The translations under genes were made by a program, and so were the position numbers. The notes under the pieces were generated by a model, which was not told where the DNA came from, ran no database searches, and saw only the letters and a list, made by a program, of their open reading frames with translations. Positions 1 to 44,645 of a stretch of 44,645 bases of DNA are shown here, piece after piece. Position 1 is the first letter of the stretch. The number at the start of each line of letters is the position of its first letter. Origin of the DNA: Akkermansia muciniphila (GTDB taxonomy: Bacteria > Verrucomicrobiota > Verrucomicrobiia > Limisphaerales > SXQI01); assembly GCA_945867235.1 (NCBI GenBank), contig CAMBHS010000004.1, positions 1-44,645 on the forward strand. The letters are read 5' to 3'.

Positions 1-2296
1 CGGGAGTGGTGGTCGCGGTCAAATTCAGATCATCCCGCAACGCATACGCTTGCCCGCCCAACATCAACGCGTGTTCTTCGTTCGGGTTATAGCCGGTCTT
101 GTCCGGGTTGTTCTGCACGTAGATCGACCCGGTCGCTTGCAGGCTGACCCAGGCGCCACTCCCGTCATTGCTCGCGAGCACGATTTCGCTGGGAGCCGTC
201 GGCCACGCTAATGTGTATGTCGCGATCACACTCGGCCAATAGATCGGTTTGAACCCGTTAATGACATTCTTCACCTGATTGGTGCCGTTTTGGCGATACC
301 ACCAAACTTCCAGCCTGTCTTTTCCGGGAACTGCGTTCACGGGTAGGATCGCTCCCTGGTTTGCCAATTCAAATCCATCGACGAATGGGTTCTTGTAAGC
401 CTTCGTATTGAATAAATCTCCTTTCCCGGGCAATATATACCCCGCCCAATAATCGGTTCCCGCGATCTTCAGTTCGTCCGCTGGAGCCGGTATCCGATCC
501 CCCACGTTTGCCGTTGCAGAGATCACTCGGGGTGCTTGGGATCTGAGGGGTGAGTTGCTGTCACTCCAAAGGAAATTATTGTTCGTGGTGTTCCACGTAT
601 TCAGTCTGGCCGCCAATGTGGTCGCTAGGCTGGCAGGTGTTTTCAGAGTCACATCCAACCATGAAAACACTCGTTCGAAGGCGATATCGTCTCCAGAAGA
701 AAAACGCAACAAAGTACGGTGTACCGGTTGGGTCGCATCCAAATGGGTATAAAACGCAAAGGTCTCGGTTAGATTCGCCCTAGGTTGATCGAGAGCATCC
801 TGATATTGGAGGGTTGGGATGTTTTCGTTTGGCAATGGAACGGCCGTCAGTTTAGCCTCCGCCTCCGAATTCACCTCTGGACGCAGGTAGTGGCTGTATT
901 TGGTGACATCATCGGGCCACACCAATTTGTATCGGGCATAGATAAACGGCCATCGCAACCCTTCGACTCCCGGTTTCATCCAGTGAACCAGCACATCATT
1001 CTGGTTTTTTGTTTCACTGACGGCGTAATAGTCCGATTGATCGGCACCGACGAGGGTATGGTTGTAGAGCTTGCTGATCTCTGCCCCGATTTTGATGGGG
1101 GAGGCAAATAAATCCGGCTCTGGATGGCGATCCGCATGGGAGGTGATTTTTTCTCCCAACTCGGTCGTGATATCAGCGGGGACGGGGTTCTTGAACACAT
1201 CCACAATTTCAAAACCGAGATGTCTCTGAATGTTGTTTCCCAACGGTTCTCCTAGCAACTCCACAAAGACTCGCCCCTCCGTGTTATAGGCGAATAACTG
1301 GCTTTGTGCTGAATCATACCAGAGGGTTCGCTTATTTTGTAATACTTTGGTGGGATCCTCAACCAATGGAGTTTCGGAAGGTTCAATATATTCCGCGAGA
1401 ACCCTTTCAGGAAAGGCATCGTTATAAGCGACGTATATGGAATTTACCCTCCCAGGAGGGATACTCACCGGTTTGCCTGTGGAGCGGAATGATGCTTCCG
1501 TCCAGTAAATCTTCTGGGGCGTTTTCGAGGGAGCCCCAGCGACAACGTAGTCGATATTCGTCAGCGCGTAATACAAACCCGACTCGATGTGATACCAATT
1601 TGTATTACTGTCGTAATTGGCTGGCTTCGTCGTGGAGGGTTGCGCCTTCTTCCATGTCACCTTCACGGGCCCAACCCTATTGGCAAATACGACTCCCGCA
1701 TGGGGACTGTAGTAATAACTTGCACCCGCATGGGCAGGATTCGTCGTTGTAATGAGACTCGGCGGCCAATAGGGTTCAGCCGCCCAATAATCCTTTGGCG
1801 ACACATTGGTCAGCGTGACTCCGGCAATGTCCGTCGCAGGAGGCTCCACAATGGCTCCGAACTTGAAGCTCACCTGCCGACCGAAAATCGCACCCCCAAA
1901 CTGGGTGGATCGTAATACCATGACGACTTTGCCTCCATTATCTGTTCCCCGAGGTAAATCGATCGCCAGCGCGTTCTTTATATAACTTAGTGAGGTGTTG
2001 AGATGGGTTCGACCGTTAATTGTAGGGCGTGAGGTGGCTCCAAAAAAGGAGGCTCCGCGAAATTGATTCGCGGTTGGGAATGGGGAAACCGGGGCGCGAC
2101 CGTCTGACCCCACAGGAGTGTTCACCGTTTCTGATATTGCCACTCCTCGCGTGGAACTATAATTGATCCCTCGGCTATAATTTGTCGAATAAAGGATGGC
2201 CGGCTGATCCAACTGGTAGGTTTTCAACGCTTGGGCTGACGCTAAAACCGAAACAAACGGCAGGACAACCTTGAAGAAATGGAGAATACGGATCAT
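1..2296 (-). CDS. Large exported protein, 3' end beyond the window (partial)
   Basis: An open reading frame starts at an ATG at 2296 and stays open to the left edge (765 residues visible), so the C-terminus is missing. The first 23 or so residues form a signal peptide (basic start, hydrophobic core, A-S-A-Q-A end), so the protein is exported. The mature part is rich in Tyr, Trp, Asn and Thr and looks beta-rich. Two stretches around a 'DYWA' motif, near residues 165 and 610, may be diverged copies of one module. I recognise no catalytic domain. It starts 18 bp after the stop of the upstream 481-aa exported protein, so the two are probably co-transcribed and may form one surface structure. An A-rich AAAGAA lies just before the start; there is no strong Shine-Dalgarno. 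Function unknown. Confidence 0.75.
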   Translation of the reverse strand, partial: MIRILHFFKVVLPFVSVLASAQALKTYQLDQPAILYSTNYSRGINYSSTRGVAISETVNTPVGSDGRAPVSPFPTANQFRGASFFGATSRPTINGRTHLNTSLSYIKNALAIDLPRGTDNGGKVVMVLRSTQFGGAIFGRQVSFKFGAIVEPPATDIAGVTLTNVSPKDYWAAEPYWPPSLITTTNPAHAGASYYYSPHAGVVFANRVGPVKVTWKKAQPSTTKPANYDSNTNWYHIESGLYYALTNIDYVVAGAPSKTPQKIYWTEASFRSTGKPVSIPPGRVNSIYVAYNDAFPERVLAEYIEPSETPLVEDPTKVLQNKRTLWYDSAQSQLFAYNTEGRVFVELLGEPLGNNIQRHLGFEIVDVFKNPVPADITTELGEKITSHADRHPEPDLFASPIKIGAEISKLYNHTLVGADQSDYYAVSETKNQNDVLVHWMKPGVEGLRWPFIYARYKLVWPDDVTKYSHYLRPEVNSEAEAKLTAVPLPNENIPTLQYQDALDQPRANLTETFAFYTHLDATQPVHRTLLRFSSGDDIAFERVFSWLDVTLKTPASLATTLAARLNTWNTTNNNFLWSDSNSPLRSQAPRVISATANVGDRIPAPADELKIAGTDYWAGYILPGKGDLFNTKAYKNPFVDGFELANQGAILPVNAVPGKDRLEVWWYRQNGTNQVKNVINGFKPIYWPSVIATYTLAWPTAPSEIVLASNDGSGAWVSLQATGSIYVQNNPDKTGYNPNEEHALMLGGQAYALRDDLNLTATTTP

Positions 2297-2314
2297 TTCT
2301 TTGAAGAGAAAAGG

Positions 2315-3760
2315 TTAATAATTATACAAAACTACCGTTGCGGAAACGTTGGCGATTACCAGCAACTCTAATCGGTAGTCATCGTAAGGTCCACTTTGCA
2401 CGTACGGAGCTGTTTGCGGTGAGTGATAATTACGGCAATAAATATAACCCCAAGGGTAAGGAATTACTTCCCAGGACCCGGCGCCTTTTAACGCGAACGC
2501 AGATTCTCCGCCACCCAACTGTCGAGTGAATCCGTTTACTGATTTTAATCCCACATGAGGCTCTTGCGATATGTAAATCTTCTCTTCAATCGTCAGCGCA
2601 TATTTATCCGAGTTGCGCATCATATTTATCCTCATAGTCCCCCCATTCGGTCCGCCCAAGTATTTTTCCACGATGGCGGAGGGAATGATGGCAGAAGTCC
2701 ATGTAGTAGTGTTGTTCTGGATACCGATTTTTATAACGTAGGGCGGCAGGATGCCATTAATGGTTTCTGTGGTTGTAATCGCTCTAGTGGTGATCGAGTC
2801 GGCGGCGATGGCTGTCGCAGTCATGTTGCGGATGGTGATGTCGCCATTCGCATCCCGTTTGACGATCGCGCTGGCAGTGTTGGCACTGGTTGCAGCACCC
2901 GCCAGAGTCGCCCCTCCAGTAATGAACGTGCTGAGCCGTGCATCGGCTAGGGTTCCCGAATTGATGTTGGCCGCATTGAGGGCCGTTAAATTCGCTCCGT
3001 TTCCATAAAGTGTATTCCCTGTGTTGTTAAAGGTCACCGCGCTCGAGTAGGTTCCTGAGAGCCGCGCATCGGGCAGAATTCCTGTCGTAATTTGCGCGGC
3101 GTTGAGTGCCAGCAAGGAGGCTCCGTTGCCGCTGAAGCTGGCCGCGTTTATGTCATCTCTAAAAGTTGCCGGTCCGTTAACAATCAACTCGGTGCTTTGG
3201 ATGGTTCCCGCGACATCAAGTTTGTGTTCAGGGCCCGTTTTGCCGATTCCCACTAGACCAGCGACTGCATTTACCAAGGTGTTCCCTTGGGAATCCACCA
3301 TGGCACGGGCATTCATGGCGAGCATGGAATATGGGGCAGACAGACATTGCATGCGGGGCATGATGAGCGTGCCATCAACGGAGAGTTGAATAAACCGATC
3401 CGAGGCTGACTCGCCCACAAAAATGGTGGATAGGTTCGCCGAGGTCGGTTCGCTGCCGACTGCGCTGCCTTCGCCGAACAGGACACTGAAATGCCCCTTA
3501 TCGATCGTCACGGTTTGTTGCTCGGTCCAGAGGTTTGTGCCGCCGGTACTCGCATTGAAGATACGAAAGATGACCGGCAAATTGACAGGGGTGTTGCTCC
3601 CATAGGGGAGCCCCGCAGCATCCGAAAGGAATCCCTGGTAGACCACTTTACCGGGGGGATTGGCGGTCGCTTGGGCGTGGACTTTACCAAAAAGCAGAGG
3701 TAAAGAAATCACGGCACAAAGGAGCGTGATAATGAACGGAACTAGTCGAATGTTTTTCAT
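2315..3760 (-). CDS. Exported protein with tail-fibre-like repeats
   Basis: The 481-aa protein begins with a clear signal peptide (about residues 1-30, ending near H-A-Q-A). After a beta-rich N-terminal domain (about 35-165) there are two copies of a repeat of the form GNGA-x-L-x-ALNAA-x-I-x-x-G-x-L-x-DARLS (about 212-235 and 252-278). This resembles stalk repeats in phage tail fibres and in large PVC surface proteins. The C-terminal 130 residues form a separate Tyr-rich domain of unknown fold. No enzyme motif is visible. It lies directly upstream of the giant partial gene with an 18-bp gap. The likely role is a surface fibre or adhesin-like appendage; this is inferred from the repeats and the signal peptide only. 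Confidence 0.75.
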   Translation of the reverse strand: MKNIRLVPFIITLLCAVISLPLLFGKVHAQATANPPGKVVYQGFLSDAAGLPYGSNTPVNLPVIFRIFNASTGGTNLWTEQQTVTIDKGHFSVLFGEGSAVGSEPTSANLSTIFVGESASDRFIQLSVDGTLIMPRMQCLSAPYSMLAMNARAMVDSQGNTLVNAVAGLVGIGKTGPEHKLDVAGTIQSTELIVNGPATFRDDINAASFSGNGASLLALNAAQITTGILPDARLSGTYSSAVTFNNTGNTLYGNGANLTALNAANINSGTLADARLSTFITGGATLAGAATSANTASAIVKRDANGDITIRNMTATAIAADSITTRAITTTETINGILPPYVIKIGIQNNTTTWTSAIIPSAIVEKYLGGPNGGTMRINMMRNSDKYALTIEEKIYISQEPHVGLKSVNGFTRQLGGGESAFALKGAGSWEVIPYPWGYIYCRNYHSPQTAPYVQSGPYDDYRLELLVIANVSATVVLYNY

Positions 3761-3986
3761 AAATTCTTTTACAGATTGACATCCCTCACCATTTGCCCTA
3801 ATCCTGAATGACGCTTGATAGAACGCACATACGATAAAGAATAGCAGACTCTGCTTGCAACACTAAAATCAATATTATTTAACAATAGTCGCGATTCAAC
3901 CCCGATTGGGAGGTTAAAACCCCACTTTTATCCCAAATTGGATCAGAACGGATGAATTCGATCCTTAAGAATGGTGGGTTGAACCG

Positions 3987-4811
3987 TTAGGGCTGGGGAA
4001 CAGCGTTTTGGAGGCGTTGGAAATCGGCTTTTTCTCGAGCACTCGAAGTCACGCGCACCGTGGAACTGCCAGCCTTGGGGGAATACCACTTCCAAAACTC
4101 GACATGAGAATCCGCGAAAGTGAGATGGCAACCCCGTTCGTGCAGGTCGGAGGGAGTGCTGCCAGAAATCCCCGCCTTGCTGAGGAGAGCGGCCTGGGTG
4201 GGGGTCAACACGGTGAACCCGGCTCCCCACAAACTGTTTTCATGTTCCTCGATAAAGACAAACGTCTGGGAGGGTCCTGGCTCAGCAAGTTCTGAGAGTT
4301 TAACTTTCACGCGAGAGTCAGTATCCCCGTTATCGCCTCCCAAATAGGCACTCATGGCGTAAGATCGAGTGCGTTCGAGATTGGGGTATCCAGAAACTCG
4401 GGAGGAATCCAAGGGGCACTTGTAAACATCCACGTTTTTTAGGTAAGGATAGAGAGTGCCGAGTTTGATCCCATCGGCAAATTTGTCCTCGCGCGGATTG
4501 CCTGAGACCCAAGAATTGGTGGAGCTACGGGGTCCTATTTTTGAATTGAAAGCCAAGGAACCTGCCTGATTCAAGGGCATGCGGTCTTCGTTATCTTCGA
4601 TATACATGCCCCAAGCAATTTGAAGTTGCCTGAGATTATCCATGCAACTGAAGCGGAGGGCGTTGTTCTTGGTGCGATTCAGGGCGGACATCAACATCCC
4701 GGCGACGACCACCACGATGGAGATGACCACCAACAATTCCAACAGGGTAAAACCCTGAACCGGACGGCGGGTTGCCGTCGGTATCGCGGAATTGCTGGCT
4801 GCAAACTGCAT
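3987..4811 (-). CDS. Type II secretion/type IV pilin-like pseudopilin (H-X9-DG type)
   Basis: This 274-aa protein carries a prepilin leader ending in Gly followed by FTLLELLVVISIVVVVAG, with the Glu at +5 expected for prepilin peptidase cleavage and N-methylation. The leader is about 20 residues. The rest matches the pseudopilin type abundant in planctomycetes and verrucomicrobia: conserved 'NLRQLQIAWGMYIEDN' after the helix and a C-terminal 'FADSHVEFWKWY' like the H-X9-DG segment. It stands alone, with no secretion or pilus assembly genes beside it, which is usual for this family in PVC genomes. It is probably inserted in the inner membrane and assembled in a pseudopilus-like structure; substrate and partner are unknown. 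The start is the ATG at 4811. Confidence 0.85.
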   Translation of the reverse strand: MQFAASNSAIPTATRRPVQGFTLLELLVVISIVVVVAGMLMSALNRTKNNALRFSCMDNLRQLQIAWGMYIEDNEDRMPLNQAGSLAFNSKIGPRSSTNSWVSGNPREDKFADGIKLGTLYPYLKNVDVYKCPLDSSRVSGYPNLERTRSYAMSAYLGGDNGDTDSRVKVKLSELAEPGPSQTFVFIEEHENSLWGAGFTVLTPTQAALLSKAGISGSTPSDLHERGCHLTFADSHVEFWKWYSPKAGSSTVRVTSSAREKADFQRLQNAVPQP

Positions 4812-5030
4812 TGTAAAACTTGGGCTTTAGATCGTTTTTATGTTTTTTCCAAGTGCCCTCTCTCTTGATCCTTCAAGACGAGTCTTTTTCAACTCAGGGT
4901 TATACTCCCTTTCTAATACTTTGCTGCTTTATGTCAACAGTGAAAGGTAGAATAGATGGATTTATTTTGAAGGATTCCTGCGACCCAAGATGGACCCCTC
5001 GGCGGGAGATCGTCACGGAGGGCTATTAAG

Positions 5031-5225
5031 TCACTTGCGGTTGCGACCGAATCCCCAGATGAGCCACAAGGCAAGGGCGACTAGAAGGATCAACCACCAG
5101 AAATAACGGAGTTCGCGTGCCGCCATTTCGACGAAACCAAGGGTGCGTGGAAAAATGAGTGCGAGAAAACCTAAAACCCCCAATAGGACACCTGCCTGGA
5201 TCAGGGAGAGTTGGCGCGGGTTCAT
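5031..5225 (-). CDS. Small membrane protein coupled to the SPFH genes
   Basis: A 64-aa protein with two predicted membrane helices (about residues 7-28 and 38-57) and a basic C-terminal tail (GRNRK). I chose the ATG at 5225 because it overlaps the TGA stop of the preceding SPFH gene as ATGA, typical of translational coupling; a longer reading from 5324 would lie inside the SPFH coding region. Being the last gene of the SPFH operon, it probably partners or anchors those proteins in the membrane. No family recognised. Confidence 0.65.
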   Translation of the reverse strand: MNPRQLSLIQAGVLLGVLGFLALIFPRTLGFVEMAARELRYFWWLILLVALALWLIWGFGRNRK

Positions 5226-6043
5226 GGGACGGCTGTTGTCTCGACGGAGCCCAACGGGAGGAGCAATGAGGCACCTGTCGTGTCCGGAGAGAACGGAATA
5301 ACCATAGGGGAACGACCATTCCAACGCTCAACAATTTTCCACCTCAAAAAGGACGGACTGAGACGCAAAGCCTCGCCACGGACACGGATGGCCTCCGCTT
5401 CGCCACGGGCTCCGATGACGGCTGTTTCCGCTTCGACTTGCGTTTGTATCTGGGTAAATCGGGCCTGGTTGGCTTGTTGTTCCGCGACCATTTTTGCTTC
5501 GATAGCGCGTTCAAATTCTGGGGAGAGTTCAATGTTCCGTATAACGACATCCTCCACAATGAGCAACGCCCCGATTTTGGATTTCACCGATGCCAATGTT
5601 TTCTGTTTGATGTCCTCGCGACTCTTCACGATGAGTTCCGAGGTCAGCGCCGCTGAGACTTCCTTGATGGCCTCCTGCACGCGGGGGGCTATCTGGCTAT
5701 CGAACGGATCCCCGGCGAACTCTCGGTAAATCCGAACTACGGACGCCTCAGGAACCCGATAAAGAACCCGAAGGTCCATGATGACCTGCTGAAGATCCGA
5801 CGAAAAACAATCCGCACGCACGGCGCGTGTTCGTTGGCGAATGTTAATCGGGACGATATCCGTCACAAATGGAGCCTTGAATCCGAAGCCTTCAGGCAGG
5901 AATTGACCCGAGGGTTTGCCCAAGGTGACTTTGATACCCCGAGTTCCCGGTTCCACGACAAAGGTCGCGGACGAAAGTAAAACAGCCAGGACGAAAATAA
6001 ATATCCCGACGCCGATGAGCTTGTTAAGAGAGGATGGACTCAT
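5222..6043 (-). CDS. Prohibitin-like SPFH/band 7 protein (second copy)
   Basis: The 273-aa protein has an N-terminal membrane helix (about 8-28), then an SPFH domain beginning 'FVVEPGTRGIKVTLG', then an alpha-helical region rich in Ala, Glu and Gln (about 165-225, with 'EAKMVAEQQANQARF') as in prohibitins. It is clearly a paralogue of the gene just upstream: both share the FVV-x-PG-x-RG-x-x-VTLG start, 'PEGFGFK-x-PFVT', 'SSDLQQ', 'APRV-x-EA-x-KEV' and 'RGEAL'. SPFH proteins oligomerise into ring or cage assemblies on membranes and often control proteases or membrane domains. Only 5 bp separate it from the first copy and it overlaps the 64-aa membrane gene by ATGA, so the three form an operon. 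HflK/HflC is a less likely label because no HflK-type features are seen. Confidence 0.88.
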   Translation of the reverse strand: MSPSSLNKLIGVGIFIFVLAVLLSSATFVVEPGTRGIKVTLGKPSGQFLPEGFGFKAPFVTDIVPINIRQRTRAVRADCFSSDLQQVIMDLRVLYRVPEASVVRIYREFAGDPFDSQIAPRVQEAIKEVSAALTSELIVKSREDIKQKTLASVKSKIGALLIVEDVVIRNIELSPEFERAIEAKMVAEQQANQARFTQIQTQVEAETAVIGARGEAEAIRVRGEALRLSPSFLRWKIVERWNGRSPMVIPFSPDTTGASLLLPLGSVETTAVP

Positions 6044-6048
6044 GAGAA

Positions 6049-6924
6049 TTAACGCGTAACGGGGCGCTGTGGGGTTGAGGGTCGAACAGGAACAACGGGA
6101 ACCGCAGGAGCATTGGTTTTCATATCCTTATATCGAGCAATATCCTGCAAGGTGAGCATTACTTTGTCTTCACCACCGATTACCATGGGGGTTAATCCGT
6201 CCCATTTATCGACAATTTGCAAATCCACAAATGCGGGATTTTTCTTTAAGGCTTCACCTCGAATAATAATGGATTCGGCCTCACCTTTGGCCTTAATCAC
6301 GCTGGTATTGGCCTCAATCTCAACTCGTTGTTGCAGATACTTCGACTTTTCAGCCTCTTGTTCCTGAACCATTTTGGCCTCGATCGCATGTTCCAATTCT
6401 TTGGTCAGCACGATATTCTGGATGACGATATCTTCCACGATAATGAGCGAACCCATTTTCCGGCGAGCGATCTCGAGAGCGCGAGTTTTGATTTGTTCGC
6501 GGTTTTTTACAATTTGTTCCGCACTTTGTAGAGCGGCCACCTCTTTTAATGCTTCGTGAACGCGGGGAGCGACCAAGCTTTCGAAAGTGTCTCCGAAATA
6601 ATCCTGGAACAGTTTGACGACGGACCCTTCAGGGATGCGGAATAGGACGCGCAAATCAATTTGGATTTGTTGCAGGTCAGACGAATAACATTCGGCTTTA
6701 TCCTCCGCGGTTTGTTGTCGCACGGAGATCGGGTGGATTGCGGTGACGAATGGTATTTTGAATCCGAAGCCCTCAGGTTTGAAAGCGGGAGAAACTCGAC
6801 CTAGAGTCACCTCGACGCCTCGTTCGCCCGGAGCTACGACAAAGGTTCCGGAGGACGCCATGATAACGGCGCAAAAAATCAAAATGGCGGCACCGATAAG
6901 GCGGGCAGATGCTTGGGGACTCAT
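6049..6924 (-). CDS. Prohibitin-like SPFH/band 7 protein (first copy)
   Basis: The 291-aa protein has an N-terminal membrane helix (about 9-30), an SPFH domain starting 'FVVAPGERGVEVTLG' and a long helical Glu/Ala/Lys-rich segment (about 165-225, with 'EAKMVQEQEAEKSKY'). Its Pro-rich tail (about 270-291, 'PAVPVVPVRPSTPQRPV') is absent from the second copy. It is the first gene of a three-gene operon. Upstream, a candidate promoter overlaps an inverted repeat (6934-6958) and the divergent gene starts at 7057, so both directions could share control. The expected role is a ring-forming membrane scaffold; the adjacent paralogue suggests a hetero-oligomer like prohibitin 1/2. No protease or NfeD-type partner is adjacent. 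Confidence 0.88.
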   Translation of the reverse strand: MSPQASARLIGAAILIFCAVIMASSGTFVVAPGERGVEVTLGRVSPAFKPEGFGFKIPFVTAIHPISVRQQTAEDKAECYSSDLQQIQIDLRVLFRIPEGSVVKLFQDYFGDTFESLVAPRVHEALKEVAALQSAEQIVKNREQIKTRALEIARRKMGSLIIVEDIVIQNIVLTKELEHAIEAKMVQEQEAEKSKYLQQRVEIEANTSVIKAKGEAESIIIRGEALKKNPAFVDLQIVDKWDGLTPMVIGGEDKVMLTLQDIARYKDMKTNAPAVPVVPVRPSTPQRPVTR

Positions 6925-6933
6925 GATACTTTA

Positions 6934-6974
6934 ATCAACGTGGTCATAATACGTTGATCTGCTGGATGAAGCAA
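6934..6974 (-). promoter_or_regulatory. Candidate promoter with overlapping inverted repeat upstream of the SPFH operon
   Basis: On the minus strand a TTGCTT (-35, 6969-6974) and TATTAT (-10, 6946-6951) are separated by 17 bp. A perfect 8-bp inverted repeat, ATCAACGT / ACGTTGAT, spans 6934-6941 and 6951-6958 with a 9-bp spacer and so covers the -10 region, 10 bp before the start codon. This placement fits a repressor operator; it could also fold as an RNA hairpin in the leader. No regulator gene is adjacent. Confidence 0.4.
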
Positions 6975-7056
6975 GTCAGTAAATTATTTGCATGCACTAA
7001 AATAGCGGTTTCAATGTTGACAATTGACCGCGTGTCTGGACTCATAAAGTCGAGCC

Positions 7057-7401
7057 ATGAACGACCTCCTAATCGAGTGGAAACAGCGACATCAGGGTCA
7101 AATACACACATTAAATTGTATCGCTGCAGTGGATCACCGCACTACGCGGATCGACTATTTTCAAGGACTTTCAGCGACGTTGATGGAGCAGGTGTCCGCG
7201 TTGGAAAAAGAAATCGGAAGTAAACAATTTCAAGCCCCCAAAGCGCCTCTCCGCATTCGGATGGCGCAGCAACGTGACAAAGCTGAGGAGGCACTTCATG
7301 AACTGCGACGTGAGAGGTTGGAAAAAATTAAGGACCTGCGCATTCTCATGGCGGAAACCAATGCCAGCTTGGTTGAATTTAAACAGCGGTATCTGACCTG
7401 A
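7057..7401 (+). CDS. Small coiled-coil protein, unknown function
   Basis: A 114-aa protein, mostly alpha-helical, with a charged heptad-like stretch from about residue 40 to 110 (e.g. 'QRDKAEEALHELRRERLEKI') and no signal peptide or membrane helix, so probably cytoplasmic. I do not recognise the family. It ends 5 bp before the SUMF1-domain protein and is divergent from the SPFH operon, so it likely works with one or both. A perfect TTGACA lies at 7017-7022, but I found no convincing -10 at normal spacing. The start ATG at 7057 has only a weak GAG upstream. Confidence 0.6.
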   Translation: MNDLLIEWKQRHQGQIHTLNCIAAVDHRTTRIDYFQGLSATLMEQVSALEKEIGSKQFQAPKAPLRIRMAQQRDKAEEALHELRRERLEKIKDLRILMAETNASLVEFKQRYLT

Positions 7402-7406
7402 CGCCC

Positions 7407-9386
7407 ATGAATCTCGTGGCGACTCAAGAATTGGCTCGCATCCAAAGCCTGCTTTTCCGGTTAAGGCAGCACGGGGATTCCCTGCAGGAATCTGGCGACC
7501 TAAAGGAGTTCCAGGAATTGGAGGCAGGCGTGGCGCAGGCTCTGGAGGCAGGAATCCGAAAAGGGGTAATCGCCGGTGATCTATCAGGAAAAGAATTGGA
7601 GGTGTGGCACCAATGGATTGATCGCAATAATACGGTGCAGGCCGCGATCCTTGAGGCGGATCGATTGGCAGTAATTCTTGATCACCCGAGATTGGCGGAA
7701 GCGGTGGGCGAATCTGTGGGTCATCTGGAACCGGAACCGATTCCCTGCGGAAAGAATCGCCACCTCGCCCGTGGAAAGGACCACGAAGTCACCCTGAACC
7801 AACTGAAAACATGGGTGACCGGACTCGAAAAAGCCCCTCGTCAATTATTGAACACGGTCGAGTTGGCAGACCGTCAAACCGGAACCTCACAGGATAAAAC
7901 CGGGATTGATAATTCGGAAAATTCCCGGGTTCAATATCAAGTGGAGTTACTGAAACAAAGGCTGAACACGGCGCAACGATTAATCGTGGAGCATGAGAGG
8001 CAATCGTCGGAGTTGCAACTTATCGAAGCCTTGGTTGATGGTGAAAACCCATCGGCAGCCCAAATCAGGCTGGACGCAATGCCGAAAATTTTCAGCGATT
8101 TGGATTACAAAGCATGCTTCGTAAAAATCGATGACAAACAAAGCGTTCTTGAGGATCAGGTCGCGACATTGAGGAGGCACAAACATGATTTGGAAATCTT
8201 GTGTGGTCAGATTTCCCGAGGCGGACTTGCACTGCATTTGATACCGCCATTTGCCCAACAGGCTCAATCGCGGATTACAGTGACAGCGGCGGCGGCGGCG
8301 ATTTCAAGAGGAGAAGCCCACATCGAAGGTTGGCCGGATAGCGAAATAAAGAATCGATTAATGCCCGAGGTCATGCACCTGCGGGTGCGATTGGATGAAT
8401 TTAATGGCAAATGGGGTGCAAAACTCAAACGTGCGATTCGCGGATCACTTTACGGATGGCTGGCATTGGTGGTGTCGGCTTGCAGCCTTGCGTATGTTGG
8501 CGAGGTTTTGGAGAGAAAAGAAATCGAGCGAGGGGTTTTAGAGAGAAATCAATGGATTGAATCCGAGGAGAAGGAGGCTCAACGCATCAGTGCGGTTGCA
8601 AAAGCAGCCATCGACGAAAAGGAACGAAAATTTCTAGCCGGATTGGGCATTGCTCAGAATCCCAAAGCCGGCACGTCTGCCTCCGTTGGAGGGACAGGTT
8701 CTGTGCAGATTCCCGTGAAATGGATTCCAAACGGACAGTTCCTCATGGGGAGTTCGATCGAAGAAAAGTGGCGACGCGACAATGAAACCCAACATGAAGT
8801 GATTTTGAGCAGGGGCTTTTTCATGGCGGAAACGGAATGCACCCAGGCCCAATGGATTGACGTCATGGGAACTAATCCGAGCACGACCCAAGGAGGGGAT
8901 CTCCCCGTGACAAATGTGAGTTGGGAACACGCTCAGGATTTTTGTCGAAAATTAACAGTGCTGCACCAAAAAGCCGGAGCTTTCTCCCAGGAAGGTCAGT
9001 GGGAATTACCGACAGAGGCGCAATGGGAATACGCTTGCCGTGCGGGAAACTCAGGAGCGTTTTCCGGACCCTTGGAGACCACAGGATGGTTTGGGGATAA
9101 TTCTGAGAAGGAAAGCCATCCCGTTCGGACAAAACAGGCGAACGCTTGGGGTTTGAATGATATGCACGGCAACGTGTGGGAATTTTGCGCCGACCGTTAT
9201 GGCTCCTATTCTCCAGAGTTAGAAACGGATCCGACAGGATTGAAATGGGGATCGCTGCGCGTCCTGCGAGGAGGCAGTTGGTATGGAGAAGCCGCTTTTT
9301 GCCGATCCGCTTACAGGGAGAGTATCAATCCGACTCACAGTAACTATGTGATCGGGTTTCGTCCGGTGCTCGTGCTTAAGAAGTGA
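7407..9386 (+). CDS. One-TM protein with cytoplasmic coiled-coil region and C-terminal SUMF1 (FGE-sulfatase-like) domain
   Basis: The 659-aa protein has three parts. Residues 1-340 are helical and charged, with coiled-coil-like segments and no recognised domain. One membrane helix follows (about 347-363, 'GWLALVVSACSLAYVGEV'); basic residues just before it suggest N-in topology, so the C-terminal part is outside. Residues about 432-656 are a SUMF1/FGE-sulfatase domain: 'WIPNGQFLMGS', 'TECTQAQW', 'PVTNVSWEHA', 'ELPTEAQWEYACRAG', 'NDMHGNVWEF', 'LRGGSWYG' and a final 'GFRPVL'. Near the C-terminus only one Cys ('FCRSAYR') is visible where true formylglycine-generating enzymes have a copper-binding Cys pair, so formylglycine synthesis is unlikely and a binding or sensing role is more plausible. 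It is co-transcribed with the 114-aa gene (5-bp gap). Confidence 0.8.
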   Translation: MNLVATQELARIQSLLFRLRQHGDSLQESGDLKEFQELEAGVAQALEAGIRKGVIAGDLSGKELEVWHQWIDRNNTVQAAILEADRLAVILDHPRLAEAVGESVGHLEPEPIPCGKNRHLARGKDHEVTLNQLKTWVTGLEKAPRQLLNTVELADRQTGTSQDKTGIDNSENSRVQYQVELLKQRLNTAQRLIVEHERQSSELQLIEALVDGENPSAAQIRLDAMPKIFSDLDYKACFVKIDDKQSVLEDQVATLRRHKHDLEILCGQISRGGLALHLIPPFAQQAQSRITVTAAAAAISRGEAHIEGWPDSEIKNRLMPEVMHLRVRLDEFNGKWGAKLKRAIRGSLYGWLALVVSACSLAYVGEVLERKEIERGVLERNQWIESEEKEAQRISAVAKAAIDEKERKFLAGLGIAQNPKAGTSASVGGTGSVQIPVKWIPNGQFLMGSSIEEKWRRDNETQHEVILSRGFFMAETECTQAQWIDVMGTNPSTTQGGDLPVTNVSWEHAQDFCRKLTVLHQKAGAFSQEGQWELPTEAQWEYACRAGNSGAFSGPLETTGWFGDNSEKESHPVRTKQANAWGLNDMHGNVWEFCADRYGSYSPELETDPTGLKWGSLRVLRGGSWYGEAAFCRSAYRESINPTHSNYVIGFRPVLVLKK

Positions 9387-9410
9387 GGGAGTGAACCGCA
9401 AGAGTGTCCA

Positions 9411-10238
9411 TTACTGATTGTATCTTAATTCAGGATCCCAATATTTCACGTTGACCAGACTGCCATTGGCAGGGGGATTGATGTCCTTATCTTTCCTAGC
9501 TTCGGCATGGGAGTCGGCGAATACCACAACGCCGCGAGTGTTAAGCGCATTTTTTCCACGTACTTTCGTGTTTCCATGACGTGTGGCGATCCCTTCGAAA
9601 GCCGTATTGGAGCCGTCCATGACGGAAGCTGGCCACCAGAGACTCATGCTGTAATAGCCCTCGGAATCGCCAATCATCATGTTTTGCACGGGAATTTTGA
9701 TGTTCGTGCGTCTGAATCGACCCGGATTGATGATACCACCCGGACCCGAGGCGATACCCCGAGCATAGGGAGGGTCTGAAAAAAGAAAGAAGGAATTGCA
9801 TCCGTAGCCCACTCGATCCCCCGCGTAAACAGCCGGACTCCAACTCCATTTGAAATTAGGAAAATATTGACTGCGACTTTTGACAAGCACAGGACAGTGG
9901 AAAATATTGGAATTTCCTTTCGAATAGGGAGTCAAGTAATTGCCCCACCAATCATCGGCTGCCGGAAGCTTCGTCGGCATCATCAGTCGATGACCGGGGA
10001 AATAATCGCTGTTGTCGTCCGTGTAGAATTGCACCAAATAACCGATCTGCTTCAAATTATTGAGGCAATAGACCATTTTAGCCTTATCTTTGGCTTTCCC
10101 GAGAACTGGAAGCAACATGCCAGCCAGAATTGCAATAATTGCGATAACAACAAGCAGCTCTATCAATGTGAAAGCTTGGCGAAATTGTCGATGTTTGGAG
10201 CTTCGGACAAATGCAGGCACGGGCTGGGATTCACGCAC
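9411..10238 (-). CDS. Type II secretion/type IV pilin-like pseudopilin (H-X9-DG type)
   Basis: The protein carries a prepilin signal: a basic leader, then [19 protein letters not shown] with Glu at +5, followed by '[18 protein letters not shown]' and a C-terminal '[16 protein letters not shown]' like the H-X9-DG segment. The residue before Phe is Ala, not the usual Gly, a change also seen in other PVC pseudopilins. The frame is open back to a TTG at 10301, but I prefer the GTG at 10238: GGAG lies 6 bp before it and it gives a normal 22-residue leader and a 275-aa protein. It is not linked to any assembly genes, lies tail to tail with the SUMF1-domain gene and is a distant paralogue of the gene at 3987-4811. 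Confidence 0.83.
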
Positions 10239-10437
10239 AAAAATCTCCAAGGTGTTCACGGGGTGCAAATATAGATAAAAACCCAACCAAAACAATTTCA
10301 AACTGAAATAAAATAAAATTCCACGCCACCCATCACCCCAGATGATCCATGGTAAGTTGTGCCTTTATTTTTTCCATCCCCAGCTGAATACTTGGACTTG
10401 AAATTGCTCACTTCTGAATTGAACACTGTAGATTCCT

Positions 10438-13400
10438 ATGCTTGATTGCTCGAAACGATGGTTTAGTTACCTAGCTGCGACTTTTTTGTTGATCCCCTGT
10501 TGGATGCAGGCTCAAGAACACGGGATACTGCGAGAGGTCTTCTCAGGGATCGGCGGTGGGGGCGTCGGGGATCTCACGAACAGCCCAGCGTTTCCCAGTA
10601 GCCCGACGACAACGAGCATCGTGGTGACGGGGTTTGAAGCTCCGACGAATGTGGAGGACAACTATGGTCAACGGATGCGGGGCTATATCACTCCGCCAGT
10701 CACTGGGAAATACACGTTTTGGATCGCGAGCGATGACGGCAGCAGTCTTTACCTGAGCACCGATTCGGACCCGGTGAATTGTCGATTGATTTCTTGGGTC
10801 AGCGGCTGGACCAGTTCGCGGGAATGGACACGGGAAGGCAACCAACAATCCGCACCCATCACCCTAACGGCGGGCGACAATTATTATATCGAGGCGTTGC
10901 AGAAAGAAGGCGGCGGCGGGGATAACTTAGCCGTGCGCTGGCTAAGGCCGGACGGGAAGGATGAGGGTCCGATTCCAAATGAATACCTTCTGCCTTTTGG
11001 CACATCGTTCACTCCACCCCTGATTGTGGAACAGCCCACCAACACCACCGTGGTGGAAGGTCAGAACGCGAGCTTCACTGTGAAGGTCAAGAACCTGGAT
11101 AGTTTGGCATACACGTGGAGCCGAGGTGGGGTTGTGATCCCGGGAGCAAAATCGCGTACTTACACGTTTGGACCCGTGACGTTGGATGACAACAACGCAA
11201 CCTTTAGTGTTTCGATGACGAACCGGTTGGGGGCAGCGAATTCGGTGACGGCAAAGTTGACGGTGACCCCCGATGTCACTGCGCCGGTGCTGTTATCTGG
11301 GGTGAACCTGGGTGCCAGCGGGTTGGAGCTTGTGTTCAGCGAATCGCTTTCTGCGGCGAGCCTAGCGAAACTGAGCAACTTCCAGATCAGCGGCGAGGTG
11401 GCGGTGATCGCGGCCACCTTTGGTGCGGACACAAAAACGGTGGTGCTCACAACCACCCCGATGGTTTTCGGGTCCAGCTACACCATCACGGTGGCGGGGT
11501 TGCAGGATCGTGCCCGGACGCCGAACACGATGTCCTCCCCGGGATCTTTGACCCTGTTGATTTTAGAATTTGTGTCGCAGACGATCGGTGCCCCTATCAC
11601 AGGCATGATTGAGCGAGTCGCTACAGGTGCCTACAACGTGTCGGGTGCGGGGAGCGATATCGGAGGTGGCACCGATCAGTTTCAGTTTGCGTGGGCAAAG
11701 CGCACGAATAATTTTGATCTTCAAGTCCGAGTGGATCGCGTCACGATGACCGACCCGTTTGTGCAAGCTGGGCTGATGGCCCGGGTCGGTCTCGAAGGCA
11801 ACGCGGCATTCGCGGGCATCTTCGGGGCGTCACCTCAAGTGGGATCATTCTTCGAGAGCAGGGCCTCTCTCGCAGGGACTGCCATCACCACGGCACCCGT
11901 GGGAGGATTTCCCGTTAATTATCCCCAGACATGGCTGCGTTTACGCCGAGTTGGGTCGGTGTTCACCGGATTCGGTAGCCTAGATGGCAAGACTTGGGTG
12001 CAACTTGGAACCGCAACCATCACCTCGCCCACCGTCATGTATGTAGGGCTGGCAGTGACTTCGGGCAAGCCACAGCAAGTCGCCATCGCTCAACTGCGCG
12101 ACTATGGGAGCACAGTATCCACGCTGGTCGGAACCTACACCCCTCGAGGTGAACCGATCGGGCCCAGTAATCGCCGGACTGGACTGATCTTTTCGGAGAT
12201 TATGTATCACCCGAAAAATCCGGTAGGAATCTTGAACCGGCTCGAATATATCGAGATTTACAACGCGGACTCGATATTTGAAGACCTCGGAGGGTCCACC
12301 CTCTCAGGAGGGATCAGCTACACGTTCCCACCCTTATTTCGATTGGAAGCCGGAGAGTGCGTCGTGATCGCCGCAGACCCCGCTGCGATTCGTTCCGTGT
12401 ACAGCATCACGAACGTGGTGGGGCCATTCACAGGGAGCCTCAATGCTTCGGGAGACACGCTTGTTTTTTCAGACACCCAAGGTGCCATCAAGCTCGAGAT
12501 GACCTACTCCCCACGCTCCCCGTGGCCCATCGCAGCCGATGGCACGGGCCATTCCCTGACCCTGAACCGGCCTAGCTACGGAGAAAACGATCCCCGGGCT
12601 TGGGGCTTGAGTGCCAGAGTCGGAGGCTCGCCTGGCGTCGCTGACGTGCTTTTGAACACGGCTCCGAACACCGTGATGATTAACGAATTTCTCGCTCATA
12701 CAGACGACCCCGTGTTCGACTTTATCGAGCTCTACAACCGTAGCACGACAGCGGTTGATCTCAGCGGTTGGTTTCTTACCGATACCACCCGATCCAACCT
12801 TTTCACCATCCCAGCAGGGACGGTTCTGAATGGACGTGCGTTTATTTCCTGGGATCAAAACCAATTGGGATTCAGCCTAAGCGCGGCAGGAGAGCGGATC
12901 TACCTGATCAGTGCGGATGGCTTGCAAGTATTGGATGCCATCGAATTTGGCGGTCAGGAAAATGGTGTCGCCTCCGGTCGGTCACCCGATGGGTCTGACA
13001 CCATTCGACGGCTCACCTCCCCTACCCCGAAGGTCGCCAACGCCGCGTGGAAAGTGGAAACCGTGGTCATCAACGAACTGATGTATGACCCCATCACTGG
13101 ACTGGAGGAGGATGAATACGTGGAGCTTTACAACCGAGGAACCACAGCGGTCAACCTCGCGGGGTGGAGGTTCAACGAAGGCATCGAGTTTGACTTCCCC
13201 GAGGGAACCCTTCTCGCGGGTGGAGGCTACCTCGTGGTAGCGAAGAACAAAACACAGCTCCTCAAGAACTACCCCCAACTGAATGACTCGAATACAGTCG
13301 GAGACTTTTCGGGCAAGCTAAACAATTCGACGGATCGCCTCGTCCTGACCAAGCCGGACGCCATCGTGAGCACGAATTCATTTGGAGAATTGGAAACAAA

Positions 13401-16400
13401 CACCATCCATATCGCTGTCGCCGACATGGTTTACTGGAGCGACGGTCGCTGGGGTCGCTACGCCGGCGGAGGTGGATCAAGCCTCGAACTGATCGACTCG
13501 CATTCTGACGGTCTGCGAGCCGCGAACTGGGCGGATTCGGATGAGACCAAAAAATCGACATGGTCCACGGTTACTGTCACCGGAGTGCTCGATCATGGCA
13601 TGGGTGGGTATAATCCGGACCGTCTGCACATCCTCCTGCAAGGGAACGCCGGGGAACTGCTTGTGGACGACGTGGAAGTCGTGACAGGAATCACCGATGT
13701 GATGAATAATGGTGGGTTTGAAACAGGAGCAGGCCAAGCCGCTACGAGCTGGGTTTTTAATGGCAACCATAGCCTATCAGGAGCTGATTCGACGGGTGCT
13801 GCCACAGGACTTCGCTGCCTGCACGTGCGAGGACAAGGGGATGGGGATCCAGGAATCAACAGCATCCGGGCGGTATTAAAAACGGGATTGAACGCGGGCG
13901 CAACCGCGACCATTCGAGCAAAAGTCCGGTGGCTATGCGGCACACGCGAGGTCCTGTTCAAACTGCGCGGGGGTTGGCTGGAACTGGCCGCACGAATTCC
14001 AATCCCATCGAACCTAGGCACCCCAGGTTTGGTCAACAGCCGAGCCGTAGCGAATACAGGTCCTGCCGTTTACGACGTGACCCATTCCCCAGCATTGCCG
14101 ATCGTCAACCAAGCCGTCGTCGTGACGTGCCGCGTGTCAGACCCAGACGGTCTGACCACCCTCAGTCTCCGTTACCGAATCGAGCCAGCCACCACCTTGA
14201 CCACCGTCACGATGCGCGATGACGGCAACAGTGGAGACGCCGTCGCGGGTGATGGAACCTATTCAGGCACGATCACCGGACGAGCCGCCGGAACCTCGAT
14301 CGCCTTCAAAATCGTAGCCACCGATGGCGCAGGAATCCAGATGAGCACCACCTTCCCGGGTGCCAATCTGATGCCGGTCGGACAACCCTCCTCCGAGGCT
14401 TATATTCGTTGGGGCGACACGATCCCTTGGGGCAACTTTGCGCACTACCACCTCTGGAACTCTCAAGGCAGCGAAGCCTTGAGAGCCAACGCTCTGAATA
14501 ACACCTACCGCGATGCCACCCTCGTTTACGGAACCTCGCGCGTTCTCTACAATGTCGGATTCCGAGACAAGGGCAGCCCTTATCATGGGGGTGGGGGTAG
14601 TTTTTCAGTGGTGAATGGAAAGGAAGAACCCCTCCTAGGCGTGACGGAACGTGTCTTCCGAAGCACAGGCAACGGGGGCGCGGAATCTACGGGTCTTCGC
14701 AACCAAATGAGCATGTGGATCGGCCGCCAGATGGGGATCCCTTACCTTCACTCTCACTACATGCAGTTGTTTCGCAACGGAGGACAGGTTTACAACATCT
14801 CGCAGGATGAAGAGTTTCCCAACGGCGACTTTGTGCAGAGTTGGTATCCCTCACCCGAAGAAGGCGATCTTTACAAAATAGCGATCTGGTTTGAGTTCAA
14901 CGATGATAACTCAGGGTTCGGAGGAGCCGGAGCGACCCTCCAAGAATTCAGGACTACGGGTAACGCCTTTAAACTCGCACGCTACCGGTTTAACTGGCAA
15001 ACGCGCGGCTACCAAGGAACCGTCAATAATTACTCCAACATTTTCAACTTGGTGAAAGCCGTCAATGACCAGACCCCAGCGTTCGCCGCGAACCTGCTCA
15101 ACCAAGCCGACATCAACGAATGGATGCATGTGTTCGCCTTCAACCGCCTTCTGGGAAACTGGGATGCGTGGACCCTGGGCGGCTCACAAAACATGTATGC
15201 CTACAAACTGCCCGGAAACACTTGGAAACTGGTTCCTTGGGACATCGATTTCACGTTGGGTGATGGGGGTGGCGTGAGTGACGCGATCATCCAGGGCGAC
15301 CGCCTTCATGATACCCCAATCTTTCGACGGATGATCTGGCGCGCCTACCAGAGGGCCTCCAAGTTCGCACTCGACCCCGCCCGTTACACCGAGGTAATCG
15401 ACGCTCGCCGGAGTAGCTTGGTGAAAAACAACATCGGCCTTACACCGCCCAATGTCGTTTCTGCATACATGGTAGGGCGCAAAGCGTTTATCGATGGGCA
15501 AGTTAAGGCCAACGACGTCGCTCAATTCAGCATCACCAGCAATGCCGGGGGCAACTACAACTCCACCACGTCCAGCACCACCATCACAGGTAAGGCACCC
15601 TTTGCAGTAGTAAATGTTGAGGTCAACGGCATCCCCTACCCTGCCACATGGACCGATCAGAACACCTTTTCCACGGTCGTCCCACTCACCGGATCCACCA
15701 ACATCCTCACGATCGCAGGCGTGGATGCCACCGGTGCGACCCTCGCGGGCACCGCAAAAACGATCACGGTCAAGTATTCAGGCGCCGTGCAACGCGTGCA
15801 GGATTACGTGATGATCAACGAGATCCAATACAACCCCGTCGCGACCCAAGGCTCGTTCCTCGAGTTATTCAACCGGTCCACTTCCACGGCCTTTGACCTC
15901 TCGGGTTGCCGATTGGATGGGGTCGGCTATACCTTTCCCGAGGGATCCCTGATCCAACCTGGAGGCTACCTAATCCTTGCAAAGAATGCAGCCGCGTTCG
16001 GCCTCGCCTACGGCACGACGATTTTTGTTCATGGTGAGTTTCCAGGATCACTAGATGCCGATGGAGAAAGTCTAAAACTCATCAAACCCAACGGAAATTT
16101 GGGTGGCACCACCGATCTTCTCATCAGCGATGTCCGTTTCAACGACAATCTCCCTTGGGCCACTAATGCCGCCGGATTCGGACCGTCGCTGCAGTTGATC
16201 GATCCCCTGAGAGGAAGTTACCGCGTGGCCAACTGGGCCGCGACCCCGACCAACTCCACCAGTCTCGTCACTCCCGGCCAGATCAATAGGGGAGTGAAAC
16301 AAACTTTGGCCGTTTTCCCAGAGGTCTGGATCAACGAGGTTCTGCCCAACAATGTGACAGGACCGCTTGATAACACGGGCCAGAAGGAGCCATTCATTGA

Positions 16401-19400
16401 ACTTTACAACGCAAGCATCGGCACGGTCGATCTCTCGGCTCTTTACCTGACCGATAGCTATACGAATTTAACTCGTTGGCAGTTCCCATCCGGAACTGTC
16501 ATTGGTGCGAAACAATTCCTCGTGGTCTGGGTCGATGGGCAACCGGAGCAAACCACCACCAATGCGCTGCACGCCTCCTTCAGACTCAACGCGACCAACG
16601 CGTCCGTTGCCCTGACGCGTCTCCAAGGGATCGCCAACACGCCAGCTGTTCTCGATTATTTGGATTACAATCAAGTCGCCCCGGGACGAAGTTTTGGCAG
16701 CTCGCCCGATGGCGAACCTCGGAACCGTCGCTCCTTCTTCAATGTCACTGCTGCGGCAACCAACAACGCAGCCTTTCCGGAGATCGCGCTCACGATCAAC
16801 GAATTCATGGCTGGAAACACCAACACGTTGATCAACCCATCCACAGGAAAATACGACGATTGGTTCGAGCTTCACAACGCTGGCACCAACGAGGTGGACC
16901 TAACCAGCTACACCTTGACCTCGATTCTGACCAATGCCAGCCAGTTCACAATCCCTACCGGATACGTGCTTCAGCCGGGTGGGTTCCTGCTGGTATGGGC
17001 CGATAAGAACACCAAGGCCAATTCCCCCACCAACACCGATCTGCACGTCAACTTCAAGCTCTCCAAATCCGGCTCGCAAATTGGCCTATTCGCACCCGAT
17101 GGTCAACTGGTCGATAGCGTGACATTTGGCGAACAAATCAGCAATATCAGCATGGGACGATATCCTGATGGTGATGAAGGCTCGTTCGTGGCTTTCGAGC
17201 TGGCGACTCCGCGAGTTGCTAATCTTTTGGTCGGAGGAAATCGTCCTCCCGCCCTCGCCCCGATCCCACCCCAAACGATAGACGAACAAAATCTGTTAAG
17301 GTTTGAAGTGACTGGAATCGATGCAGACCTTGATCAAACGCTCACATACAGTCTGGGGATTGATGCCCCTCCAGGCATGGAAATTGGAGCGAAGTCTGGA
17401 TTATGCACATGGACTCCGACCGAAGCTCAAGGACCAGGTTTTTACACGGTCACGATCCGAGTGAATGACAACGGCGTTCCGGGACGAGCGGTCAGCCAGC
17501 GCACTACGGTCACCGTTCGCGAAAGCAACCGGCCGCCCAGCATTAACCCCTCGGCAGACCAGACGATTGGTGAAGGAACGAGCCTCGCATTTTTGATAGA
17601 AGGAACCGATGCTGACCTTCCTGCGAACACTCTGAATTACGCTCTGGAACCAGGATTTCCTCTCGGTGTTACGATCAATGCGGCCTCAGGATTGGTGGAA
17701 TGGATCCCGACGGAAAACCAAGGCCCAGGGAATTACGAGCTAACCGTTCACGCATCCGATCAGGCAACACCACCCCTTTCGGTGAGTTCAAACATTAAAG
17801 TTCGGGTCAACGAAGTGAACACCGCGCCGACAATCGATCCGATTCCGACGCAAACCGTCACCGAAGGGAATACTTTGAATTTCATCGGACGGGCGACAGA
17901 TGCTGATCTTCCAGAACAATCGATTTTATTCTCCCTCGATCCTGGATTTCCGGCAGGTGCCAGCGTTCATCCTGTCACAGGAGCTTTTCTTTGGACTCCA
18001 AGAACGGAACAGGTTCCGAGCACCACCACGGTCACGCTTCGGGTGATTGACAATGGAACACCCCAACTTTCAAGCAGCCAGACATTTAGTTTGAGAGCGG
18101 TGAAACCGAATCGCGCACCGGTATTGGGAGATTTGTTAGATCAAACGATTGTTGAAGGAAGCCCATTCGTTTTGACGGTGTCAGCGACCGACCCCGACGA
18201 TCAACAAGGGCTGCGATTCAGTTTGGAGCCGAGTGCCCCAGTGGGTGCCACAATCGACGAAACTACAGGACAAATCTCATGGACACCCACAGAGGTTCAA
18301 GGTCCGTCCACGAATCGGATCACTGTTCGTGCAACCGATAATGGACTGCCGATCAAAAGCAATACCCAATCATTTACAGTGGTTGTCGCAGAGGTCAATC
18401 TATCACCTGTTCTCAACCTGATCACCAACCTGTCGGTTGTGGTTGGGCGCACATTGGCGCATCAGGCGGTTGCAGTGGATCCTGATTTACCATTGAACAA
18501 GCTTCAGTTTTCACTCGGGTTAGGATCACCTGCCGGATTAGCCATTGACGCAAATTCGGGCGTGCTCTCATGGACCCCCACCATGGCGCAAGCCCGGACA
18601 ACAAATAACATCACGGTTCGAGTAACCGATGATGGTGTGCCGGCGAAGATCGCGAGCAGACCCTTTCAAATCATCGTCCAACCATCGACATCGTGGCAGA
18701 AAGTGGTGGCGACTGGAACCTCCTCGAGTTCCAGTCTTTACATCTACCTTGACGCCAAAGGGGATGTTTATATAGATGATTTAAAAATCGTGGCAGGAAC
18801 AGATCCTGATGTGGGAGTAAACCAGTTGCAAAACGGAAACTTTGAGTCGGTGCTATCAGGTCCATGGAATCTTTCTCCCAATCTAACAGGTTCAGCCTTG
18901 GATAATACTCGGGCTTATTCGGGAACCAACAGCCTGCACATCGTGGCGTCGGCTGCGGGTACGACGCGAGCCTCCTCGATCTTTCAGGATATCCTCCCAA
19001 TACTCACTTCTGGAGCAACTTACACTTTGAGCTATTGGTTTTTGCCAAATACAAGCAGCGCAACCCTCACCATGAGACTGTCAGGCTCCGGCATCTCAAA
19101 CACGCAAAGTCTTTCTCCTCCCGCCAACAAATCGCCGGTAATGACCCCGGTTGCGGATCGCACCATCGCTGAACTTACTCCCTACTATTTTCTGAGTTCC
19201 GCTCAAGATGGAGATAACCCTCCGCAATCCCTCACATTTAGCTTAGATGCAGGCGCACCTGTGGGGTTAACGATTCAGCCATTGACAGGTTTGATTCAAT
19301 GGATTCCGACGGAGGCACAGGGATCCTCCACGAATACCGTGACGATTCGAGTTACTGATAGTGGGGTTCCCCCGTTGTCATCAACCACTTCATTCAAATT

Positions 19401-19944
19401 GATTGTGGCCGAGATCAACCAGGCACCGATTTTAAGTGGGATTTCTGATCAAACGATAGTTGCAGGAACTGTATCGAATACAAAAGCCGTTGGAACAGAC
19501 TCTGATTTCCCAACAAACCTTCTCTTATATTCGCTTGATCTGGGATCACCTTCCTACGCCACAATTGATCCCGTAACAGGAATCTTCATCCTGGCTCCCG
19601 GAGGCAATACACCGGTGGCGACAAATGAAATCACGATACGCGTTACCGACAACGGAATCCCTCCGCTGTCAGACAGAAAAACTATTCGAGTGGTCATCAC
19701 GGGCACAACGGAAAAACCTGTGCGCATCAGTGAGATTACGTTTGATCCATCCAGTCAAAAAGTGAAGTTCAGCTGGAATTCTATCGTTGGGAAAAAATAC
19801 AAAGTCACCGTGAATCCTACGGTCAATGATACCAGCGCTTGGGTGAATGTTGCCGAATTGATTGCAGTGGGTGGAACCTCGAGTTACGAAATAAACGTGA
19901 ATTCAGAGGTGCAACGATTCTACCGAATCGAGTTGGCACCCTAA
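10438..19944 (+). CDS. Giant exported protein with PA14, Ig-like, lamin-tail, CotH-like and repeated putative-Ig domains
   Basis: The 3168-aa protein begins with a signal peptide (about 1-25). Approximate order: PA14 (28-195), Ig-like (197-278), SbsA-like Ig (280-377), a DUF1349/concanavalin-like module (378-560), three lamin-tail domains (575-740, 741-868, 875-1035; e.g. 'MINEFLAH', 'VINELMYDP'), a carbohydrate-binding-like module (1041-1180), a CotH kinase-like domain (1320-1690) with 'GNWDAW' and 'WKLVPWDIDFTLG', three more lamin-tail domains (1788-2260), five putative-Ig/cadherin-like repeats (2268-2750; each with a 'TYSL/FSL...G' and 'WTPT-x-AQGP' core), a second binding-like module (2751-2894), two more repeats (2898-3088) and a beta-rich C-terminal domain. 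No LPXTG or PEP-CTERM anchor is seen. It is probably a secreted or surface glycan- or matrix-binding protein; CotH kinases phosphorylate proteins, but the substrate here is unknown. Its stop lies 1 bp from the convergent ribF stop. Confidence 0.85.
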   Translation: MLDCSKRWFSYLAATFLLIPCWMQAQEHGILREVFSGIGGGGVGDLTNSPAFPSSPTTTSIVVTGFEAPTNVEDNYGQRMRGYITPPVTGKYTFWIASDDGSSLYLSTDSDPVNCRLISWVSGWTSSREWTREGNQQSAPITLTAGDNYYIEALQKEGGGGDNLAVRWLRPDGKDEGPIPNEYLLPFGTSFTPPLIVEQPTNTTVVEGQNASFTVKVKNLDSLAYTWSRGGVVIPGAKSRTYTFGPVTLDDNNATFSVSMTNRLGAANSVTAKLTVTPDVTAPVLLSGVNLGASGLELVFSESLSAASLAKLSNFQISGEVAVIAATFGADTKTVVLTTTPMVFGSSYTITVAGLQDRARTPNTMSSPGSLTLLILEFVSQTIGAPITGMIERVATGAYNVSGAGSDIGGGTDQFQFAWAKRTNNFDLQVRVDRVTMTDPFVQAGLMARVGLEGNAAFAGIFGASPQVGSFFESRASLAGTAITTAPVGGFPVNYPQTWLRLRRVGSVFTGFGSLDGKTWVQLGTATITSPTVMYVGLAVTSGKPQQVAIAQLRDYGSTVSTLVGTYTPRGEPIGPSNRRTGLIFSEIMYHPKNPVGILNRLEYIEIYNADSIFEDLGGSTLSGGISYTFPPLFRLEAGECVVIAADPAAIRSVYSITNVVGPFTGSLNASGDTLVFSDTQGAIKLEMTYSPRSPWPIAADGTGHSLTLNRPSYGENDPRAWGLSARVGGSPGVADVLLNTAPNTVMINEFLAHTDDPVFDFIELYNRSTTAVDLSGWFLTDTTRSNLFTIPAGTVLNGRAFISWDQNQLGFSLSAAGERIYLISADGLQVLDAIEFGGQENGVASGRSPDGSDTIRRLTSPTPKVANAAWKVETVVINELMYDPITGLEEDEYVELYNRGTTAVNLAGWRFNEGIEFDFPEGTLLAGGGYLVVAKNKTQLLKNYPQLNDSNTVGDFSGKLNNSTDRLVLTKPDAIVSTNSFGELETNTIHIAVADMVYWSDGRWGRYAGGGGSSLELIDSHSDGLRAANWADSDETKKSTWSTVTVTGVLDHGMGGYNPDRLHILLQGNAGELLVDDVEVVTGITDVMNNGGFETGAGQAATSWVFNGNHSLSGADSTGAATGLRCLHVRGQGDGDPGINSIRAVLKTGLNAGATATIRAKVRWLCGTREVLFKLRGGWLELAARIPIPSNLGTPGLVNSRAVANTGPAVYDVTHSPALPIVNQAVVVTCRVSDPDGLTTLSLRYRIEPATTLTTVTMRDDGNSGDAVAGDGTYSGTITGRAAGTSIAFKIVATDGAGIQMSTTFPGANLMPVGQPSSEAYIRWGDTIPWGNFAHYHLWNSQGSEALRANALNNTYRDATLVYGTSRVLYNVGFRDKGSPYHGGGGSFSVVNGKEEPLLGVTERVFRSTGNGGAESTGLRNQMSMWIGRQMGIPYLHSHYMQLFRNGGQVYNISQDEEFPNGDFVQSWYPSPEEGDLYKIAIWFEFNDDNSGFGGAGATLQEFRTTGNAFKLARYRFNWQTRGYQGTVNNYSNIFNLVKAVNDQTPAFAANLLNQADINEWMHVFAFNRLLGNWDAWTLGGSQNMYAYKLPGNTWKLVPWDIDFTLGDGGGVSDAIIQGDRLHDTPIFRRMIWRAYQRASKFALDPARYTEVIDARRSSLVKNNIGLTPPNVVSAYMVGRKAFIDGQVKANDVAQFSITSNAGGNYNSTTSSTTITGKAPFAVVNVEVNGIPYPATWTDQNTFSTVVPLTGSTNILTIAGVDATGATLAGTAKTITVKYSGAVQRVQDYVMINEIQYNPVATQGSFLELFNRSTSTAFDLSGCRLDGVGYTFPEGSLIQPGGYLILAKNAAAFGLAYGTTIFVHGEFPGSLDADGESLKLIKPNGNLGGTTDLLISDVRFNDNLPWATNAAGFGPSLQLIDPLRGSYRVANWAATPTNSTSLVTPGQINRGVKQTLAVFPEVWINEVLPNNVTGPLDNTGQKEPFIELYNASIGTVDLSALYLTDSYTNLTRWQFPSGTVIGAKQFLVVWVDGQPEQTTTNALHASFRLNATNASVALTRLQGIANTPAVLDYLDYNQVAPGRSFGSSPDGEPRNRRSFFNVTAAATNNAAFPEIALTINEFMAGNTNTLINPSTGKYDDWFELHNAGTNEVDLTSYTLTSILTNASQFTIPTGYVLQPGGFLLVWADKNTKANSPTNTDLHVNFKLSKSGSQIGLFAPDGQLVDSVTFGEQISNISMGRYPDGDEGSFVAFELATPRVANLLVGGNRPPALAPIPPQTIDEQNLLRFEVTGIDADLDQTLTYSLGIDAPPGMEIGAKSGLCTWTPTEAQGPGFYTVTIRVNDNGVPGRAVSQRTTVTVRESNRPPSINPSADQTIGEGTSLAFLIEGTDADLPANTLNYALEPGFPLGVTINAASGLVEWIPTENQGPGNYELTVHASDQATPPLSVSSNIKVRVNEVNTAPTIDPIPTQTVTEGNTLNFIGRATDADLPEQSILFSLDPGFPAGASVHPVTGAFLWTPRTEQVPSTTTVTLRVIDNGTPQLSSSQTFSLRAVKPNRAPVLGDLLDQTIVEGSPFVLTVSATDPDDQQGLRFSLEPSAPVGATIDETTGQISWTPTEVQGPSTNRITVRATDNGLPIKSNTQSFTVVVAEVNLSPVLNLITNLSVVVGRTLAHQAVAVDPDLPLNKLQFSLGLGSPAGLAIDANSGVLSWTPTMAQARTTNNITVRVTDDGVPAKIASRPFQIIVQPSTSWQKVVATGTSSSSSLYIYLDAKGDVYIDDLKIVAGTDPDVGVNQLQNGNFESVLSGPWNLSPNLTGSALDNTRAYSGTNSLHIVASAAGTTRASSIFQDILPILTSGATYTLSYWFLPNTSSATLTMRLSGSGISNTQSLSPPANKSPVMTPVADRTIAELTPYYFLSSAQDGDNPPQSLTFSLDAGAPVGLTIQPLTGLIQWIPTEAQGSSTNTVTIRVTDSGVPPLSSTTSFKLIVAEINQAPILSGISDQTIVAGTVSNTKAVGTDSDFPTNLLLYSLDLGSPSYATIDPVTGIFILAPGGNTPVATNEITIRVTDNGIPPLSDRKTIRVVITGTTEKPVRISEITFDPSSQKVKFSWNSIVGKKYKVTVNPTVNDTSAWVNVAELIAVGGTSSYEINVNSEVQRFYRIELAP

Positions 19945-19945
19945 A

Positions 19946-20863
19946 CTAACAACCCAAAATGCCTCTGGCACAGGCCACGTCCTGCGCGATCTGAGTTTGG
20001 AGTTCGACCAAAGATGAGAACTGTTTTTCATCCCTTAACCGTTGTATGATCGTCACCTCCATCTCCTGTCCGTAAAGATCGCCGGAGTAATCGAGAAGAT
20101 GCACTTCGACACGGTTTTCCGTGGAAGGACGGTTGAGCGTCGGGCGGGATCCGATATTCATGACGCCTTGGTGTTCCTGCACCCGGACTGCGTAAACCCC
20201 TGACGGTGGAAGAATCAACCCTGTGATATCAAGATTCGCAGTTGGAAAACCCATGCTCGTGCCAAGTTTATCTCCATGCACGACAGCGCCACAAACAGCA
20301 TAGGGGCGTCCAAGCATTTGACTTGCCGCATCGATATCCCCACAAGTAATCGCTTCACGCAGGCGGGTACTGCTAACCCGTGTCCCATCCAATGAAACGG
20401 CTGCCAGCCCATGCACCCCAAAATCAAGCTCATCTCCCAGATCCTTTAGAAGTGCTACATTGCCACTCCGTTTATGACCAAATGAGAATGTGCTACCCAC
20501 ACAAACGCTCAACAAATCTCCAATATCCTTTGACAATTCCCGAATAAAAGAATCCCCTGAAATCCGGCTGAAGGGTTCATCAAATTTGAGAAGGATAACC
20601 GCATCCAGACCGACACTGGCGATGCTACGAAGTTTTTGTGGAAGTGAATAAATGAGGCCGGGTGCACGATCCGGGGATACTATTGAGTTGGGGTGTCGAT
20701 CAAAGGTGACTGCGACTGCGATCCCTCCATGCCCGCGTGCATCTGCAATCGCTTGACGGAGCACCTGTTGGTGCCCCAGATGCACTCCATCAAAAACACC
20801 AATGGCCACAGCCACTTTACGGGAGGGATGACTCAGTTCCCGTGCGTGATGAATAATTTCCAT
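19946..20863 (-). CDS. ribF: Bifunctional riboflavin kinase/FAD synthetase
   Basis: The 305-aa length is normal for RibF. The N-terminal FAD synthetase nucleotidyltransferase domain shows 'GVFDGVHLGHQQVL' (about 22-35) and 'SSTRLREAI' (about 160-168); the C-terminal riboflavin kinase domain starts near residue 180 with 'GTSMGFPTANLD'. It converts riboflavin to FMN and then FAD in the cytoplasm. It is the last gene of the nusA operon, 11 bp after truB, the common bacterial arrangement. I see no FMN riboswitch before it. The gene ends 1 bp from the convergent giant gene, leaving no room for a separate terminator. Confidence 0.95.
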   Translation of the reverse strand: MEIIHHARELSHPSRKVAVAIGVFDGVHLGHQQVLRQAIADARGHGGIAVAVTFDRHPNSIVSPDRAPGLIYSLPQKLRSIASVGLDAVILLKFDEPFSRISGDSFIRELSKDIGDLLSVCVGSTFSFGHKRSGNVALLKDLGDELDFGVHGLAAVSLDGTRVSSTRLREAITCGDIDAASQMLGRPYAVCGAVVHGDKLGTSMGFPTANLDITGLILPPSGVYAVRVQEHQGVMNIGSRPTLNRPSTENRVEVHLLDYSGDLYGQEMEVTIIQRLRDEKQFSSLVELQTQIAQDVACARGILGC

Positions 20864-20874
20864 TCGCCGGCGTC

Positions 20875-21591
20875 CTACCCGCTCACGGAGAGATTTAAAA
20901 ATGGGATGACATGAGTCCCGAGTTCTGATTCCTGCATCGCTAGCACTTTATCCAAGGAAAGTGCCTGAGAAACATCAAACTTACCGGAAGTCACTCGACG
21001 CAGGGAGGCTAGATGGGCTCCACAACCTAGTTTTTGTCCCAGCTCATGAGCCACACTGCGGACATAGGTTCCTTTGGTGCAAGCCAAGCGAAACATTCCC
21101 AAAGGTTCATTGTAATCTAAGAACCGAAACGAATAGACATGAACAAGCCTAGGTTTTCGTTCAACTTCAATGCCCTTGCGTGCCAGCTTGTAAAGTGGGA
21201 CACCCCCGATTTTTACGGCTGAAACCATGGGTGGCACCTGCATTTGATCCCCTGTAAATGAGACCGAAGCCTCATTCAATTCGTTGAGAGTTATGGGCAT
21301 TACCGGCAGCGAACTGAGGATTTCACCGTCCGCATCGTAGCTGTCAGTGGTCTCGCCGAATTTGATCAAACCTTCGTAAACTTTATCGGAAGTCATTAGC
21401 TTTTCAGAAAGCTTGGTCGCACGCCCTAATACGATGATCAGCAAACCTGTGGCTTGGGGATCCAAGGTTCCACAGTGACCCACTTTTTCAATTCGAAAAC
21501 GACGACGAACAGCGGCCACAACGTCGTGGGAGGTCGGGCCCGAAGGCTTGTCGATCAGAAGGGCCCCATCAAGGGCATTGAACTTATGCAT
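20875..21591 (-). CDS. truB: tRNA pseudouridine(55) synthase, short form
   Basis: TruB makes pseudouridine 55 in the T-loop of tRNA. The 238-aa protein has the N-terminal 'GALLIDKPSGPTSHDVV', the catalytic 'HCGTLDPQATGLL' with the active-site Asp (about residue 42) and 'CTKGTYVRSVAHELG' (about 178-192). It is shorter than the roughly 300-residue enterobacterial protein and stops soon after the catalytic domain, so it seems to lack the C-terminal PUA-like domain; short forms are known in other bacteria. It starts 5 bp after nrnA and ends 11 bp before ribF, in the operon order usual for these genes. Confidence 0.93.
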   Translation of the reverse strand: MHKFNALDGALLIDKPSGPTSHDVVAAVRRRFRIEKVGHCGTLDPQATGLLIIVLGRATKLSEKLMTSDKVYEGLIKFGETTDSYDADGEILSSLPVMPITLNELNEASVSFTGDQMQVPPMVSAVKIGGVPLYKLARKGIEVERKPRLVHVYSFRFLDYNEPLGMFRLACTKGTYVRSVAHELGQKLGCGAHLASLRRVTSGKFDVSQALSLDKVLAMQESELGTHVIPFLNLSVSG

Positions 21592-21596
21592 GAAAA

Positions 21597-22580
21597 CTAT
21601 TTGTTACTGTCTAACGCCTGTCGAATGGCACGAATCACACGGCGTTGCGTGGCTAATGGCGTTCCCTCGATCCGAGCTCCGGCTGCGGCAGGATGTCCGC
21701 CTCCACCAAATTGACCGGCGATCACATTTACATCCACTCGATCGCTTTTGGATCTCAGGCTGATTCGTGTCAATGTTGGATCAACTTCTTCGAACACGCA
21801 CGCGACCACCACAGGGTCGATCGCCCGAATGTGATCGATCAAACCCTCGCTATCGTTGGGCTCAGAACCTGTACGCGTGTAGTCCCTTCTCTTCAGCCAA
21901 AAATAGGCGATTTGATCATCATGAACGAGTCGGAACTTGTTATACATGTGCCTGATCAAACGCACCCGGGCCAACGGGAAAGACTGGTAAACTTCGTTAC
22001 AAATCCTAGCCAGATTTGCTCCACGTTTGACCAACTCACCTGCCACATGGTAGGTGCCGGGTCGGGTGGATGGATACTGGAAGGAACCGGTATCAGTGGA
22101 AACCGCCGTGAAAAGGCAATCAGCAATCGCAGGCGTGATCGACCAATTGGCTGCTTTTAAAAGCTTGAAAATTAATTCGCCCGACGAGGGTTCTTTGGGC
22201 GAAACCCAGTTGATATCGGCATACCGGGTATTGCTGGCATGGTGATCAATGTTGATGAAAAGCTTGCGATCCCCAATTTTTTCTCCCGTCATTCCAAGAC
22301 GCTCAAAACTCGCGGCATCAGTGGCAATAACGAGATCAAATTTCCGATCCTTTTTAGGTTTTTGAACAAGCTTTTGTGGGTCAAGAAACGCCAGTTTATC
22401 TGGAACCGAATCCTGGTTCCAAATGGTGACTTCTTTTCCTTGATTGATCAAAGCGAGCCCCAACCCCAATTGGGAACCAATGCAATCGCCATCCGGACGA
22501 ACATGTCCCACCACACAAATCGATTGACTGGCATCCACCGAATCAATGATTTTATCAATAATCTTCGGATGGGGTTTCAT
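21597..22580 (-). CDS. nrnA: DHH-family nanoRNase/pAp phosphatase
   Basis: The 327-aa protein is a DHH/DHHA1 phosphoesterase of the NrnA type, which degrades 2-5-nt RNAs and often dephosphorylates 3'-phosphoadenosine 5'-phosphate. Visible motifs are 'VVGHVRPDGDCIGSQLGL' (about 20-37), the signature 'NIDHHASNTRYADINW' (about 110-125), 'AVSTDTGSFQYPST' (about 160-173) and the C-terminal DHHA1 'FGGGGHPAAAGARI' (about 293-306) that binds substrate. All metal-binding Asp and His positions look intact. It overlaps the 3' end of rbfA by 26 bp and precedes truB by 5 bp, the standard rbfA-nrnA-truB arrangement. Confidence 0.92.
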   Translation of the reverse strand: MKPHPKIIDKIIDSVDASQSICVVGHVRPDGDCIGSQLGLGLALINQGKEVTIWNQDSVPDKLAFLDPQKLVQKPKKDRKFDLVIATDAASFERLGMTGEKIGDRKLFINIDHHASNTRYADINWVSPKEPSSGELIFKLLKAANWSITPAIADCLFTAVSTDTGSFQYPSTRPGTYHVAGELVKRGANLARICNEVYQSFPLARVRLIRHMYNKFRLVHDDQIAYFWLKRRDYTRTGSEPNDSEGLIDHIRAIDPVVVACVFEEVDPTLTRISLRSKSDRVDVNVIAGQFGGGGHPAAAGARIEGTPLATQRRVIRAIRQALDSNK

Positions 22581-22932
22581 CAGTCGGATTTGATTTCTCG
22601 AGTTCAGAGATGATTCCTAGGATTTTTTCTCCCCGAGCGCCCGTGTTATCAATCATAAAACGCAACTGCGGGGTGTGTTTTAAAATGATCGTGCGACCAA
22701 CCAATCCCTGCAGGCGTTTGCGTTCCTTCGTCAGCAACTCAAGAGCACGCCTTCGCTGACCATCGTTGCCGATGACACCCACGAAAACCACCGCAGAACG
22801 CAGGTCGCTGGTCACACTAACTTCATTGACGTTAATGACCCCAGCCTCGGCAACGGGCAACTCGCGGAGGATGATTTCCCCGATGGCACGCTTGAGCAAC
22901 TCTTGCACGCGCTGAAGTCTTAGTGACAGCAT
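22555..22932 (-). CDS. rbfA: 30S ribosome-binding factor A
   Basis: RbfA is a single KH-fold protein that helps late 30S subunit maturation and cold adaptation. The 125-aa length fits. The N-terminal 'RLQRVQELLKRAIGEIILREL' type helix (about 6-26), the central 'VNEVSVTSDLRSAVVFVGVIG' region (about 34-54) and the 'LKHTPQLRFMIDNT' strand (about 83-96) match the family. It follows infB by 43 bp and overlaps nrnA by 26 bp. The C-terminal tail is short and charged. Confidence 0.92.
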   Translation of the reverse strand: MLSLRLQRVQELLKRAIGEIILRELPVAEAGVINVNEVSVTSDLRSAVVFVGVIGNDGQRRRALELLTKERKRLQGLVGRTIILKHTPQLRFMIDNTGARGEKILGIISELEKSNPTDETPSEDY

Positions 22933-22975
22933 AAAAGGAACAACTGATTGTCAATAGAACATCAAGGTTCCAATG

Positions 22976-25615
22976 TTACAGTTTTTGTGTGACCTTTTCG
23001 AGGTTGTAGCATTCGATGGTATCTCCGATTTGGAACTCATTGTAACCATCCAGTCGGATACCGCACTCCATACCGACTCGCACTTCGTTGACCTCGTCTT
23101 GGAAACGGCGCAACGACAAAGAAAGTCCCTCGTAGATCAAGTTTTTGCGACGCTGAACTCGCATCTTTCCTTTGACAATGCGACCCATGGAAACAAAACA
23201 ACCTGCCACGTTGCCACCCTTGGAAAGTTCGAAAATTTGGCGAACTTCGGCAGAACCAATCACTACTTCTTTGAGAAGAGGATCGAGTAGTCCTGCCATG
23301 GCTTCTTTGACTTGATCGATCAACTCGTAAATGATCGCGTATAATTTGATCTGCACGCCTTCACGTTTAGCGAGATCAGAAACCCCATTGTCAATGCGGG
23401 TATGAAATCCGAGGATAATTCCCTTTGAGGCAGCCGCCAAAGATACATCCGAAGCCGTGATTGTTCCCACTGCGCTGTGAATGACTTTTAGGCTGACTTT
23501 ATTAGAATCGATCTTTTCAAGAGCTTCAACAATAGCCTCGACTGAACCCTGAGTATCACCCTTGATGATGACGCCCAAGACCTTCGCACTTTCCGACGCG
23601 AGTGTGGAAAACAATGTCTCCAAAGAAACTGCGGGGCGTCGTTCGATATCCAAGTTGCGTTGAGCGACAGCCCGATCTTGGGCAATCTGCCGAGCCGATT
23701 TCTCATTCTCCATCACGGCGAATTCGATTCCGGCTTCAGGCACACCATTTAATCCTAACAACTTCACCGCGACGGAAGGGCCTGCTTCCTTGAGCCGCTT
23801 GCCATCCTCGTCGATCAGGGCACGAACTTTTCCGTGGAATGGTCCGCAAATAACAATTTCTCCTACCTTTAGCGTTCCTTTTCGGACGAGCACGGTCGCA
23901 GTCGGTCCCCCAGGTTCCAAACCGGATTCTATCACGTTGCCTTTGGCGGGACGCTTAGGATTCGCTTTAAGTTCGAGTATTTCCGCCTGCAGCACAATCA
24001 TCTCGAGGAGCTTGTCCACTCCGACTTTCGTTAGCGCAGATACGTCGACAAATATTGTTTCACCGCCCCACTCCTCGCAAACCAAACCCTTGTCTTGTAA
24101 TTGTTGGCGAACCTTCATGAGGTTTGCACTGGGATGATCAATTTTATTTACAGCGACAATGATCGGCACCTTGGCGGCCTGCGCATGGCTTAACGCCTCT
24201 AATGTTTGCGGCATGACCCCGTCATTCGCGGCCACAACCAGAATGACAACATCCGTGACATTGGCACCACGAGCGCGCATCGAGCTAAATGCAGCATGAC
24301 CCGGAGTATCGAGAAACGTAATCTGCTGGAGTTCTTTTTTTCGTTCCGGATGGGGAATTGAAATGGTGTATGCACCAATGTGCTGGGTGATCCCGCCTGC
24401 TTCACCGGCTGCAACATCGGCTTTGCGAATCACATCGAGCAATGTGGTTTTACCATGATCCACGTGACCCATGATGGTTACCACGGGGGCACGCGGCCTC
24501 AAATCTTCTGGTTTATCATCTGGGTCAACTTCAATCGGAGTGATAGGACCATGAACAGTGCCACCACCGCGGTCGCGTTTTTCAACCTCAAACCGGAAAC
24601 CGTATTTCGCTGCGAGCCGCTGCGCAACCGTCTCATCGATGGATTGATTGACATTGGCGAAAACCCCCAACTCCATCAGGTCAGCAATAACTTGGAATGG
24701 CTTTCGAGCCAATTTCTCTGCAAGATCCCGGACAATGACGGGAGGTTTGAGAGAGATGAGTTTACCAGTTGTTGGTATCGCAAATTTTGGCGAACTTGGA
24801 CTTGCAGGTCGAGCGGACTCTTGGCGAAATCCTTGTTGCGGTGGCTGGCTGGGACGTTGTCCGGGTGCTGGCCGAGCTCCGCCCTGAAATTGACCTGGAC
24901 CCGGACGTGCTCCTTGGGCTCCGCCACGAAAACCAGTGTTTTGTCCCATCCCTCGGTTACCATTTCGGTTTGGTGCCGCAGTATTGGGATGTTGACCGGG
25001 ACGTGGTTCTACTTTTGAAAGCCCTGGTTTTTCACCTGGCTTTGAGCTCGATTTTGGAACTGGCTTGGTAGGAAGAACAATAAAACCCACCTTGTCCCCT
25101 AATTGGGGCTTGGGCGGAACGATTGGAACTTCAACCTTGGGGGCTTCGACAACGGGCGAAATAATTTCAGGCAACACTTCGACGGGCAAAAGTTTTACCT
25201 CCTCTACTATTACCGGGACAACCATCTCAACAACAATCGGAACGGGAGTTGGAGTGGGAATCGGGACTTTTACCAAAGGGATTATCGCCGCCTTTTTGTC
25301 GGAAATAGATTCAATTTGTGGTGGCTCTGGGGTCGGCTCAGTCACGATCACCACCGGAGGAACTTCGACTATGGCTTCCTGCTTACTGGGACTAATGATA
25401 ACCTGAACGGGCTCTTTCGGTATGGCCGCTGGTTCTTCAACAGCAATGCCAATCTTTTTACCCCCTAATTGTTCTTCCAGATATTCTGCGGTTATCTTGT
25501 CCAATGAACTGGAAGAAGTCTTGGCGTTGGCAATGCCGAGTGCCTTGGCTTTAGAAATAACATCCTTATTTTCTATTCCGAGTCTCTTGGCTATTTCGTG
25601 AATACGAACGGGCAT
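22976..25615 (-). CDS. infB: Translation initiation factor IF-2
   Basis: IF-2 is the GTPase that brings initiator fMet-tRNA to the ribosome and promotes subunit joining. The 879-aa protein has an N-terminal IF2_N domain (about 1-52, '[18 protein letters not shown]'), a long Pro/Val/Gly-rich linker (about 60-285), a second IF2_N-like segment (about 290-345), the G domain with '[11 protein letters not shown]' (about 383), 'DTPGHAAF' (about 438) and 'NKID' (about 490), then domain II and the fMet-tRNA-binding C-terminal domain. The linker composition ([16 protein letters not shown] repeats) is low complexity and typical. It follows nusA by 95 bp and precedes rbfA, the conserved order. Confidence 0.96.
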
Positions 25616-25710
25616 AATTTATCTTTTGGGAATCTGACTAACCTAACTTTCAATCCTTATTCGTTTTGCTTGGGCTGGTTTTTTCCCTTTGTTTCTACGG
25701 ATAATTTCGG

Positions 25711-26979
25711 TTAAGGGCTGGGGCTATCAGTTTTACGTCGAGCCACTTCCAATTGGATGGCTTCCTTGATGGCATGGGCAGTCCCAGCCAACTCAGGAAT
25801 ATCCTCAAGGTCCGATTCTTCGACCTGCACCAAATCCTCCATGTTCAGGAACCCTTTATGTACCAGTAGATCCGCTTGTTCACGGGTAATTCCAGGAATC
25901 GACGCAAGGTTTTCCACGGCTTGAGCAACCTTTTGGTTAAATCCAATCACAGGAACATACTCGGCTTCGACATCGACATGCCAACCGGTAAGTTTGGAGG
26001 TCAGCCTTGAATTCTGGCCGCGCTTTCCAATGGCTAAGGACAACTGATCTTCACTCACTAAAATCCGCACACGTTTCCGAACTTCATCAACCTCAAAAGA
26101 CTTTAACTTGGCTGGTGCTAAAGCGTTCGTAAGGTAGGTGCGAATGTTCGCGTCCCACTTAATGATGTCCACTTTTTCATTGTTCAATTCGCGAACAATA
26201 TTCTTCACTCGATTGCCTCGTAATCCGACGCAAGCTCCGACAGGGTCAACCTTTTCATCCCGTGAATGAACCGCGAGTTTCGTACGAAACCCAGGTTCGC
26301 GGGCAATCCCTTTTACCTCGATTGTGCCGTCATTAATCTCAGAAACTTCCAATTGGAAAAGCTTGATGACGAATTCTGGCGCAGTGCGGGATAGAATAAT
26401 CTCCGGCCCATGCTGGAGGTTGTCAACTGCCCGAACATAGCATCGGATCCGTTCGCCGATTTGGTATTCCTCGGTGGGAACGCGCTCACGGCTCGGAAGC
26501 AATGCCTCGTATTTCCCCAAATCGACAGTGACATCTGAACGGTCAAAACGCCTGACGATCCCGCTGACGATATCTCCGATGCGATCCTTAAAGTCCGCAT
26601 AGATCATCATTTTTTCCGCCTTGCGGATTTGTTGCATCAATGCTTGTTTCGCGTTCTGGGAGGCAATACGCCCAAAATTTTGAGGGGTGACCTCTATCTC
26701 GATTTCATCACCAACCACGGCATCTGCTCTGACACGGCGAGCATCGAAGATCGAAATTTCATCATGTTTGGAAACAACTTTGTCTGCCACGATGAGTTTA
26801 GCGAAAGCCTTGATGTCACCACTTTTGGGATCAATGGTGCAACGGAGTTCCCGAGCTGGGCCAACCGCTTTTTTGGCTGACGCAACTAAGGCCTCTTCGA
26901 CAGCACGAAGGAGTAGGGCTTTGGTGATCCCCTTCTCACGCTCCCAGTAATCTAAGATGGCTAAAAACTCGGCGTTCAT
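25711..26979 (-). CDS. nusA: Transcription termination/antitermination protein NusA
   Basis: NusA binds RNA polymerase and modulates pausing, termination and antitermination. The 422-aa protein shows the N-terminal RNAP-binding domain (about 1-125), an S1 domain (about 135-200), tandem KH domains (about 225-345, including 'VGACVGLRGNRVKNIVRELN' and 'LAIGKRGQNSRLTSKLTG') and a helix-hairpin-helix segment at about 355-415. Length fits forms without the duplicated E. coli acidic repeats. It is the first gene of the operon; rimP, which usually lies before nusA, is not in this window. The start is the ATG at 26979 with GGGGGAG 12 bp upstream, itself in a hairpin (see 26992-27009). Confidence 0.94.
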   Translation of the reverse strand: MNAEFLAILDYWEREKGITKALLLRAVEEALVASAKKAVGPARELRCTIDPKSGDIKAFAKLIVADKVVSKHDEISIFDARRVRADAVVGDEIEIEVTPQNFGRIASQNAKQALMQQIRKAEKMMIYADFKDRIGDIVSGIVRRFDRSDVTVDLGKYEALLPSRERVPTEEYQIGERIRCYVRAVDNLQHGPEIILSRTAPEFVIKLFQLEVSEINDGTIEVKGIAREPGFRTKLAVHSRDEKVDPVGACVGLRGNRVKNIVRELNNEKVDIIKWDANIRTYLTNALAPAKLKSFEVDEVRKRVRILVSEDQLSLAIGKRGQNSRLTSKLTGWHVDVEAEYVPVIGFNQKVAQAVENLASIPGITREQADLLVHKGFLNMEDLVQVEESDLEDIPELAGTAHAIKEAIQLEVARRKTDSPSP

Positions 26980-26991
26980 AATGTTCCGGAA

Positions 26992-27009
26992 CTCCCCCTA
27001 CATCAGGGG
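26992..27009 (-). promoter_or_regulatory. Hairpin covering the nusA Shine-Dalgarno
   Basis: In the minus-strand transcript, CCCCT (from 27005-27009) can pair with AGGGG (from 26995-26999) across a 5-nt loop. The second arm is part of GGGGGAG, the only Shine-Dalgarno-like run before the nusA ATG. The hairpin directly follows the T-run of a terminator-like structure (27010-27038). It could limit translation initiation; this is inferred from sequence only. Confidence 0.35.
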
Positions 27010-27038
27010 AAAAAAAAAGCCGACAGAAACTCTCCGGC
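27010..27038 (-). terminator. Rho-independent terminator or attenuator in the nusA leader
   Basis: On the minus strand, an imperfect stem (GCCG pairing CGGC, plus AGA pairing TCT, loop GTT) is followed by nine T residues (27010-27018). It ends about 30 nt before the nusA start codon and no minus-strand gene is visible upstream that it would serve, so it may act as a leader attenuator for the operon. Confidence 0.55.
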
Positions 27039-27322
27039 AACTTTCGCACTGGCAACCCAGCAATAAAATCTTTCGCAATCATGACATTACAGAGGAATCG
27101 CAACACCGTCAAGCAGGCAGAAACAACTTTGCGCCCCATCATTCTCTTGTCTAACGGAAAACCCATGATGCAAAACCTCCTAACAGAGTTCAGGTTACTC
27201 TTTGGTTTCATGCTTTATGGAAATGTTTTTGTCACAACTAAACACCTTCGAACTGCGACACTGATGAACCTGACCCAGCGAAACTTGGCTTGCCAGATGA
27301 ACCCCTTTGTGAAAAGTTTCAC

Positions 27323-28423
27323 ATGCAATTTATGGGACACATCAAACTGCATATACCTGGGCCGGTTGAAGTAAGTGAAAAAACCTTTCGAGCGTTTTGT
27401 GCGCCTATGATTGGGCATCGAGGTCAGGGGTTCAAAGACTTATATGCCACAATGCAGCCACAGCTCCAATCTCTGCTCTACACGAAACAGTTGGTTTATT
27501 TGAGCACCTCTTCTGCTTGGGGAATCATGGAAGGAGCCTTGCGCAACCTCGTCGCCAAGAAAGTCCTCTGTTGCATGTGTGGTGCTTTTTCCGATAAGTG
27601 GCTGGACGTCGCAAAACGGTGCGGAAAAGACGCTGAAGGTTTGCGCGTGGACTGGGGTTCGCCGATCAGAGCTGAGGCCATTGACGCCAAGCTTTCCACC
27701 GGCGAATTCGATGCGATCACGCTCATTCATAACGAAACATCTACGGGCACGATGAGTCCGCTCGCTGAAATTGCGGCTTTGAAGGTAAAATACCCAGACG
27801 TGATGTTCATCGTCGATGCAGTGAGTTCGATGACTGGGACGAAGATTGAATTCGACACCCTGGGAATTGACGTTTTGCTGGCTGGAACTCAAAAAGCGTT
27901 CGCCTTACCCCCTGGTTTAACGGTCTTTACGTGTTCTCCGGCCGCACTTGCCAGAGCCTCTCAGCAAAAAGATCGAGGGTATTATTTTGATTTCATCGAA
28001 TTCCAAAAAAATGCGGCCGACAGTATGACTCCGAGCACCCCCAGCATTAGCCATTTTTATGCGCTTGCCTCAAAGTTGGAGGATATTTTTGCTGAAGGCC
28101 TTGATGCACGATTTGAACGACACTTGACTCTCGCAAATAAAACGCGCAATTGGGCAACGGGTCATGGGTTTTTACTGTTTCCAGAAACGGGATATGAATC
28201 TGAGACCTTAACTTGTGTGAGCAACGGAGCTCGACATGGAGGAAGGGTGATCGATGTGGCTAAGTTTCAAAAGCTCGTCAAAGACCGAGGATTCCTTATT
28301 GACGGTGGGTATGGCAAAATTAAAGGAACAACATTCCGTATTTCGAACATGGGAGACGAAACGGAAAGCTCCATACAGACCTTATTTTCAGCCATGGATG
28401 ACGCATTGAGTCATCTTGGGTAG
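27323..28423 (+). CDS. Class V aminotransferase (alanine--glyoxylate / serine--glyoxylate type)
   Basis: This PLP-dependent fold-type I enzyme (366 aa from the ATG at 27323) begins 'HIPGPVEVSEKTFRA', typical of the alanine-glyoxylate/serine-pyruvate family. It also shows 'FIVDAVSSMTG' (PLP-binding Asp) and 'LAGTQKAFALPPGL' with the Schiff-base Lys, near residues 165 and 190. The C-terminal 'GTTFRISNMGD' carries the carboxylate-binding Arg. It would transfer an amino group between a small amino acid (alanine, serine) and glyoxylate or pyruvate in the cytoplasm; the exact substrate cannot be read from sequence, and a SerC-like or PucG-like role is possible. The frame is open back to a TTG at 27290, but homologues start near the ATG at 27323 or 27332. 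Confidence 0.85.
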   Translation: MQFMGHIKLHIPGPVEVSEKTFRAFCAPMIGHRGQGFKDLYATMQPQLQSLLYTKQLVYLSTSSAWGIMEGALRNLVAKKVLCCMCGAFSDKWLDVAKRCGKDAEGLRVDWGSPIRAEAIDAKLSTGEFDAITLIHNETSTGTMSPLAEIAALKVKYPDVMFIVDAVSSMTGTKIEFDTLGIDVLLAGTQKAFALPPGLTVFTCSPAALARASQQKDRGYYFDFIEFQKNAADSMTPSTPSISHFYALASKLEDIFAEGLDARFERHLTLANKTRNWATGHGFLLFPETGYESETLTCVSNGARHGGRVIDVAKFQKLVKDRGFLIDGGYGKIKGTTFRISNMGDETESSIQTLFSAMDDALSHLG

Positions 28424-28432
28424 TCACCTTTT

Positions 28433-28452
28433 CGCAAATCTTGGAATTTGCG
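28433..28452. terminator. Hairpin between convergent genes
   Basis: A perfect 7-bp stem, CGCAAAT / ATTTGCG, with a 6-nt loop lies between the aminotransferase stop and the convergent methyltransferase stop (28455). It lacks a clear U-tract on either strand (AAAA/TTTT only on one flank), so a weak bidirectional terminator is possible but not proven. Confidence 0.35.
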
Positions 28453-28454
28453 GT

Positions 28455-29555
28455 TCACAGCTTGGCGGCACTATTGTTGGAGGCCGGTTGATGTTGGAGA
28501 ATGGCTTTAAATTTAGTGCCGAGAAGTTCTGGTCGAGTTAATGTAGCCAAAGCTCTGGTTTGGTTGGCAGCAAGCTCAAAACCAGCCTCCAACCACCGCT
28601 GCACTATTTCCATGAGAAAAATCTGCTGGCGATCGTAAAACTCGGTTATCAATCCAACATCCTCGCCAATGGATAGAATCGAGGTAAAATTCACTGAGGC
28701 AGTGAGATCCACTTCTCCGGAATCTGCCTCCAAGACGTTCGCCGCCTGATGCTTTCGATAGCCTCGCAAGGAGCCTTGAGACCGGTCAGCCATCCAAAAG
28801 TCTTCTTCACTTCCACCGTAATCAAAAGTCAGCAACCAACCTTCCGCCAATCTTGAGGAAGCCTGATGCCACCAAGAAACTGCCGCAGGGCATAACTCCC
28901 GCTGGTAGCCATGAGGCAATACCGCACCTAATGAAGAGGTGAATAATTCCAAGGATTTTGGATAAGGTTCGGCGGAGAGTGTTGAAACCCAAACTAATCG
29001 CCCTCCTTGGTAGGTCACGCCAAACTCATGCCACCGATGTTGGGTCGCGTCCCAACGCCATATTTCCACTGGGAAAGCATCGAGCAACTCGTTGGACAAA
29101 ACAACGCCGGTCACCGAAGCGGGTGGGATTTCCTGCCAGTCGCTCATCCAACGCACTTTAGAACCGTGGGCGTCGAGCATTTCACCCTGCCACTGGCGTC
29201 TTGTGAGTGAAGGTTCCAGAATAACATACTTAACACGTCGATAAATGTTGGGGCGATTTTTTTGAAGCCAATTCAAAATATCCAATGCCATCTGACCTTC
29301 GTTGGCACCAGCTTCTATCACTTGAACCTCGTTGGGGATCGACTTGAGTTTTTCGGAAATCCAAAAAGCGAGTAGCTCACCAAAGAGCGATCCGACACTG
29401 ACGCTTGTGAAATAGTCCCCCTTCCGTCCAACTCGACCTTTGATCTCATAATAACCATGCTGAGGATGGTAAAGCGCGAGGTCCATGAAACGCGCCCAAG
29501 GCATCACCCCCAAGCGGGTAATCTCATCGCGCACAATTTCAGCCAAAGAGTTCAT
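28455..29555 (-). CDS. MidA/NDUFAF7-family SAM-dependent methyltransferase
   Basis: The 366-aa protein matches the MidA family (PF02636), whose mitochondrial member NDUFAF7 dimethylates an Arg of a complex I subunit. Motifs: N-terminal 'MPWARFMDLALYHPQHGYY' (about 18-36) and 'GDYFTSVSVGSLFGELLAFW' (about 46-65); SAM-binding 'VIEAGANEGQMALDIL' (about 79-94); 'VVLSNELLDAFPVEIW' (about 150-165); 'LLTFDYGGSEEDFW' (about 240-253). The family's usual G-x-G at the SAM site is here 'EAGANEG'. It is alone, convergent with the aminotransferase, and lies upstream of a divergent gene at 29801. The protein substrate in bacteria is not established. Confidence 0.85.
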   Translation of the reverse strand: MNSLAEIVRDEITRLGVMPWARFMDLALYHPQHGYYEIKGRVGRKGDYFTSVSVGSLFGELLAFWISEKLKSIPNEVQVIEAGANEGQMALDILNWLQKNRPNIYRRVKYVILEPSLTRRQWQGEMLDAHGSKVRWMSDWQEIPPASVTGVVLSNELLDAFPVEIWRWDATQHRWHEFGVTYQGGRLVWVSTLSAEPYPKSLELFTSSLGAVLPHGYQRELCPAAVSWWHQASSRLAEGWLLTFDYGGSEEDFWMADRSQGSLRGYRKHQAANVLEADSGEVDLTASVNFTSILSIGEDVGLITEFYDRQQIFLMEIVQRWLEAGFELAANQTRALATLTRPELLGTKFKAILQHQPASNNSAAKL

Positions 29556-29717
29556 GGGGTGGTAAGGCTGGAGAGGTCAACATAAACAAAAGCGAAGGAC
29601 TTGACTTTTTCCCTCATAAAGTAAAGCTGAACAGGTAGATCACTGCACTGGGACTATGAAACATTGTTGGGTTCTTAACCTAGCAATACTGTCAGCAGTG
29701 ATCCATTTTTTGTCCAT

Positions 29718-29737
29718 GCCCTTTTACGTAAAAGGGC
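29718..29737. repeat. Perfect 20-bp palindrome upstream of the DUF6797 gene
   Basis: GCCCTTTTAC followed by its exact reverse complement, with no spacer, about 64 bp before the ATG at 29801. A second, weaker dyad (ATGTA-N5-TACAT) lies at 29744-29758. The position between divergent genes fits an operator; it could also be a cruciform or hairpin. No regulator can be named. Confidence 0.5.
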
Positions 29738-29800
29738 GATGAGATGTATTGTGTACATTACGACGAAAACCGTTAATCGTTAACTAAATAAAAAGAAAAC

Positions 29801-32095
29801 ATGCGCTGTTTACTGACATCGCCCCGTGCCAACCGCTCTCTGTGGTCTTCATGCTTATTGGCCTCCTCCCTCTTGGTTGGGTTGACCATCACCACTCAAT
29901 CTCAGAATAAAAAGTCCTCCGTCTTACAGGAGGATTTTCCGTTCCAAGGGGCTGCCATTTCCGCCAAAGGCCCTGGAAAAAATGTAGCCATGAAAGGCTT
30001 GGCAATCCGCGTCGCCAATGGGGCATCTGTCCTGTTTGACACAGAATTACTGCGCATGGTGGCGGGTTGATCCGGCGGGTATATCACTTCTTTCGGTGTT
30101 GCGTTTGATGGGGGTCATGGCGGACATCCTGCCATTGATGGCGAACAAGCTTTTGCCACCCCTACCCTTCCGGGTTGGATCGGTGCGAAGGATGAATTTA
30201 AGGATCCGCGTCCGGAACCGTTCGGAGCATTGGCTCCCGAATATGCACGCTGGGACGGGTTGCATGTCGTTGGAATGGATACGGTGCTTTCCTACACGAT
30301 CCGAGGCACTAAAATTTATGAGCAACCCTCGAGCATCCTGAAAGACGGACAACTCGGCTTTGTGCGGACATTCGATCTCGCCAAAGCAAAGGAGGATTTA
30401 AGTTTGCTGGTTTGTGAAGTTGACGGTGGACAGGGTCAGGTCGAAGGCAACCGGGCTGTCATTAAATCGGGGGAAAAAAGCACGGTTGTGGTGGGTTCAT
30501 CACTTCCGGGAAAGGCACAATTAATCGTCTCCAACAATCGAGTTTTACTCCAATTGCCAAAAGGAGCTGGGGGCGTTTTCAAACTGACAATATGGAACGG
30601 GATTGAGGCGAATATTCCAAAGGTGGCCTCACTCGCCGAAGGTGCTCCCAAGTTGGTTGACTTCAAAAAAGGAAGTCCTACGCGATGGACTCAGGAGGTT
30701 GTCACCAAAGGTCAATTGCAAACGAGCCAAACACCAGATGGAGCGTATGTGACCGACAGCCTAACAGCTCCCCTTGAAAACCCATGGAAACGCCGGGTTC
30801 GTTTCAGCGGTTTGGACTTTTTTAAGGATGGCAAACGAGCCGCACTTTCCACGTGGGATGGGGATGTTTGGATCGTTTCAGGAATTGACGACACGTTGGA
30901 GAATCTGCGATGGAAACGGTTTTCCTCGGGGATGTATGAAACAATCGGGCTGAAGATTGTCGATGAAGTCATTTACACCTCAGGCCGGGATCAGCTCACT
31001 CGTTATCACGATCTAAACAAAGACGGGGAGGCGGATTACTACGAGAACTTCAATAACCAATATACTTCCACAGAAGGGTTCCACGAATTCTTATTCGACC
31101 TTCAAACCGATAAAGAAGGAAATTTCTACTTCGCCAAGGCAGGCCCGGTGCGTGGCGGCGGGCGCGGGTTCGAGCGGATTTCCGCGAATGCCGGAACGCT
31201 GATGAAGGTATCGAAAGACGGTAAAAAGCTTGAGGTCGTGGCGACTGGATTTCGTGCACCCAACGGCATTGGTGTCAATCCTTGGACAGGACAATTGACT
31301 ACCGGCGACAATGAAGGCAGTTGGATGCCAACCTGCCCGATTAACTGGGTCAAGCCAGGTGGTTTTTATGGAGTCGAAGACACCGCACAAAAAAGCCCTG
31401 TTCCCACCTTTAACCCACCCATGCTCTGGTTGTCCCACAATGGTTGGGATAACTCAGGAGGCGGTCAGGTGTGGGTGGACAGCGACAAGTGGGGTCCATT
31501 CAAAGGTGAATTGTTGCACTGTTCCTATGGAGAATGCGCCCTTTACCTCGTCATGAAGCAAGACCTAGGCAATCAGATGCAAGGCGGAGCGGTGCGTTTG
31601 CCCGTCAGGTTCACTTCGTCGGCAATGCGTCCAAAGTTCAATCCTACCGATGGTCAATTATATGTGGCTGGGCTTCAAGGCTGGCAAACAAAGGCCGTAA
31701 AAATGGCCGGCTTGGATCGCGTCCGATACACCGGACAACCCGTGGCCAGTGTGCGCAATATCAAGGTGGACAAACTCGGTGTGCACCTCACATTCACGCA
31801 ACCCGTTGAAGCAAAATCCGCTGAGGACAACCAGAATTACGCTGTGGAAATGTGGAATTACCGCCGCTCCTCAAATTACGGATCTCCGGAAGTTTCAGTA
31901 AAAAACCCGGAGAAAAATGGACACGACAAATTAGAAGTAAGCGTTGCCAAAATATCGGCTGATGGACTGACGATCACATTGACCATTCCGGAACTTGTTC
32001 CTGCGATGCAAGTGCAACTCAAATACAACCTGAAATCAAAATCAGGTAAGGAAATCAATCAAACAGTCCTAAGCACGGTGCATGCGATTCCCTGA
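29801..32095 (+). pseudogene. DUF6797-type exported protein with sorbosone-dehydrogenase-like propeller, interrupted by one in-frame TGA
   Basis: The frame runs from the ATG at 29801 to the TGA at 32095 (764 codons) with a single internal TGA at 30068-30070. Residues 1-35 are a signal peptide. The following part matches the DUF6797 family of verrucomicrobia and planctomycetes: 'DFPFQGAAISAKGPGKNVAMKGLAIRV', 'VLFDTELLRMVAG', then TGA, then 'SGGYITSFGVAFDGGHGGHP' and 'GPL/GAL-x-PEYARW'. From about residue 340 a beta-propeller like glucose/sorbosone dehydrogenases follows ('RAALSTWDGDVWIVSG', 'GFRAPNGIGVNPWTG', 'LTTGDNEGSWMP'). No CXXCH haem motif is present. Both halves stay in one frame and look undecayed, so the TGA is a recent nonsense change, a sequencing error, or is read through. 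The downstream part could restart at 30230, but without its signal peptide. Confidence 0.75.
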
Positions 32096-32120
32096 TCGAT
32101 AACCCGGCTTCAAACTTATA

Positions 32121-32148
32121 AAGCGGCTCCACTGGAGCCGCTTTTTTT
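32121..32148 (+). terminator. Strong rho-independent terminator
   Basis: A perfect 10-bp stem (AAGCGGCTCC / GGAGCCGCTT) with a 3-nt loop is followed by a run of seven T residues, 26 bp after the stop of the DUF6797-type gene. It separates that gene from the lipoprotein gene at 32197. Confidence 0.9.
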
Positions 32149-32196
32149 GTGTCATTTGTTTGGAAAAGCTTGACGCAAAAATGAAAACCGATTGCA

Positions 32197-32586
32197 ATGC
32201 GAAGGATGAATAAGAACTTATTTGGTCTTGTGGTGGCTGCAACCCTCATTTTTTCCACCACAGGTTGCTTCCGCGCTGTGGATGGTAGATCACGTGCTGG
32301 GATCCCTTTCTCAAAGGACACCATCGAAAGCCGCTACGAACGCCCCGTGCAGCAGATTTTTGATTCAGCCAAACAAGTGCTCACCTTCAATGGCACGCTG
32401 ACGAGCGAAAACACCATCACCAAATCCCTCGAAGCGAAGATTGACACCCGCACCGTGTGGATACGCGTGGATGAGGTAGAACCGAAGGTCAGCCGCATTG
32501 TTGTGCAAGCACGGAATAAAAGCCGCGGATCCGATATCGATCTTGCCAGCGAGATTGATAAACAAATAGCACTTCGTTTGAAGTGA
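32197..32586 (+). CDS. Small lipoprotein, DUF3568-like
   Basis: The 129-aa protein has a lipoprotein signal with lipobox 'STTGC' (Cys about residue 24), so it is expected to be lipid-anchored. The mature domain ('YERPVQQIFDSAKQVLTFNG', 'LEAKIDTRTVWIRVDEVEPKVSRIVVQAR') resembles the DUF3568 family of small verrucomicrobial and other Gram-negative lipoproteins of unknown function. It has its own promoter space after the terminator at 32121-32148 and ends directly against the convergent TPR gene (stop codons adjacent at 32586/32587). The start could also be the second Met, three codons later; the ATG at 32197 is used here. Confidence 0.75.
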   Translation: MRRMNKNLFGLVVAATLIFSTTGCFRAVDGRSRAGIPFSKDTIESRYERPVQQIFDSAKQVLTFNGTLTSENTITKSLEAKIDTRTVWIRVDEVEPKVSRIVVQARNKSRGSDIDLASEIDKQIALRLK

Positions 32587-34041
32587 TCAAGACGGCGCCA
32601 CAGGGCGTCCGGTTTTCAATCCAACATTCTGTTCATAAGAGCCAAGTTTAATTTCTTGGCTCTTATTTTTTGCAGTCAATTCCTGGGGCAACCGTGCCAG
32701 GCGCATTTCAGCCAATGTCGCGTGGGATGATTTTGGAAACATTGTCGAAATTCGGGTGAGGGCGGAACGAGCCGCCGGCATGTCACTGGCTAATTTAATG
32801 TGCAGGTCAGCGAGCTTATTAAGCCAGACTGCAATATTTTTACCGGATTGGTGAGGAGTCGCGATCAATTGTTCCAGTTGATCTCCAGCCATGTCGATGC
32901 GTTGATAATGGTCAGCATAAATGGCGGAAAGTCGTTCCCGAGCTTCGTTATCACCCGGGTAAACATTAAGGTGCTGCACCAATTGATGGGCTAGTTCGGT
33001 TTGATCCTCCGAGGGTGGAGGAGGGAGTGGTTTACCGAGCAATCCATAATTTTCCATCGGCGGTTTGAGGGTCACTTTGTAACTTGCAGCCCTGACCTCT
33101 AAGAATTCAGGGGTCGCCAGATGCGAGATGCGTTGGATTGCGTGATGAGATTGTTGAGTATTTGGAAACAAATACGTGATTCGTTCCAAGGCCTGACGGG
33201 CGGCGACGACATCCTTGTTGTATTTGATTTGCCAATCCGCCACTTGATTCAATGCAAAGGCAATATTGGTTGGACGATGGTGCCCGTGACCCACGATCTG
33301 TTCAATCGCTTCAAGAGCGTCCTCGAGGCGACGCAAATCATTGGCCATTATTTCCGTCTTTAACATCCACCCTTCGTAATCTTCCGGAAACTGCAACAGT
33401 TGTTCCTCCACTGCCTCCAGTGCTTTGTCATATTCACCTCGGAGACGTTTCGAACGGGCAATGGAATAAAAGGGTCTTGCCTCAATCTCCGTGTCCCCTC
33501 CATCAAAAAGATTTGTCAACGGTTTTGCAAACATGGCTCCGATATTCGGGGCCCAAATAATCCCCATGCTTAATCCACAAACCGCACCGGCGATCGGAAC
33601 GATGAATGCTGAAGCCATGTCACCACTCGGGGAGGTCAACGCAACCCACAACGCAACCCCAGAAAAAAAGACGGTCAACACCCATTTAAAAACCAGACGC
33701 CCTTTATCCTCTGTTTTTTTTAAGGATCGAAAAAGGATACAGGCCGTTACGGCAAATGCCGCGACCATCATCAGGAGACCGAACACATATGAAAAAAATG
33801 TCCTCATAAATCGACGAAGCGGATTTCGGTCGTGCCGGAACTCTATCCCCAACCCGCCAACCCGCAAGCTTGTCATCGTGAAGAATTTTGATCTAGGGTC
33901 GAACTCGATGGGTGCAACCTTGTCATTTGCACCTAAAACAAAGAACCCCAACAGTTGAATTGAATCAATCTGCTGGGGAGAAATGGTCGATTTTAAACGC
34001 TTAAACAGCCAATAAAGAATGAGCTTTTTCAGGATCCACAC
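32587..34041 (-). CDS. Membrane protein with C-terminal tetratricopeptide-like repeats
   Basis: The 484-aa protein has an N-terminal region (about 1-80) of unknown fold, three predicted membrane helices (about 85-107, 118-136, 144-168), and a long helical region from about 190 to 440. That region has TPR-like units such as 'AEARPFYSIARSKRLRGEYDKALEAVEEQLLQFPEDYEGW' (split motif, about 188-227) and two 'VAARQALERI-x-x-LFP' type units. The start is a GTG at 34041, inside the 3' end of aceE (41-bp overlap), suggesting co-transcription; an internal start near the ATG for 'MTSLRVGG' cannot be excluded. TPR proteins of this build usually act as scaffolds. Function unknown. Confidence 0.75.
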   Translation of the reverse strand: MWILKKLILYWLFKRLKSTISPQQIDSIQLLGFFVLGANDKVAPIEFDPRSKFFTMTSLRVGGLGIEFRHDRNPLRRFMRTFFSYVFGLLMMVAAFAVTACILFRSLKKTEDKGRLVFKWVLTVFFSGVALWVALTSPSGDMASAFIVPIAGAVCGLSMGIIWAPNIGAMFAKPLTNLFDGGDTEIEARPFYSIARSKRLRGEYDKALEAVEEQLLQFPEDYEGWMLKTEIMANDLRRLEDALEAIEQIVGHGHHRPTNIAFALNQVADWQIKYNKDVVAARQALERITYLFPNTQQSHHAIQRISHLATPEFLEVRAASYKVTLKPPMENYGLLGKPLPPPPSEDQTELAHQLVQHLNVYPGDNEARERLSAIYADHYQRIDMAGDQLEQLIATPHQSGKNIAVWLNKLADLHIKLASDMPAARSALTRISTMFPKSSHATLAEMRLARLPQELTAKNKSQEIKLGSYEQNVGLKTGRPVAPS

Positions 34042-36724
34042 CGAGATCTAGAATCGCTTTGGCAACTATTTCACTTGGCACAACACCCTTTTGGCTCAAG
34101 GCGTATAAGGTGCCGATGACCGTTGATTCGCCATCGATTTCAAAGAAGCGTCGCAGACGTTCCCGTGTGTCGCTTCTTCCAAATCCATCGGTGCCCAAGG
34201 AGAAAAGCCCACCGGGAACCCACGATCCAATTTGATCAGCAACGATTTTCATATTGTCGGAGACTGCGACAAAAACCCCCTGCTCCTGAGCCAGAACTTC
34301 TTCCAAATAGGATTTTCTGGGAGTTTCGGTGGGATGCAGCATGTTCCAACGCTGCGTATTGAGCGCATCATTGCGGAGAGACTTGTAGCTGGTGGCACTC
34401 CAAACATCGGCGCAGACATCGTAATCACGCGCCAATATTTCCTGAGCCTTTAAAGCGGAGCGCATGATCGAGCCACTCCCAAAAATATGGGCTTTGTGTT
34501 TTTTGGTGATGTCACCGACTTTAAATTTGTATAGCCCTTTCAGCACGCCCTCTTCAACCCCTTTTGGCATAGTCGGCATGAGATAGTTCTCGTTATACAG
34601 GGTCATGTAATAAAACACATCCTCCATGTCGTGATACATGCGCTTCATGCCGTCAGCAACGATGATAGCAACTTCATACGAGAACGCTGGATCATAGGCT
34701 AGCATGGAAGGAACCGTGGAAGCCATGAGGAGACTGTGCCCATCCTGATGCTGCAAGCCCTCGCCATTCAGACTGGTACGACCCGAGGTGGCTCCTAGCA
34801 AAAATCCCTTGGCACGGATATCTCCGGCCAGCCAGATTTGATCACCAATGCGTTGGAAACCGAACATCGAATAGTAGATGTAGAATGGCATCATGTTGAC
34901 ACCATAATTCGCGTAAGCAGTTCCGGCGGCGACGAACGAGGAAATCGATCCCGCTTCGGTTATTCCTTCTTCGAGGATTTGACCATCCTTGGATTCGTGG
35001 TAATACGCTGGGTTCCCAATATCCACCGGCTCATAGAGTTGGCCTTTTGGAGAATAGATCCCGATCTGGCTAAATAATGCGTCGATACCGAAGGTGCGAG
35101 CTTCATCCGGCACGATGGGGACAATCAGCCTTCCTATTTCCTTGTGCCGAACGAGCAATGTTAGGATACGCACAAAACTCATGGTGGTGGAGGCTTCCCG
35201 TCCGCCTTGCAGGAGTTCCTTGAAATAATCCAACCCAGGAGTATTGGATGGCTGAGCACGCACCTTTCGAGCCGGAATAAATCCACCTAAATCCTTACGT
35301 CGCTCGAGTAAATATTTAATTTCCGGGCTATCCGATGCCGGACGATAGAAAGGAGTTTCAGCAACTGCTTCGTCACTGATCGGAACTTGGAACCTCGTAC
35401 GGAATTCGCGAAGTTCCTTCTCGTTCATCTTTTTCTGTTGATGAGAGATGTTTTTACCTTCGCCCGCTTCACCTAAGCCGTAGCCTTTGACTGTTTTGGC
35501 CAATATCACGGTGGGTTTGCCTGTAAAGTCGGTCGCAGCTTTGTAGGCCGTGTAAACTTTGCGGACGTCGTGCCCACCCCGTAGGAGCTTTGTTAAGTCA
35601 AAATCGGTCAGATGGTTCACCATCTCCTTCAATTCTGGGTATTTTCCGAAAAAATGTTTCCGAATGTAACTGCCATGCTCGACGGAATATTTTTGGAAAT
35701 CGCCATCCACAACCTCTGACATGCGTTTCGCGAGGAGTCCTTTGCTGTCGGCTTTGAACAATTCATCCCAATCTGTGCCCCAGATCACTTTGATGACGTT
35801 CCAACCCGCACCCAGAAATAGAGATTCGAGTTCTTGGATGATTTTGCCGTTGCCGCGTACCGGACCGTCCAATCGTTGCAGATTGCAGTTGATCACCCAA
35901 ACAAGATTATCCAATCCTTCGCGCACCGGTAGTGTAAGGCAACCCAGAGATTCAGGTTCATCAGATTCACCGTCACCCATGAAGGCCCAAACTTTGGATT
36001 CGCCGAGGGGGAGAAGGTTGCGCGACTTCATGTAACGCATGAAGCGAGCCTGGTAAATGGACATGATCGGTCCAAGACCCATCGAAACGGTGGGGAATTG
36101 CCAGAAATCAGGCATCAAATAAGGATGCGGGTAGGAAGAAAGTCCACCACCTTCGGCTAATTCTTGGCGAAAATGGGCAAGTTGGCGAGTCTCCAAACGA
36201 CCTTCAAGAAAAGCTCGTGAATAATTGCCGGGGGTAGCGTGACCTTGGAAATAAATTAAATCCCCTTGTTGGGTGTCGTTTTGGGCACGGAAAAAGTGGT
36301 TGTAACCCACTTCATAAAGTGTGGCTGAGGAAGCAAAAGTTGAAATATGACCACCCAATCCCATATCGCCGCGGTTGGCGGAAACCACCATGGCCATTGC
36401 GTTCCACCGAATATAGGATTTTAATTTGCGCTCAATGACACGGTCACCCGGGTAATCCGGTTGATCTTCTGGAGGTATCGTATTGACGTAGGCAGAACTC
36501 GTCAGAGTGGGGAAATCGACCGTATCCTCACCCAAACGACGAACCAATCTAGCCAAGAACTCCGCCGTGCGTCCGGCGTCCTGCGTATTCAGAATGTATT
36601 GGGCAACGAAGGACAACGCTTCTTCCTGGCGCGCCAACTGTAATTGGCGTGCTCGCAGGGCTGCGTTCTTTTTCTTCGGGTCTGCAGCCGCAACCTTGCT
36701 GGCATCAATGGTGTTCTCGTTCAT
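34001..36724 (-). CDS. aceE: Pyruvate dehydrogenase E1 component, homodimeric type
   Basis: AceE decarboxylates pyruvate with ThDP and passes the acetyl group to the lipoyl E2, feeding acetyl-CoA. At 907 aa it fits the homodimeric E1 (E. coli 887). Motifs: 'YFQGHATPGNYSRAFLEGR' (about 160-180), the ThDP motif 'GDGESDEPE' ending in 'NCNLQRLDGPV', 'LAKTVKGYGLG' (about 412) and the late 'AGTAYANYGVNMMPFYIYYS' (about 600). I use the ATG at 36724, just after GGAAAG; the frame is open to 36856, but the added residues look non-coding. Genes for E2 (aceF) and E3 (lpd) are not adjacent. The downstream TPR gene overlaps its 3' end. Confidence 0.95.
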   Translation of the reverse strand: MNENTIDASKVAAADPKKKNAALRARQLQLARQEEALSFVAQYILNTQDAGRTAEFLARLVRRLGEDTVDFPTLTSSAYVNTIPPEDQPDYPGDRVIERKLKSYIRWNAMAMVVSANRGDMGLGGHISTFASSATLYEVGYNHFFRAQNDTQQGDLIYFQGHATPGNYSRAFLEGRLETRQLAHFRQELAEGGGLSSYPHPYLMPDFWQFPTVSMGLGPIMSIYQARFMRYMKSRNLLPLGESKVWAFMGDGESDEPESLGCLTLPVREGLDNLVWVINCNLQRLDGPVRGNGKIIQELESLFLGAGWNVIKVIWGTDWDELFKADSKGLLAKRMSEVVDGDFQKYSVEHGSYIRKHFFGKYPELKEMVNHLTDFDLTKLLRGGHDVRKVYTAYKAATDFTGKPTVILAKTVKGYGLGEAGEGKNISHQQKKMNEKELREFRTRFQVPISDEAVAETPFYRPASDSPEIKYLLERRKDLGGFIPARKVRAQPSNTPGLDYFKELLQGGREASTTMSFVRILTLLVRHKEIGRLIVPIVPDEARTFGIDALFSQIGIYSPKGQLYEPVDIGNPAYYHESKDGQILEEGITEAGSISSFVAAGTAYANYGVNMMPFYIYYSMFGFQRIGDQIWLAGDIRAKGFLLGATSGRTSLNGEGLQHQDGHSLLMASTVPSMLAYDPAFSYEVAIIVADGMKRMYHDMEDVFYYMTLYNENYLMPTMPKGVEEGVLKGLYKFKVGDITKKHKAHIFGSGSIMRSALKAQEILARDYDVCADVWSATSYKSLRNDALNTQRWNMLHPTETPRKSYLEEVLAQEQGVFVAVSDNMKIVADQIGSWVPGGLFSLGTDGFGRSDTRERLRRFFEIDGESTVIGTLYALSQKGVVPSEIVAKAILDLGVDPEKAHSLLAV

Positions 36725-36938
36725 CTTTCCAATAAATAACAAAGGCGGAAGGCCATAAAAGCCCGCCGCTGCATCAAGACTGCATGGTGAGTTGGTATTG
36801 GGGAATTCAACTAATCCTGTAACTCTACAATTTTCTAATCCGCAATCCTCCTCCAATCAACTGGGGCAGGATACTACACCCCTACGGGCTTACAAATAAA
36901 AATAATCGAACGAAAATGTTCGCATTAAAATTCTCTCC

Positions 36939-37970
36939 CTAGGGAATTTCAACGATAGCTTTGATGACACCCGTTTCAGGTAGGGTGTAACTCGGGAAAA
37001 TTTCCACAAGATTCTCGAACGGGGTTCGGTGGGTTATCCAATGATCCGTGTTGATCTGCCCCTTTTCGATTAAACTGATAATACGGGAAAAATCCGACGA
37101 CAAAGCATTGCGGCTCGCCATCAAGGTTAACTCCTTGCGGTGCATCACGGGCGCATGTGGAAAACTCAGATGTTGCTGAGTGATTCCCACATAAACAACG
37201 CGCCCTGCAAATCCACAGTAATCGAGAGCGCGACTCATGCTGTTGTTGTTGCCAGTTGCATCAATGACCACCTCAGGCAAGGAGCCATCCTTGGTGCAGG
37301 ATCGTAATCGATCCAAATCTGGCCCGTCTGCTGAAATTAGAATCGTGTGTTGAATTCCCAAGGACCGTTTGCAAAAATTCAATCGAGAAGCATTGATATC
37401 CATCACAATCGTATTTGCGCCGGATAATTTGGCGAATTCGACCACGGACAGACCAATAGGTCCGGCACCAATCACCAATACGCTTTCTGAAGGAGTTGGA
37501 TTGCCGCGATGGATCGCATGGCAACCGATGGCGAGCGTCTCGACCAGCGCGAGTTGATCAAAATTAAGGCGTTGCGACCGATGTAACTTACGGGCAGGAA
37601 CAAGGAATACGGGTCTCAATCCACCATCACAATGAACCCCTAAAGTTTGATGATTCTCACAGCAATTGGTGTAACCACGTTGACAGGAGGAACAATTCTG
37701 GCAGTTGATATACGGCTCCACGGCGCAATGATCCCCCTTGGCCATGTGGGAAACTCCTTCGCCTATTTCCAAAATTTCAACACCAAGCTCGTGCCCGGGA
37801 ATTCGAGGGTAACTAAAAAATGGCATTTTCCCCAAGTAACCTCCGATGTCGGTGCCGCAGATGCCAACACGATGCACACGAACAAGAGCCTCGCCAATCC
37901 CGGGAGAACTGGGATCTGGAATATCAATGGTGCGGAAGGACCGGGGTTGTTCGAGTTGAATAGCTTTCAT
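36939..37970 (-). CDS. Zn-dependent dehydrogenase, L-galactonate/L-gulonate 5-dehydrogenase-like
   Basis: The 343-aa protein is a medium-chain Zn alcohol dehydrogenase. Catalytic Zn ligands are Cys38 ('GICGTD') and His60-Glu61 ('PGHE'); the structural Zn site is Cys90, 93, 96 and 104; the NAD(P)-binding Rossmann motif 'VIGAGPIGLS' is near 170. Several segments ('PFFSYPRIPGHE', 'TNCCENHQTLGVHCDGG', 'VIDATGNNNSM', 'ASRNA') resemble the LgoD-type L-galactonate 5-dehydrogenase, which makes D-tagaturonate; this comparison is from memory. Its UxaE-like neighbour supports it. The start is the ATG at 37970, 1 bp after the stop of the aldo/keto reductase, so it is the last gene of the operon. A sorbitol- or threonine-type dehydrogenase cannot be ruled out. 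Confidence 0.8.
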   Translation of the reverse strand: MKAIQLEQPRSFRTIDIPDPSSPGIGEALVRVHRVGICGTDIGGYLGKMPFFSYPRIPGHELGVEILEIGEGVSHMAKGDHCAVEPYINCQNCSSCQRGYTNCCENHQTLGVHCDGGLRPVFLVPARKLHRSQRLNFDQLALVETLAIGCHAIHRGNPTPSESVLVIGAGPIGLSVVEFAKLSGANTIVMDINASRLNFCKRSLGIQHTILISADGPDLDRLRSCTKDGSLPEVVIDATGNNNSMSRALDYCGFAGRVVYVGITQQHLSFPHAPVMHRKELTLMASRNALSSDFSRIISLIEKGQINTDHWITHRTPFENLVEIFPSYTLPETGVIKAIVEIP

Positions 37971-37971
37971 T

Positions 37972-38904
37972 TCAGTTATTTTTTGCAAGCCCTTCCTGAT
38001 GTCCAAGATTCATAACGGGAGCGAAAATCGATTGAACGTCAGCTAGAAGTTGTTCATCCATCGGCTCGGAAGCCCATTGTGCCCAGTTTTTAATATTCTC
38101 AGGATTTGCACTTCCCGCAATCGTCGTCGCGATGCCTTCATGGGCTAGACTGAATTGCAACGCGAGCTTGGCAATATCTACTCCGCGCCGAGTGCATAAT
38201 GCGGCGGCAGTGCGAGCTGCTTCTTTAACACTTTCAGGCTCCTTCAACCATTTTGGCAGGGGTGCATTCGTTAGGAGTCTCGCACTAAAGGGTCCGGCAT
38301 TCATGACGCCGACTCCTTTCTCTTCCAAATAAGGAATCGTTTCTGTGGCGAAGCGTGTGTTTTGCAGGGTGTATTGGTTGTATCCAAGCACACAATCCAC
38401 ATCTGTTTGATTGAGGATAAATCGAAATATTTTCTGCGGATATCCACTGAAACCAATGAATCGCACCTTGCCCGCCGCAACTTGCTGCCGAAGAGCCGGC
38501 AAAGTTTCATCTACAATCTGCTGCATCTCCACAAATTCGATGTCGTGACAAAGCAGGATATCAAGGTGATCCGTTCCAAGTCGGTGCAAGGTGACGTCAA
38601 TACTTTCGGCGACTCTTCGAGGCGAAAAATCAAAGTGTTGAAGATCGTAGCGTCCCAGTTTTGAACAGAGGAGAAAACTCTCCCGGGGTACATCCTTCAA
38701 TGCCACACCAAGAAGAACCTCACTCATGCCCCGACCGTAAAACGGTGATGTATCAATTAGGTTGAGACCACAATCCAATGCCACCCGAACGGAATTGATC
38801 GCCTCATTCAAGGTGACTTTTCGAAACTCTTGCCCCAACGAGGAAGCTCCGAAACTTAAGATAGGAACATGGAGTCCTGTCCTGCCAAGGGGTCTGGTCT
38901 TCAT
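37972..38904 (-). CDS. Aldo/keto reductase, L-galactose dehydrogenase-like
   Basis: The 310-aa protein is an aldo/keto reductase with the catalytic tetrad: Asp (about 51, 'LIDTSPFYG'), Tyr (about 56), Lys (about 83, 'CSKLGRY') and His (about 121, 'LLCHDIEF'). The stretches 'RTGLHVPILSFGASSLG', 'HLDILLCHDIEF' and 'GKVRFIGFSGYP' closely recall plant L-galactose 1-dehydrogenase and the bacterial L-fucose/L-galactose dehydrogenase-like group. These oxidise the sugar at C1 to the aldonolactone with NAD(P). It lies between a UxaE-type epimerase gene (31-bp gap) and a Zn dehydrogenase (1-bp gap) in one operon. A more general AKR function remains possible; a lactonase gene is not seen. Confidence 0.83.
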   Translation of the reverse strand: MKTRPLGRTGLHVPILSFGASSLGQEFRKVTLNEAINSVRVALDCGLNLIDTSPFYGRGMSEVLLGVALKDVPRESFLLCSKLGRYDLQHFDFSPRRVAESIDVTLHRLGTDHLDILLCHDIEFVEMQQIVDETLPALRQQVAAGKVRFIGFSGYPQKIFRFILNQTDVDCVLGYNQYTLQNTRFATETIPYLEEKGVGVMNAGPFSARLLTNAPLPKWLKEPESVKEAARTAAALCTRRGVDIAKLALQFSLAHEGIATTIAGSANPENIKNWAQWASEPMDEQLLADVQSIFAPVMNLGHQEGLAKNN

Positions 38905-38935
38905 CGGTGTGTCTTAAAATAAAAGTGCGACCGAA

Positions 38936-40207
38936 TCATCCCACAAAAAGAGGACGCAGGTGCCGTTGATAGAGGTTCTCCGTTACATTGCGAGCAACGA
39001 CCGCCTCATGTTTCTGTAAGAGTTTGCTAAATTGCGATCCTGATTTGGCAGCAAGCTTGAAGGCCACATGCAGAAGCTGGCGAATGTTGGCATTGAAATG
39101 AGGATGATCCTGAATATGTCGGATGGAACATGCTACTTTTGTCCCGATGAATGTGGAAAAAGTTTCTTTTGATGGTAGCAGCGATCGATCAATGTTGATG
39201 ACCGTTGCATAGGGGGCGCAAAGCTCATCCACGTGATCCAAGGCCTGAGCGTAAATATCTTTCACGAAATGCAATCCGTCACCACCCGACTCAGCGAGCC
39301 CGATTAATTCTTCGAGCCATGTGGTTCCCGCCGTCTTGATATGGACGCCAGCTCCGGTTCGGTCGAGCGCACGGCGAATGATGGGATAAAGTGAAAATTT
39401 ATCGCTCCCACTATGCACGCTCAATTTAAGATTTGAAGGCAATCCATAGCGATCCACCGCATGGGCGATCACGGCGAGATCATCATTGAATTCTTTTTCG
39501 AACTGATCGATATCCCCCACGTAATCCACGCCTTTATTGAAACGACCCGAAAACTTTGGGGCGATCGTTTGAAGATGGATCCCTTCATCATTAAGCAATG
39601 CCAGAATGACTAGGAGATCCGTGGGCGTTTGTGCCGCGTCGGTTTCATCCATTGAAACCTCGGCGATCAAATTTTTTGCTCCCCCCTTTTTAGCGACGAT
39701 GTGCCGGTAAACACGCCCGGCTTCTTCCACGGCTGTCAGATACTTCGCAGCCACCGCTCCCACATCGGCTGCATTCAGCGGGAAGGCGTGTAAAATTCCG
39801 GGAATCTCCACGGCACCCATTAATTCGGGATGCCTCTCCAAAAATGCATCCACCTTTTCACTCGATGCTGGTTGATTGATGCGGTCCGCCACATCGATTG
39901 TAAAAAAATCGGAACTATTTAAAAATCGATCCACAGTTTCTAAGCGAATGTGGTCGGCATCAACATGCCAATTATTGTTCCACCCAAGCTCCTGCACCGC
40001 AGCGGAGGCTGCGTCATAAACACTTTGTGGATCCGATCCGATGAAGGAATGTTCTCGGTTCGATTTGTTCCATACAGGCACCACCTCCACACCATCAGCA
40101 GCCAACAATCGAAAGGCCTGCAACTGGGCTTTGGCTTGGTGGACGAATCGATCTCCGACTCCGAAAGACAACCGCTCTAAACTCACCATGGAGGCGCACG
40201 TAGCCAT
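38936..40207 (-). CDS. uxaE: Tagaturonate epimerase (UxaE) family protein
   Basis: The 423-aa protein matches the UxaE family, first described in Thermotoga maritima as the tagaturonate/fructuronate epimerase that lets hexuronate degradation skip the altronate branch. Family features are the N-terminal 'LERLSFGVGDRFVHQAKAQ' (about 9-27), 'AEVSMDETDAAQTP' (about 181-194), 'KLSVHSGSDKFSLYP' (about 258-272) and 'HIKTAGTTWLEEL' (about 283-295). Conserved His, Asp and Glu residues in these stretches are candidates for metal binding. It is second in a four-gene sugar operon. The start is the ATG at 40207; the internal Met seven residues in would also fit. Activity on a 6-deoxy analogue is possible. 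Confidence 0.8.
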   Translation of the reverse strand: MATCASMVSLERLSFGVGDRFVHQAKAQLQAFRLLAADGVEVVPVWNKSNREHSFIGSDPQSVYDAASAAVQELGWNNNWHVDADHIRLETVDRFLNSSDFFTIDVADRINQPASSEKVDAFLERHPELMGAVEIPGILHAFPLNAADVGAVAAKYLTAVEEAGRVYRHIVAKKGGAKNLIAEVSMDETDAAQTPTDLLVILALLNDEGIHLQTIAPKFSGRFNKGVDYVGDIDQFEKEFNDDLAVIAHAVDRYGLPSNLKLSVHSGSDKFSLYPIIRRALDRTGAGVHIKTAGTTWLEELIGLAESGGDGLHFVKDIYAQALDHVDELCAPYATVINIDRSLLPSKETFSTFIGTKVACSIRHIQDHPHFNANIRQLLHVAFKLAAKSGSQFSKLLQKHEAVVARNVTENLYQRHLRPLFVG

Positions 40208-40229
40208 ATATTATTAGGATTGAAAATGA

Positions 40230-40251
40230 TTGTCTTGGACAATACAAGACA
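40230..40251. promoter_or_regulatory. Nested inverted repeats before uxaE, candidate operator
   Basis: In the 74-bp gap between the FucU-type gene and uxaE, TGTCTTG-N7-CAAGACA (40231-40251) forms a perfect 7-bp dyad, and TTGTC-N3-GACAA (40230-40242) a second one inside it. The site lies about 23 bp upstream of the uxaE start codon. It fits a sugar-responsive repressor site or an internal hairpin. Confidence 0.4.
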
Positions 40252-40281
40252 GCAGTAATCGTGATATTTTTGCAACCGAAA

Positions 40282-40728
40282 TCATGAGATCCGACAACCC
40301 ATCGTCAACAACACATTGGCCCATAAGGACTGATCCCCTGTCTGTATCGTCAAGATGTGATCGTCGGATTCCACTTGTTTGTAAAAATCCCATTTTGAAA
40401 TAGGAACTAATTCCAGTTTTAAGCCCGCCTCATTCAGTGTTTTGCGAAATATTGACCAGACCTCGGGTTCTCCTTTCGCTGCATACGGGTCGTCACTAGG
40501 TATCCCCATGGTATTCACCGAGTCGATGGTGACTGCACTCAAAATCGCTCTCAGTGATTGTTCAACAGTCACCAACCCAGGAGATAAGTTCAAGCAGACA
40601 ATCTCTGCATGGGGACCCTTTTTTGTGGACGCTGGGTAATTTCCGTCGGCGATGAGAATTTTTGAATGATGTCCACCTCGTCCCAAGATTTCATTAATGC
40701 GTGGATGAATGAGTTGGTGTTTTAACAT
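40282..40728 (-). CDS. RbsD/FucU-family sugar mutarotase, FucU-like
   Basis: FucU-type proteins interconvert the anomers of L-fucose and related sugars; RbsD acts on ribose. This protein (148 aa from the ATG at 40728) starts 'MLKHQLIHPRINEILGRGGH' and continues 'SKILIADGNYPAST', the family hallmark around the active-site His and Asp, with a C-terminal 'SLWANVLLTMGCRI'. Family lengths run about 130-150. I take 40728, although the frame is open to 40809, because the extra residues are not family-like; no good Shine-Dalgarno supports either start. It is the first gene of the putative L-galactose/L-fucose operon and diverges from the EEP hydrolase gene. Confidence 0.8.
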   Translation of the reverse strand: MLKHQLIHPRINEILGRGGHHSKILIADGNYPASTKKGPHAEIVCLNLSPGLVTVEQSLRAILSAVTIDSVNTMGIPSDDPYAAKGEPEVWSIFRKTLNEAGLKLELVPISKWDFYKQVESDDHILTIQTGDQSLWANVLLTMGCRIS

Positions 40729-40839
40729 GGAGGCATAGTGCGTAAAGCCGGAAAAATTCCCAAACATTTTCGCATCAACTCGGTTGCCATTTATTTCCAC
40801 GCTGTGCACAATCTGAAAATGATCTGGACTGGCTTTCCC

Positions 40840-41712
40840 ATGCGTAATACGCAGCGCGTCTCTCTACTCGTAATCGGATTGATCTCCTCAATTTTTTGGG
40901 CACTCCCCACAAAAGCCCAAGAGGCAACGAGTCTGCGAATCATGACCTTCAACCTTCGCTATGCCAGCACCAATACACCGAACTCATGGCAAGAACGGCG
41001 TCCCGTAATGAATTCGTGCATCGCGGAATCGAAACCCGACATCATCGGCACCCAGGAAGGATTGTATCACCAATTGCAGGATATCGCTTCAGATCAACCG
41101 GGTTTCGAATGGATCGGACTCGGCCGGGATGGTGGCAGCCACGGGGAATTCATGGCCATTTTTTATAACAAATCCCGGTTCGAACCTGTCGAGTATGATC
41201 ATTTTTGGTTATCTGACACTCCTCAAGTGATCGCCTCAACGCATTGGGGGAATACCAACCGGAGAATGGCGACGTGGGTGAAAATAAAGCAACGTTCGGA
41301 TGGTCGTCAGTTCTATGTCATGAATACCCATCTGGATCACCAAATATCCCTCGCCAGAGTCAAGGGAGCGCAATTGATTCGAGAACGTGCTTCGCAGCTA
41401 GCAACCCATGGATTGCCGATCATCCTGATGGGTGATTTCAACACGGTTCCTGGCGCGGAAAAAACTCACGAAATCCTCACAGCGGACGGATTTTTTAATG
41501 ACACGTGGAATTACACACAAACAAGAAAGAATGAGGGGGTAAATACCTTCCATAATTTCAAAGGAAAGACTCTTGGCTCCTTCCGAATTGATTGGATTTT
41601 AACTCACGGTTCATGGGAGTGCGATCAAGTTGAAACTTTGGTTTATTCAGTCAACTCTCAGTTCCCGAGTGATCATCACCCGGTTGTCGCACAGCTTCGC
41701 CTGAAGAAGTGA
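40840..41712 (+). CDS. Secreted endonuclease/exonuclease/phosphatase-family hydrolase
   Basis: From the ATG at 40840 the protein has 290 aa with a signal peptide (about 1-26, ending T-K-A-Q). The rest is an EEP fold with its usual residues: Asn in 'MTFNLRY', Glu in 'GTQEG', 'NTHLDH', 'GDFNT' and 'SDHHP'. Family members cut phosphodiesters in nucleic acids, lipids or sugar phosphates; secreted small ones in this size range are often nucleases or phosphodiesterases of unknown substrate. The gene diverges from the FucU-type gene across about 110 bp. The frame is open to 40738, but only the 40840 start places the signal peptide at the N-terminus (an ATG at 40819 is an alternative). Confidence 0.82.
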   Translation: MRNTQRVSLLVIGLISSIFWALPTKAQEATSLRIMTFNLRYASTNTPNSWQERRPVMNSCIAESKPDIIGTQEGLYHQLQDIASDQPGFEWIGLGRDGGSHGEFMAIFYNKSRFEPVEYDHFWLSDTPQVIASTHWGNTNRRMATWVKIKQRSDGRQFYVMNTHLDHQISLARVKGAQLIRERASQLATHGLPIILMGDFNTVPGAEKTHEILTADGFFNDTWNYTQTRKNEGVNTFHNFKGKTLGSFRIDWILTHGSWECDQVETLVYSVNSQFPSDHHPVVAQLRLKK

Positions 41713-41777
41713 AGTTCAGTGTTGCGTCGATTCTTCAGACGCCCACTTGAAATAGCACCCACACAGGTGAGGCAGTG

Positions 41778-42710
41778 TCAGCGCATTTTAATCGAACAAG
41801 TGCCTAGACCCGGTCGAAAGTAATTAAACTGAACATTGGGGTGCAACCCGAGCAATGACATCGGAACCGCCGTGTCCACCAGTTTTTTTGCCACCATCAA
41901 ACAGGTTAATCGTTGGCCGAAGGGATTGTCGTGATTTCCTGCATGCCAGATGGACACTTTATCCGCCTTCCATGTTTCTACAGGACCGACACTAACGGCC
42001 TGTGTCGGAACCAATGCGATATTGCCTCCGCCACTTGTCCGCGCGTTTTGAGCAATCGTGAGCGGATGTAATTCCACAACTCGTGTTGCAAATTTCAAAT
42101 ACTCCTCCGCAGTCGGGGGAGCGTTTTTGTGATGACCACGGCGTCGCACAGGATCGTTGAAAGCCCAGTGTTTGACATCCCCCTGCCCTCCTTGCATCAC
42201 CGCACAGCGGATTCCCGAATGCCATGTAGAGCGAAACTCAGCAGTGTTCGCTTTTGGGAAATGCAACTTCCCGTTGTCCATCCGTAAATTTCGGTGGATA
42301 CGATTAAAACATAATTCTCGATCTGCCTTTTCAAAGGATAACGGATGCGTCGAAGGGACCTCACACCCATCCATCACCCATTCATCCATGCCCCAAAAAT
42401 GGCCTTCGCGCACATCCAACTGCAATGCATTCACCATTCGCGCAACAAGCGGGAGTTGTTCCGTAGGACCGATTGGCCCACAAATCCCCACTGGATTGTC
42501 AGCGGTGCTTTGTTTCCACGCCTCCAAATATTCTAGAGCCTGAGCGAGATAAAACTCCTCTAACGTGTCATAAAAAAACACGCGAAATCCGGGTCGCGAA
42601 AGCCGACTCATCCCCTGTGGAGTCAATGCCGCCGCATCGCTGACCAACTCGGCGTCAATTGTTGTGTAGTCCCACCAATCTGGGGCAATGGATGATATGG
42701 TTCTTGGCAT
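41778..42710 (-). CDS. NagB/GlcN6P deaminase-like protein with altered active-site residues
   Basis: The 310-aa protein belongs to the glucosamine-6-phosphate deaminase/6-phosphogluconolactonase fold. 'HFWGMDEWVMDG' (about 104-115) matches the NagB 'LDEY' region with its proton-relay Asp, and 'GGQGDVKHWAFNDP' (about 175-188) corresponds to 'GGxGxDGHxAFNEP'. In the second motif the His is kept, but the catalytic Asp two residues before it appears as Val and the Glu as Asp. It may therefore act on another sugar phosphate or with altered chemistry. It is longer than typical NagB (about 260). It is divergent from the serine hydrolase and has no amino-sugar genes beside it. Confidence 0.7.
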   Translation of the reverse strand: MPRTISSIAPDWWDYTTIDAELVSDAAALTPQGMSRLSRPGFRVFFYDTLEEFYLAQALEYLEAWKQSTADNPVGICGPIGPTEQLPLVARMVNALQLDVREGHFWGMDEWVMDGCEVPSTHPLSFEKADRELCFNRIHRNLRMDNGKLHFPKANTAEFRSTWHSGIRCAVMQGGQGDVKHWAFNDPVRRRGHHKNAPPTAEEYLKFATRVVELHPLTIAQNARTSGGGNIALVPTQAVSVGPVETWKADKVSIWHAGNHDNPFGQRLTCLMVAKKLVDTAVPMSLLGLHPNVQFNYFRPGLGTCSIKMR

Positions 42711-42834
42711 AGAATGAGACGTTACCGTTCGCGATTCAAAAATGTTGTGTTATGGATCATTCCAAATCTGTGTGAAAAAGAAACAGCAAATAAAAACCCC
42801 TGAGAATCATTCCGTAAAAATAGGTTTTATCCGA

Positions 42835-42864
42835 TTGACACAATTAAATAGGAATGACGTTAAT
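42835..42864 (+). promoter_or_regulatory. Candidate sigma-70-type promoter for the serine hydrolase
   Basis: A perfect -35 TTGACA (42835-42840) and GTTAAT (42859-42864, 4 of 6 to the -10 consensus) are separated by 18 bp. Transcription would start near 42871, about 20 bp before the chosen ATG at 42892. Confidence 0.45.
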
Positions 42865-42891
42865 GATTGCCTTAATTCGTCCTATATATTC

Positions 42892-44043
42892 ATGAAATCC
42901 ATGACCCGACCCATCCTCCTTTTATGTTTAGTGATTGCAGGGTTCGCGCAGGCGACAGCCGACCCGCTACCTACGTCTCAGGCTACACTACAACCGTATA
43001 TTGACCGTTCTGAACTCGCGGGTGCAGTCGCGCTTGTGATCGATAAAAAGAATGTGCTTTCCTTCCAAGCAGTGGGCTTTGCAGATATCGCGCGTCAGAA
43101 GCCCATGAGGACGGATTCAATTTTCTGGATTGCCTCGCAAACGAAAGGGATAACTGCCGTCGGAGTGATGATGCTTGTGGATGAAGGAAAAATCCAACTC
43201 GACGATCCTGTGGAGAAATACCTACCCGAGTTCAAAGGACAGATGGTGGTGGCGGAAAAAGATGGAAACCACGCACTGCTTCGCAAACCTGTTCACCCGA
43301 TCACGATCCGAGAAACTCTCAGCCACATGAGCGGGTTGCCGTTTCAGTCCGCAATCGAAACTCCAACATTGGATGGATTATCGCTCGACACCGCCGTGCG
43401 GAGTTATGCCATGACCCCCTTGCAGACCGAACCCGGAACTCATTATCAGTATTCCAACGCTGGCATCAATACCGCTGCGAGAATTATCGAAGTGGTGACC
43501 AAAATGAAATATGAGGACTTCATGAAACGCCGACTTTTCGATCCGCTGGGAATGAAGGACACCTCGTTTTGGCTTAATGCCAACCAAACAAGCCGACTGG
43601 CGAAATCCTATCGACCTGACGCCTCGAAAACAAATCTCGTGGAGTTTCCAATCAGTCAACTCATCTACCCCCTCTCTGACCGCAACCGCCGTTTCCCTAT
43701 GCCAGCCGGAGGATTGTTTTCCACCGCTAGCGATACAGCGCGATTTTGCCAGATGCTTCTGAACGATGGCACGCTGAATGGGCACCGGTATTTGAGTGAA
43801 GCATCGATGAAGGAACTCACGAAACGACAAACCCCCGAGACTGTGAAGGAGAATTATGGACTCGGCTTCTCATTGGGATCAGGAACTTTTGGCCATGGTG
43901 GAGCACAATCAACTAACATGGAAATGCACACGCAAAAAGGCCTCGCCTTTGTTTGGATGGTGCAGCATGGCGGATTTGTTGGGGACGGAGCCAAGGCTCA
44001 AGGTGCCTTCAAAAATTGGGCGTTGCGTCAATTTGCGCAATAA
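42892..44043 (+). CDS. Secreted serine hydrolase, class C beta-lactamase/esterase family
   Basis: The 383-aa protein (ATG 42892) has a signal peptide (about 1-23, ending A-T-A) and the class C serine hydrolase motifs: S-x-x-K in 'IASQTKGI' (about residue 84), Y-S-N in 'YQYSNAGIN' (about 187) and a third-motif 'FGHGGAQ' (about 345), the HGG variant typical of esterases and D-aminopeptidases in this fold rather than true AmpC (KTG). It is exported, so extracytoplasmic. The likely role is ester or peptide hydrolysis; resistance to beta-lactams is not implied. The frame is open to 42742, but the signal peptide begins at 42892. A good -35/-10 pair lies at 42835-42864. Confidence 0.85.
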   Translation: MKSMTRPILLLCLVIAGFAQATADPLPTSQATLQPYIDRSELAGAVALVIDKKNVLSFQAVGFADIARQKPMRTDSIFWIASQTKGITAVGVMMLVDEGKIQLDDPVEKYLPEFKGQMVVAEKDGNHALLRKPVHPITIRETLSHMSGLPFQSAIETPTLDGLSLDTAVRSYAMTPLQTEPGTHYQYSNAGINTAARIIEVVTKMKYEDFMKRRLFDPLGMKDTSFWLNANQTSRLAKSYRPDASKTNLVEFPISQLIYPLSDRNRRFPMPAGGLFSTASDTARFCQMLLNDGTLNGHRYLSEASMKELTKRQTPETVKENYGLGFSLGSGTFGHGGAQSTNMEMHTQKGLAFVWMVQHGGFVGDGAKAQGAFKNWALRQFAQ

Positions 44044-44072
44044 TCTGCAGGATTCCTGTTGATCACCCGCCT

Positions 44073-44507
44073 CTACCAAGTCTTAAACAATCGGTTTTGT
44101 TCGGGGGTGTATTTCTGGGTCTGATTACGACGGCTTTGCTCATACTGCCTCTGCTTATCGTCTGATTTCACCTTAGCGAGCATCTGCTCAAAACCGGGAC
44201 CGGGTTGATCTTTCGGTTGAGAAGGTGACTCGGCCTTGGGCGCGTTTTGGGAGGCGAGCAACGCACGCAGTTGTGCCAACTTGCCTTTCACCTGTTCAGC
44301 CCCCTGCTGTGCTTTCTGGTTGCTTGGTGTGATTTCCTGCGCGAGTTGGTAGGCACTCGCGGCTCGCTCCAGATGCGCCACGGCCTTCTCGGTGGACTCC
44401 GACTCCGACTGGGCTGCTTGTTGCTGCTCACGTTCGCCAAGGGCATTCAGTAAATCCGGCAATGATTTTTCTAGAGCATCAATCTTGGGTTGTAATCCTA
44501 GTGTAGT
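44073..44507 (-). pseudogene. 3' remnant of a helical, TPR-like protein cut by an insertion sequence
   Basis: About 144 codons remain. The frame runs up to a TAA at 44517-44519 that belongs to the insertion-sequence side and has no credible start codon (only a TTG at 44513), so the 5' part is missing. The visible part is helical: 'PKIDALEKSLPDLLNALGE' and a TPR-like 'KAVAHLERAASAYQLAQEI', then a Pro/Lys/Gln-rich linker and a C-terminal 'YTPEQNRLFKTW'. The tail recalls accessory proteins encoded with VWA/MoxR-type genes, but I cannot name a family. The remainder should lie beyond the element to the right. Confidence 0.55.
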
Positions 44508-44645
44508 GTCCAAGAATTAACTGGACAGGGGTTTCTTGGTTCTTCTATTGCGCGGTTGGGTGCAGTTGGGCTGGATTTGCTCGAGAGTTTGGCGGCAACG
44601 GGTGAGTTTTTGTTGAATAGATTCGATCGTGGCGGTCCAGACAAA
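44506..44645 (-). mobile_element. 3' end of an insertion sequence (partial)
   Basis: The stretch begins with an inverted-repeat-like end: TGTCCA, 9 bp, TGGACA, next to a TA dinucleotide at 44504-44505 such as IS630/Tc1-type elements duplicate on insertion. It contains the end of a transposase reading frame, whose TAA lies about 10 bp inside the element. The other end and the second terminal repeat lie outside the window, so family and completeness are uncertain. Confidence 0.6.
44517..44645 (-). CDS. Transposase C-terminus, IS630/DDE-like (partial)
   Basis: The last 42 residues of a protein are visible, starting 'FVWTATIESIQQKL' and ending in a basic tail ('PRNRRTKKPLSS') at a TAA at 44517. 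A [FW]-W-T-x-T...I-x-x-K motif just before the end is typical of IS630-type DDE transposases ('F-x-WTKT/ATADSI'-like ends). The DDE catalytic residues would lie to the right, outside the window. The family call rests on a short tail and is tentative. Confidence 0.5.
   Translation of the reverse strand, partial: FVWTATIESIQQKLTRCRQTLEQIQPNCTQPRNRRTKKPLSS

What the first reader, a model, noticed from the sequence alone, without database searches (positions are those of the whole stretch)
30068..30070. A lone in-frame TGA at a conserved Trp position in a DUF6797-type gene
Seen: the frame from 29801 to 32095 is open on both sides of one TGA; codons before read ...LLRMVAG and after SGGYITS..., and both halves keep family motifs with no other lesion. 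Family knowledge: related proteins carry Trp between AG and SGG at this point, so a single G-to-A change (TGG to TGA) explains it. Other genes here use TGA as a true stop (e.g. at 5222 and 37972), so general recoding to Trp is unlikely. Inference: recent nonsense mutation, assembly error, or gene-specific readthrough.
Basis: partly seen in the sequence, partly recalled or inferred. Interest (0 to 1): 0.7.

Follow-up and report, generated by a model that had tools for sequence, protein, structure and literature searches.

The report
Lone nonsense codon, otherwise intact gene
One otherwise healthy gene in this uncultured verrucomicrobial draft genome carries a single premature stop (TGA) exactly where every relative has tryptophan (TGG), which is best read as a very recent one-base mutation or a base-call error, not a new way of reading the genetic code.

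Summary
Frame 29801-32095 is open except for TGA at 30068-30070 (codon 90). All 76 homologous loci aligned by tblastn have TGG there (plus three same-genome paralogue matches, also Trp). In 124 genomes of the same order, this is the only one of 144 matches to the N-terminal part with an internal stop. The other 18 Trp codons of the gene are TGG. Selection has not relaxed: N:S counts on its own branch are 55:136, against 55:142 on its sister's (neutral about 2.7:1), with no indels. The lesion, if real, is therefore young.

Recoding is not supported. TGA ends 186 of 468 long ORFs. RF2 is intact, with the classic CTT-TGA-C autoregulatory frameshift. All 39 tRNAs were read: the only tRNA-Trp is CCA, none has a UCA anticodon. 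No SelB passes the cut-off. In 845 kb (31% of the genome) this is the only convincing internal stop.

The protein is predicted to be an exported DUF6797 domain plus a soluble-glucose-dehydrogenase-like beta-propeller; Trp90 lies in a DUF6797 strand. Best reading: a recent nonsense mutation or strain polymorphism. A consensus base error cannot be excluded without reads. Basal UGA leakiness could give a trace of full-length protein.

The parts
29801..32095 (+). DUF6797 / beta-propeller gene, 764 codons, with one internal stop
   Evidence: (PF20601, E 2e-23)
30068..30070 (+). in-frame TGA (codon 90) in place of conserved TGG (Trp)
29801..29905 (+). presumed N-terminal export signal, residues 1-35 (by eye; low model confidence for residues 1-37)
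   Evidence: translation; pLDDT below 50 for residues 1-37; inference
30029..30322 (+). DUF6797 domain (PF20601), residues 77-174, interrupted at residue 90
30698..31759 (+). approximate beta-propeller part, fold like soluble glucose dehydrogenase (boundaries rough)
   Evidence: (weak TIGR02604 match to residues 377-530)
32120..32144 (+). terminator-like hairpin plus T-run after the gene
   Evidence: consensus scan only

Best explanation
A recent single-base G-to-A nonsense mutation (TGG to TGA, Trp90), perhaps only a strain-level polymorphism, in an otherwise intact gene for an exported DUF6797/beta-propeller protein. Ribosomes should end at codon 90 and release an 89-residue peptide lacking most of the DUF6797 domain and the whole propeller. 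Normal low-level misreading of UGA by tRNA-Trp(CCA) could still make a trace of full-length protein. Shown: the lesion, the conserved Trp, purifying selection on this lineage, and a standard UGA-stop apparatus. Inferred: that the base is real and that the gene is now off or strongly reduced.
For: Single transition from the codon found in all 76 other-genome homologous loci. No other stop and no indel against the nearest orthologue. Own-branch N:S 55:136 matches the sister's 55:142, with neutral expectation 2.69; at most about 7% of the branch neutral. The only convincing internal stop in 845 kb and the only stop among 144 matches in the order sample. RF2 intact with its UGA-dependent frameshift site. 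tRNA-Trp only CCA. A published survey of bacterial in-frame stops concludes they tend to persist only briefly, on the scale of population polymorphism (PMC7918605).
Against: No reads were seen, so a base-call or consensus error gives the same picture. Preserved selection is also what functional readthrough would give.
Confidence: 0.6

Rival explanations
1. Consensus or assembly base error: the population carries TGG and the draft (199 contigs) has a wrong A.
For: Draft genome assembly in 199 contigs. The lesion is one isolated base in a gene with no other damage, and the same gene is cut by contig ends in two sister genomes, hinting that the locus is hard to assemble.
Against: No other convincing internal stops in 845 kb, so the assembly is not error-rich in this respect. 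Nothing in the local sequence marks an artefact.
Confidence: 0.28
2. Gene-specific functional readthrough: UGA at codon 90 is read as Trp by tRNA-Trp(CCA) often enough to keep the gene useful, possibly as a regulated low-expression state.
For: Purifying selection over the whole frame; UGA is a leaky stop and is misread as Trp in enteric bacteria (PMC7918605); tRNA-Trp has a weak G27-U43 top pair in its anticodon stem.
Against: No relative shares the TGA. No notable RNA structure at the site (z -1.1). tRNA-Trp counts as a 5-bp-stem type with A9 and G24 unchanged, and the identical tRNA occurs in sister genome G002. The other 18 Trp codons are TGG.
Confidence: 0.1
3. Genome-wide reassignment of UGA to Trp, or UGA as selenocysteine.
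For: Reassignment of UGA to Trp is known in a verrucomicrobial endosymbiont lineage (PMC13092985, names Ca. Pinguicoccus supinus).
Against: TGA ends 186 of 468 long ORFs. prfB present with canonical motifs and autoregulatory TGA. No tRNA with UCA anticodon among 39. SelB below cut-off, and the one tRNA-Sec model hit over cut-off is tRNA-Ser(UGA).
Confidence: 0.01

Closest known systems
Premature in-frame stop codons in bacterial genes under purifying selection (Belinky et al. 2021, PMC7918605)
   Same: Single in-frame stop in an orthologous gene, flanking sequence still under purifying selection, apparently young.
   Different: That study concentrated on stops shared by two or more species; this one is private to one genome, so error cannot be excluded.
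UGA-to-Trp reassignment (e.g. Mycoplasmatales, Ca. Zinderia, Ca. Pinguicoccus; PMC13092985)
   Same: TGA at a position where relatives have Trp.
   Different: One codon only, TGA abundant as a terminal stop, RF2 kept, no tRNA-Trp(UCA) and no 4-bp-stem tRNA-Trp(CCA).
DUF6797 (PF20601) proteins of Verrucomicrobiota
   Same: Domain above Pfam cut-off, conserved full length and upstream neighbours (aminotransferase, Methyltransf_28) in G003.
   Different: Only this copy, among 144 matches in the order sample, has an internal stop.

Membership tests
Nonsense-mutated gene (young pseudogene or nonsense allele) | In-frame stop replacing a sense codon conserved in orthologues | tested here: met
   TGA against TGG in 76/76
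Nonsense-mutated gene (young pseudogene or nonsense allele) | Base is real in the organism | not testable with these tools
   No reads or second assembly of this species were available
Old pseudogene | Relaxed selection or further lesions | tested here: not met
   N:S equal to sister branch, no other lesion
UGA-to-Trp recoded genome | Many in-frame TGA at conserved Trp codons | tested here: not met
   One convincing case in 845 kb
UGA-to-Trp recoded genome | tRNA-Trp(UCA), or 4-bp-stem tRNA-Trp(CCA) | tested here: not met
   39 tRNAs, only Trp(CCA); stem 27-31/39-43 has five pairs counting G27-U43
UGA-to-Trp recoded genome | Loss or alteration of RF2 | tested here: not met
   prfB 463 bits, SPF and GGQ present, CTTTGAC frameshift site
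Selenoprotein | SelB and selenocysteine tRNA in the genome | tested here: not met
Programmed stop readthrough | Stop conserved across related species | tested here: not met
Programmed stop readthrough | Measured full-length product | not testable with these tools
   needs proteomics or a reporter
DUF6797 (PF20601) | Profile match above gathering score | tested here: met
   83.3 bits against cut-off 24.9, reading TGA as Trp

The most novel reading that the evidence does not exclude
A gene-specific, functional UGA readthrough as Trp in a standard-code verrucomicrobium, used to keep an exported DUF6797/beta-propeller protein at low level.
Probability: 0.07. Interest if true: 0.5.

Novelty: new member of a known kind. 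Interest (0 to 1): 0.15.

Why it matters
Mostly as a caution: gene callers will split or truncate this gene, hiding an intact-looking protein (the longest ATG/GTG/TTG ORF listed in this frame is only 30230-32095). It also shows that one TGA at a conserved Trp is not evidence of recoding when RF2, the tRNA set and the rest of the genome are ordinary. If the allele were found to be kept in populations, it would be a small natural test of how long nonsense alleles survive on UGA leakiness.

Tried and rejected
Genome-wide recoding to Trp and selenocysteine: contradicted. Altered tRNA-Trp (A9C, G24A or 4-bp anticodon stem): not found; the gene is identical to that of G002. Stimulatory RNA element after the TGA: fold z-score -1.1, no Rfam hit in the window. 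Old pseudogene: no relaxation of selection. Other internal stops in the genome sample: the other 19 candidates were judged by eye to be neighbouring genes in the same frame (start codon soon after the stop) or shadow frames. The first branch analysis used some loci in the wrong orientation and was replaced. No paper in the library mentions DUF6797.

Full report
What is there. The frame 29801-32095 (+) codes for 764 residues with one internal stop, TGA at 30068-30070 (codon 90), and ends in a further TGA. The window is contig 4, whole, of a 2.72 Mb, 199-contig draft genome (96% complete); homologues come almost wholly from Verrucomicrobiota metagenome assemblies.

Is the site a conserved Trp? 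Yes. Of the homologous loci whose alignment spans the site, all 76 from other genomes have TGG; the own-genome paralogue matches also have Trp. The column is invariant in the 37-sequence alignment. The more distant same-genus copy in G001 has TGG as well. In 293 genomes of the same order, 144 matches in 124 genomes were found with residues 44-176 as query, and only the window's contains a stop (144 is my sum of the per-genome match counts). So this is one G-to-A transition in one lineage.

Is the gene long dead? No. Against G003 (83% aa, 764 codons, no gaps) with more distant outgroups, parsimony assigns 136 synonymous and 55 nonsynonymous changes to the window's branch and 142 and 55 to G003's; downstream of the TGA the figures are 124:51 and 131:45. 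The neutral N:S expectation for this gene is 2.69. A simple likelihood puts the share of the branch evolved without constraint at about 0.5%, upper 95% bound 7% (9% for the part after the TGA). Synonymous sites are saturated (own-G003 figures) and 171 differences were ambiguous, so the bound is rough; the equality of the two branches is the solid part. All other 18 Trp codons in the gene are TGG.

Does the organism read UGA as a stop? Everything tested says yes. TGA ends 186 of 468 long ORFs in the sample. prfB (RF2) scores over its cut-off, has SPF and GGQ motifs, and starts with a short frame ending CTT TGA C preceded by GGAGG, the classic autoregulatory frameshift whose logic needs UGA to be a stop (the mechanism is my own knowledge). 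The genome shows 39 tRNAs, one tRNA-Trp with CCA, and none with UCA. The tRNA-Sec model's one hit over its cut-off (48.9 against 47 bits) is a tRNA-Ser(UGA), and SelB is below cut-off. The tRNA-Trp has A9 and G24, five anticodon-stem pairs counting G27-U43, and is identical over 76 bases to that of sister genome G002, so neither the suppressor changes nor the 4-bp stem described in PMC13092985 applies.

Is it alone? In 845 kb (31% of the genome, 40 stretches plus the window) a codon-usage scan for stops with open, coding-like sequence on both sides gave 20 candidates; by reading them, the window site is the only one where coding runs straight through, the rest being adjacent genes in one frame or shadow frames. 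This judgement was by eye and the scan would miss stops within 60 codons of a gene end.

What the protein is. PF20601 (DUF6797) matches residues 77-174. The structure model from the TGA=Trp reading has mean pLDDT 90 and pTM 0.89, with Trp90 in strand 85-91. Foldseek's best matches are soluble PQQ-type glucose dehydrogenases such as 2ism (TM 0.71 by target length, 14% identity), and a weak TIGR02604 match to residues 377-530 is the only NCBIfam hit. Sequence search of solved structures finds only 2ism at E 0.33. An exported sugar-dehydrogenase-like or carbohydrate-related role is inference. Two other DUF6797 genes in the genome, at C12 and C176, have no internal stop, so the function may be partly backed up. 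The upstream neighbours (class-V aminotransferase 27290-28423, Methyltransf_28 28455-29555, nusA, infB) are conserved in order in G003, so this is the true orthologue and not a stray copy.

Verdict. A recent nonsense allele is most likely (0.6), a consensus error next (0.28), useful readthrough possible but without positive support (0.1). Published work finds in-frame stops in bacterial genes to be widespread and short-lived (PMC7918605).

Noticed in passing
L177:1486-1510 (G000:C86, prfB): RF2 gene keeps the classic autoregulatory +1 frameshift site (GGAGG TTT CTT TGA C) after a short leader frame beginning MFDPIKAQ.
   Followed up: partly
G001:C17 end / G001:C44 start, G002:C60 end (L169, L167, L166): In two sister-species assemblies contigs break inside the orthologous gene at nearly the same place (residues 253-266), so the N-terminal half is on another contig (G001) or not found (G002).
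   Followed up: partly
window 10438-19944 (+): A 3168-residue giant protein with PA14, CotH kinase, six Lamin Tail and six putative Ig (He_PIG) matches, cadherin and carbohydrate-binding domains.
   Followed up: no
G000:C57:15532-15711 (L125, L127): tRNA-Trp(CCA) and tRNA-Ser(UGA) lie about 20 bases apart downstream of tRNA-Thr and a SelB-like GTPase hit (probably EF-Tu); the tRNA-Ser just passes the tRNA-Sec model's cut-off (48.9 against 47 bits), a false positive to beware of.
   Followed up: yes

What the first reader, a model, noticed from the sequence alone, without database searches (positions are those of the whole stretch)
36939..40728. Four-gene operon that reads as an oxidative L-galactose (or L-fucose) pathway ending in a UxaE epimerase
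Seen: fucU-like, uxaE-like, L-galactose-dehydrogenase-like AKR and LgoD-like Zn dehydrogenase, same strand, gaps of 74, 31 and 1 bp. Chemistry from known families: FucU interconverts anomers, the AKR makes L-galactonolactone, hydrolysis gives L-galactonate, an LgoD-type enzyme oxidises C5 to D-tagaturonate, and UxaE epimerises this to D-fructuronate. The enzymes thus chain without gaps except a lactonase. Inference: a route for algal or plant L-galactose that bypasses the UxaB/UxaA altronate branch used in E. coli. By analogy the same enzymes might process L-fucose through 6-deoxy intermediates.
Basis: partly seen in the sequence, partly recalled or inferred. Interest (0 to 1): 0.78.

Follow-up and report, generated by a model that had tools for sequence, protein, structure and literature searches.

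The report
L-galactose operon with tagaturonate epimerase
Four neighbouring genes of a Verrucomicrobiota bacterium most likely begin the oxidative breakdown of the rare sugar L-galactose and reshape its acid towards ordinary sugar metabolism; the early steps are known from other bacteria, the branch through the epimerase is the new part.

Summary
The four genes are real, at the stated coordinates and gaps. By sequence the AKR groups with L-galactose dehydrogenases, the Zn dehydrogenase is nearer E. coli LgoD than RspB, and the UxaE-like protein keeps the UxaE fold and the two proposed catalytic residues. Loci of Verrucomicrobiota and Planctomycetota MAGs carry a fuller operon that adds an L-fuconolactonase-like lactonase and an IolO-like epimerase; 9 of 80 fetched AKR loci hold all six. 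All 28 AKR-bearing genomes of 58 searched also have UxaE, against 13 of 30 without the AKR.

Correction: this genome shows no UxuA, UxaC or polyol-type UxaB/UxuB. It has an SDR of the D-mannonate oxidoreductase family beside a GntE-like nickel epimerase, so the likeliest route is L-galactonate, D-tagaturonate, D-fructuronate, D-mannonate, D-gluconate. Against this, LarC (cofactor synthesis) was not found in this genome, and a UxaA-type dehydratase was.

Oxidative L-galactose breakdown itself is published (Luteolibacter LG18, PMC12632266); the UxaE branch is a new variant. L-fucose is less likely.

The parts
40282..40728 (-). FucU/RbsD-family mutarotase-like protein, 148 aa from the likely start (longest frame begins 40809)
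   Evidence: PF05025 E 8.6e-27 for the 148-aa form; best PDB 4a34 1.7e-8, FucU entries among the 4 hits; gene pairs with AKR in related loci
38936..40207 (-). UxaE-family D-tagaturonate/D-fructuronate epimerase, 423 aa, of the clade linked to the AKR
   Evidence: PF16257 E 1.5e-58; best PDB UxaE 6ilb E 2e-33; model pLDDT 92, top nine PDB fold matches are of this family, TM 0.79-0.81; Glu52 and Asp85 align with Cohnella Glu126 and Asp159; tree
37972..38904 (-). Aldo-keto reductase, L-galactose 1-dehydrogenase-like, 310 aa
   Evidence: PF00248 E 3.2e-49; the five best PDB chains are all named L-galactose dehydrogenase, E 3e-79 to 4e-66, next best 2e-27; 71-86% identical to 7 related-locus copies
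36939..37970 (-). Zn-dependent medium-chain dehydrogenase, LgoD-like (L-galactonate 5-dehydrogenase)
   Evidence: PF08240 and PF00107; E. coli LgoD 38% identity, E 8e-79, RspB 33%, E 4e-49; best PDB is RspB 4ilk, LgoD is not among the hits shown; NCBIfam PRK10083 185 bits, under its cut-off of 376

Best explanation
The operon encodes the upper part of an oxidative L-galactose pathway. FucU speeds anomer exchange; the AKR oxidises C1 of L-galactose to L-galactono-1,5-lactone; hydrolysis (no lactonase in the window; relatives carry one) gives L-galactonate; the LgoD-like Zn dehydrogenase oxidises C5 to D-tagaturonate; UxaE inverts C3 (numbered from the carboxyl) to give D-fructuronate. Downstream, on another contig, an SDR reduces D-fructuronate at C5 to D-mannonate, and a LarA-superfamily nickel enzyme inverts C2 to D-gluconate. 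Shown here: gene families, conserved linkage, co-occurrence, fold, conserved catalytic residues. Inferred: every substrate and the direction of flow. Nothing was assayed.
For: Families and fold. Six-gene operon UxaE, IolO-like epimerase, FucU, AKR, lactonase, Zn dehydrogenase in relatives: all six in 9 of 80 named loci; of the 75 with the AKR called, UxaE 38, Zn dehydrogenase 41, IolO-like 31, lactonase 28, FucU 23, AKR alone 16. Co-occurrence over 58 genomes: UxaE in 28 of 28 with the AKR, 13 of 30 without, Fisher p 7e-7, not corrected for kinship. SDR of the D-mannonate oxidoreductase subfamily in this genome, 308.5 bits over a cut-off of 281, orthologs in 49 of 58, a LarA domain within 3 kb in 34 of these 49. 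LarA-like protein: best PDB 4nar E 2.6e-58; PMC7583248 (passages) names 4NAR as GntE2, assayed for D-mannonate to D-gluconate. Cofactor and catalytic residues named there (R41, H154, E155, K164, H180) are kept by eye in the alignment. L180: AKR divergent beside that SDR; L203: uxaC, a D-galactonate-transporter-like MFS and IolO-FucU-AKR-Zn dehydrogenase in one run, which ties the Zn dehydrogenase to tagaturonate; L183: KDPG aldolase in the run.
Against: LarC was found in 53 of 58 genomes but not in this one, although the three congeners have it; LarB and LarE were not searched. A UxaA-type dehydratase is present here and co-occurs with the AKR (24 of 28 against 12 of 30, p 4e-4), which suits an altronate exit. 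The SDR is not tied to the AKR or UxaE (p 0.15 and 0.11). IolO-like, lactonase and LarA proteins all score under their NCBIfam cut-offs (208/300, 311/400, 175/500). 4 UxaE genomes lack the SDR. The Opitutae runs have the AKR set without UxaE in the fetched stretch. No transporter or regulator lies next to the window operon.
Confidence: 0.55

Rival explanations
1. Altronate exit: the same upper pathway makes D-tagaturonate, but an unidentified reductase (perhaps the SDR) makes D-altronate and the UxaA-type dehydratase at G000:C26 makes KDG, as in LG18 and E. coli. UxaE would then bring other keturonates (from L-gulonate or glucuronate) to tagaturonate.
For: UxaA-type dehydratase in this genome, in 24 of 28 AKR genomes against 12 of 30; KDPG aldolase in this genome; this is the exit proved in LG18 (PMC12632266).
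Against: No polyol-type UxaB here, 2 of 58 overall; the dehydratase's only NCBIfam hit is galactarate dehydratase, 150 bits under a cut-off of 731; it would not need UxaE for L-galactose, yet UxaE is in 28 of 28 AKR genomes; no UxaC here to supply other keturonates.
Confidence: 0.22
2. L-fucose (or D-arabinose) pathway: the same enzymes act on L-fucose and L-fuconate, and UxaE acts on 6-deoxy ketoacids.
For: FucU and the L-fucono-1,5-lactonase-like gene (best PDB 4dlf E 2e-67, NF052480 311 bits) are fucose families by name; L-fucose is the commoner sugar (general knowledge).
Against: LguA of LG18 had no activity on L-fucose and high activity on L-galactose (PMC12632266); a KDPG aldolase sits in the L183 run and a 6-deoxy acid cannot become KDPG; only 3 positions are fixed differently between the AKR-linked UxaE clade and the clade that holds the UxaC-linked members; L-fucose isomerase genes were not searched.
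Confidence: 0.13

Closest known systems
Dual L-glucose/L-galactose pathway of Luteolibacter sp. LG18 (lguABCDEF, lguG, lguH; PMC12632266, main text read)
   Same: Same phylum; AKR LguA makes the aldonate from L-galactose, Zn-type LguD makes D-tagaturonate; LguG, a 5-keto-L-gluconate 4-epimerase related to IolO, lies next to a gene annotated rbsD, like the IolO-FucU pair of the six-gene operon.
   Different: LG18 uses LguC/LguB (altronate route); UxaE is not mentioned in the text that I read. Here UxaE is in the operon and no polyol-type reductase is found. I could not obtain Lgu sequences, so orthology is untested.
L-galactose pathway of Bacteroides (Phocaeicola) vulgatus, BVU_0219 and BVU_0222 (Hobbs 2014; seen only as cited in PMC12632266, paper not held)
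   Different: Sequences not compared. As recalled, its product enters the ordinary hexuronate route.
Hexuronate network of Thermotoga maritima with UxaE, an SDR mannonate oxidoreductase (UxaD) and GntE2 (Rodionova 2012, seen only as cited in PMC5673643, PMC6353982, PMC7583248; passages)
   Same: UxaE, SDR-type reductase and GntE-like epimerase: the same three lower steps.
   Different: There fed from galacturonate and glucuronate through UxaC; here fed from L-galactonate, with no UxaC.
E. coli L-galactonate route (LgoD, UxaB, UxaA)
   Same: LgoD-like C5 oxidation (38% identity).
   Different: No polyol-type UxaB here; UxaE in the operon.

Membership tests
UxaE (tagaturonate/fructuronate epimerase) | Pfam model above its cut-off | tested here: met
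   199.1 bits, cut-off 27.1
UxaE (tagaturonate/fructuronate epimerase) | Fold of solved UxaE | tested here: met
   Top nine PDB matches, TM 0.79-0.81 by query length, 24-27% identity
UxaE (tagaturonate/fructuronate epimerase) | Glu and Asp of the proposed retro-aldol mechanism (Cohnella Glu126, Asp159; PMC11194214 passage) | tested here: met
   Window Glu52 and Asp85; Glu in 65 of 66 rows (one gap), Asp in 66 of 66
UxaE (tagaturonate/fructuronate epimerase) | Epimerase activity on D-tagaturonate | not testable with these tools
   No assay
L-galactose dehydrogenase (AKR) | Nearest solved relatives are L-galactose dehydrogenases | tested here: met
   Best five PDB sequences, E 3e-79 to 4e-66; next 2e-27
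L-galactose dehydrogenase (AKR) | Activity on L-galactose rather than L-fucose | not testable with these tools
   No assay; discriminating residues not found in the papers searched
LgoD (L-galactonate 5-dehydrogenase) | Nearer LgoD than its paralogue RspB | tested here: met
   37.7% against 33.4% for the window; the same order in 4 of 4 operon copies tried; no wider tree was made
LgoD (L-galactonate 5-dehydrogenase) | NCBIfam equivalog above cut-off | tested here: not met
   Best model PRK10083, 185 of 376 bits; no model there is named LgoD
Oxidative L-galactose pathway (LG18 / B. [quoted passage not shown]
   Window, gap 1 bp; 41 of 75 named loci with the AKR called
Oxidative L-galactose pathway (LG18 / B. 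vulgatus type) | Polyol-type tagaturonate reductase for the altronate exit | tested here: not met
   PF08125 absent from this genome; 2 of 58. That LguC and UxaB are of this family is recalled
GntE-type hexonate 2-epimerase (LarA superfamily), downstream candidate | Cofactor-binding and catalytic residues of GntE2 | tested here: met
   By eye in the alignment; positions
GntE-type hexonate 2-epimerase (LarA superfamily), downstream candidate | Cofactor synthesis gene LarC in the genome | tested here: not met
   0 matches in G000, present in 53 of 58 including congeners G001-G003; the assembly is a 96%-complete draft
Xanthomonas-type oxidative L-fucose pathway | L-fuconate dehydratase in the operon | tested here: not met
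   No dehydratase among the operon genes of the window; an enolase-superfamily dehydratase with MFS and SDR lies on another contig, C51, with no fuconate dehydratase named among its hits

The most novel reading that the evidence does not exclude
One enzyme per stereocentre: the six-gene operon plus the SDR-LarA pair form a general converter of hexonates to D-gluconate. The Zn dehydrogenase and SDR together invert C5, the IolO-like epimerase C4, UxaE C3 and the LarA-family enzyme C2 (all numbered from the carboxyl). L-galactonate needs C5, C3 and C2; L-gluconate needs all four. This would explain why two different ketoacid epimerases share the operon, and why UxuA, UxaB and UxuB are dispensable. 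The window copy lacks the IolO-like gene in its operon, so it would be the L-galactose-only form. A still bolder variant, that this UxaE clade stops at retro-aldol cleavage to dihydroxyacetone and tartronate semialdehyde (a tartronate-semialdehyde-reductase-like gene precedes the operon in L138 and L151), I put at about 0.04.
Probability: 0.25. Interest if true: 0.65.

Novelty: new variant of a known kind. Interest (0 to 1): 0.45.

Why it matters
It puts a plausible function on an operon spread over many uncultured Verrucomicrobiota and Planctomycetota, abundant degraders of algal and plant polysaccharides, and extends UxaE from hexuronate to L-sugar breakdown. If the SDR-LarA exit is right, an L-hexose is turned into D-gluconate by stepwise correction of its stereocentres, with a nickel-pincer enzyme in the last step; Chthoniobacter flavus Ellin428 (L174), a named strain whose locus holds UxaE, the IolO-like gene, FucU, AKR and Zn dehydrogenase, would make this testable.

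Tried and rejected
Classical exit through UxuA/UxuB: rejected for this genome. Hydroxypyruvate-isomerase reading of the extra TIM-barrel gene: the IolO model scores 208 bits, the hydroxypyruvate isomerase model 75; TM_0416 is the best PDB match (that TM_0416 is IolO is recalled). RspB-type enzyme: LgoD is nearer. Two UxaE kinds: 36 genomes hold the window type and 5 a divergent type. L062 and L066 (divergent) lie in the same AKR run, so the context does not depend on one clade; the divergent type scores higher with the Pfam model (402 and 450 bits against 199). My first gene caller took antisense frames as genes in GC-rich loci; its counts were dropped. Alignment A1 holds two rows read on the wrong strand (L005, L009) and supports no claim. 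Residues that tell L-galactose from L-fucose in the AKR: nothing found in the listing. Context of the KDPG aldolase in this genome: no sugar-acid genes recognised beside it.
Full report
What is there. The window is contig C4 of a 2.72-Mb draft genome in 199 contigs, 96% complete. A contig of a same-genus genome (G002) is identical to a record titled Verrucomicrobia bacterium isolate Pedos-1123, so the source is a Verrucomicrobiota MAG. No NCBIfam model was met above its cut-off by any of the four.

The enzymes. AKR: the five best PDB sequences are L-galactose dehydrogenases (E 3e-79 to 4e-66), with a wide gap to the next. Zn dehydrogenase: 38% identical to E. coli LgoD and 33% to RspB; the order was the same in 4 of 4 operon copies tried. 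Its best solved relative is nevertheless RspB. UxaE: shorter than the solved enzymes (423 against 490 to 507 residues), but the predicted model (pLDDT 92, pTM 0.90) finds UxaE-family structures in its first nine places. The Glu and Asp of the retro-aldol mechanism proposed for Cohnella UxaE (PMC11194214, passage) are Glu52 and Asp85 here and are kept throughout the 66 aligned relatives but for one gap. FucU-like: RbsD_FucU family, weak similarity to FucU structures.

Conserved company. UxaE matches occur in 41 of 58 related genomes, AKR orthologs (67-87% identity, own copy included as 100%) in 28; 5 more genomes have only 40-50% AKR relatives and were counted as lacking it. All 28 have UxaE, against 13 of 30 others (Fisher p 7e-7); those 5 all have UxaE too, so counting them as AKR genomes would not weaken the link. 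The genomes are related and the test ignores that. AKR and UxaE share a contig in 17 of 28 and lie within 5 kb in 15. Of the 13 UxaE genomes without the AKR ortholog, 8 have UxaC, which fits a hexuronate role there.

My gene caller found the AKR in 75 of them. Beside it: UxaE in 38, Zn dehydrogenase 41, an IolO-like TIM-barrel protein 31, an Amidohydro_2 lactonase 28, FucU 23; all six in 9; the AKR alone in 16. Many loci end at contig ends, so these are lower bounds, and some loci repeat genomes of the first set. The canonical order is UxaE, IolO-like, FucU, AKR, lactonase, Zn dehydrogenase (for example L138, L151, L165, L207). The lactonase is nearest to 4dlf (E 2e-67) and to the L-fucono-1,5-lactonase model (311 bits, cut-off 400); the TIM-barrel protein to TM_0416 (9e-35) and the IolO model (208, cut-off 300). 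Divergent AraC-family genes stand next to several of these runs.

A tree of 72 UxaE proteins puts the window among 50 rows of which 41 come from AKR loci (local support 99), apart from a 15-row set that holds the 3 UxaC-linked rows, 9 with neither and 3 AKR rows (support 83); a third, divergent set of 5 rows also includes AKR loci (FastTree). Between 46 rows of the first and 15 of the second only 3 positions are fixed differently at the 80% level. I read this as the same reaction in two pathways; it is not proof.

Downstream. In this genome UxuA (20 of 58 have it), UxaC (15 of 58) and the polyol-type UxaB/UxuB domain (2 of 58) were not found. A KDPG aldolase and a long UxaA-type dehydratase were. 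The locus L180 shows an SDR next to the AKR; it and its ortholog in this genome score above the cut-off of the D-mannonate oxidoreductase subfamily (314 and 308.5 bits, cut-off 281). Orthologs are in 49 of 58 genomes, and in 34 of these a Lar_N domain lies within 3 kb. In this genome the next gene is such a protein, with 4nar as its best solved relative. PMC7583248 (passages) identifies 4NAR as GntE2 of Thermotoga maritima, assayed as D-mannonate/D-gluconate 2-epimerase, and lists residues that I find kept. Hence the proposed exit through D-mannonate to D-gluconate. Against it: LarC is missing here, the SDR is not specially tied to AKR or UxaE (p 0.15, 0.11), and the UxaA-type dehydratase is (24 of 28 against 12 of 30, p 4e-4). 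The altronate exit therefore stays a serious rival.

Which sugar. L-galactose is favoured over L-fucose by LG18 biochemistry (LguA active on L-galactose, none detected on L-fucose; PMC12632266), by a KDPG aldolase in the L183 run, by the uxaC and galactonate-transporter-like neighbours in L203, and by the near identity of the two UxaE clades. The fucose names of FucU and of the lactonase pull the other way, weakly.

What is known. The route L-galactose to D-tagaturonate and on through altronate is proved in Luteolibacter LG18 (PMC12632266, main text read). UxaE, SDR-type mannonate oxidoreductase and GntE2 are known from T. maritima for hexuronates (passages in PMC5673643, PMC6353982, PMC7583248). 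PMC5507952 (section 12 read) reports L-galactonate loci with lgoD, uxaA and uxaB in Halomonas. I found no text joining L-galactose or L-galactonate catabolism with UxaE in an operon; the 4 papers that hold both 'L-galactonate' and 'UxaE' were looked at by passages or section. The library holds open-licence papers only.

Verdict. The most novel reading left open is a set with one enzyme for each of the stereocentres C2 to C5 of a hexonate.

Noticed in passing
L120 8095-10734 (G000:C26), also L121-L128 in relatives: Long UxaA-type dehydratases of about 860-1044 aa in the called frames, with the GD_AH_C domain in the middle and a further stretch behind it that Pfam does not name as a whole; ordinary ones of about 515-580 aa occur in other genomes.
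   Followed up: partly
L203 3053-4912: A 613-620 aa protein next to uxaC with only a weak UxaE match (36 bits, residues 334-466): a far relative of UxaE of unknown role.
   Followed up: partly
L131 5313-8561 (G000:C51): Enolase-superfamily dehydratase, D-galactonate-transporter-like MFS and an SDR in one run: a separate sugar-acid pathway of unknown substrate.
   Followed up: partly
L173, L178, L190, L191, L209, L214: In Opitutae-type loci the IolO-like gene with the AKR set follows ATP synthase genes, without UxaE in the fetched stretch.
   Followed up: no
G000 whole genome: LarC missing although two LarA-family genes are present (C167 and C25); assembly gap or a real loss.
   Followed up: no
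window 10438-19944: A single 3168-aa open frame on the plus strand.
   Followed up: no
window 34001-36856: Homodimer-type pyruvate dehydrogenase E1 downstream of the operon on the same strand, gap about 80 bp; not conserved beside the AKR in the other loci listed.
   Followed up: partly
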